Origin: a virus
Virus record (IMG/VR): IMGVR_UViG_3300037421_000101
Coordinates: 1-30,713 of that record
Direction: 5' to 3' (one strand)
Length of the DNA stretch: 30,713 nt
Part shown: one piece after another, positions 1-30,713 of the stretch
How positions within the stretch are numbered: position 1 is the first letter of the stretch
How the letters are laid out: each line of letters starts with the position of its first letter
The notes under the pieces: generated by a model
Told to the model about the DNA's origin: nothing
What the model saw: the letters and a program-made list of their open reading frames with translations, nothing else
The model's database searches: none
Program-made: the position numbers and the translations under genes

Positions 1-60
1 TTGAACCAGAGCCGCTGCCGGATCAGCGGCTTCCACGTCCGCCGCCTCACGGCCGGCGGC
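1..60. terminator. paired inverted repeats between convergent genes
   Basis: Two hairpins are visible: AGCCGCTG (10-17) with CAGCGGCT (24-31), loop 6, and GCCGCC (41-46) with GGCGGC (55-60), loop 8. They lie just past the end of a leftward gene that stops at 61 and before whatever tail gene lies left of the window. A bidirectional terminator is a reasonable inference. No U-tract follows either stem, so this is uncertain. Confidence 0.35.
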
Positions 61-225
61 TCAGGACCAGTTGTCATCGCGGCAGAACCAGAGCGCCAGG
101 ATGCCCACCGGCCCGGCGAGCAGGCCGATGAACGCCCCGTCCGTCGCGTGGCGTGACCGGGCGCCGATGAAAGCCCCGGCAATGCCGCAGCTGACGGACA
201 GGACGGCGATAGCGGCGACGATCAT
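61..225 (-). CDS. small two-segment membrane protein
   Basis: The predicted protein has 54 residues and is almost entirely hydrophobic, with two likely membrane spans (about residues 2-20 and 30-47) and a charged tail (CRDDNWS). I chose the ATG at 225 rather than a longer upstream start because AAAGGGGG lies 7 bases before it. The gene is antisense to the flanking tail genes, so it is probably a separately expressed accessory gene (moron). The family is not recognised; a function in superinfection exclusion or membrane modulation would be speculation. Confidence 0.55.
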   Translation of the reverse strand: MIVAAIAVLSVSCGIAGAFIGARSRHATDGAFIGLLAGPVGILALWFCRDDNWS

Positions 226-277
226 TTGCGTGCCCCCTTTGCCTGAAGAATAACGCAGGAACGCGAGAGGATCCCGT

Positions 278-631
278 TTGATCATCCACTATGACGGCCA
301 GGACTACCCGTTCACCCTTGACGACGTGACGGTGAAGCAGGCCCTGAAGATCGAGAAGTTCATGGGCTGCTCGTTCGCCGACTGGGGGAAGAAGCTGCAG
401 GACGGCGGCGACCTGCGCGCCCGGCAGGCCCTCGGCTGGCTGATCCTGCACCAGGGCCGCGACGTGCCGATCGAGGACACCGACTTCAAGCTGGTCGCGC
501 TGGGCGAGGCCCTCGACGCGGCGTTCACGGCGGAAGCGGCCGCTGAGGCGGAGACCGCCGGCCCGGTCCCTACCGCCGCCGTCTCGAACGGCCAGATACC
601 GGCGGCGGCGGTCTCATCCCAGGAGAGCTAG
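278..631 (+). CDS. tail assembly chaperone (gpG-like, unshifted product)
   Basis: The protein has 117 residues. It has a folded N-terminal part (residues 1-85, starting MIIHYDGQDYPFTLDDVTVK) and an Ala/Glu-rich low-complexity end. Size, composition and position directly before the tape measure region match the short chaperone of siphoviruses, which binds the tape measure protein during tail assembly. The start appears to be TTG at 278, with GAGAGG 7 bases upstream. Reading continues in the -1 frame without a stop from 547 to 810, as expected for the longer G-T form. Identification rests on synteny and the frameshift rather than a diagnostic motif. Confidence 0.65.
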   Translation: MIIHYDGQDYPFTLDDVTVKQALKIEKFMGCSFADWGKKLQDGGDLRARQALGWLILHQGRDVPIEDTDFKLVALGEALDAAFTAEAAAEAETAGPVPTAAVSNGQIPAAAVSSQES

Positions 632-810
632 CGGCGATCCTCGGCCGGGACCTGGCGGCGACCCGCGCCCGGCACCTGTTCGACCTGGCGAACCTCTGCT
701 CCGTCCAGCCCCCGGACACCTACGTCCTGACGGTGTCGGATTTCGGGCAGCTGATCTCCGGCATCAGGGCGTACCGGGCCGCGCAGCGGTCATCGGTCCC
801 GCAAGCGTGA
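547..810 (+). CDS. tail assembly chaperone extension in -1 frame (gpT-like)
   Basis: From 547 to the TGA at 808-810 the -1 frame relative to the preceding gene is open. It encodes a convincing, well-folded segment (ILGRDLAATRARHLFDLANL and on) with no ATG, GTG or TTG before about 730. In siphoviruses the tail chaperone is made in two forms by a programmed -1 shift, and this layout fits that. I see no classical XXXYYYZ heptamer in the overlap (547-631); the C-rich run at 560-571 and the GGC repeats at 601-612 are candidate slip regions. An AGGAG at 621-625 could stimulate slipping. A sequencing frameshift cannot be excluded. Confidence 0.55.
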   Translation, partial: GGDRRPGPYRRRLERPDTGGGGLIPGELAAILGRDLAATRARHLFDLANLCSVQPPDTYVLTVSDFGQLISGIRAYRAAQRSSVPQA

Positions 811-822
811 AAGGGAGGCGCC

Positions 823-1314
823 GTGCCGATCGAGGGACCGGGACGCGAGCAGCTGCGCACGCTGGCGGCACGCCTGAAAGAAGCAGGCGCTGAGGGGCAG
901 GGTTTCCGCCGGGAACTGATAAGGCAGCTCGGCGAGGCCGTGAAGCCGCTGGCCCGCGACATCGCCGACCCGGTGCGCCTCAAGCCGTACATGCCGGACC
1001 GGTACGCCGCGGTGCTGGGCGCTGACCTGTCCGTCGGCACGCAGCGGCTGCTCGCCGGCCCGTCGCCGCGCATATCCATCGTCGCGAAGGGCCGCATGCA
1101 CAGGCGGAAGGTAGCCCTGCTCGAGGACGGGTTCATCAACCACCCGGTGTTCGCCCGCGGCCCGCGCCGCAAGTGGGACTGGGAGAACAGGCAGACGGGC
1201 GGCATGAAGCCGGGCTGGTTCAGCGACCCGTGCGAGAAGGCGGCACCGGACATCCGCGAGCACGTGGCCGAGGCGATGGCCGAGACGGACAGGAAGATCA
1301 CCGGTGGCCGCTAA
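823..1314 (+). CDS. HK97 gp10-like / tail completion protein
   Basis: The protein has 163 residues and starts at GTG 823 behind AGGGAGG. The N-terminal helix (REQLRTLAARLKEAG), the basic middle and the ending GFINHPVFARG...GWFSDP resemble gp10-type neck or minor tail proteins of actinophages. There the HPVFG-like and PGWF motifs precede a terminal helix (CEKAAPDIREHVAEAM). In lambda-like order such a protein precedes the major tail protein; here it lies between the chaperone and the tape measure, which is a little unusual. The stop overlaps the next start by 11 bases, implying coupled translation. The assignment is by resemblance and context. Confidence 0.5.
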   Translation: MPIEGPGREQLRTLAARLKEAGAEGQGFRRELIRQLGEAVKPLARDIADPVRLKPYMPDRYAAVLGADLSVGTQRLLAGPSPRISIVAKGRMHRRKVALLEDGFINHPVFARGPRRKWDWENRQTGGMKPGWFSDPCEKAAPDIREHVAEAMAETDRKITGGR

Positions 1315-4300
1315 CGAGAGCCTGCGCTTCGACATCACGGCCAACGACCGTGCGTCTGACGCGTTCTCGAAGTTCGGCCGGTCCGTCTCCGATGTGTCCG
1401 CCAAGATGGACGGCGCCACCGCACGGTCGATTTTCCTCGACGACGCGCTCAAGCGCCAGGCGGAGACGGCGAAGCGCAGCACGGACGCGACGCTGAAGCT
1501 GGCGGCGTCCGACAAGATCCTGGACGAGGTTGAGCGCAGGCTGGCCGACGGCGCGCTCGAGGCCGAGTTCGCGCTGAAGCGGGAAGCCGACGCGAAGAAG
1601 AAGTCGGGCGACGCCGCGGTGACGGCGGCGGCGAAGAACAAGACGTTCGCCGACTCGCTCAGCAACATCGCGAACAAGACCAGGAGCGGCGGCGGCCCGG
1701 CGTGGCTGGGCCCGGCGCTGCTGGCGGCCGGGCCGCTGTCCAGCGTGGCCGGGGTGGCTGCGGGCGCGACCCTGGGAATCGCCGGGGCGGCCGTCGCCGG
1801 GGCAGGCGCGCTGGCGGCGTTCGGGGCGGTCGCCAAGCCGGTCCTCGCCGATGCGCTCAAGGCATCGCAGGCCGTGAACACCGCGCAGAACAACTACAAC
1901 GTCGCCATCGCCGCCGGCACGAAGCAGGCGGTCGCGTACAAGGCCGAGCAGATCGCGATCGGCAAGGCGTACGCGGAACTGTCCCCGCAGCAGATCGCCC
2001 TGAGCAAGCAGCTCGGGAGCATGGCGGACGCGTGGGACAACCTGAAGGCGGCGGAGACGCCGGTGGTGGCGGGGGCGCTGCAGCCGTGGCTGAAGTCCGT
2101 CACTGACCTGACCGGCAAACTGGCCCCGATCATCGCCAAGGTGTCCCCGGTGATCAGGGATCTCGGCACCCAGTTCGATCACCTGGTCAACTCCGCGGCG
2201 TTCAAGGGGTTCCGCGATTTCGTCGCGAACACCGGCTCGAAAGTAGTCGGCGCGGTCGGCAGCACGCTGATCGACTTCGTGAAAGCGCTGATGATCCTGC
2301 TGCCGAAGTTCAACCCGCTGATCATGACGATGACCGGCGGGATAGCGGCGCTCGGCCCGGCGGTGCTGAAGTGGGCGTCGTCGAAGAAGACCGCCGATGA
2401 CATCACGAAATTCATGGACTGGTTCCACGCGAACGGCCCGGCCGTCGGGCACCTCCTGGCGAGCATCGGCGGGGCGCTGAAGGCGCTGGCGCCCGGCCTC
2501 GGTCCCGCGTCGATCACGGAGCTGAACATTATCTCCGGGTTCTTCGGGCTCATCGCGAAGCTGCCGGCGGCGGTGGCGAAGCCGCTGCTCGAGGTGGCCG
2601 GGGCGCTGCTGATCCTGAACAAGCTCGGCGTCATCTCCGTCGGGGTGAAGATTGTCGGCGCGGCAGCCAAGTGGCTGACTGGCGGAGTGGCGGAGCTGGG
2701 CGGCGGGGCAGCCGCGGGCGCTGAGATCCGGGCTGCCATGGTCAGCGGCGGGGTAGCTGCCGGTGCTGAGATCCGGGCTGCCATGGCTGGCGGGGCGGCA
2801 GCCGACGGCGCGGCAGTCGGGGGCGGCGAAGCGGTGGCGATGAAGGGGGCAGCCCCTGCTATCGGCACGCTGATCGGGCTGGCTGTCGCCGCTCAGGTCG
2901 GCGGCTTCCTGGCGTACAGGCAGTTCAGCAACCTGTTCAGCTCAGGCGTGAAGGGCTCCAGCGCTGCCGGCCAGTTCGGCAGTTCCGGGCAGTCGGCTCC
3001 GCTCGGTGCCGTACTCGCCGGGACCGGGACCAATACGGCAGCGAAGCTGACAGCAGATCTCGCACCCGCGAATGCCCTGCTCAAGAGCCTGGGCTATAGC
3101 CAGTATGCGATCGGCCTGATTAACAAGGCCATACTCAAGCCGGGGTCGGATGTCGGCAAGGTGGACGCGCTGATCTACCAGCTGGGCGGCACCCAGGCGG
3201 ACATACTCGCGGTCAACAAGCTGATAGTGAAGCCAGGCAGTGACGCCGTCAATATCGACAGCCTGCTGAAGAAGATCGGCCTGACCCCGCCGCAGATAGC
3301 CAGCGTCAACAAGCTGAAACTGAAGCCCGGCGACGACCAGTCCAACGTGGACGCGATGCTGAAGAAGATCGGCCTGACCCCGCCGCAGATAGCCAGCGTC
3401 AACAGGATGATCCTGAAGCCGCATTCCGACACGAGTCCGGTTTCTGCACTGCAGCGGGCCATTGACAGCCTGCACGGGAAGACCGTCAACGTCCTCATGC
3501 ACGCGGCTGGCAGCGGCAGCATTTACTTCAACGAGACCACCGGGGTCGGCGGCTCCGTTACGGGCGGCCTGAAGTTCATGGCCCGCGGCGGCACGGGGCC
3601 GGCGCTCGCGGTTGTCGGCGAGCAGGGCCCGGAGCTGGTCTCGCTGCCCCCGGGGGCGCGCGTCTACTCCCACGGCCAGTCGGCCGCCATGATCCCCGGC
3701 ATTCCCGGTTTCGCGGCCGGCGGCTACGTGCCCAACTACGCCGGCGCGGTGAACTGGATGGGCGGCAGCGAGTACGGCTTCGGCAAGTCAGTCGAGAACA
3801 GCTACGCCGTCAGGCTGATCGCGCAGCTGAAGGCCGCGGTGCAAAAGGCGGCGACCGCGGTGAATACGGGCGGCGTGTATCTCGGTCCCGGCAGCGGGAA
3901 CTACGCGGCGGACATCACCACGGTGCTGAGGCAGCTGGGCCTGCCGCTATCCCTGGTCGGCAACTGGCTCACCCAGATCCAGACTGAGTCCGGCGGCAAC
4001 CTGGGCGCGGTCAACCGGACCGACAGTAACTGGCTGGCCGGCCATCCGTCGGTCGGGCTGCTCCAGCTCATCCCGTCCACGTTCGCCGCCTTCGCCGGGC
4101 CGTACCGGAACACCCCGCCGCTGGTCAACTACGGCGGCGGGACGGTATCGGAAAACCCGATGGCGCAGATCTACGCAGCCATCCGCTATGCGGCGACCAG
4201 GTATGACGGCGCCGCGATGGCCAGCGTGATCGGCCACGGCCACGGCTACGACCAGGGCGGCTACCTGCCGCCGGGCCTGTCGCTGGCCTGGAACGGCACC

Positions 4301-4468
4301 GGGCGACCGGAGCCCGTCGGGCCTGCGGCCGGCAGCACCTACAACATCACGGTGAACGTGCCGCCGACGGTCAACCCGAAGGACGCCGGCCGCCAGGTCG
4401 CCGCGCTGCTCGGCGCGCACATCAAGAGCGGCGGCCGGATCTACCCGGCCGGGGTGACGCCGAGGTGA
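1304..4468 (+). CDS. tape measure protein with C-terminal lytic transglycosylase domain
   Basis: The protein has 1054 residues and starts at GTG 1304 (AGGAAG upstream), overlapping the previous gene. The N-terminus is Ala/Lys-rich and helical. A long hydrophobic Gly/Ala stretch follows (about residues 130-190), typical of tape measure proteins that set tail length and insert into the host membrane. Residues 592-715 hold four 31-residue repeats. Around residue 895 an SLT-type lysozyme domain is visible (TQIQTESGGN, SVGLLQLIPSTF), with the Glu of ESGG as likely catalytic residue, so the protein may open peptidoglycan during DNA entry. By the usual rule of about 1.5 angstrom per residue the tail would be roughly 150 nm. 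The gene ends in GTGA, overlapping the next start. Confidence 0.93.
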   Translation: MAANESLRFDITANDRASDAFSKFGRSVSDVSAKMDGATARSIFLDDALKRQAETAKRSTDATLKLAASDKILDEVERRLADGALEAEFALKREADAKKKSGDAAVTAAAKNKTFADSLSNIANKTRSGGGPAWLGPALLAAGPLSSVAGVAAGATLGIAGAAVAGAGALAAFGAVAKPVLADALKASQAVNTAQNNYNVAIAAGTKQAVAYKAEQIAIGKAYAELSPQQIALSKQLGSMADAWDNLKAAETPVVAGALQPWLKSVTDLTGKLAPIIAKVSPVIRDLGTQFDHLVNSAAFKGFRDFVANTGSKVVGAVGSTLIDFVKALMILLPKFNPLIMTMTGGIAALGPAVLKWASSKKTADDITKFMDWFHANGPAVGHLLASIGGALKALAPGLGPASITELNIISGFFGLIAKLPAAVAKPLLEVAGALLILNKLGVISVGVKIVGAAAKWLTGGVAELGGGAAAGAEIRAAMVSGGVAAGAEIRAAMAGGAAADGAAVGGGEAVAMKGAAPAIGTLIGLAVAAQVGGFLAYRQFSNLFSSGVKGSSAAGQFGSSGQSAPLGAVLAGTGTNTAAKLTADLAPANALLKSLGYSQYAIGLINKAILKPGSDVGKVDALIYQLGGTQADILAVNKLIVKPGSDAVNIDSLLKKIGLTPPQIASVNKLKLKPGDDQSNVDAMLKKIGLTPPQIASVNRMILKPHSDTSPVSALQRAIDSLHGKTVNVLMHAAGSGSIYFNETTGVGGSVTGGLKFMARGGTGPALAVVGEQGPELVSLPPGARVYSHGQSAAMIPGIPGFAAGGYVPNYAGAVNWMGGSEYGFGKSVENSYAVRLIAQLKAAVQKAATAVNTGGVYLGPGSGNYAADITTVLRQLGLPLSLVGNWLTQIQTESGGNLGAVNRTDSNWLAGHPSVGLLQLIPSTFAAFAGPYRNTPPLVNYGGGTVSENPMAQIYAAIRYAATRYDGAAMASVIGHGHGYDQGGYLPPGLSLAWNGTGRPEPVGPAAGSTYNITVNVPPTVNPKDAGRQVAALLGAHIKSGGRIYPAGVTPR
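3077..3448 (+). repeat. four 31-codon repeats inside the tape measure gene
   Basis: Four tandem 93-base units encode LLKSLGYSQYA..., LIYQLGGTQAD..., LLKKIGLTPPQ... and MLKKIGLTPPQ..., each ending near a KPxSD/KPGDD motif. Units 3 and 4 share an exact 47-base match (3265-3311 and 3358-3404), so the last duplication is recent. Units 1 and 2 have diverged. Changes in repeat number could alter tail length in 31-residue steps. Confidence 0.85.
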
Positions 4469-5796
4469 CCAGCCCGCTGCCGGTGCTGCCGCAGATCATC
4501 GTCGAGGCGGCCATCCAGCCCGACACCCCGACGCAGACCAGCACCACACTGATCCTGAACGACGCCGTCCACGGGAAGCTGGACACCGGCACCCTCGGCA
4601 CCGCGATCACCTGGGCGAACATCTCGCCGCAGGTCATCTCCTTCACCGTCACGAGGCCGAGCACCCGGCTGCTGGGACCGCTGTGGAACTACCAGGCGGC
4701 CACCGCGTCGATCCTGCTGGACAACTCCGACGGCCGCTTCGACCCGGACAACCTCGCGGGCCCGTACGTGCTGGCCGGCGTCTCGCAGCTGGCCGCGATG
4801 GTGCCGGTACGGATCCGCGCCGTGTTCGCCCCGGTGACGTACCCGCTGTACTCGGGGTTCGCCGACGGGTGGCTGCCCGGCACCGTCACCTACGAGGGCG
4901 GCTACGCCGAGATCACCCTCCCGGCGACCGACGCGTTCAAGGTGCTGGCCGGGATCTTCCTGCCGGCGGTGACCATCGAGGGTGTCGGGGCGGCCACCGG
5001 CACCCGGATGGCCGACATCCTCAGCCGTGTCGGCTGGTACACCTCCGGGGAACGCCGCGTCATCTCCGCCGGGAACAGCACCCTGCAGGGCACCACGCTG
5101 GGCGACACGGCGCTGAACCTGATGCAGATCGCCGCCGACAGCGAGATCGGGCAGCTGTACGTGAACGGGTCCGGCGCGATCGTGTTCCGGGCGCGCCACG
5201 ACCTGCTCACCGACACCCGCAGCAACACGCCGCAGGCGGTGTTCGGGGACCTGCCCGGCACGGTGCAGTCCGCGGGCACCGAGCTCGCCTACGCGGCGCC
5301 GGGGCGCGCGAGCGATGACACGACGATCGGCAACGACATCCAGGCCACGCGCGTGGGCGGGACGCTGCAGGAAGTGCAGAACGCGGCGTCGATCGCGAAA
5401 TACCTGTTCCCCCGCACCTACGCCCGCAGTGACCTGATCCTGCAGAACGACTCCGACGCGCTGAACTGGGCGCAGTGGGTGCTGTACATCGCCGCGACGG
5501 GCGAGGACCGGTTCGAGACCCTCGCCGTCGACCCGGCCGCCGACCCGTTCAACCTGTGGCCGCAGGTGCTGGGCCGGGAGATCGGCGACCGCATCCAGAT
5601 ATGGCAGCGGCCAGCGTCCGTCGCGACGCCGGTATCGAAGGATTGTTTTATAACCGGCATCACCCACACCTGGGACTCGGTGAGCTCAGCGTGGCTCACC
5701 ACATGGACGCTGCAGGACGCCTCGAAGTACGGGTCATTCCTCACCCTCAACAACCCCACGCTCGGGAAGCTCAACTCAAACGCGCTGACGTTCTAG
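4465..5796 (+). CDS. minor tail / baseplate protein
   Basis: The protein has 443 residues and starts at GTG 4465 within a GTGA overlap with the tape measure gene. It contains many beta-strand-like segments and phrases typical of the first minor tail protein after the tape measure in actinophages (DNAVHGKLDTGTLG, ILLDNSDGRFDPDNLAGPY, YSGFADGWLP). That position normally holds a distal tail (Dit) or hub protein that joins tube and adsorption device. The C-terminal part (ITHTWDSVSSAWLTTWTLQD) also fits tail hub folds. Only small proteins follow, so the adsorption apparatus looks compact. The stop overlaps the opposing gene by 4 bases. Confidence 0.75.
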   Translation: MTSPLPVLPQIIVEAAIQPDTPTQTSTTLILNDAVHGKLDTGTLGTAITWANISPQVISFTVTRPSTRLLGPLWNYQAATASILLDNSDGRFDPDNLAGPYVLAGVSQLAAMVPVRIRAVFAPVTYPLYSGFADGWLPGTVTYEGGYAEITLPATDAFKVLAGIFLPAVTIEGVGAATGTRMADILSRVGWYTSGERRVISAGNSTLQGTTLGDTALNLMQIAADSEIGQLYVNGSGAIVFRARHDLLTDTRSNTPQAVFGDLPGTVQSAGTELAYAAPGRASDDTTIGNDIQATRVGGTLQEVQNAASIAKYLFPRTYARSDLILQNDSDALNWAQWVLYIAATGEDRFETLAVDPAADPFNLWPQVLGREIGDRIQIWQRPASVATPVSKDCFITGITHTWDSVSSAWLTTWTLQDASKYGSFLTLNNPTLGKLNSNALTF

Positions 5797-6092
5797 GGCT
5801 TCCACTCCTGGCGGTAGTCCGGGTGGTCGCTCCAGACCGTGGCGAGGTCCAGGACGCAGGACTCCCACATGTCTGCGTGGTCCGGGCCGCCCCACCGGCT
5901 GTCGAGGATCGCCCGCTTGGCCGCGACCTCCCGCAGCACCCGCGCCGGGTAGTAGCAGTCGCACCAAGACGTGTCGAAGTCGCCATCGCGGTCGACCGAA
6001 CTGCACGTGCGCGGCAGGTGAACCTCGTCCGCCCCGGCCTCGTCCTCGTCCAGCCGCGCCTTCACGAACGCGATCAGGTCATCCATCCGCAC
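5793..6092 (-). CDS. DUF6221 family protein
   Basis: The protein has 99 residues and belongs to a family of small actinobacterial proteins recognisable by MDDLIAFVKARLDEDE near the N-terminus and a conserved C-terminal VLDLATVWSDHPDYRQEW. Function is unknown. The start is GTG at 6092, or ATG at 6086. It is the only leftward gene between rightward tail genes, which suggests independent expression. Its last part (5814-5856) is repeated almost exactly at 17450-17492, beyond the integrase, so a second copy once existed or was captured there. Confidence is high for the family and none for function. Confidence 0.8.
   Translation of the reverse strand: MRMDDLIAFVKARLDEDEAGADEVHLPRTCSSVDRDGDFDTSWCDCYYPARVLREVAAKRAILDSRWGGPDHADMWESCVLDLATVWSDHPDYRQEWKP
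5814..5856 (+). repeat. 43-bp repeat, copy 1 (in DUF6221 gene)
   Basis: This segment matches 17450-17492 at 41 of 43 positions in the same orientation. It encodes the C-terminal LDLATVWSDHPDY part of the DUF6221 protein on the minus strand. The two copies are about 11.6 kb apart and bracket the lysis region and the whole leftward cassette. Confidence 0.9.
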
Positions 6093-6124
6093 ATCATCTC
6101 ACCAGCGTCCGCGAGGAGAACTGA

Positions 6125-6583
6125 ATGCCGATACCCACGTGGTCAGTTGGCCAGGTGCTTGCCGCTGCCGACGTGAACAGCTGGTTCGTGGATCTCGCCG
6201 CGTTCAAGGCCGCCAACACGGTCCGCAACAACGCCACCCAGACCGCCGACCCGGACCTGGTGGTCTCCCTCGCCGCCAGCGCCAGCTACGACGTCCGCTG
6301 CCAGCTGCTGTACACCGGCATCATCAACTGGTCGTTCACCGTCCCGGCCGCCAGCACGGGCAGTTACGGCGCCACCTACAACGTGGGCGGCACCGGCTAC
6401 ACCAGCGTCGCGAACGGCTGGACGACGACCGGCTCCAACGCCGCGGCGGCCGCCCAGCAGGTCATCATCGAAGGCTGCATCTTCACCAGCGTCACCGCCG
6501 CGAACCTCACCCTCATGTGGGCGACCAGCGGCAGCGCGACGCTCATCAACGGCTCGAAGCTGCTCTGCAAGCGGGTCGCCTGA
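6125..6583 (+). CDS. distal tail / fibre-like protein
   Basis: The protein has 152 residues with a strong site (GAGGAG, 6 bases before ATG 6125). It begins MPIPTWSVGQVLAAADVNSW, a motif seen at the start of many actinophage tail-tip proteins. It continues as Ser/Thr/Ala-rich beta structure (TGSYGATYNVGGTGYTS). No enzymatic motif is seen. It probably forms part of the tail tip or fibre together with the next gene. The DUF6221 gene lies head-to-head upstream, so the promoter or ribosome entry for the small tail genes must lie in 6093-6124 or upstream. Confidence 0.6.
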   Translation: MPIPTWSVGQVLAAADVNSWFVDLAAFKAANTVRNNATQTADPDLVVSLAASASYDVRCQLLYTGIINWSFTVPAASTGSYGATYNVGGTGYTSVANGWTTTGSNAAAAAQQVIIEGCIFTSVTAANLTLMWATSGSATLINGSKLLCKRVA

Positions 6584-6585
6584 CC

Positions 6586-6963
6586 ATGACGATGCTGTCG
6601 GCGCTGACCTCCGGGCAGGCGTTCATGTTCGTCGCGCAGGTCACCGCCATCGACGGCGCCGGGACGCACCTGTCCCTGTTCGGCCCCGCCGAGGCCGCCG
6701 GCGGAACCGCGCTGATGGACCCTAACGGGGTGCTGACCGGGCAGCTGACCACCGCGGCGTCCGCGATCCCCGTCACCGTCGTCACCCAGTTCACCGCCGT
6801 CTCCGCCGGGGACGTGCTCAGCAGCAACGCCAGCGGGGAGACGATGGTCGCGCGGACGGTCACCGTGCAGCCCGACGGCACCTACCTCTGGTCGCCTGCG
6901 CCGTCGGGCGGCGTCGTGTACAAGACGGACGGCTGGACGGTCATCGGTCACGTGAATCTCTAG
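6586..6963 (+). CDS. small tail-associated protein
   Basis: The protein has 125 residues; the ATG at 6586 lies 2 bases after the previous stop, and a second ATG at 6592 is possible. The sequence is rich in Thr, Val, Ala and Gly and looks like a beta-sandwich (VAQVTAIDGAGTHLSLFG, TVQPDGTYLWSPAPSGG). It ends in VIGHVNL. The family is not recognised. Position and composition suggest a tail tip or fibre subunit; this is inference from context. Confidence 0.5.
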   Translation: MTMLSALTSGQAFMFVAQVTAIDGAGTHLSLFGPAEAAGGTALMDPNGVLTGQLTTAASAIPVTVVTQFTAVSAGDVLSSNASGETMVARTVTVQPDGTYLWSPAPSGGVVYKTDGWTVIGHVNL

Positions 6964-6983
6964 CAGCCGGGGGGAAGGTGAGC

Positions 6984-7601
6984 GTGACGGCCGCTGACGA
7001 CCCCCGCGCGCCGGCCGACTGGCGGCCGGTACCCGACCCGACCACCCTGACGACCGAGCAGCTGCGGCGCGAGCTGTCAGCGCTGCGGGAGATCCTCACC
7101 GCCCGCCTCGACGGGATGGACCGGGCCACCTCCCTGCTGTCGGAAACCGTCAACCGCACCCCCACCGTCATCCAGACGGAGATCAGCCACGTCCGCGAGC
7201 TCGTGGAGGAGAAGTTCTCCAGCGTCGACCAGCGGTTCGACGAACGCGACGTCCGCACCGACCAGGCCGCCAAGGCGTCCAAGGAAGCCCTCGACGCCGC
7301 GCTGCTGGCCGCGAAGGAGCTGGTTTCCCAGCAGAACGAGGCCAACGCCGCCGCCGCCGACAAGGCCGAGCAGTCCACCATCAAGCAGATCGACCAGATA
7401 GGCATCCGCATCGACACGATGCAGAAGGCCCTCGACGACCGGCTGACCGAGCTGAAGGAGCGCATCGACCGGGGCGAGGGCTCCGACTCCGGCGCCGCGA
7501 CGCGCCGCACCGAGCAGCGCCTCGACCTGGGGCAGCTCGTCGCCGTGGCCGCGGTCATCGTCGCCATCGTGTCCGTCGTCCTGTACGCGCTCAAGAAGTG
7601 A
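6984..7601 (+). CDS. coiled-coil membrane protein
   Basis: Counted from GTG 6984 the protein has 205 residues; GTG 6978 is an alternative but sits almost on the GGGGAAGG binding site. Residues 20-175 are heptad-like coiled coil (EQLRRELSALREILTARL, VDQRFDERD). The last 25 residues form one membrane span (AVAAVIVAIVSVVLYAL) followed by KK, so the bulk faces one side with a short charged tail. Proteins of this shape often precede the holin in actinophages; a role in lysis or tail function is not established. It starts the lysis region here. Confidence 0.65.
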   Translation: MTAADDPRAPADWRPVPDPTTLTTEQLRRELSALREILTARLDGMDRATSLLSETVNRTPTVIQTEISHVRELVEEKFSSVDQRFDERDVRTDQAAKASKEALDAALLAAKELVSQQNEANAAAADKAEQSTIKQIDQIGIRIDTMQKALDDRLTELKERIDRGEGSDSGAATRRTEQRLDLGQLVAVAAVIVAIVSVVLYALKK

Positions 7602-7607
7602 GGCTTA

Positions 7608-7967
7608 ATGCCCGTCGAAACCAAGGTGAAGGCGTCCACGGCCGCCGCTGCCGTGTCGGGGATCGTGCTGTGGATCATCGGCCGGTACGCGTTCAAGGGC
7701 GGTGCCGTCCCCGACGTGGTGGCATCCTGGGTATACGTGGCCGTCCCCGCCGTGGTCACGTTCGGCGCGGGTTACCTCGCGAAGCACACGCCGCGGCCCG
7801 TGGCCGCCGCCGCGGGGCCGATCATCTCAGTGCAGGGAACGCTCACCGAAGCGCAGGTCGCTGAGATCAAGCGCCGGCTGGCCGCCGTGACGAATACCCC
7901 GGCGGAGAAGACCCTGATGCGTCCCGACGGGCCGGAGCCTCCCGCGGCGCCGGAACAGGAGGCATGA
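7608..7967 (+). CDS. holin-like protein
   Basis: The protein has 119 residues with two membrane spans near the N-terminus (about residues 13-30 and 38-58: AAVSGIVLWIIGRYAF and ASWVYVAVPAVVTFGAGYLA). A charged C-terminal part follows. This layout matches small actinophage holins that form membrane lesions to release or activate lysins. It follows the coiled-coil membrane protein and precedes secreted and lytic proteins. The stop shares ATGA with the next gene. Class II holin topology is inferred, not shown. Confidence 0.65.
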   Translation: MPVETKVKASTAAAAVSGIVLWIIGRYAFKGGAVPDVVASWVYVAVPAVVTFGAGYLAKHTPRPVAAAAGPIISVQGTLTEAQVAEIKRRLAAVTNTPAEKTLMRPDGPEPPAAPEQEA

Positions 7968-8500
7968 AAACAGTGAACCGCAACCAGGCTGCCATCGGCC
8001 TGCTGGCAGCAGCATCCCTCGCCGCCGGCCTGTTCATCATCGCGCAGGCCCCCGCGGGAGCCGCCCCCGCGCCCGTCGTCACATCCGTAACCCCGGCAGC
8101 CGACACGACAGGATCGCACGTGGTGGTGAGCGGCTCTAACCTCACCCTGCCGCCCGCCCTGCTGCCGACAGCGATCATGTTCGGCACCGTGAAAGCCGTG
8201 GTGAAAAGCTGCGCGCCGCTGACCGGCGCGGCGGCCAGCTGCACCGTGATCGTGCCGCCGCAGTGCCCCGGCGCCCCGAAGCGGGTGGACGTGCGGGTCA
8301 TCACAGGCAAGCTTGAAAGCGCCGTGTCGCCGGGGGACGGCTTCACGTACACCGACAACGGCAAGCCGGGACCGTCCTGCCCGTCACCCGCACCGTCACC
8401 GTCGTCGTCCGCGTCCAGTCCGGGCGCGCCGCCGTCATCCGCGCCGCCTGCGGCACCTGCCCCCGCGCCTGTCTCCGGCGCCGTCCCCGTGACCGGCTGA
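7964..8500 (+). CDS. secreted IPT/TIG-domain protein with Pro/Ser-rich tail
   Basis: The protein has 178 residues behind a strong AGGAGG site. It has a signal peptide ending near residue 33 ([18 protein letters not shown]...APAGAA). An immunoglobulin-like IPT/TIG fold follows ([20 protein letters not shown] to GDGFTYTD), and then a 40-residue Pro/Ala/Ser tail. Two Cys pairs could form disulphides. Such domains occur in actinobacterial surface and adhesion proteins and in some virion decorations. A signal peptide argues for export from the lysogen or lysing cell. It is coupled to the holin (ATGA) and the phospholipase D-like gene (TGATG). Function is unknown. Confidence 0.7.
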
Positions 8501-9048
8501 TGGCACTCCCCGACCTGTCGGTCCTCGCCCGGCACAAGGCCGTCCCGTTCGCGCCCGGCTACCCCTCGTCGCCGCTGACGTTCTACTCGCCAGTCGATGA
8601 CGTGCACGCCGTCCTGGTTGAACTGATCAAGTCTGCGAACAAGTCAGCTGTAGTCGCCCTCTATGGGTGGGATGACGATGAGCTTGCCGCCGCGCTCCTG
8701 GAGAAGCTCGACAACGAGAACGTGTTCGTCCAGCTCACCCTCGACTCATCGCAGGCCGCCGGCACGCACGAGAAGGCGCTGCTCGCCAAGGACGCGTTCC
8801 CGTCCAACTCGGTCGCCATCGGCCGGTCGGAGAAGGGCGCCATAATGCATCTCAAGCTGGTGATCATCGACGGCCTGGATGTCATTACCGGGTCGACGAA
8901 CTGGTCAGCGGGCGGCGAGGGCACCCAGGACAACCAGCTGACCGTGATCCGCGACCCGTACGTCGCCGCTGAGGCGCGGGCCCGCGTCGACATGATCCAC
9001 ACGCACATGCTCACCGCCGGCGCGAAACCGGCAGGGACAGCGATGTAG
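8500..9048 (+). CDS. phospholipase D-like (single HKD) protein
   Basis: The protein has 182 residues, close to the size of the single-HKD Nuc-type nucleases, which work as dimers. The HKD motif is clear: His117, Lys119 and Asp124 (HLKLVIID), followed by GSTNWS. The family cleaves phosphodiesters in DNA, RNA or phospholipids. No signal peptide is seen. Its position between a secreted protein and lysis enzymes is unusual. It could degrade host DNA, attack membrane lipid, or act in defence against other phages; none of these can be chosen from sequence. The start overlaps the preceding stop by one base. Confidence 0.85.
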
Positions 9049-9084
9049 CGGGCCTGTACCTGAAACTCGATGAAAGGGCTACTC

Positions 9085-9399
9085 ATGCGTAAATATCCCG
9101 CGATGCTGGCATGCGCCGCGATTGCCGCTGCCGCTTTCCTCGGAACCGCCCCGGCGCACGCGAACACCGCCAGCCCCGATTACCCGGCGATCCAGTACGG
9201 GACCGTCCACTCGTACACGACGGGCGGCAACGCTGATGTAAGCACAACGGACGGCGGTCTCAACTGGTGCTTTAACGGCAACTGCCGCGGCTCGACGACT
9301 CCGCTCAACCAGACCGGGCAAGTCCATTCATACACCACAGGCCTGTACGCGGCCGTCTACACGCACGACGGCGGGTACGACTGGGTCTACAACGGCTAG
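9085..9399 (+). CDS. small secreted protein with two repeats
   Basis: The protein has 104 residues. ATG 9085 is preferred over ATG 9070 because GAAAGGG lies 7 bases upstream of it. A signal peptide ends at AHA (about residue 26). The mature part has two copies of a roughly 25-residue motif: VHSYTTGGNADVSTTDGGLN...WCFNG and VHSYTTGLYAAVYTHDGGYDWVYNG. One Cys pair is present in copy 1. The family is not recognised; the repeat resembles small beta-rich lectin-like or wall-binding units, which is only an impression. There are 36 bases before the start with no coupling to the previous gene. Confidence 0.6.
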   Translation: MRKYPAMLACAAIAAAAFLGTAPAHANTASPDYPAIQYGTVHSYTTGGNADVSTTDGGLNWCFNGNCRGSTTPLNQTGQVHSYTTGLYAAVYTHDGGYDWVYNG

Positions 9400-9408
9400 G
9401 CGGCCGGC

Positions 9409-9909
9409 ATGACTGAACCGCTGCCCGGCTGCTACGGCGTGTCCCACGGCTCCGGCATGGTCGGCGAGCTCATCCGCCACGCGACGGAGAGCTGGGCGGG
9501 GCACGCGTTCCTGTACGTCGGCCAGGGCATGATCGTCGAGGGCGCGCCCCCGGCGACGCGGCTCGCCCCCGCTGCGTCCCACCCGGACGCGGTGTGGAAC
9601 CTGGGCGAGAAGCTCAACGACACGCAGCGGGCCGCGATCGTCGCCCGCGCGCACGCCCTCGTAGGCGTGCCCTATGACTATGGGGCGTACATCGGGTTCG
9701 CGCTCGAGGTGCTCGGCCTGAAAAGCGGGAAGCAGCTGGAGCCGGTATTCAAGCGGGACACGTGGCGGGTGTGCAGCGCCGACGTAGCCGACGCGTACGC
9801 GTTCGCCGGCATCGACCTGACAGTCGGACTCAAGTACCCCAACTTGATCTCGCCCGCGGACCTTTACAACCGCATCGCCGCGGAGAACGGCACGCCGGCG
9901 GTAACCTAG
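9409..9909 (+). CDS. permuted NlpC/P60-like (YiiX-type) cysteine peptidase or amidase
   Basis: The protein has 166 residues. The order of likely catalytic residues is His (AGHAFLYVG, residue 32) early and Cys late (RVCSADVADAY, residue 122). This is the circularly permuted papain-like arrangement of YiiX/YaeF proteins. GVPYDYGAYIGF is also typical. Enzymes of the fold act on cell-wall peptides or acyl groups. No signal peptide is seen, so release could depend on the holin. An intrinsic terminator lies just downstream, separating it from the GH25 lysozyme. A lysis role is likely but not proven. Confidence 0.65.
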   Translation: MTEPLPGCYGVSHGSGMVGELIRHATESWAGHAFLYVGQGMIVEGAPPATRLAPAASHPDAVWNLGEKLNDTQRAAIVARAHALVGVPYDYGAYIGFALEVLGLKSGKQLEPVFKRDTWRVCSADVADAYAFAGIDLTVGLKYPNLISPADLYNRIAAENGTPAVT

Positions 9910-9928
9910 GCGGCAAGGGAATCGGGTA

Positions 9929-9964
9929 CAGGCCCGGGAGGCAGGCGCTTCCCGGGCCTGTTTT
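9929..9964 (+). terminator. intrinsic terminator
   Basis: A perfect 11-bp stem (CAGGCCCGGGA at 9929-9939 with TCCCGGGCCTG at 9950-9960), a 10-base loop and TTTT immediately after. It lies 20 bases beyond the permuted NlpC/P60-like gene and 20 bases before the GH25 gene. Confidence 0.88.
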
Positions 9965-9983
9965 CGCATGTTAAGGAGCCATC

Positions 9984-10817
9984 GTGAGCGTCACCCCGTT
10001 CCGCGCCGGGCAGGTGCCCGGGGCGGCAGCAGAGCTGTACGCGATGCCGGAGGCCAGCACCGTCCGCACCCTGCTCGCCGACGTCAGCGAGTTCCAGCCG
10101 GACATCGCGGACGCCGCCTATCTCGCCTGGTCGAAGGCGATCGTCATCCGCGCCGCCTACGGCACCGCCCACGACGACAAGGCGTGGTACGGCGGGCAGC
10201 GCCGCGCGCTGCTGCACAGCGGAGGTGCCCAGTTCGTCGGCATCTACCAGTACCTGGTCGCCGGGCAGGACGGCGCCGCGCAGGCGAACGTGCTGCACGG
10301 CATCGTCGGCGCCCTCCGGAAAGGCGAGGTGCTGATCGCCGACTTCGAGGAAGGCGGCAAGCCGATGCTGACCGCCTGGTACAACCGGATGCTCCAGCTC
10401 GGGCATCCCGCCGAGTTCCTGTGGACGTACAGCGGCCTCAACTTCGGGCAGGCGAACGGGGCGCTGCCGGTGCAGTGGCTCGCCGCCTACCAGGGCGCCG
10501 AGCCTGCCAGCCCGCACACGCTCTGGCAGTTCACCAGCAGCTATCCGGTGCCGGGCGTCGGCCCCTGCGACTGTTCTGTATTCCACGGAAGCATCACGGA
10601 CCTGGCCGCGCTCGCCTACGGAGGCACCGTGCCAGCACCAGCCCCTGCTCCGGCCCCTAAGCCGCCAGTGCCGCCGATTACCGGCACGCAGCCCGGCTGG
10701 CGCTGGTGCGACAAGTGCGAGTGCCTCGTCCACGGGCCCGGCGCGTGCGCCAAGGGCGGCCTGCACAACCTGGGCACCTGGTCCTACTCGCTGCCGTTCA
10801 GCCACCCGGTCGGGTGA
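9984..10817 (+). CDS. GH25-type lysozyme (endolysin) with C-terminal binding module
   Basis: The protein has 277 residues and starts at GTG 9984 with AAGGAG 5 bases upstream. Residues 25-215 match the glycoside hydrolase 25 fold: Asp33 in LADVSEFQP, Asp120/Glu122 in IADFEE, then FLWTYSG, WLAAYQG, LWQFTSSYPVPG and CDCSVFHG. GH25 enzymes cut the N-acetylmuramyl bond of peptidoglycan. A PAPAPAPKPP linker leads to a module with WRWCDKCECLV...CAKGGLHNLG, a Cys-containing domain common in actinobacterial secreted proteins and probably wall-binding. It follows a terminator, so it needs read-through or its own promoter. The 3' end overlaps the opposing gene by 34 bases. Confidence 0.9.
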   Translation: MSVTPFRAGQVPGAAAELYAMPEASTVRTLLADVSEFQPDIADAAYLAWSKAIVIRAAYGTAHDDKAWYGGQRRALLHSGGAQFVGIYQYLVAGQDGAAQANVLHGIVGALRKGEVLIADFEEGGKPMLTAWYNRMLQLGHPAEFLWTYSGLNFGQANGALPVQWLAAYQGAEPASPHTLWQFTSSYPVPGVGPCDCSVFHGSITDLAALAYGGTVPAPAPAPAPKPPVPPITGTQPGWRWCDKCECLVHGPGACAKGGLHNLGTWSYSLPFSHPVG

Positions 10818-10975
10818 CCGTCGTCGCCCCACTCGAAGTCACCCGGGTCGCCTAGCCCGATCGACGCGAGGAAGTCGTTCTCCTCTTCGCATGTCGGCTC
10901 GTAGGGGCAGCAGTCACAGCAGATTTCGTTGGGACCGTCCGGGTAGCGATAGCCGCCGCCTGCCTCACCACTCAT
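10784..10975 (-). CDS. small acidic Cys-cluster protein
   Basis: The protein has 63 residues, starting at ATG 10975 behind AGAGGAGC. It has a dense Cys cluster (EICCDCCPYEPTC), then many acidic residues. It could bind metal. The start shares ATGA with the preceding leftward gene, and the end runs 34 bases into the oppositely oriented lysozyme gene. It is the last gene of the long leftward block. Function unknown. Confidence 0.6.
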   Translation of the reverse strand: MSGEAGGGYRYPDGPNEICCDCCPYEPTCEEENDFLASIGLGDPGDFEWGDDGHPTGWLNGSE

Positions 10976-11265
10976 GATTGCTCCTCTTCCCGCCACGCTT
11001 CCTCGGATCTGGCGGCGGCGCGCAGTTCGGCGACCTGCTCATCGGTCAGCGGGTCGCTGTCGACGGCGATGTGACCGAAGTGGATAGCCGGGTCGCTCTC
11101 AGAGCAGCCCTCCAGGCCCGGGCCGCGCCTCGTCAGCGGGTTGAGCGCAGCGCGGAATACTAGCCGGCCGTCCTCAACGGACCATTTGCCGGTCAGCGCC
11201 GTCGTGAAGCGGCAGTGACCGCAGGTAGCCAGCGGGTTGTCTATCTCCAGCCTGTACGGGTCCAT
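10972..11265 (-). CDS. hypothetical protein with CxxC motif
   Basis: The protein has 97 residues. It contains LATCGHCRFT near the N-terminus and a charged C-terminal helix (DPLTDEQVAELRAAARSEEAW). GGGAGG lies upstream of the ATG at 11265. It overlaps the upstream gene by 25 bases and the downstream one by ATGA, so it is part of a tight leftward operon. The family is not recognised. Confidence 0.6.
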   Translation of the reverse strand: MDPYRLEIDNPLATCGHCRFTTALTGKWSVEDGRLVFRAALNPLTRRGPGLEGCSESDPAIHFGHIAVDSDPLTDEQVAELRAAARSEEAWREEEQS

Positions 11266-11402
11266 AACCCCGATCCTCCCACCGTCGCCGCGAGCTCTTC
11301 CGCCTCCAGTGCCGCCTGCTCGTCTCCGGCCGCCACCCGCAGCGTCAGCGCCAGCACATGCGTGGTCAGGCGCAGCAGCGCGGGCAGGCAGTCAGCATCC
11401 AC
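11241..11402 (-). CDS. small helical protein
   Basis: The protein has 53 residues (MDADCLPALLRLTTHVLALT and on) and is mostly amphipathic helix. The GTG at 11402 has GGAGG 4 bases upstream, which decides this start over a longer reading. It overlaps the next leftward gene by 25 bases. Function unknown. Confidence 0.55.
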   Translation of the reverse strand: MDADCLPALLRLTTHVLALTLRVAAGDEQAALEAEELAATVGGSGLWTRTGWR

Positions 11403-11445
11403 GGGTCCTCCGGGGCGGATGGGGCGCGAGTGCGCTGCGCTGATT

Positions 11446-11589
11446 CTAGCTAAGCGGGCTGTCCCCAGGAGACCCATCGACCCACGGGAATGTCAGGGGC
11501 CAGCAGCCGAACGGGCCGCACGCCCACTGCTGCTCGGGCTCGGGAGGCGGGTCGAGCGGGGGCCGCGGGATCTCGTCATCGATGTACAT
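11446..11589 (-). CDS. small Pro-rich protein
   Basis: The protein has 47 residues: MYIDDEIPRPPLDPPPEPEQ, then a Cys/Trp-containing end (WACGPFGCWPL). GGAGGGAGAAG lies 9-19 bases before the ATG at 11589. An inverted repeat and a promoter candidate lie upstream. It is too short for standard callers, but the strand, start and neighbours fit a real gene. Function unknown. Confidence 0.5.
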   Translation of the reverse strand: MYIDDEIPRPPLDPPPEPEQQWACGPFGCWPLTFPWVDGSPGDSPLS

Positions 11590-11614
11590 GACGGCTGTCT
11601 TCTCCCTCCGGGCT

Positions 11615-11651
11615 GGCGGCGGGCGGTCGCCTGGAAGAAACCGCCCGCCGC
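11615..11651 (-). promoter_or_regulatory. 12-bp inverted repeat in leader
   Basis: GCGGCGGGCGGT (11616-11627) pairs exactly with ACCGCCCGCCGC (11640-11651), loop 12. It lies between the leftward promoter candidate at 11721-11749 and the gene starting at 11589. No U-tract follows on either strand, so a leader or protein-binding structure is likelier than a terminator. Confidence 0.45.
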
Positions 11652-11720
11652 TGCCGTGAAAGAGCGGAAAAGGCTGCTGAACTTTTCCTTTGCATCCGGC
11701 GGTTACCGGCTGCGTTCGCT

Positions 11721-11749
11721 AGCATACGCTTCGTGTTTTCCTGTGTCGA
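11721..11749 (-). promoter_or_regulatory. leftward sigma70-like promoter candidate
   Basis: On the minus strand TCGACA (11749-11744), 17 bases, then TATGCT (11726-11721). It sits in a lower-GC gap upstream of the gene starting at 11589. It would give the last four small leftward genes their own transcript. Confidence 0.45.
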
Positions 11750-11752
11750 GAC

Positions 11753-11836
11753 CTAGCGGGTGTGCGGCGGGTGCGGCTCGCACGTGAGGCACTTGCCGCA
11801 CAGCGTGCAGTGTGCGTGATCACAGTTCCTGCTCAT
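11753..11836 (-). CDS. 27-residue zinc-ribbon-like peptide
   Basis: The peptide MSRNCDHAHCTLCGKCLTCE... has five Cys and five His residues arranged as repeated CxxC pairs, consistent with metal binding. The ATG at 11836 has a near-perfect AAAGGAGGTC site and shares ATGA with the DUF397-like gene. This strong site and the coupling support it despite the length. Function unknown. Confidence 0.6.
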   Translation of the reverse strand: MSRNCDHAHCTLCGKCLTCEPHPPHTR

Positions 11837-12153
11837 CGCCGACCTCCTTTCAGCGCATCGGTGAACGCCCGCCATTCAGGGGCACTGAACGTCAGCACCG
11901 GCCCCTCCCGGTCCTGCGTGTCACGCACCGCGACACCGGAGGCGACCTCCACGCACTCACCGTTCTGGCACAGCCCCGCCGTCCGCCAGTCCGCGGCCTC
12001 CACGCAGGCGCCGGAGTTGCTCTGGCTCGCCTTGCGCCAGTCGCCTGCCTCCACGCAGTCGCCGTTGTAGGCGCTGCGGCGCGGCTTCCGCCAGTCCGTC
12101 ACCTCAATGCAGTTGCCGTTGCTAAAGCTGTGGCTGCTCTTGCGCCAGTTCAT
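11833..12153 (-). CDS. DUF397 protein with fourfold N-terminal motif
   Basis: The protein has 106 residues. DUF397 proteins are normally about 60-70 residues, with one WRKSSxSxxxxxCVEV start and a VAVRDTxDxxGPVLxFxxxEWxAF end. The end is present here (VAVRDTQDREGPVLTFSAPEWRAFTDALKGG). The start motif occurs four times: WRKSSHSFSNGNCIEV, WRKPRRSAYNGDCVEA, WRKASQSNSGACVEA and WRTAGLCQNGECVEV. The family is usually encoded beside an XRE regulator in Streptomyces and relatives and is thought to act with it. No such regulator adjoins it here. GGGAGG precedes the ATG at 12153. Confidence 0.85.
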   Translation of the reverse strand: MNWRKSSHSFSNGNCIEVTDWRKPRRSAYNGDCVEAGDWRKASQSNSGACVEAADWRTAGLCQNGECVEVASGVAVRDTQDREGPVLTFSAPEWRAFTDALKGGRR

Positions 12154-12299
12154 GATCCTCCCTGTTCCCGTTCTGCTGCCCTGCGCGCGGCGATCTTCGC
12201 CTCTTCGGCGAGCACGCGCTGATGGGCGCGCTCGGCCGCCGCGGCGGCCTGCGCCTTCGCGATCTCCAGTGCCTTGCGGAGAGCTTCGTTACTGGCCAT
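12150..12299 (-). CDS. small Ala/Glu/Arg-rich helical protein
   Basis: The protein has 49 residues (MASNEALRKALEIAKAQAAA and on), a single predicted long helix with alternating charged and Ala positions. GAAGGGAAA lies upstream of ATG 12299. It shares ATGA with the DUF397-like gene, so the two are translationally coupled; it could partner with it. Function unknown. Confidence 0.55.
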   Translation of the reverse strand: MASNEALRKALEIAKAQAAAAAERAHQRVLAEEAKIAARRAAEREQGGS

Positions 12300-12315
12300 G
12301 ATCGTTTCCCTTCAG

Positions 12316-12426
12316 CTAGTGGCAGGCCGTGCAGGAACAGCCGGGAGCCTCCCCGAAGCAGTGCTGCACGCCCCACCGGCACAGCCGGCACTTCTTGCCC
12401 CGGAGCCTCATCATCATGTGTCTCAC
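12316..12426 (-). CDS. 36-residue Cys-rich protein
   Basis: The peptide carries CRLC, HC and CSCTAC motifs near a basic N-terminus (MRHMMMRLRGKK), so metal binding is plausible. GTG 12426 is chosen because AGAGGTGG lies about 5 bases upstream; ATG 12417 in the same frame is poorly served. Function unknown. Confidence 0.5.
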   Translation of the reverse strand: MRHMMMRLRGKKCRLCRWGVQHCFGEAPGCSCTACH

Positions 12427-12501
12427 GTCGTCCACCTCTCTTTGCCGTCCCGGCCGCCATTCGAACAGCCGGGGTTCGAACGAATCCCTCCGGTGAGGGA
12501 T

Positions 12502-12696
12502 TCACTTCTGTTTCTTGCCCTTCCGCGTGCCTGTGCCCTTGCAGAAGAAGCACGGGCCGGACCGCTTCCGGTTGCTGCCCCACCGCTTCCCCGTACCCTT
12601 GCACCACCAGCACGAGACGTCCGGGAGATACCGGCGCAGCCCCCACCATCCGACGATGATCAGGACGGCGATGATGATGCCGACAGCGACGTTCAT
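12502..12696 (-). CDS. membrane-anchored DnaJ-type zinc-finger protein
   Basis: The protein has 64 residues. The N-terminus is one membrane span (VGIIIAVLIIVGWWGL). The remainder has two CxxCxGxG units (CWWCKGTGK and CFFCKGTGT) spaced as in DnaJ cysteine-rich domains, then a Lys-rich end. Two units suffice for one zinc site. GAAGGGCC lies before ATG 12696. A small protein 22502-22786 has a similar TM plus Cys plan. It may be a membrane chaperone adaptor; this is inference. Confidence 0.65.
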   Translation of the reverse strand: MNVAVGIIIAVLIIVGWWGLRRYLPDVSCWWCKGTGKRWGSNRKRSGPCFFCKGTGTRKGKKQK

Positions 12697-12770
12697 CGGC
12701 TCGGCCCTTCTCTCTGACTACCTAGAGTGGCAGTCACGCTTTGTGCAGATGTGGCGGAGTGTAGTCATCG

Positions 12771-12941
12771 CGGTCTGTCACGGTCTGTCACGATGTTACG
12801 GAGCGTTGTCGCAGGTCGTGTCGCATTGTCGCAGGCCAGGGAGGAAAGGCGAGCGGCCGAAGGCCGCTATTCTCCGCCGCGTTTCCTCCCGGCGTCGGCT
12901 GTCGTAGCTCTCCGTGACCGTCGTGGCCTGCGACAATTGTC
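12771..12941. promoter_or_regulatory. intergenic region with repeated 10-bp motifs
   Basis: The gap 12697-12939 has no supported gene. CGGTCTGTCA occurs twice in tandem (12771-12790). TTGTCGCAGG occurs twice directly 20 bases apart (12806-12815 and 12826-12835) and once inverted (12927-12936), where it abuts the palindrome GACAATTGTC (12932-12941). Evenly spaced copies suggest sites for a DNA-binding protein controlling the small-gene cluster to the left. No clear -35/-10 pair was identified. Confidence 0.5.
12852..12868 (-). terminator. hairpin after the HNH gene
   Basis: AGCGGCC (12852-12858) pairs with GGCCGCT (12862-12868) over a 3-base loop. On the minus strand it follows the HNH gene that ends at 12940 and is followed by CGCCTTTCC, a weak U-containing tail. 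It may separate the ftsK-HNH transcript from the small genes. Confidence 0.4.
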
Positions 12942-13638
12942 ACTTTGCGTCACCACCTGGGAAAAGGCGACGGACGGTAGTCATTACTCTGCGTGTCCAT
13001 CGCAGGGTCTCTACCCCGTAGCCGCCGTACTTGACCGCCAGCGTGTGCAGCCCCTCCGGGCTCGGGTACTCCAGCTGCTCAGCAGCGTTGCCGAGCGTCA
13101 CCCCGGAGCGCAGCAGCACCGCGGCCTCCTGGCCGATCGCCGTCACGCACCCGTGGCAGCGCCTCCCGTTGCCCGTGAACGCCTCTCCGCAGCGCACGCA
13201 GAGCTTCGCGGGTTTCGGCTTGGCGCCGTTGTTCTTCTTCCAGTCGTCCACGTTCTCGCGGCGCGTGCCGTAATGCATATCCTCGGGGACACGGCACCAT
13301 AGCGGTCCCTTCGCGGGGTCGTGCAGCGTCTCCTGCCCCTCAGGGCACTCGCCGACGTGTGCGGACAGGATGAGCTTGTGCCCCAGCACGGTCCGCTTGA
13401 CGCCCGCGTCGTCGGTGACGTTGAAGATCACGTAACCGGAGTTGTTCAGCCGGCCCGTCAGCAGGACACCCTTGAGGCGCCTGCCGGCTACCGTCCGGTC
13501 GACCGAGCGGATACCGCCCGACACCGTGACGACGCGGCCCTCCTCGACCGCCCACACGGTGTTGTCAGATGCCTCGTAGCTGGAGAAGTCCTGCGGCGGC
13601 TTCCACGTCTCGGTCCGCCGGTCACTGTCAGTTGTCAT
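12940..13638 (-). CDS. HNH endonuclease-like protein with zinc ribbon
   Basis: The protein has 232 residues, starting at ATG 13638 (AAAGGAC upstream), which overlaps the ftsK-like stop as ATGA. Residues 60-120 match the HNH_3-type fold seen in NUMOD-containing homing endonucleases: VLGHKLILSAHVGECPEGQ, LHDPAKGPLW, MHYGTRREN. His87, His106 and Asp107 are candidate metal ligands. A CVRC...CHGC zinc ribbon (about 147-164) and a helix-turn-helix-like end follow. The usual LHxDGxxxNNRxxNL stretch is altered, so activity is uncertain. Presence in this cassette may mark it as mobile, or it may nick DNA for the neighbouring ATPase. Confidence 0.7.
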   Translation of the reverse strand: MTTDSDRRTETWKPPQDFSSYEASDNTVWAVEEGRVVTVSGGIRSVDRTVAGRRLKGVLLTGRLNNSGYVIFNVTDDAGVKRTVLGHKLILSAHVGECPEGQETLHDPAKGPLWCRVPEDMHYGTRRENVDDWKKNNGAKPKPAKLCVRCGEAFTGNGRRCHGCVTAIGQEAAVLLRSGVTLGNAAEQLEYPSPEGLHTLAVKYGGYGVETLRWTRRVMTTVRRLFPGGDAK

Positions 13639-15443
13639 CGGAGTCCTTTCGCGAAGGTATGCAGATCGGTCAGGAGGTATTCGTTCGCGCCGCCGCGCGT
13701 GCCGCACGGCTTCGGCGGGTCCGCGGCGCGCTCGACGGCCTTGCGGACCGCGGCGAGCGACCGGCGCCCGAAAACGCCCTCGTCGACGGCCTCGCGCAGT
13801 GTCTTAGCAGGCGGCTGCGGGGGCTCTTGTCGTACGACGTCGCCCAGTTCAGGGGGGTTATGGGAAGAGATGGCGCGTGCTGCGACACTGGGCGGCCACA
13901 GCTGCAGCGGGACGCCCTCGGGGCCGGACGGGATGCGGGCGACGATGCCGGAGACAGCCAGGTCCCGCGCCCACGCGACCGCCTTGTCGCTGACCTCAGT
14001 GTCCTTGTCGTCCAGGTGCAGGTAGGGGACCTGCGTTTCCCGCACGCCTTCGCCGGTCACTACCTGTATCCGCCCGGGGATGGTGGTCATCGGCGGCATC
14101 GGGATGTGCTTGCCCACCACCATGTCCCAGCCGGGCCGGTCCCAGCGGGCCATCAGCTTGATACCGCAGTTAGTGCGGACAGACGAGTCCTTCACCCCCG
14201 TCGACTCAACGGTCAGCATCTGCGCGATCAGGATCTCGTGCATGTCGGAGGCCCGCCCCGCAGCCGACAGCGCCGCCAGCCCCGACAGCGCCGGGGAGCG
14301 CTTCGGGTCAGTCTCCTTGTCGCGGATCTCGGTCCAGTAGTCCTTAAGGGGCTGCATTCCGTAGTTCAGCTCCTCGCACACCACGATGACCCGCGACCCT
14401 ACGTTGCCGCGCACCCGGCCGGTTCCCTCCGCCGAGTAGTAAGCGGCCCGGATGCGCCGCTTCAGCTCCCTGCCGAGCCACGTCAGTGCCAGGTGCAGGT
14501 CAGCGACGTCGTGGGCGTTGATCACGTTCGGGAGGCCCTGCAGCCACAGGTGGCTGATCCACTTCGGGTCGAGGTTGAAGATCAGCGATCCGCGCATCAT
14601 CTCCTGCAGCAGCATGAACGCCGCCAGGTTGCTCTTGCCGCCGCCCGATCCGCCGGGGACGGCCACGTGGGGGCTCTGGCCGTAAGATGCCTTCGTGATC
14701 GCGTCCTTCTTGCCCATGCCGATCACGAGCTCGTCCGCGGCGGCGGCCTTCACGGCGGCGGCGAGGTCTTCCCACGTCACGTGCGCCGGCGGCGGCTCAC
14801 TCGGCGTGAACGTGACAGACCGCATCCGCCCCTTCAGCCGCCAGTCCGTATCCGGGGCCTCGATGGCGAGCCGCGTGGTGACAGCCTGCAGCACATAGCC
14901 CTGGTCGGCCGGGCTGATCTCGGTGTCATGCGGCCACTCGATGGCAACGCCCTTGATCACGTCGCGTGCCCGCTCCACCTCGAGCCTGACGGGCCGGGCG
15001 GGTATCCCGTGCAAGAGGGTGCCTTCCAGCGGCCGCACGTAGTGGCGTTCATGCTGCCAGTGACGGATCTTGTGCACCGCGCGCCACACGCCGAGCGCGG
15101 TCAGCGCGGCGGCCGCGGTGCACAGGCACACGACAGTCGCGAGCGTGGCCGTGACCAGCCCGTACGCGATCGTGAGGGCAAGGACGGTGCCGCCGGTGCG
15201 GTAGCCGGCCCGGCGGCGGCGCGGCAGGTAATGCCAGCGCAGCGCCGACGGGTGCAGGGCACGGTCCCCGCGGCGCGTCCACGTCGCGTTCGTCCGGTGC
15301 TCCCCGTCCATGCAATGGCCGCTGAACCAGAACCACGCCGGGCCCAGCACCCGCGCCACCGCGAGCAGGAACCCGCTCAGCACCCTGATCACCAGGATCG
15401 CCGCAATGATGGCCAGGCACAGGATGACCACGGCATCCCTCAC
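13635..15443 (-). CDS. FtsK/SpoIIIE-family ATPase (TraB-like DNA translocase)
   Basis: The protein has 602 residues. The N-terminus has membrane segments at about 4-35 and 85-118. The ATPase follows, with Walker A at 264-271 (GGSGGGKS), then FNLDPKW and a Walker B-like strand at 351-358 (RVIVVCEE). There the usual Asp is Cys356 with Glu357/358 after it. GLAALSAAGRASDMHEILIAQ is typical of the RecA-like motor. The last 60 residues look like a winged helix (SLAAVRKAVERA...NEYLLTDL) that could bind DNA. The family pumps double-stranded DNA; in Streptomyces plasmids the TraB version alone drives conjugation. It is coupled by GTGA to the DUF2637 gene and by ATGA to the HNH gene. Confidence 0.88.
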   Translation of the reverse strand: MRDAVVILCLAIIAAILVIRVLSGFLLAVARVLGPAWFWFSGHCMDGEHRTNATWTRRGDRALHPSALRWHYLPRRRRAGYRTGGTVLALTIAYGLVTATLATVVCLCTAAAALTALGVWRAVHKIRHWQHERHYVRPLEGTLLHGIPARPVRLEVERARDVIKGVAIEWPHDTEISPADQGYVLQAVTTRLAIEAPDTDWRLKGRMRSVTFTPSEPPPAHVTWEDLAAAVKAAAADELVIGMGKKDAITKASYGQSPHVAVPGGSGGGKSNLAAFMLLQEMMRGSLIFNLDPKWISHLWLQGLPNVINAHDVADLHLALTWLGRELKRRIRAAYYSAEGTGRVRGNVGSRVIVVCEELNYGMQPLKDYWTEIRDKETDPKRSPALSGLAALSAAGRASDMHEILIAQMLTVESTGVKDSSVRTNCGIKLMARWDRPGWDMVVGKHIPMPPMTTIPGRIQVVTGEGVRETQVPYLHLDDKDTEVSDKAVAWARDLAVSGIVARIPSGPEGVPLQLWPPSVAARAISSHNPPELGDVVRQEPPQPPAKTLREAVDEGVFGRRSLAAVRKAVERAADPPKPCGTRGGANEYLLTDLHTFAKGLR

Positions 15444-16207
15444 TGGCCGTTCCCGGCGCTCCGCAGGTGCTGCTGGATGAGCCGCGCTTTCTCGTCGCCG
15501 ACGTGCATGACGGTCATGATGCGGCGGATGCCCGGCACCCTCCCGGCGTCGGTGTCGTCACGGAACATCCGCTCGGCCCTCGCCGCGTGACCGTTCAGTG
15601 CGGCGCGGATGAGTGACGGATCGGCTGGCGGCTCAGGTGCACCCGGAACCGCCCGCTTAGCCACCACCCGCTTCAGCACCCCGAGACCCACCGCCAGAGC
15701 GGCGGCGGCAGCCAGCGGGGGGATAGACGCCGTGCCCCGGTCGGTGATCCTGTGCGACGCGACGTGGCCGATGTTCCCGGCGACGGACACGGCGAGCCCG
15801 GCCAGCGTCACGAGCCACGCGCCGGCGCGGTCCCGCGTCCGCCACCCGTCGATCAGCGCGACGAACAGCGCCAGCTCCCCGACCGCAATGAACACGTCAA
15901 CCTGAAGCGGGAACGCGGCCTGCCAGAAGCCGGTCAGGCCGTGATGCCCGGCCCACTCGTACAGGCCGCGGTAGGACTCGGCGAAGGCCGCGCCGGACGC
16001 GGTGGCGACCAGGACGGCAATGGCGATCAGGGCGGCGAGGCGGGGGCCGCGCAGGATGCCCGGACGGGGCAGCGGAGTGTCATCGCCGGCGAATCTCGCG
16101 CGGATGCTGCCGAGCCGGGTGCGCAGCCGGGTGAAGACGCCGTCTTGTGATGCAACGGTAACGACTCGGTCTCTAGAGTGGCCAGAGTTGCCACTGTTAG
16201 GTTTCAA
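15440..16207 (-). CDS. DUF2637 (SpdB-like) membrane protein
   Basis: The protein has 255 residues. Four membrane spans are visible (about 55-77, 95-118, 130-150 and 160-178). The conserved stretch SYRGLYEWAGHHGLTGFW...FPLQVDVFIAVGELALF identifies DUF2637. These proteins occur next to TraB/FtsK-like ATPases in actinomycete plasmids and AICEs, where Spd proteins help plasmid spread between hyphal compartments. The C-terminus has a helix-turn-helix-like part (RRIMTVMHVGDEKARLIQQHL). The start is probably TTG 16207 with GGAAAGG upstream. The stop overlaps the ATPase start (GTGA). Function is inferred from family context. Confidence 0.82.
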   Translation of the reverse strand: MKPNSGNSGHSRDRVVTVASQDGVFTRLRTRLGSIRARFAGDDTPLPRPGILRGPRLAALIAIAVLVATASGAAFAESYRGLYEWAGHHGLTGFWQAAFPLQVDVFIAVGELALFVALIDGWRTRDRAGAWLVTLAGLAVSVAGNIGHVASHRITDRGTASIPPLAAAAALAVGLGVLKRVVAKRAVPGAPEPPADPSLIRAALNGHAARAERMFRDDTDAGRVPGIRRIMTVMHVGDEKARLIQQHLRSAGNGQ

Positions 16208-16239
16208 CGTGGGGCCTTTCCTGCTGGTTCAGGGAGGGT

Positions 16240-16259
16240 GAGCCGTCTTCGGGCGGCTC
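16240..16259. promoter_or_regulatory. inverted repeat in leader of DUF2637 gene
   Basis: GAGCCGTC (16240-16247) can pair with GGCGGCTC (16252-16259) around TTCG, with one G-T pair. It lies 33 bases before the DUF2637 start. No U-tract is seen. It could be a terminator remnant for the small genes upstream, or a leader structure. The rest of 16208-16329 shows nothing else convincing. Confidence 0.35.
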
Positions 16260-16329
16260 CGGGCTGCGTTGAGTGCTTTGATCACTTGGCGCGGCCCGCC
16301 TGTCAGTTATTCAGTTGACTTCGGTAGAG

Positions 16330-16491
16330 CTACGCAGTGCCGGCAGAGTCCGGGTCTCCTCGGTGATTGAACTCCACTATCGCCTCGTGGAGCTGACCGA
16401 GCTGCGCGGCCATCTGCTGCAAGGCGCCGTTCATGCCGGCGGCGCATTCGGCGATCTGCTCGATGCGCTCGGCCGTAGTCAGCTCATCCAC
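16330..16491 (-). CDS. small helical protein
   Basis: The protein has 53 residues (MDELTTAERIEQIAECAAGM and on). One continuous helix runs to about residue 43, then a polar tail. GTG 16491 overlaps the previous gene's stop by 8 bases, suggesting coupling. Leu/Ile spacing (MAAQLGQLHEAIVEF) suggests oligomerisation. It is the last small gene before DUF2637. Function unknown. Confidence 0.6.
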   Translation of the reverse strand: MDELTTAERIEQIAECAAGMNGALQQMAAQLGQLHEAIVEFNHRGDPDSAGTA

Positions 16492-16705
16492 CGGCACACC
16501 GCCGCTCCAGCTCGTCGAGGAGCCCGCGAAGGTCGAGCGCGGCCGCCTGCTCGCCCCCGTCGCGCACCGCCCGCCACAGCAGCCGCTCGTCGCACGTGAT
16601 CAGCCACTCCGGGTGCGCCTCCTCGAACGCGCGCTGCCGCGCCACCTGGTCCACGGCGTCATCGACGCCGCGCAGGTGCCTCTCTCTCGGTCCCCTGTGA
16701 TCCAT
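16484..16705 (-). CDS. hypothetical protein
   Basis: The protein has 73 residues. It has a basic N-terminus (MDHRGPRERHLRGVDDAV), then FEEAHPEWLITCDERLLWRAV, a phrase that recurs in small actinobacterial hypotheticals, then a charged helix. AAAGGGGGAG lies 6 bases before ATG 16705. It is part of the leftward operon from the operator-bearing promoter at 17044-17087. Function unknown. Confidence 0.6.
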   Translation of the reverse strand: MDHRGPRERHLRGVDDAVDQVARQRAFEEAHPEWLITCDERLLWRAVRDGGEQAAALDLRGLLDELERRCAGG

Positions 16706-16719
16706 TCCCGCTCCCCCTT

Positions 16720-16869
16720 TTAGTGCGCTTTCCTGCGGCTGAAGAACTCCCGCAGCGCCGTCAGCACCACCTCGCCGAGCGACATGTCGTTCGCCTTCGC
16801 GTAGTCCCGCAGTTCCGCCTCGTCGGGCGGCGGCAGGCGCACGCTGAGCGGCTTACGCTGACTGGGCAA
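16720..16869 (-). CDS. ribbon-helix-helix (CopG/Arc-like) DNA-binding protein
   Basis: The protein has 49 residues. The pattern PLSVRLPPPDEAELRDYA followed by MSLGEVVLTALREFF is that of ribbon-helix-helix proteins: one strand, two helices, dimeric. The start is probably TTG 16869, overlapping the upstream gene by 17 bases; no clear binding site is seen, so coupled translation is likely. Such proteins act as operator-binding repressors or antitoxins, or assist relaxosomes in plasmids. It could regulate the nearby twin-operator promoter, though the operators could also belong to another protein. Confidence 0.65.
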   Translation of the reverse strand: MPSQRKPLSVRLPPPDEAELRDYAKANDMSLGEVVLTALREFFSRRKAH

Positions 16870-17026
16870 CGCCGGCCGCCCGCGAGACGGTGAGCGTCCG
16901 CTCGATCTCGTCGAGCACGGTTTCAGGGATGACGTTGTTCAGCCCTAGCAGCGTTGCGCGCAGCTCGACCTCGCTCATCGTCATGATGTGGCTGTCGGCC
17001 AGCTGCCACTTGTCTCGTGCCTTCAC
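16853..17026 (-). CDS. hypothetical first gene of the leftward cassette
   Basis: The protein has 57 residues, starting at GTG 17026 with GAGGG 7 bases upstream. Two short helices are predicted (SEVELRATLLGL and ETVLDEIERTLTVSR). It directly follows the operator-controlled promoter, so it may be the most tightly regulated product. It is not recognised. A longer upstream reading was rejected because it runs through the promoter and repeats. Confidence 0.6.
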   Translation of the reverse strand: MKARDKWQLADSHIMTMSEVELRATLLGLNNVIPETVLDEIERTLTVSRAAGVAQSA

Positions 17027-17043
17027 GTTCCGCCCTCTCGATT

Positions 17044-17087
17044 GGTGTACTACACCGCACCATACGCGAAGGTGTACTACACCGCAA
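17044..17087 (-). promoter_or_regulatory. leftward promoter with two operator copies
   Basis: On the minus strand TTGCGG (17087-17082), 17 bases, TATGGT (17064-17059). The 16-bp sequence GGTGTACTACACCGCA occurs at 17044-17059 and 17071-17086 (+ strand), each built on the near-palindrome GGTGTA-C-TACACC. One copy fills the spacer and the other lies over the start point, an arrangement expected for strong repression. The first gene starts 18 bases further. Confidence 0.7.
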
Positions 17088-17097
17088 GGGGGCGCGG

Positions 17098-17193
17098 CTA
17101 GTACGGCACGTGCAGCGCCACGAGCGCCACCGCCACCGCGCCGAGGAACGCGAGCGCGGCGAGCACCCGGGCCGCCGACCGCAGGACGCGCAT
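17098..17193 (-). CDS. 31-residue single-span membrane peptide (tentative)
   Basis: The reading MRVLRSAARVLAALAFLGAV... is one membrane helix with a basic start and a short polar end (ALHVPY). The ATG at 17193 lacks a clear binding site. It lies upstream of the operator-bearing promoter on the same strand. Codon bias fits, but the length leaves it doubtful. Confidence 0.35.
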   Translation of the reverse strand: MRVLRSAARVLAALAFLGAVAVALVALHVPY

Positions 17194-17237
17194 CACGACA
17201 CGACGTTAACGCCAATTGACAGTGACCGCGCAGCGTC

Positions 17238-17325
17238 AGGGCACATTGAGGGCACATCGCATCGCGCTCTAATGACCCCTGATGACCCCTCATGACCCGT
17301 CAAATCCCAGCTCAGGAACGGGTCA
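17238..17325. other. candidate attP arm-type sites
   Basis: ATGACCCCT occurs at 17272-17280 and 17282-17290, and ATGACCCGT at 17292-17300, exactly 10 bases apart and so on one face of the helix. ACGGGTCA (17318-17325) is an inverted fourth copy. AGGGCACAT occurs twice, 11 bases apart (17238-17246 and 17249-17257). A lower-GC stretch follows (17345-17395). Phased short repeats near a tyrosine integrase gene resemble integrase or excisionase arm sites. The core cannot be placed without the host junction. Confidence 0.5.
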
Positions 17326-17378
17326 AAGCCCTGGCCAGCAGCGCCCATCAGTTTCCTATCAACTAATCCCGCAGCGTA

Positions 17379-17681
17379 TTAACCAGGGATAATGTCCGGT
17401 TTGCCGTCCCGGAGGGCACTTCCGGGGCATCTCGACTGCCGGAAAGAGGGTAATCCGGGTGGTCGCTCCAGACGGTGGCGAGGTCCAGGACGTTCCGGGT
17501 TAGGCACGGTGAGGGTCACCCAGCTGATCATGTCGGCGAGAGCACGGTCGGCTTCCACGGGGTCTGCGGGATCGGCAGTGATGAACCGCAGCCGGGCCGA
17601 GTAGTAATTGCCTTCCGGGGTCTGGTACCGCCCGGCGGCGGCGAGTTCAGCGACGATGGCGGCCTCGTCAACCTCATCCAT
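17379..17681 (-). CDS. small protein coupled to integrase, chimeric C-terminus
   Basis: The protein has 100 residues. ATG 17681 (GGAGG upstream) lies within the integrase stop region (8-base overlap), so it is translated with integrase. Residues 1-63 look like an ordinary folded protein (MDEVDEAAIVAELAAAGRYQ to ALADMISWVTLTVPNPE). The rest (RPGPRHRLERPPGLPSFRQ...) is the DUF6221 3' end read in a wrong frame. The gene therefore seems to have lost its own end by recombination with a DUF6221 fragment. It may be non-functional at its C-terminus. The family is not recognised. Confidence 0.55.
   Translation of the reverse strand: MDEVDEAAIVAELAAAGRYQTPEGNYYSARLRFITADPADPVEADRALADMISWVTLTVPNPERPGPRHRLERPPGLPSFRQSRCPGSALRDGKPDIIPG
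17450..17492 (+). repeat. 43-bp repeat, copy 2 (DUF6221 remnant)
   Basis: Matches 5814-5856 at 41 of 43 bases, same orientation. Read on the minus strand in the right frame it gives VLDLATVWSDHPDY, the end of DUF6221 proteins, but no complete gene surrounds it. It is fused out of frame to the gene after integrase. Confidence 0.9.
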
Positions 17682-19023
17682 GGTCAGCCTCCGTTCCCCC
17701 GCCGAGCGTATCCGCCCCGCCGAAGAACCGGTCAACGGCCGCGCGCCCGTCGTCGCCGCTCTCGCCCGGCATCAGGTGCGCGTAGGTGCCCAGCACCACC
17801 GCCGGGGTGTCCCCTAGCCACGCAGCCGTCCGCACCACGTCGATGCCGGCCCGCAGCCACACCGACGCCGCCGTGTGCCGCAGCGCGTGCATGCCGTTCT
17901 CCCGCGCCGCCGCCCGCTTCTCCCCCGGCGCCAGCGGCGGCGTGATCCCCGCCTTCTCCTGCGCCGGCCACCACGCCGACGGGTTGAACAGGTCCCGCTT
18001 CAGCGGCAGGCCGTCCGGCCGCGACAGCACCAGCCGTACCGTCACCGGGCGGCCGTGCGCGCCCGGGTCGCGCAGGTCATGCCACGGCAGCGTCACCTCC
18101 TGCGGCGGGTACAGCTCCATGTGCCGGGACAGCCGGGGTGCCAGCGACGCCGCCAGCGGCACCTGCCGGGGCCTGCGGTTCTTCAGCGGCGCGAAGAACA
18201 GCTGCCCGGCCACCATCTTCAGCTGCCGCGTCACCGTCACGTGCGGATGCCTGCCGAGGAATGCAACGTCCCCGGCCGCCAGGCCGAACAGCTCCCCCTG
18301 CCGCAGCCCGGTGCCCGCGCCGAGCGGCGGCAGGATCGCGTACCTGGCCGGCAGCGCCGCCGCCATCGCCTCCACCTGCTCCGCCGTCCACGGCCGCGCC
18401 TTGTTCTGCCCGCGCGGCGGCAGGCTCACGCTCGCCGCCCGCACCGGGTTGCGGGACACCAGGCTGTCATCGGCCGCCGCCCTGAACACCGCCGACACGT
18501 TCCCGGCGACCTCCCGCGCCGTCGACGGCTGCAGCGGCATCGCCGCCATCCACGCCGCCACCAGCGACGGGCGCCGCGCCAGCTCCCGCAGCCGCCGCTG
18601 GCCGATCGCCACCCCGCCGCGCGGGGTCCGCCCCGAGCCGGGCCGCGCCGGGTCCTCGTACACGTGCAGCCGCAGGTGCTGCTCGAGCAGCTCCGCGGAC
18701 ACCGTGTCGTGGCGGCGCGTCTTCCGCCAGTCCTCCGCGTACGCCTGGAGGGTGACGTCGGCGGCGGCCGGGTCGGTGTAGTCGCCGGCGTTCAGGTCCC
18801 GGCGCAGCTGCGCGTCGAACGCGTCCGCGTGGCGGTTCGGGTCCTTCCCCTCCCTGTAGGCGAAGCTCTTCTTGCGCTGCCTGCCCTTGTCGTCGTAATA
18901 GCGGACCTGCCAGCGGGGGCCGCGCCCGTGGACGGCCGACGGGTACAGCCTCGCGCGGCCCCGGCTGTGCTCCCGGCACAAAACATCGCCCGATTTCGTG
19001 TGCCACCGGTCGTAGACGGCCAA
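17674..19023 (-). CDS. int: tyrosine integrase
   Basis: The protein has 449 residues. The likely start is TTG 19023 with CAGGAGC upstream. The N-terminal arm and core-binding region is residues 1-200 (WQVRYYDDKGRQRKKSF; TLQAYAEDWRKTRR). The catalytic domain has Arg241 (GTGLRQGELFGL), Lys281, His379 and Arg382 (HALRHTAAS) and Tyr414 (GTYAHL). The usual His/Trp before the Tyr is Asp405 (WLGDTPAVV), as in many actinobacterial integrases. It inserts the phage at a host att site and excises it with an excisionase, probably one of the HTH_17 proteins encoded at 20254 or 20974. It is divergent from the gene at 19218. Confidence 0.95.
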   Translation of the reverse strand: MAVYDRWHTKSGDVLCREHSRGRARLYPSAVHGRGPRWQVRYYDDKGRQRKKSFAYREGKDPNRHADAFDAQLRRDLNAGDYTDPAAADVTLQAYAEDWRKTRRHDTVSAELLEQHLRLHVYEDPARPGSGRTPRGGVAIGQRRLRELARRPSLVAAWMAAMPLQPSTAREVAGNVSAVFRAAADDSLVSRNPVRAASVSLPPRGQNKARPWTAEQVEAMAAALPARYAILPPLGAGTGLRQGELFGLAAGDVAFLGRHPHVTVTRQLKMVAGQLFFAPLKNRRPRQVPLAASLAPRLSRHMELYPPQEVTLPWHDLRDPGAHGRPVTVRLVLSRPDGLPLKRDLFNPSAWWPAQEKAGITPPLAPGEKRAAARENGMHALRHTAASVWLRAGIDVVRTAAWLGDTPAVVLGTYAHLMPGESGDDGRAAVDRFFGGADTLGGGTEADHG

Positions 19024-19088
19024 TTCCCGCTCCTGAGGGATTCATATTTGCTGAAATTTGTTTCCTAAAAGTTTACTCACCTGTCACG

Positions 19089-19118
19089 TTGCAATCATCT
19101 GGTAACAAAGTGTAAAGT
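19089..19118 (+). promoter_or_regulatory. rightward promoter candidate
   Basis: TTGCAA (19089-19094), 18 bases, TAAAGT (19113-19118). It lies in an AT-richer gap between the divergent integrase gene and the gene at 19218. GTTTCCTAA (19060-19068) nearby also occurs at 19959-19967 inside the immunity promoter, which hints at shared control. Confidence 0.5.
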
Positions 19119-19217
19119 CCCTGCATATCCCTGTCCTCCAGACCCCGGGAAAGGGAACCACGCAACGTCCCGCGAGGTTGCGAACACAAGCCGCACACTG
19201 GTCCAAGGGAGGGCCTG

Positions 19218-19502
19218 ATGCTGTTCGTGCCGCGCAGGATGCGCATCCCGCTTGTCGCTGTCACCGGCGCCGCACTCGCCCTGTGGGGGCTCGCCGGGGC
19301 CGGGTTCTCCGACCGCGCGACCGACCTGCTCTCCTCCGCCGCGGGCGCGGTCACCGTCATCAGCGTCAGCACGTGGACCATGCTCGGCGTCGCGTTCATG
19401 ATGCGGGACCGGGACAAGGAACTGCTCATCAGGTCCATCGCCGACGAGGCTAGGAAGCGCGCCGAGCCGGGCCGGACGGGCCCTCTTCGCCGGATCCAGT
19501 AG
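19218..19502 (+). CDS. small two-span membrane protein
   Basis: The protein has 94 residues with GGGAGGG 4 bases before ATG 19218. Two membrane helices are predicted (about 10-28 and 40-63), then a basic tail (MRDRDKELLIRSIADEARKR). The 3' end overlaps the opposing repressor gene by 53 bases. Placed between integrase and repressor, it could be a lysogenically expressed membrane protein such as a superinfection exclusion factor; that is speculation. Confidence 0.6.
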   Translation: MLFVPRRMRIPLVAVTGAALALWGLAGAGFSDRATDLLSSAAGAVTVISVSTWTMLGVAFMMRDRDKELLIRSIADEARKRAEPGRTGPLRRIQ

Positions 19503-19848
19503 GCAGGAGGATGCCGGCCAGCGCGTCGACCGCTTCCTGCTGCTTATCGGGCGGGAACCGGCGGCGGATCAGGGCCAGCAGGTCGGGGATCATGGCCAGC
19601 AGGGCCGGCGGGATGACCGGCTGCCTGTCTTCCTGCTGCGCCGCGATGCGCTCCATCTCGCCGACCGGCCAGCCGAGCGCTTCCTCTATCTGCGCCCTGG
19701 TGCGGGCGATGGGCCAGCGGCCCCGGCTTTCAAGGTTGCCGATGGTCTTGGTGGTCACACCCGCGGCGGCGCCCAGCCCCTGCTGCGTCATGCGCAGCTC
19801 ACCACGGCGGGCGGCGACCGCGCGGGCTGCGCGCTGCCTGCCGTCCAT
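19450..19848 (-). CDS. XRE-family repressor (candidate immunity repressor)
   Basis: The protein has 132 residues. The helix-turn-helix lies at about 18-60 (MTQQGLGAAAGVTTKTIGNLES), followed by a helical C-terminus without an obvious peptidase domain. The ATG at 19848 follows the -10 box by 7 bases and no ribosome site is present, so the mRNA is probably leaderless. It is divergent from the gene at 19988 across a 139-base control region, like the cI/cro layout. It is the best candidate for the lysogeny repressor. Confidence 0.78.
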   Translation of the reverse strand: MDGRQRAARAVAARRGELRMTQQGLGAAAGVTTKTIGNLESRGRWPIARTRAQIEEALGWPVGEMERIAAQQEDRQPVIPPALLAMIPDLLALIRRRFPPDKQQEAVDALAGILLPTGSGEEGPSGPARRAS

Positions 19849-19855
19849 AAAGAGA

Positions 19856-19884
19856 ATAATGAGGGACTAATAGGCAATATTCAA
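19856..19884 (-). promoter_or_regulatory. promoter of the repressor gene (leaderless)
   Basis: On the minus strand TTGAAT (19884-19879), 17 bases, CATTAT (19861-19856), then 7 bases to the ATG. This spacing would start the transcript at or next to the start codon. Confidence 0.65.
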
Positions 19885-19951
19885 GTGTTCCTTATGTTCT
19901 CTGAAGTGACTGGCGGGAGCAGAAATGTTTCCCGTTATTGCCGATTCTGCT
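19873..19951. promoter_or_regulatory. nested inverted repeats in the immunity control region
   Basis: GGCAATA (19873-19879) is inverted at 19936-19942 (TATTGCC), and AGCAGAA (19918-19924) at 19945-19951 (TTCTGCT). One half-site touches each promoter. They are plausible operators for the two XRE-type proteins, though not proven. Confidence 0.5.
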
Positions 19952-19980
19952 TGACAAGGTTTCCTAAGCGCTCATAAAGT
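19951..19980 (+). promoter_or_regulatory. rightward early promoter (leaderless)
   Basis: Consensus TTGACA (19951-19956), 18 bases, TAAAGT (19975-19980), then 7 bases to ATG 19988. It is the best promoter sequence in the window and would drive the early operon. GTTTCCTAA at 19959-19967 lies in the spacer. Confidence 0.78.
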
Positions 19981-19987
19981 TGCCTGC

Positions 19988-20257
19988 ATGACACAGGCAA
20001 CGGACGCCGTCGAGCTGCGCCTCGCGGAACTGCTGCGCGCCGGGCAGCTCCCGCCGGTCGCCGAACGGCGCCGTATCCGCATCCAGTCAGGCGCCTCGCT
20101 GCGCCGCATGGGCGAGGAACTCGGCGTCACCGCGACGGCGGTCCACCGCTGGGAGAAGGGCATCGACTGCCCGACGCTCGAGAACGCCGTCAGGTACCGG
20201 CTGCTGCTCGACCAGCTCGCCGCCCTCATCGATGACGACGGTGAGGTTGCGTCATGA
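19988..20257 (+). CDS. XRE-type regulator (Cro-like position)
   Basis: The protein has 89 residues, with a helix-turn-helix at about 30-60 (RIRIQSGASLRRMGEELGVTATAVHRWEKG) and an acidic end. It is translated from an apparently leaderless mRNA and heads the rightward operon. By position it matches Cro or an early activator opposing the repressor at 19450-19848. The stop shares ATGA with the next gene. Confidence 0.78.
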   Translation: MTQATDAVELRLAELLRAGQLPPVAERRRIRIQSGASLRRMGEELGVTATAVHRWEKGIDCPTLENAVRYRLLLDQLAALIDDDGEVAS

Positions 20258-20451
20258 CCGCGCCGAAGGCTGTCCGGCACCTGTCCCCGGCCGAGCTCTC
20301 AGAGCGGCTCGGCGTCCCCGCCGAGACCCTCAAGCGGTGGCGCCGCACCGGCGCCGGCCCCCGGTTCCTCCGCGTCGGCAGGCACATCCGCTACCGGACC
20401 GCAGACGTCGAGGCGTGGGAGAAAACCCGCCTCGTCACCACAGCCGCATAG
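20254..20451 (+). CDS. excisionase-like HTH_17 protein
   Basis: The protein has 65 residues with a MerR/excisionase-type winged helix: LSPAELSERLGVPAETLKRW...GPRFLRVGRHIRYRTADVEAW. The family bends DNA at attP or acts as a small regulator. It is coupled (ATGA) to the Cro-like gene. It is one of two such proteins here (the other at 20974), and which one is the excisionase is not decidable. Confidence 0.75.
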   Translation: MTAPKAVRHLSPAELSERLGVPAETLKRWRRTGAGPRFLRVGRHIRYRTADVEAWEKTRLVTTAA

Positions 20452-20455
20452 AAGG

Positions 20456-20486
20456 GGCCCCCTGCCGCGCGCAACGGCAAGGGGCC
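20456..20486 (+). promoter_or_regulatory. long hairpin after the excisionase-like gene
   Basis: GGCCCCCTGCCG (20456-20467) pairs with CGGCAAGGGGCC (20475-20486), 11 of 12 positions, loop 7. No U-tract follows. It could attenuate or partially terminate early transcription between the regulators and the rest of the operon. Confidence 0.5.
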
Positions 20487-20543
20487 ACCCGGCGGGAGCG
20501 AGCAAGCTTTCGCCGGTCACAACGAGATTAACAGGAGCGAGCA

Positions 20544-20744
20544 GTGCAGACACATATCAACCGGAGTGTCGTCCCGGAGGGTGACCTTCCCGTCGAGGCG
20601 GTGACCGGCGAACTCGCCTGGATGATCCTCGGCGAAGTGCAGCTCTACCTGTCCCCCGGCGACGCCGACCGGCTCATCAAGGCCGCCGCCGAGGCGAAAC
20701 AGCAGATGGACACGCTGCGGGACGCCGCCGGGGTGATGACGTGA
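20544..20744 (+). CDS. hypothetical early protein
   Basis: The protein has 66 residues, starting at GTG 20544 with CAGGAGC upstream. It contains a strand-rich N-terminal half and a C-terminal helix (DADRLIKAAAEAKQQMDTLRD). Its stop overlaps the next start (GTGA). The family is not recognised. Confidence 0.65.
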   Translation: MQTHINRSVVPEGDLPVEAVTGELAWMILGEVQLYLSPGDADRLIKAAAEAKQQMDTLRDAAGVMT

Positions 20745-20977
20745 CCGGCCCGGAGCACTACCGCCTCGCCGAGGCCAAGCTGGCTGCCGCCCGCGAGATT
20801 GCATCGCCCGCGAGCGGCCACAGCGACGAGGACGCAATCAGGCTGATCGGCATGGCGCTACAGCGCGCCCAGGTCCACGCCACGCTGGCGCTCGCCGCCG
20901 CGATCGTAGACGGCCCGGCCGTCATGCGCCCGGAAGACAGGGACGACTGGGACCGCGCCACGGGACGCACGTCATGA
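20741..20977 (+). CDS. hypothetical helical protein
   Basis: The protein has 78 residues and is largely helical, with an Ala-rich core (YRLAEAKLAAAREIA and MALQRAQVHATLALAAAI). Similar small YRxAExLL...A..HA.LAlAAA proteins are frequent in Streptomyces phage early operons. The starts and stops overlap neighbours (GTGA and ATGA). Function unknown. Confidence 0.68.
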   Translation: MTGPEHYRLAEAKLAAAREIASPASGHSDEDAIRLIGMALQRAQVHATLALAAAIVDGPAVMRPEDRDDWDRATGRTS

Positions 20978-21195
20978 GCGCCGTGGCCCCCGGCATCCCC
21001 GAATACCTCACCGCCGCCGAAGTGTCCGGCCTGTACGGCGTCACCGCGAGACAGGTCTGCATCTGGGCGAGGGCCGGGAAGATCGCCGGTACGCGCACCC
21101 CCGGCGGGCGGTCCTGGCGCTTCCCCGCCGCCCAGTTCGCCGACCTCATCCGCGCCGCCGGCGGCATCCCGCCGCAGAGGGGGTCAGCGTCATGA
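20974..21195 (+). CDS. MerR/excisionase-like DNA-binding protein
   Basis: The protein has 73 residues: YLTAAEVSGLYGVTARQVCIWARAGKI...TPGGRSWRFPAAQFADLI is a complete HTH_17 winged helix like BldC or excisionases. It is coupled to both neighbours by ATGA. It could be the excisionase partner of the integrase or an early transcription regulator. Confidence 0.75.
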   Translation: MSAVAPGIPEYLTAAEVSGLYGVTARQVCIWARAGKIAGTRTPGGRSWRFPAAQFADLIRAAGGIPPQRGSAS

Positions 21196-21602
21196 GCGCC
21201 ATCACCGAGCGGGTCGCCGCCGGCGCCGCGTTCCTCGACGAGCACGACCCGGAGTGGTGGCGCGCTGAGGTCGAGCGAGCGATCATCCTGGAACGGCTGG
21301 ACCTCGCCGAGGGTGACATGTGCGTACTCGGCCAGCGCTGCCCGCTGGAAGTCCTTGCGGCCTTCATGGCTGTTCCGGTCGGCAACCTGTTGCCGGTCGA
21401 CTTCAGCGAAGGTTACGACGCCTACCTGTGCCACCTCTCGGGCATGCGTGACGCCGAGCGCGTCGACTGGGCGTGCGATCGGGGCTTCGCTCTCCTCCCC
21501 GACGCGCACTCACCCGAAGCGCTGGCCGCCATGCCCGGCAAGTGGGATGAGCTGACCACCGAGTGGAAGCGCGTCATTACCGAGAGGCGGTCAGCGTCAT
21601 GA
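21192..21602 (+). CDS. conserved actinophage hypothetical protein
   Basis: The protein has 136 residues. The pattern AAFLDEHDPEWWRAEVE...LDLAEGDMCVLGQRCPLE recurs in small actinobacterial phage proteins of unknown role. Two Cys residues (MCVLGQRC) may bind metal. It is part of the ATGA-linked early series. Confidence 0.7.
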   Translation: MSAITERVAAGAAFLDEHDPEWWRAEVERAIILERLDLAEGDMCVLGQRCPLEVLAAFMAVPVGNLLPVDFSEGYDAYLCHLSGMRDAERVDWACDRGFALLPDAHSPEALAAMPGKWDELTTEWKRVITERRSAS

Positions 21603-21817
21603 GCACCTCTCACGAGTGCCCGGCGGCAGGCTGCACGCGCAACGTCGGCCAGCACATGCTCATGTGCCGCCCGCACTGGTTCATGGTCCCGAAGCCGCTC
21701 CGCGACGACGCGTGGGGGGCGTGGGCCGGGGGGATGGGCGCAGGCTCGCCAGAACACCACGATGCCATCATGGCCGCCATTGAGGCTGTCAACGCGAAAC
21801 TGGCGGCCAAGCCATGA
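21599..21817 (+). CDS. small zinc-binding-like protein
   Basis: The protein has 72 residues from ATG 21599, chosen for the ATGA overlap. CPAAGC...MCRPHWFMVPKPL is a Cys4/His-type motif seen in many Streptomyces phage early proteins, and the rest is helical. Function unknown. Confidence 0.7.
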   Translation: MSTSHECPAAGCTRNVGQHMLMCRPHWFMVPKPLRDDAWGAWAGGMGAGSPEHHDAIMAAIEAVNAKLAAKP

Positions 21818-22110
21818 GCGTCCTGGCCAGGATTCCCGTCCTCGGGCTGCTCGCCGCCCACCCCGGCAGCCGCGCCGACCCTGACCGCAAGCTCCGTGCG
21901 CGCCCAGCTGCGGACGACGCGCGCACGGACGGGCCGCCCCCCGATCCCGCAACGGGGGCGGCCCGCTACCCGCCGGGCGGCGTCCTGCTCGGCGGCCAGC
22001 CCAGGCGCCCCGGATCCGCCGGGCTGCCCGCGAGAGACCCCGACGTGCTGGCGCGCATGCACCGCAGGCTGGGACTGCCGCGCGAGACGGAGACGGAGGC
22101 GGCGTCATGA
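21814..22110 (+). CDS. hypothetical, Pro/Arg-rich protein
   Basis: The protein has 98 residues. It has a short hydrophobic start (MSVLARIPVLGLLAAHPGS), a low-complexity Pro/Arg/Gly middle and a final helix (DPDVLARMHRRLGLP). ATGA overlaps on both sides support it. No family recognised. Confidence 0.6.
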   Translation: MSVLARIPVLGLLAAHPGSRADPDRKLRARPAADDARTDGPPPDPATGAARYPPGGVLLGGQPRRPGSAGLPARDPDVLARMHRRLGLPRETETEAAS

Positions 22111-22505
22111 GCGCCAGCCCGGCCACCGGCAACTGGGAGGACCGGGCGCTCTGCGCGGAGGTGGACCCTGAGCTGTTCTTCCCCGAAGGCCAGGGCAACC
22201 ACGGCTTTCGCGACGCCAAGCGGGTCTGCCTGGCCTGCGAGGTCCGGGCCGAATGCCTCGGCTACGCCCTGGAGCACCCCGAACTCCGCGGAGTGTGGGG
22301 CGGCCTGAGCGAGAGGGAACGGGGCGCGCGGCGGCAGCCCGCAGCAGGCGTCAGCGCCGCGCCGGCGGCCGCCCGGGACGCGCGGCCGCACGGCACCCTC
22401 ACCGCCTACCGCCGCCACTACCGGCTCGGCGAGAAGCCCTGCGAGCCGTGCAGGCAGGCCAATGCGCGGGATCTGGCAGACCGCAAGCTCAGGAGGGCCG
22501 CATGA
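22107..22505 (+). CDS. WhiB-like transcription factor with added C-terminal module
   Basis: The protein has 132 residues. The WhiB signature is complete: Cys16, Cys41, Cys44 and Cys50 for the 4Fe-4S cluster, and GVWGG at about 62-66. A second part follows (HGTLTAYRRHYRLGEKPCEPCRQAN), a short CxxC module common in actinophage proteins but not part of normal WhiB. WhiB proteins bind the primary sigma factor; phage copies can repress host whiB genes and alter cell division and superinfection. ATGA couples it to both neighbours. Confidence 0.9.
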   Translation: MSASPATGNWEDRALCAEVDPELFFPEGQGNHGFRDAKRVCLACEVRAECLGYALEHPELRGVWGGLSERERGARRQPAAGVSAAPAAARDARPHGTLTAYRRHYRLGEKPCEPCRQANARDLADRKLRRAA

Positions 22506-22786
22506 TCCTGCTCCGCATCCTCGCCGCCGCCATCAGCTGGGGTGTCCGCATCTACCTCAGCCTCACCCTCCTCATCGTGGTGGTCCTCATCGCCGTGCCC
22601 GTCGCCGGGCACCTGCGGCGGCTGTGGCGCTGCGACCCGTGCCACGGCAAGCCCGGCAAGTGCACCTGCAAGTCCAAGGCCAGGTGCAGGCACCCGCTGT
22701 GCGGCGCCGCCGACACCGGCGTCAGCAACGCGGAGTTCAGCCGCGAGCTGCGGGCACTGCTCGACAAGGACGGCGGCCAGCGGTGA
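22502..22786 (+). CDS. membrane protein with Cys-rich cytoplasmic part
   Basis: The protein has 94 residues. One long hydrophobic segment (about 5-37) precedes CDPCHGKPGKCTC...CRHPLC and a terminal helix. The plan, membrane anchor plus Cys cluster, resembles the protein at 12502-12696. The start shares ATGA with the WhiB gene and the stop shares GTGA with the exonuclease gene. Function unknown. Confidence 0.65.
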   Translation: MILLRILAAAISWGVRIYLSLTLLIVVVLIAVPVAGHLRRLWRCDPCHGKPGKCTCKSKARCRHPLCGAADTGVSNAEFSRELRALLDKDGGQR

Positions 22787-23793
22787 GCGCCGTACTCGTC
22801 CCGGCCAGCAGCGAGGCCGAATGGCTGGAAGCGCGCAGGCAGGGCATCACCGCGTCGGAGATCGCCGTCGTGCTCGGCCTGAGCCCGTACAGCTCGCCGT
22901 ACAAGCTGTACCACCAGAAGCTGGGCATCCTGCCAGCCGACGGCGACAGCCCGGCGATGGAGCGCGGGCGCGTGCTGGAGCCGTATGTCGTGGGGAAGTT
23001 CGCCGCGGCGCACCCGGATTTCATCGTCGACGGCGACGGGCGCGAGCTGTTTGCCCACCCCGAGCGCGCATGGCAGATGGCGACGCCCGACCGCCTGCTG
23101 TTCACCGATCAGACGCCGCCCGGCATAGAAGAGCCGTTCCTCACCCTCGGGTCGGCCGGCCTGCTGGAGACCAAGACAGCCTCCGACATGAGCGAGTGGG
23201 GCGAGCCGGGCACCGGCGAGATACCCGTCCACTACCGCGCCCAGGTGCTGTGGCAGATGGACGTCATGGGCGTCGCCGCTGTCTGGGTCGCCTGCCTGGA
23301 CGTTCCCCGGTGGGAAGTGCGCGAGTACGTCATCGAGCATGACCCGTACGTCCCGCTTGGCTACGACGTCACGCACACGATCGACGCCACGGGCGGCATC
23401 TGCGACCTGTGCGCCGACATCCTCATGATGCGCGTAGCCGCGCTGGAGTTCCTCGATCGGATCGAGCGCCAGGACGCACCCGACGTCGACTGGCGTCCCG
23501 CCACCATCGGCGCGCTGAAGGCCCTCCACCCGTCAGTCACCGACGAAGACGTCTTCGTCGGCTCGCAGGTAGCCCGGCGGTACCGCGCCGCCGCCCGCAA
23601 CCACAAGCACTGGGAACAGCGCAAGAGGCTCTACGAAGCGCAGCTGCGCCAGCAGATGGGCTCCGCGCGCCGCGCATGGTCCGGCGGCGAGGTCATCGCC
23701 CGCCGCGACGTCTTCGAGCAGCGCGAGTACGTCCGGAAGGCAACGACCGTCGACAAGCTCGTGCCCGTATACCCCAAGGAGAAGCAGTCATGA
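22783..23793 (+). CDS. YqaJ-family viral recombinase exonuclease
   Basis: The protein has 336 residues from GTG 22783. Motifs match lambda-exonuclease-like YqaJ proteins: GITASEIAVVLGLSPYSSPYKLY, MERGRVLEPYV (Glu66), TPDRLL (Asp103), LLETKTAS (Glu129, Lys131) and VHYRAQVLWQMD. These residues form the PD-(D/E)xK active site that resects double-stranded DNA 5' ends. It is paired with RecT downstream (ATGA), giving a single-strand annealing recombination system for phage DNA repair, concatemer formation and gene exchange. Confidence 0.9.
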   Translation: MSAVLVPASSEAEWLEARRQGITASEIAVVLGLSPYSSPYKLYHQKLGILPADGDSPAMERGRVLEPYVVGKFAAAHPDFIVDGDGRELFAHPERAWQMATPDRLLFTDQTPPGIEEPFLTLGSAGLLETKTASDMSEWGEPGTGEIPVHYRAQVLWQMDVMGVAAVWVACLDVPRWEVREYVIEHDPYVPLGYDVTHTIDATGGICDLCADILMMRVAALEFLDRIERQDAPDVDWRPATIGALKALHPSVTDEDVFVGSQVARRYRAAARNHKHWEQRKRLYEAQLRQQMGSARRAWSGGEVIARRDVFEQREYVRKATTVDKLVPVYPKEKQS

Positions 23794-24896
23794 CCGCCCA
23801 GACCGTCAGCAGCGCCGTCGCCCAGCGCGACAGCGGCCCCGCCGAGATGGTGCGCCAGTCCCGCGACTGGTTCCGCACTGTCGTCCCCTCCCACATCGAC
23901 GCCAACGCGTTCGTCGCCCTGGCCATCGCCAACCTGCGGAAGAACCCGGCGCTCGCCGCCGCGGCGCAGCGGAACCCGGCCTCGTTCATGGCATCCCTGT
24001 CCGAATGCGCCCGCCTCGGCCTGGTACCCGGCGACACCTACCACCTGGTGCCGTTCGGGAATGAGATCACCGGCATCATCGACTACACCGGCGAGATCGA
24101 GCTGATCTACCGAGCCGGGGCCGTCTCATCGGTCAAGGCCGAGATCGTCTACCGCAACGACGACTTCCGCTACACGACGGACATGGACCGCCCCGAGCAC
24201 GCGCCCGACTGGTTCGGCGACCGCGGCGAGCTGATCGGCGCCTACGCCTACGCCGTGATGAAGGACGGCGCAACCTCCAAGGTCGTCGTCTACTCCAAGG
24301 CCGAGATCGACAAGGTGCGCGACTCCGGCAACGGCGCGAAGAACCCGGCGTGGAAGACCTGGTATGACCGGATGGCGCTGAAGACCGTCATCCACCGGCT
24401 TGAGCATTTCGTGCCGACGTCGGCCGAATACCGGCGCGAGCAGCTCCGGGCGGCGGCCGAGATCAGCCAGCAGGTCAACAGCACGGCCCCTGTCCCTGCC
24501 GCGCCTGCCGCAGCGGCAGGGATCGTCGATGCCGAGCTCATCGACGACACCCCAGACGCCTCGCCCGCGGGCGGGCAGCCGACCCCCGATGCTGCCCGAT
24601 CCGTGCCGACACCGGAACCCGCGGGCGAGGCCCCACGTCCCGCAGCGAAGATCACCAGCGGGCAGGTGAAGCTGCTCGACGGGCACCGCCAGCGTCTCTG
24701 CGACGACAGCGCCGAGGACTGGGATCAGTGGCTCGCCGACCTCGCGAAGCTCGCGGGACTGGAGACGCCCATCGCCGCGCCCGCTGAGCTGACCCAGGCC
24801 GAGGCGAAGCGGGCGATCGACCAGCTGAAAGGACTGGGCGATGCGAAGGCGCTGCGGCGGCTGCTGGACACCGGCGAGGTGCGCCATGGCGAGTGA
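23790..24896 (+). CDS. recT: RecT single-strand annealing protein
   Basis: The protein has 368 residues. The RecT core spans about residues 20-235 (SHIDANAFVALAIANLRKNP, LGLVPGDTYHLVPFGNEITG, KNPAWKTWYDRMALKTVIHRL). It is longer than classical RecT (269 residues) because of a Pro/Ala linker and a C-terminal helical domain (about 290-368, ITSGQVKLLDGHRQRLC...). It anneals complementary strands exposed by the YqaJ exonuclease. The C-terminal addition may bind host single-strand binding protein; that is inference. Confidence 0.93.
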   Translation: MTAQTVSSAVAQRDSGPAEMVRQSRDWFRTVVPSHIDANAFVALAIANLRKNPALAAAAQRNPASFMASLSECARLGLVPGDTYHLVPFGNEITGIIDYTGEIELIYRAGAVSSVKAEIVYRNDDFRYTTDMDRPEHAPDWFGDRGELIGAYAYAVMKDGATSKVVVYSKAEIDKVRDSGNGAKNPAWKTWYDRMALKTVIHRLEHFVPTSAEYRREQLRAAAEISQQVNSTAPVPAAPAAAAGIVDAELIDDTPDASPAGGQPTPDAARSVPTPEPAGEAPRPAAKITSGQVKLLDGHRQRLCDDSAEDWDQWLADLAKLAGLETPIAAPAELTQAEAKRAIDQLKGLGDAKALRRLLDTGEVRHGE

Positions 24897-25113
24897 CCCA
24901 GCAGAGCTGCTCGAGGCGATCGACGACGCCAGGATCATCGACGTCATCACGGACCCGGCGGGCGACTGGATCAAGGTCGGGGTGATCAGGCACGCGGTGC
25001 TCATCGGCATCAGCGGCTCGCCCGTGATCCTCGACACCCCCGAGCGGCGCGACCGGTTCATGAAGGCGTACGCCGAGGCCGAGCGCCAGGCCGAGGCGGC
25101 GGGAGATGGGTAG
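24886..25113 (+). CDS. hypothetical early protein
   Basis: The protein has 75 residues from ATG 24886 (GAGGTG upstream), overlapping RecT by 11 bases. ELLEAIDDARIIDVITDPAG...GVIRHAVLIGISG...DTPERRDRF is a compact alpha/beta pattern. Function unknown. Confidence 0.65.
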   Translation: MASDPAELLEAIDDARIIDVITDPAGDWIKVGVIRHAVLIGISGSPVILDTPERRDRFMKAYAEAERQAEAAGDG

Positions 25114-25153
25114 GCCAGCGCTGCCGCGCGAGCACGGCACGACGGACGACTAG
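25106..25153 (+). CDS. 15-residue peptide or gene remnant
   Basis: The reading MGRPALPREHGTTDD stops abruptly at TAG. The phrase xPxEHGT is how several actinophage CxxC-module proteins begin (compare the HGT at the WhiB C-terminal part), so this may be a truncated relic. It is weakly supported. Confidence 0.2.
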   Translation: MGRPALPREHGTTDD

Positions 25154-25171
25154 GGAGACAAGGACACGTGG

Positions 25172-25939
25172 ATGACGGCAGGCGCAGTCCGGTGGGCGTG
25201 GGCGAATTCCCGCGCGTCGAATGGCTCGCTGATCGTCATGCTCGCTATTGCGGATGAATGCGGAGAGGGTGAATTCACGGAAATGAGCATCGCCGCCCTG
25301 ACACGGAAATGCCGTCTTTCCGACCGCGCCGTCCGCATGGCCGTGAAGGAGCTTGAGGCGCTCGGGGAGCTGTCCGTGGAGCCGCACCGGGGCGGTCTCA
25401 GCCGCTACGCACCCCGGCAGATTCTGCCGGACCACCCCGGCAGAATCTGCACCCCGGCAGAATCTGCACCCCGGCAAAATCTGCCGGACCACCCGAGAGA
25501 ACCGCAGGTCAGCGGCACCCCGGCAGATTCTGCCGGACCTCAAATCTCCGACATGTATGTAAGTAGTACAGGTAGTAAACGGGCTGAGGTTAAAGACGTG
25601 CCGGCAAAGCCGCCACGCGCCGACGTCGACCGCCTCTGCGAGCATCTCGCCGACCGCATCACCGCCAACGGCTCACGCCGCCCGTCGGTAACCGCGAAAT
25701 GGCGCGACGCCGCGCGGCTGCTGCTCGACAAAGACGGCATGACCGAGCAGCAAGTGCACGCCGCGATCGACTGGAGCCAGGACAGCGAATTCTGGCGGGC
25801 CAACATCCTCTCGATGCCGAAATTGCGCGAGAAATACGACCAGCTAAGGCAGCAGGCAAAGCGGAAGCCGGGACAGAACGGCGGCGACCGCAAGATAGGC
25901 ATCATCGCCGGATTCATAGAGAGGGCCGGGAATGAATAA
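25172..25939 (+). CDS. replication initiator with origin inside the gene
   Basis: The protein has 255 residues. Residues 1-75 form a winged helix-turn-helix of the replication-initiator type (SLIVMLAIADECGEGEFTEMSIAALTRKCRLSDRAVRMAVKELEALGEL). Residues 81-125 are low-complexity and encoded by five DNA iterons. The C-terminal half (about 150-240) is helical (ADVDRLCEHLADRITANG...EQQVHAAIDWSQDSEFWR), as in helicase-recruiting domains. This is the organisation of lambda O: N-terminal origin binding, origin DNA within the gene, C-terminal partner domain. The next gene overlaps by 8 bases and may be the loader. Confidence 0.8.
   Translation: MTAGAVRWAWANSRASNGSLIVMLAIADECGEGEFTEMSIAALTRKCRLSDRAVRMAVKELEALGELSVEPHRGGLSRYAPRQILPDHPGRICTPAESAPRQNLPDHPREPQVSGTPADSAGPQISDMYVSSTGSKRAEVKDVPAKPPRADVDRLCEHLADRITANGSRRPSVTAKWRDAARLLLDKDGMTEQQVHAAIDWSQDSEFWRANILSMPKLREKYDQLRQQAKRKPGQNGGDRKIGIIAGFIERAGNE
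25412..25536 (+). other. candidate replication origin: five iterons
   Basis: Five copies of a CCCCGGCAGAATCTGC-type unit lie at 25412-25430, 25435-25450, 25452-25467, 25469-25487 and 25518-25536. Copies 1 and 5 extend to the perfect palindrome CCGGCAGATTCTGCCGG; copy 4 has CAAAATC; copies 2 and 3 lack the final CGG. They lie in the linker region of the initiator gene. Lower-GC sequence follows (25540-25600), a possible melting region. Confidence 0.82.
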
Positions 25940-26351
25940 GCGGGAAACCGGGCTGCTGCTCGCCTACGTCATCGGAGCCTGCCCTCAGCAGCAGGTGAAT
26001 GACCTGACGCCGGACGCGTGGCACGACATTCTCGGCCACCTCGAATACGCCGAATGCCGCGAAGCCGCCCGCGCCGTCGCTGCAAGGCAGCCGTTCGTCG
26101 CGCCAGCCGAGATCATCCGCGAGATCGCCGACCGGCGATGCGCGGAAAAGCCGCAGTCCGCCGCCTGCCGCGGAGGCGACTGCCGGGGCTGCCAGGTGTC
26201 GTGGTGCTGCCACACCTGCCATCCGCGCGCCGTTGACTACCTTGCCGGGCCGCAGCAGCCGCATAAGCCGGCGCTGCCGCCGCGCGAGGCCAGCGCGCCC
26301 GTGCAGCTCGCCAACGCGATGAAGGCGATCGGCAGGAGCCCGGACCCGTGA
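25932..26351 (+). CDS. possible helicase loader, Cys-rich C-terminus
   Basis: The protein has 139 residues. The first 70 (ETGLLLAYVIGACPQQQVND...WHDILGHLEYAECREAARAV...FVAPAEIIREI) resemble the short helical proteins found after phage initiators and annotated as loaders of the replicative helicase (G39P-like). A Cys-rich part follows (CRGGDCRGCQVSWCCHTCHP), which is unusual. Position right after the initiator supports the role; the sequence alone does not prove it. The stop overlaps the next start (GTGA). Confidence 0.5.
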   Translation: MNKRETGLLLAYVIGACPQQQVNDLTPDAWHDILGHLEYAECREAARAVAARQPFVAPAEIIREIADRRCAEKPQSAACRGGDCRGCQVSWCCHTCHPRAVDYLAGPQQPHKPALPPREASAPVQLANAMKAIGRSPDP

Positions 26352-26695
26352 CGGACACCGCCCTCGCCTGCTTCCGCTGCGGCGGGCACGGCCACTGGGC
26401 CGAATCCGAAACCTGCCCCTGGCTGAGAAAAGCAGGCAGCACGAGGGAGCATGGCCCGGATAGACAGCCTGCGAATGCGATTCCTCGAATGGCAGATAAC
26501 GCCGCACCAGAAGCAAGAATTCATCCGGCACGAAAACGAGTTGTGGAGGAAAAGATGAACTTCGCCGACGGCAATTCAATGAACCTGGGCGCCGGCAGCA
26601 GCTACGGCACCAACAGCCACGGCGTCCAGTCCCCCGACGGCAGGCTTCCCGCCTCGGCGGCGTGGCTGTTCACCGTCCTGGTCTGGAGGATCTGA
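26348..26695 (+). CDS. zinc-knuckle protein with in-frame internal start
   Basis: The full reading has 115 residues. It starts with CFRCGGHGHWAESETC, a CCHC-type zinc knuckle that could bind single-stranded nucleic acid. The middle (residues 35-69) has poor third-position GC, and a second gene reads through it in another frame (26451-26558). An in-frame ATG at 26555 with GGAGGAAAAG upstream could give a separate 46-residue Gly/Ser-rich product (MNFADGNSMNLGAGSSYGTN...). Two or three products may be made from this locus. Confidence 0.55.
   Translation: MTDTALACFRCGGHGHWAESETCPWLRKAGSTREHGPDRQPANAIPRMADNAAPEARIHPARKRVVEEKMNFADGNSMNLGAGSSYGTNSHGVQSPDGRLPASAAWLFTVLVWRI
26451..26558 (+). CDS. nested 35-residue helical protein
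   Basis: ATG 26451 (AGGGAG upstream) to TGA 26556-26558, reading MARIDSLRMRFLEWQITPHQ and ending ENELWRKR. The peptide is a charged helix. Its codons end in G or C about 70 percent of the time against about 40 percent in the overlapping frame, so this frame looks like the selected one. Its stop shares ATGA with the internal start at 26555. Confidence 0.5.
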   Translation: MARIDSLRMRFLEWQITPHQKQEFIRHENELWRKR

Positions 26696-27171
26696 TGAGC
26701 GGGAAAACAGACGGGCAGCTTGCCTACGAGGCGTTCTACACCGCATTCGGCGGCACCGTGCCCGACTGGCCGCCGATCGGCATGGAGGGCGGACGCGAAG
26801 CCTGGGAAGCCGCCGCAGCCGCAGGCGCCGACAGTGCGCGCGAGCGGATGGCGGAACTGGTCAGCGAGGTGGGCGAGCTGCGCGCCCTGCACAAGGAGGC
26901 TCACGTCGCCCTGGACAACATGCTGGCGCAGCGCGACCAGCTTGAGCGGGAAAGCCGCGCGGCACGCAACGAGTGCGACCAGCTGCGCGTCATGCTGTCC
27001 ACGCTGACCGACCGGGCCGAGGCGTCCGGCACCATCACCGAGGACGAAGCCGACGAGTACCGCGACCGGGCTGGCCTCAAGGCGTGGCAGACAGCCAACG
27101 CTGCGGCAGTCCTGGCCGGACCGGATGCCCTCGGCGACCTCCAGGCCGCCATCCCGGACAGGGACGGCTGA
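26695..27171 (+). CDS. coiled-coil early protein
   Basis: The protein has 158 residues from ATG 26695 (GGAGG upstream). The N-terminus (KTDGQLAYEAFYTAFGGTVPDW) precedes a long coiled coil (about 45-100: MAELVSEVGELRALHKEAHV, QRDQLERESRAARNECDQL). Then a region EDEADEYRDRAGLKAWQTANAAA. Proteins of this shape are common in actinophage early regions. Function unknown. Confidence 0.7.
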   Translation: MSGKTDGQLAYEAFYTAFGGTVPDWPPIGMEGGREAWEAAAAAGADSARERMAELVSEVGELRALHKEAHVALDNMLAQRDQLERESRAARNECDQLRVMLSTLTDRAEASGTITEDEADEYRDRAGLKAWQTANAAAVLAGPDALGDLQAAIPDRDG

Positions 27172-27172
27172 C

Positions 27173-27721
27173 ATGGACACGACCGTCAACGCCGAGCCCG
27201 CCCCGGTCATCACCATCGACGGGCCGAACGACTGGCTCGCCGCCGCCCCCGGCTGGCGCCCCTACCGGGACACCAGGTGGGGCAGGCACAAGAACGCCCA
27301 GGTCTACCGGGCCCGCCAGTACCTCGCGCAGCGGGTGGACGGCGGCGGCAGCGGCACGGAAACCGTGTTCCGCCGCGCAGCCGTCATCCTCGCCGCCAGG
27401 CCCGGCGCGCCCGAACTGGAACGGATGCTCGGCATCCGCGCCGCCCTGGACCTGGAAGGCCAGGACGTCAGGTGCCGCGACTGCCGGAAGACGTGGCAGT
27501 GCCAGCCCGCAGAACCGTGCTACGAGGCCGGGCCGGACGGCGGCCTGTGCCTGGCGTGCATGCTCGCCGAGACGCGCCGGGACGTGGCCGTGCCCGCGAT
27601 CGAGGCGACGGCGGTCACCGGGCCCGCGAAGCCCCGCGCCAAGGCACGCGCCAAGGCCAAGGCCGACGCGGACGACGCTGACGCGGCGGGCGGCACGGCC
27701 ACCGAGACGGGAGAATCCTGA
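27173..27721 (+). CDS. zinc-ribbon protein with Lys/Ala-rich tail
   Basis: The protein has 182 residues from ATG 27173. A helical middle (TETVFRRAAVILAARPGAPELERML) is followed by CRDCRKTWQC...CYEAGPDGGLCLACM, a Cys-rich ribbon. A basic/acidic low-complexity end follows (KPRAKARAKAKADADDADAA). The tail may bind DNA non-specifically. Function unknown. Confidence 0.65.
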   Translation: MDTTVNAEPAPVITIDGPNDWLAAAPGWRPYRDTRWGRHKNAQVYRARQYLAQRVDGGGSGTETVFRRAAVILAARPGAPELERMLGIRAALDLEGQDVRCRDCRKTWQCQPAEPCYEAGPDGGLCLACMLAETRRDVAVPAIEATAVTGPAKPRAKARAKAKADADDADAAGGTATETGES

Positions 27722-27864
27722 TGGCCAGAACCTTTGTCGGCGTCAAGAAATGCGAAAGGCCCGGCTGTGACAAGCAGGCCGTATGGGACTGGACGCCGCG
27801 CATGATGTACCTGTGTGACGAGCATGCGGCAGACTGCGACCTAAGCGACCTTGAGGAACTGTGA
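27721..27864 (+). CDS. 47-residue zinc-ribbon protein
   Basis: MARTFVGVKKCERPGCDKQA... has CxxxxC and, later, LCDEH, a likely Cys3His zinc site, then an acidic end. The start overlaps the previous stop (TGATG) and the stop overlaps the next start (GTGA), which supports it despite its size. Small C..C...CxxH proteins of this type are common in actinobacteria. Function unknown. Confidence 0.65.
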   Translation: MARTFVGVKKCERPGCDKQAVWDWTPRMMYLCDEHAADCDLSDLEEL

Positions 27865-28445
27865 CCGCTGACAGCCTCGCCGCGTCCTGCGCTGACCTGG
27901 CCCGCTGGCTGCCCGCCGCGACCGTCCTCACCCGCCATCCCGACACCGACGGCAGCACCGGCAGCGGCCAGCCCGGCAGCCGGCCGCCGTGGAACACCGC
28001 CGCCGCGAACGCCGTCACCGACGCCGCTGAAGGCGTCCGCCGCCTCGAGGCGTCACTGCGCCGCGACGTCACCGGCCGCCCCGGGCGCAGGCGCGGCGGC
28101 TCCGACGCCAACACGGCCGCGGCGCTGAAAGCGATCGAGAACCTCGGCCGGCATCCCGAAGCGGACGCCTACACGGCGTACAGGTGCCTGCAGCGGTGGA
28201 CGCGGGCGATCCAGCAGCTGCCCGCCGTGGACGAGGCTGAACCGTGGCGGCGGGTGCCCGCAAAGTGCCCGTACTGCGGGTTCGCGATGCTGCGGATACA
28301 GGCGCGGCTGGGGCGCGTCGCATGCCTGCGCGGCGGCGGCGCCTGCACCGACGGCGACGGACGGCCCCCCGTCGGGCAGCTCGACGTGTCACAGCTCACC
28401 GGCGACCCGCTGATCCGCTGGGCGGACGGATTGGTGGCACCATGA
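27861..28445 (+). CDS. conserved actinophage early protein with zinc ribbon
   Basis: The protein has 194 residues from GTG 27861. The N-terminal half is helical (LRRDVTGRPGRRRGGSDANT, a segment typical of a widespread phage hypothetical). The C-terminal half has CPYCGFAMLRIQ...RVACLRGGGAC, a ribbon-like metal site. The overlap with the endonuclease VII gene is ATGA. Function unknown. Confidence 0.68.
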   Translation: MTADSLAASCADLARWLPAATVLTRHPDTDGSTGSGQPGSRPPWNTAAANAVTDAAEGVRRLEASLRRDVTGRPGRRRGGSDANTAAALKAIENLGRHPEADAYTAYRCLQRWTRAIQQLPAVDEAEPWRRVPAKCPYCGFAMLRIQARLGRVACLRGGGACTDGDGRPPVGQLDVSQLTGDPLIRWADGLVAP

Positions 28446-29017
28446 GCCCTGAGGGGAAACGCGAGTACAGGCGTCGCTACTACCAGGCAAACCGCGATCG
28501 AATCCGCGAACAATCACGTCAGTGGTACGCCGCAAACACGGAGCAAGCCAAGGAGACTTCGCGGCGATATCAGAAGGCCAATCGCGAACAGAGGCGCGAG
28601 ATCGAGCGCAGGTGGCGTGAAGCAAACCCGGAGAGGGCGCGAGCGAGCACGCAGAGGTACCGCCGGACAGCGAAGGCCCGTTTCGCGATAGAGATTCGGA
28701 AGCACGGACCGGCGATCCATGAATACTGGGCAGTGACGTGGGAACGGCAGGACGGCAGATGCTACCTATGCACCGACCCGCTCGATCTTGATAAGGCGTG
28801 GGAGGTCCACATCGACCACGACCATTCCTGCTGTCCCACTGGACGCACTTGCCCGTATTGTCGACGCGGGCTAGCTTGTCGGCGCTGCAACACGCTGATC
28901 GGCCACGTTAACGATGACCCTGACCTTCTGCGGAAGATCGCTGACAACCTTGAACCCGTCCTCATGGCAACCCGTAAGCGACTCGCGATAAAGCCCGTCC
29001 AAGATGTACTTTGCTGA
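28442..29017 (+). CDS. recombination endonuclease VII-like protein
   Basis: The protein has 191 residues. Residues 10-70 are four 15-residue helical repeats (RRYYQANRDRIREQS-type, each with Tyr/Trp and Ala-Asn). The His-Me finger follows: CYLC (107-110), HIDHDHSC (123-130), CRRGLACRRCN (140-150), LIGHVNDDP. In T4 this enzyme resolves branched DNA before packaging. Codon use is lower in GC than in neighbours, suggesting later acquisition. ATGA links it to the gene before. Confidence 0.88.
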   Translation: MSPEGKREYRRRYYQANRDRIREQSRQWYAANTEQAKETSRRYQKANREQRREIERRWREANPERARASTQRYRRTAKARFAIEIRKHGPAIHEYWAVTWERQDGRCYLCTDPLDLDKAWEVHIDHDHSCCPTGRTCPYCRRGLACRRCNTLIGHVNDDPDLLRKIADNLEPVLMATRKRLAIKPVQDVLC

Positions 29018-29049
29018 CGATTCCCGCACCATGACCCGCATACGGCACC

Positions 29050-29277
29050 ATGTACACCATGGAAACGGTCGCGCTGACGCTGAGCGAAGCGGCCGCCATC
29101 CTCGACCCGCCCGTCACCGCCGACCAGCTCCGCGCCATCGTCACCGCGCTCGGCTGGAAACCCGCCGGGAACCGGCACACCGGCAAGCGCGGGCGGCCAT
29201 GGCCCGTCTACGACGCCGGGGAACTGCTCAAGCTTCATGCGGCGCTCGTTCCCTTTCTCGCCAATAACCGTGCATAA
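29050..29277 (+). CDS. helix-turn-helix protein
   Basis: The protein has 75 residues from ATG 29050, or 72 from ATG 29059; neither has a clear binding site. LTLSEAAAILDPPVTADQLRAIVTALGW and GRPWPVYDAGELLKLHAAL form a MerR/HTH_17-like unit. It may control late genes to its right. Confidence in function is low. Confidence 0.6.
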   Translation: MYTMETVALTLSEAAAILDPPVTADQLRAIVTALGWKPAGNRHTGKRGRPWPVYDAGELLKLHAALVPFLANNRA

Positions 29278-29283
29278 TGGGCG

Positions 29284-29314
29284 CGAGACCTCATGCCCTG
29301 AAACGGGCTGAGGT
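29284..29314 (+). promoter_or_regulatory. hairpin before the small membrane peptide gene
   Basis: AGACCTCA (29284-29291) pairs with TGAGGTCT (29307-29314), with an inner GCCC/GGGC stem (29293-29296 and 29303-29306) and a TGAAAC loop. It follows the HTH gene by few bases and precedes ATG 29343. Only TCT follows the stem, so it is either a weak terminator or a leader structure. CATAAT just upstream (29273-29278) could be a -10 box. Confidence 0.5.
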
Positions 29315-29342
29315 CTTCTGCGTACCAGCCCACGGAGGCATC

Positions 29343-29435
29343 ATGACGACCCTGCAGGCGTGGATCCTGATCATCCTGGTCGGCATCATCGCGCTGGCCT
29401 ACCTCGTCGGCCTGTTCCGCGGCCGCGCCGCATAG
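29343..29435 (+). CDS. 30-residue single-span membrane peptide
   Basis: The peptide MTTLQAWILIILVGIIALAY... is one membrane helix with a short basic end (FRGRAA). CACGGAGG 5 bases before ATG 29343 is a strong site. The stop overlaps the next start by one base. A small membrane regulator or antiholin is possible; no evidence decides. Confidence 0.6.
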   Translation: MTTLQAWILIILVGIIALAYLVGLFRGRAA

Positions 29436-29746
29436 TGAGCTTCTGGCCGTACGGGTTCACCAGTGCCGACCGCGCGGTACTCAACGGACTCGCGGCATCC
29501 GTGAAAACCATCACTGCGACACTGGGGAAAATCATGAGCGAAGACGCTGCCATCGCCGCGACCGCCGCTGACATCGAGGCGGACGTGACCGCGCTCAAGG
29601 CGTCGATGGCGTCCTCGGCCGCGCTGATCGCCAGCCTGCAGGCCGAGATCGCCGCCGGCACCGCATCAGTATCGGCAGCCACTATGGCCGCCCTGGCGCA
29701 GGCCAAGACCGACCTGGACGCGGTAGCCGCACCGCCAGCTGCGTAA
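29435..29746 (+). CDS. Ala-rich coiled-coil protein
   Basis: The protein has 103 residues from GTG 29435, coupled to the previous stop. After a short start (MSFWPYGFTSADRAVLNGLA) it is an Ala-rich heptad-like helix (AADIEADVTALKASMASSAALIASLQAEIAAGTASV). A shorter form could begin at ATG 29534 (GGGGAAAATC upstream). Such proteins occur in phages near the terminase end. Function unknown. Confidence 0.6.
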   Translation: MSFWPYGFTSADRAVLNGLAASVKTITATLGKIMSEDAAIAATAADIEADVTALKASMASSAALIASLQAEIAAGTASVSAATMAALAQAKTDLDAVAAPPAA

Positions 29747-29749
29747 ACC

Positions 29750-30106
29750 ATGCCGCGCTGGCTGATCCTGCTCGCCGTCGTGCTCGTGGCGCGCACGCGC
29801 AACTGGCAGCGGTACGCACGGCGCGGCACCACAGCGCAGCGCGGCTACGACCACCGTCACCAGGCCGAGCGCGAGCGACGGCTGCTGCGCTACCGTCCCG
29901 GCGACAGGTGCGCTCACGGCGGCGAGCAGATGTGGTGGTGGCCGCTCACCGTGGCGCGCAGATTCCTTGACCTGCCGCACAACGCCGACCGCAGCGGCTA
30001 CCTGCCGGGACTGGCGTGCCGCAGGCACAACCGCGGCGAAGGTGCCACCCGCGGCAACCTGATGCGCGGCGCCGTGCGGCAGTGGCAGGCGTCGCGGCAG
30101 TGGTGA
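29750..30106 (+). CDS. HNH endonuclease-like protein
   Basis: The protein has 118 residues. RRGTTAQRGYDHRHQAERERRL and DLPHNADRSGYLPGLACRRHNRG follow the pattern of small HNH nucleases encoded beside phage terminases. The order His - Asn/Asp - His is recognisable, though only one of the usual Cys pairs remains (CAHGGEQ; LACRRH). These enzymes help terminase cut at cos. A hydrophobic N-terminus (WLILLAVVLVA) is odd for this family. The terminase genes would be expected just right of the window. Confidence 0.62.
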   Translation: MPRWLILLAVVLVARTRNWQRYARRGTTAQRGYDHRHQAERERRLLRYRPGDRCAHGGEQMWWWPLTVARRFLDLPHNADRSGYLPGLACRRHNRGEGATRGNLMRGAVRQWQASRQW

Positions 30107-30125
30107 GCGGCTTAGACTGGCCAGC

Positions 30126-30590
30126 ATGCGGATCACCACGGGACGCGCCCGTGTACTGAACAGCGCCCGTCCGGCCTGGGTGATGGTCGGCCTGGAATGG
30201 GACGGCCCCGGCGTTCTGCTGATGGCCAGCGACCGGCTGTCACGCGCGCAACTGGACTTCGAGGCGCGGCGGTACGACTTCCGCGACATCGCGGACATGC
30301 TGGCGAACTTCACGCCGTCACTGGCGCTGACGGCGATCATCGACACCCGTCCGGCTGCAGGCCGCAAGGACGGCTACGTGCTGATCGCGGCACCGGACTG
30401 GGTGCAGGCCATGCAGGAACTCTTCGGCGAGTGGACGCCAGAGCCGGAACAGCACGCGCTGCCCGCAGCACCAGACGGCGGCGAGCAGCACGCCAGTGGC
30501 GACGGTCAAGCGCACACGACGGTTGCACCTGGCGCAGTTGCCATTGCAAACAGCGCAGCAGTCACGCGCAGTGACCACGGTCGTCAGTGA
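30126..30590 (+). CDS. hypothetical protein with disordered C-terminus
   Basis: The protein has 154 residues. The first 100 form an alpha/beta fold (VMVGLEWDGPGVLLMASDRLSRAQLDFEARRY and APDWVQAMQELFGEW) and the rest is polar and disordered. TAGACT at 30113-30118 is 7 bases before ATG 30126 and no ribosome site is seen, which suggests a leaderless transcript, although no -35 is clear. The family is not recognised. Confidence 0.6.
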   Translation: MRITTGRARVLNSARPAWVMVGLEWDGPGVLLMASDRLSRAQLDFEARRYDFRDIADMLANFTPSLALTAIIDTRPAAGRKDGYVLIAAPDWVQAMQELFGEWTPEPEQHALPAAPDGGEQHASGDGQAHTTVAPGAVAIANSAAVTRSDHGRQ

Positions 30591-30713
30591 CCGCGACCTG
30601 ACCACCCGCTGACCACCCTCTGGGAACTGACTGCCATCCACTGATCTACCACCCCGCAAGTCTCTGACCTGCGAAAACGAATCGCGTTATGAAATCGTGA
30701 CAGGTCAGTCGAC
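30591..30713. other. non-coding right end with short repeats
   Basis: No gene is seen. CTGACCACCC occurs at 30598-30607 and 30609-30618. The end is lower in GC (30675-30700) and may hold a promoter or cos-type region, but this cannot be decided within the window. Confidence 0.4.

Follow-up and report, generated by a model that had tools for sequence, protein, structure and literature searches.

Plasmids of the Streptomyces type spread by means of a compact gene set and DNA repeats that together pump double-stranded DNA into a neighboring hypha. The clt site of TraB loci is an array of 7-9 bp repeats adjoining the motor gene, and these repeats are read by the C-terminal winged helix of TraB-type motors. 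A GntR-family regulator (Kor/TraR) is frequent in such loci and is dispensable as a criterion for recognizing them. Related machinery is part of AICEs, which are defined by an integrase, a plasmid-type Rep (RepSA, RepAM or Prim-Pol), and an FtsK-like Tra protein (PMC3218068). Phage genes and plasmid transfer have also been described within one element, the Streptomyces plasmid-phage pZL12 or phage ZL12 (title of J Bacteriol 2010, as cited by PMC4487206), whose transfer genes are mentioned in PMC3583192.

The locus described here belongs to a virus that infects filamentous soil bacteria, and the window is the whole stretch of its DNA that was analyzed (30,713 nucleotides; IMG/VR record IMGVR_UViG_3300037421_000101). 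Genes for a tape measure protein, an endolysin, and an integrase were recognized in the window by PHROG profile matches. Because a second contig that overlaps the window at both ends supplies terminase, portal, protease, and capsid genes, the two together form a complete-looking temperate tailed phage of about 48 kb. Relatives of the DUF2637 protein encoded by the window occur in 68 of 347 Streptosporangiales genomes, against 3 of 395 genomes sampled across the class, and would thus point to Streptosporangiales as the host group. The features relevant to the comparison are as follows.

9984-10817, plus strand: GH25 endolysin, convergent left neighbor of the cassette (PHROG endolysin, 4.7e-19).
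12727-12939, minus strand: non-coding candidate clt-like site (repeats, P<=0.0005; fold z -4.5; core common to other arrays).
12940-13638, minus strand: HNH/NUMOD4-like protein, 232 aa (PHROG HNH, 7.7e-13; NUMOD4 match weak).
13635-15443, minus strand: predicted FtsK/TraB-like DNA translocase, 602 aa (plasmid homologues, profile and fold matches).
15440-16207, minus strand: DUF2637 membrane protein, 255 aa, about four TM segments and a variable C-terminal tail (Pfam PF10935, 2.2e-8, above cut-off; hydropathy).
16484-16705, minus strand: small ORF, 73 aa (59% identity to phage L019).
16720-16869, minus strand: ribbon-helix-helix (RHH)-like protein of 49 aa that starts with TTG and is likely a repressor (weak match, E 7e-4 and below cut-off, to the RHH-like Pfam family DUF6290; 90% identity in L019).
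16853-17026, minus strand: small ORF at the head of the operon, 57 aa (77% identity over the matched part in L019).
17044-17083, minus strand: cassette promoter/operator, read directly, with two 13-bp palindromes GGTGTAGTACACC (17044-17056 and 17071-17083) around a -10-like TATGGT.
17674-19023, minus strand: tyrosine integrase, right neighbor of the cassette (PHROG integrase, 2e-31; Pfam, 2.2e-6).

A sequence-only reading had proposed that a leftward block of RHH, DUF2637, FtsK/TraB-like ATPase, and HNH genes, all tightly overlapped, lies between the lysis and integrase genes at 10784-17087. The transfer-type cassette is genuine, and all four genes are present on the minus strand in that place. 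The tight overlap holds for the DUF2637, ATPase, and HNH genes, with 4 bp shared at each of the two junctions, and fails for the RHH gene, between which and DUF2637 lie two small ORFs and a gap of 123 bp. The proposed extent also needs trimming, as no transfer genes lie at 10784-12700, where a DUF397x4 protein and unrelated short ORFs are encoded instead. Limits of about 12727 and 17090 suit the functional unit better, and they enclose a repeat array at 12805-12937 that had been overlooked. No GntR/KorA-type regulator is encoded in the window, where an RHH-like gene is found instead, whereas GntR-type genes (assigned from sequence reading) adjoin the motors in L020, L091, L092, and L118. The pair of operator palindromes recurs at the equivalent place in L019 with one or two changes.

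The ATPase is predicted to consist of N-terminal TM segments, a RecA-type motor, and a helical/beta C-terminal domain. The predicted membrane anchor shows up as peaks of hydropathy over residues 4-22 and 101-119, while Walker A residues G269-K270-S271 and the Walker B pair E357-E358 are invariant in the motor alignment. General profiles recognize the protein faintly (Pfam FtsK_SpoIIIE, 0.0016, below cut-off; PHROG FtsK/SpoIIIE, 1.1e-5), and its identity to any relative is only about 24-35%. Its AlphaFold model is of moderate quality (mean pLDDT 72) and includes a confident helix/strand domain at the C terminus (residues 546-601). A Foldseek search with this model ranked the conjugation motor TcpA first (9e-14; FtsK, 7e-12), the A2 profile matched TcpA in the PDB (5.6e-10), and HHalign aligned the motor to the pSVH1 TraB set (95.9%, E 5.6e-9). 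On these profile and fold matches and the conserved Walker motifs, the protein is an FtsK-type RecA motor homologous to TraB. The TcpA coupling protein of pCW3 is the closest solved structure by both fold and profile; unlike the window motor, it works within a multi-protein conjugation apparatus in Clostridium, and the two share 16-17% identity.

Matches to the ATPase were found in 58 plasmid records, and only one weak match was found among phage isolates. Patterns taken directly from the window ATPase retrieved none of its relatives when run against viral and genome collections, and relatives there were reached only via an alignment. Full-length homologues are carried by actinomycete plasmids, AICE-like elements, and phages. 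Grouping of the ATPase with phage-only families devoid of transfer function, which the earlier reading had named as evidence against itself, was therefore not found; the tree contains no phage-only clade, and the window and L019 branches in it are long and of unsure exact placement. Rough dN/dS values of 0.22-0.38 indicate purifying selection in the phage motors.

The nearest annotated homologues, and the best complete ones, are found on the small linear actinomycete plasmids pRL2 (Streptomyces sp. 44414) and pPR2 (Planobispora rosea). There, as in the window, DUF2637 adjoins the motor in identical gene order, and the motors share about 30% identity with the window ATPase over most of its length. 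These plasmids differ from the window phage in being linear, having their own replication genes, and lacking phage genes. A search of the plasmid collection with the DUF2637 protein itself gave no match at E 1e-3, so it is the motor, together with gene order, that links the cassette to plasmids. The best segments of the DUF2637 protein share 78% (L019) and 76% (L020) identity with phage counterparts. Chromosomal DUF2637 genes without an adjoining motor are common in Streptosporangiales, and DUF2637 was rejected as an exclusive marker of transfer since it occurs without a motor alongside. The earlier interpretation is partly supported: the motor is homologous to plasmid and AICE-like motors, while the equation of DUF2637 with the Spd (spread) proteins that plasmid transfer loci encode next to the motor is not established; pSVH1 SpdB2, whose position in the cassette DUF2637 holds, did not match the Pfam DUF2637 model.

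The TraB/clt locus of pSVH1 resembles the window in having an FtsK-type membrane motor after a membrane protein gene, and a short-repeat array with a TGACCTGCGNAAAC-like core in 3' position. It differs in having a GntR regulator, SpdB2 in place of a Pfam-recognizable DUF2637, and another repeat (GACCCGGA versus TGCGACA/TGTCGCAGG), and pSVH1 is a rolling-circle plasmid without phage genes. AICEs, such as the Micromonospora veneta element (L063), share with the phages an integrase, an FtsK-like motor, and, where the phages have DUF2637, a membrane protein, and their motors are about 70-75% identical to phage ones. Unlike the window phage, they measure about 10 kb, have a plasmid-type replication gene, and lack phage structural and lysis genes. 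Of the genes by which AICEs are defined, the integrase and motor are present in the window; the replication gene that was detected resembles phage O (PHROG 3e-28). Whereas pZL12 is a 90-kb extrachromosomal replicon with ParA/ParB, no par genes were seen in the window, and tblastn against pZL12/ZL12 gave no match to the window, L092, or L020 motors. pZL12 is a precedent, though with a motor not detectably related, and the window phage does not appear to be of its type.

The search for clt-type short repeats near the cassette, which the sequence-only reading had suggested, was positive. The 130-bp array (P<=0.0005) contains three copies of TGTCGCAGG, four of TGCGACA, a 14-bp inverted repeat (12825-12838/12924-12937), and the core CGACCTGCGACAAC at 12805-12818. 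As a positive control, the identical test on pSVH1 finds the published clt motif GACCCGGA five times directly after traB, followed by a 14-bp core, CTCTGACCTGCGCAAAC, which the window array also contains. The published clt of pWTY27 has the same geometry as the window array (PMC3583192). By repeat length and proximity to the motor, the window array conforms to the clt pattern, though it adjoins the end of the HNH gene and not the motor directly.

What is new here is a repeat array after the cassette whose repeat differs with the motor across related phages. Arrays lie directly downstream of all 12 L091-type phage motors (P<=0.004 each), and the array motif covaries with motor identity among related phage motors (P 0.0005). 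L020 has a weak array, and none is clear downstream of the L019 and pRL2-type phage motors; in L019 a different NUMOD4-HNH gene adjoins the motor. The core, found alike in pSVH1, window, and phage arrays, accompanies 10 of 20 motors, while of 418 gene ends elsewhere only one has it (P 3e-14). It is not confined to transfer sites, as it also occurs upstream of the terminase and about seven times per Streptomyces genome; literature on it gave only unrelated matches among those listed. An attachment site is an unlikely reading of the array, given the 4.7 kb between it and the integrase and given that equivalents follow motors whether the phage's integrase is of the serine or the tyrosine type. 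A terminator was rejected because a T-run is absent and there are several repeat copies. The motor-array pairing offers a rule, based on sequence, by which clt sites can be located and assigned to their motors.

The slot between the integrase and the convergent lysis/tail genes is occupied by a motor module in L008-L014, L018, L019, L020, L091, and L092. The motors in this conserved slot are unrelated or highly diverged, and related phages keep the slot while swapping the motor; between the window and L019, for example, identity is 34% for the motor versus 85% for the integrase. In the motor tree, prophage L078 is sister to the AICE-like elements L063 and L065 (support 100/100). Among the carriers are many with an integrase gene and several prophages integrated in a chromosome, while pPaSha2 is a circular replicon with terminase, portal, and capsid genes and a DUF2637-FtsK pair. 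Papers on phages with such a transfer module were not found in a search that lay mostly outside the subscription literature.

The cassette is probably a regulated, single-motor, TraB-type module of the plasmid/AICE kind that transfers double-stranded DNA for particle-free mycelial spread. Its layout suggests that, in lysogens, an RHH-type repressor bound to the twin palindromic operators would keep the operon down. Upon expression, the DUF2637 protein and the predicted N-terminal TM segments of the ATPase would anchor the motor at septa or hyphal contacts. The ATPase may then assemble at the array, acting as a clt-like site of the excised circular phage DNA, and pump the circle as double-stranded DNA into the adjoining compartment or a neighboring hypha, where the phage integrase could re-insert it. 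Spread without virions might proceed toward new hyphae or along the host's own septated mycelium.

Other roles for the same parts deserve consideration. Membrane-anchored FtsK motors transport DNA across septa, some carriers such as pPaSha2 are circular replicons, and the arrays could be centromere-like; motor and array might thus partition an excised or extrachromosomal prophage among compartments or spores without intermycelial transfer. This seems unlikely, given that the many integrase-encoding carriers and integrated prophages have no need of partition and that the array resembles the pSVH1 and pWTY27 clt sites in place and form. Partition grades into intramycelial spreading, which the transfer reading itself includes. 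Quite unlikely is a role during infection, in which the motor would help with superinfection exclusion, packaging, or entry of the DNA. FtsK-like proteins that lack TM segments do occur in lytic-type phages (Dagobah and L017), and the cassette adjoins the lysis genes, yet it is transcribed in the direction of the integrase and opposite to the lysis/tail genes, and its motor family also resides on plasmids and AICE-like elements without phage genes. The phage also has its own terminase, and on this ground a packaging motor was rejected.

That a plasmid transfer operon was captured by recombination and is now idle and decaying would agree with the strong divergence of motors between phages as close as the window and L019, as frequent swaps predict, and with the array missing in some relatives. 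We consider this improbable because Walker motifs and reading frames are intact, the operator pair is conserved, the motors are under purifying selection, and an equivalent module persists in the same slot of many phages.

Since equivalent gene and repeat sets occupy the same place in many related viruses, such phages may spread between hyphae without particles, and the best reading of the comparisons is that many temperate actinophages carry modules of this kind. A broader proposal, held tentatively and with slightly less than even confidence, is that a large unnamed group of temperate actinophages comprises dual-mode elements. These would each carry, at one fixed place, a swappable TraB-type motor and the clt array that matches it, spread both as virions and by particle-free conjugation of double-stranded DNA along the mycelium, and trade modules with AICEs. 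The idea is testable at once because cultured carriers exist, namely Pseudonocardia alni Shahu (plasmid pPaSha2), Micromonospora andamanensis, M. alfalfae, and Actinoplanes italicus. Should it hold, certain phages of filamentous bacteria possess two modes of spreading, which would help explain how prophages colonize a septated mycelium, where lysis and diffusion cost much, and how modules are exchanged between phages and integrative elements.

All members of the leftward set that the sequence-only reading had placed between lysis and integrase (RHH, DUF2637, FtsK-like ATPase and HNH genes) are present on the minus strand, and 4-bp overlaps link the last three genes of the operon (DUF2637, ATPase and HNH/NUMOD4-like). 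The non-coding stretch at 12727-12939, immediately 3' of the HNH stop codon, contains a repeat array that this reading had not mentioned.

Table. The cassette and its flanks in the window
9984-10817, plus strand: GH25 endolysin, left flank of the operon
12940-13638, minus strand: HNH/NUMOD4-like protein
13635-15443, minus strand: FtsK-like ATPase (the motor)
15440-16207, minus strand: DUF2637 membrane protein
Between the DUF2637 and RHH-like genes, minus strand: two small ORFs
16720-16869, minus strand: RHH-like protein
Between the RHH-like gene and the operators, minus strand: 57-aa ORF
17044-17083: twin palindromic operators at the start of the minus-strand operon
17674-19023, minus strand: tyrosine integrase, right flank of the operon

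The ATPase has one weak match in the phage collection versus 58 in the plasmid collection, the most complete of which are small actinomycete plasmids; in pRL2 and pPR2, DUF2637 adjoins the motor as it does in the window. HHalign of the motor against a set headed by pSVH1 TraB gave 95.9% (E 5.6e-9), and the A2 profile matched TcpA, the coupling protein of the Clostridium plasmid pCW3, at 5.6e-10. The AlphaFold model of the ATPase (mean pLDDT 72) has TcpA (9e-14) and FtsK (7e-12) as its first matches. Judged by these comparisons, the motor is predicted to be of the plasmid-transfer type. In a motor tree of 67 rows, the window motor and that of the related phage L019 pair alone with good support on long branches, which makes their exact placement relative to plasmid motors uncertain. 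Short FtsK-like ATPases (309-321 aa), relatives of plasmid motors without TM segments, also occur in the lytic-type genomes of phage Dagobah (L006) and L017.

Among related phages, where many gene labels are sequence readings rather than profile matches, the slot appears to be conserved and the motor not. L019 shares 85% identity with the window in the integrase, 78% in DUF2637 and 91% in the endolysin, whereas its motor is only 34% identical. DUF2637 is also kept in L020 (76%), whose FtsK-like motor is a different one of 699 aa and whose integrase is of the serine type. With integrases of ~50% identity, L091 and L092 fill the slot with a GntR-type regulator, a membrane protein and a TraB-type motor of 690-700 aa, that of L092 matching pSVH1 TraB at 1e-14 (tblastn). 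Eight more phage contigs (L008-L014, L018) have a motor of the pRL2 type flanked on one side by the integrase/repressor region and on the other by convergent lysis/tail genes, as do six prophages of named Micromonosporaceae genomes (L064, L066, L067, L070, L076, L078). IMG/VR contigs may be mis-binned; the adjacency of the module to tape-measure and lysis genes was checked. A 58-kb viral contig (L114) carries, at 2991-4280 and 878-2845, a DUF2637 protein (57-62% to the window) beside another FtsK/TraG-like motor.

The module occurs in both phages and AICE-like elements. In the Micromonosporaceae clade of the tree, prophages are intermixed with elements showing no phage gene within 10 kb, and prophage L078 is sister to L063/L065 (M. 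veneta) with support of 100/100; L063 is AICE-like: it encodes a membrane protein, a motor, a primase-like product and an integrase, and it lacks phage genes. The DUF2637 protein is a putative Spd protein, and chromosomal members of its family lacking an adjoining motor are common in Streptosporangiales. Those at L104-L111 had no motor in the 1.5 kb examined on each side.

A search for clt-type repeats near the cassette, which the sequence-only reading had suggested, yielded the array. None of 2000 dinucleotide shuffles reached its repeat content (P<=0.0005), which was the strongest signal among 12 intergenic gaps. Its three copies of TGTCGCAGG, at 12807, 12827 and 12927, are the only ones in the window, four of the seven copies of TGCGACA fall within it, and its strand folding has a z of -4.5. 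Applied to pSVH1 as a positive control, the test returned five copies of GACCCGGA, the clt repeat of this plasmid, directly 3' of traB. Motors of the L091 type have a significant array within 170 bp 3' of the stop codon in 12 of 12 cases (P 0.001-0.004), and array-motif similarity tracks motor identity (Spearman 0.54, permutation P 0.0005). No clear array was detected by this test downstream of the motor in L019, L020 or the phages with pRL2-type motors. TraB recognises 8-bp repeats at clt, as quoted in PMC3583192 and PMC4170104. The clt of pWTY27 is similar: it covers 16 bp of traA and the next 159 bp, and contains four repeats of 7 bp together with inverted repeats (PMC3583192). The 12727-12939 region is a candidate clt-like site.

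A 14-bp core, YGACCWGSGNVAAC, follows or lies inside the arrays of the phages, pSVH1 and the window, and marks 10 of 20 motors versus 1 of 418 other gene ends (Fisher P 3e-14). This core also occurs upstream of terminase, and Streptomyces genomes contain about seven copies each, compared to ~0.1 for a reversed control. Sites of the motif CTCTGACCTGCGNAAAC, for which the Streptomyces enrichment is likewise strong (about 7 per genome, reversed control 0.1), were seen at 30665-30678 in the window, at 16591 in L086, at 239, 340 and 1634 in L002, and right after traB in L128; they lie upstream of terminase in two phages, near one pRL2 end and in clt-like arrays. Neither literature on this motif nor any explanation was found.

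The window, a 30,713-bp viral contig from IMG/VR, belongs to a phage: it has genes for tape measure, tail, lysis, integrase, repressor and RecE/RecT, as well as an O-like replication gene. A 29,892-bp contig (L021/L085) encoding terminase, portal, protease and capsid matches its right end (23096-30713) at 100% along 7,618 bp, and its left end (1-4731) at 99-100% along ~4.7 kb. By this computed overlap at both ends, the two contigs would close into a circle of roughly 48 kb, which points to a genome that is circular or permuted. Their tape-measure genes differ by a repeat-length indel. Dense tandem repeats at 25409-25539 (plus strand), within the O-like gene at 25172-25939 (PHROG 3e-28), are a probable iteron origin of replication. 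Also present are a PLD-family protein (8500-9048, plus strand; Pfam 1.2e-13) among lysis/tail-end genes and a 106-aa protein (11833-12153, minus strand) built from DUF397-type units, four in tandem, which is unusual (Pfam E 5.7e-30 over four stretches); DUF397 occurs as single genes in L019 and the record of L020.

The best-supported reading, and a reasonably probable one, is that the cassette would be a TraB-type dsDNA transfer module for particle-free spread. A role of the module in segregation is unlikely, and action in the lytic cycle is doubtful. That it is idle cargo seems improbable: phage motors are under purifying selection (rough NG86 dN/dS 0.22-0.38), and all members of the motor family retain the Walker A lysine and an E-E Walker B.

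For the transfer reading, the closest precedent is pZL12, named in PMC4487206 and PMC3583192 as an element combining phage genes and plasmid transfer, although its motor has no detectable relation to that of the window. No papers on such a module in integrative actinophages were found in a search that covered few subscription journals. An independent case is pPaSha2 (L133, CP052773) of cultured Pseudonocardia alni, a complete 41.9-kb circle. Although recorded as a 'plasmid', it is the full genome of a phage and encodes terminase, portal, protease, capsid, holin and integrase along with DUF2637 and an FtsK-like motor. Its host offers a ready organism for testing the DUF2637-FtsK module.
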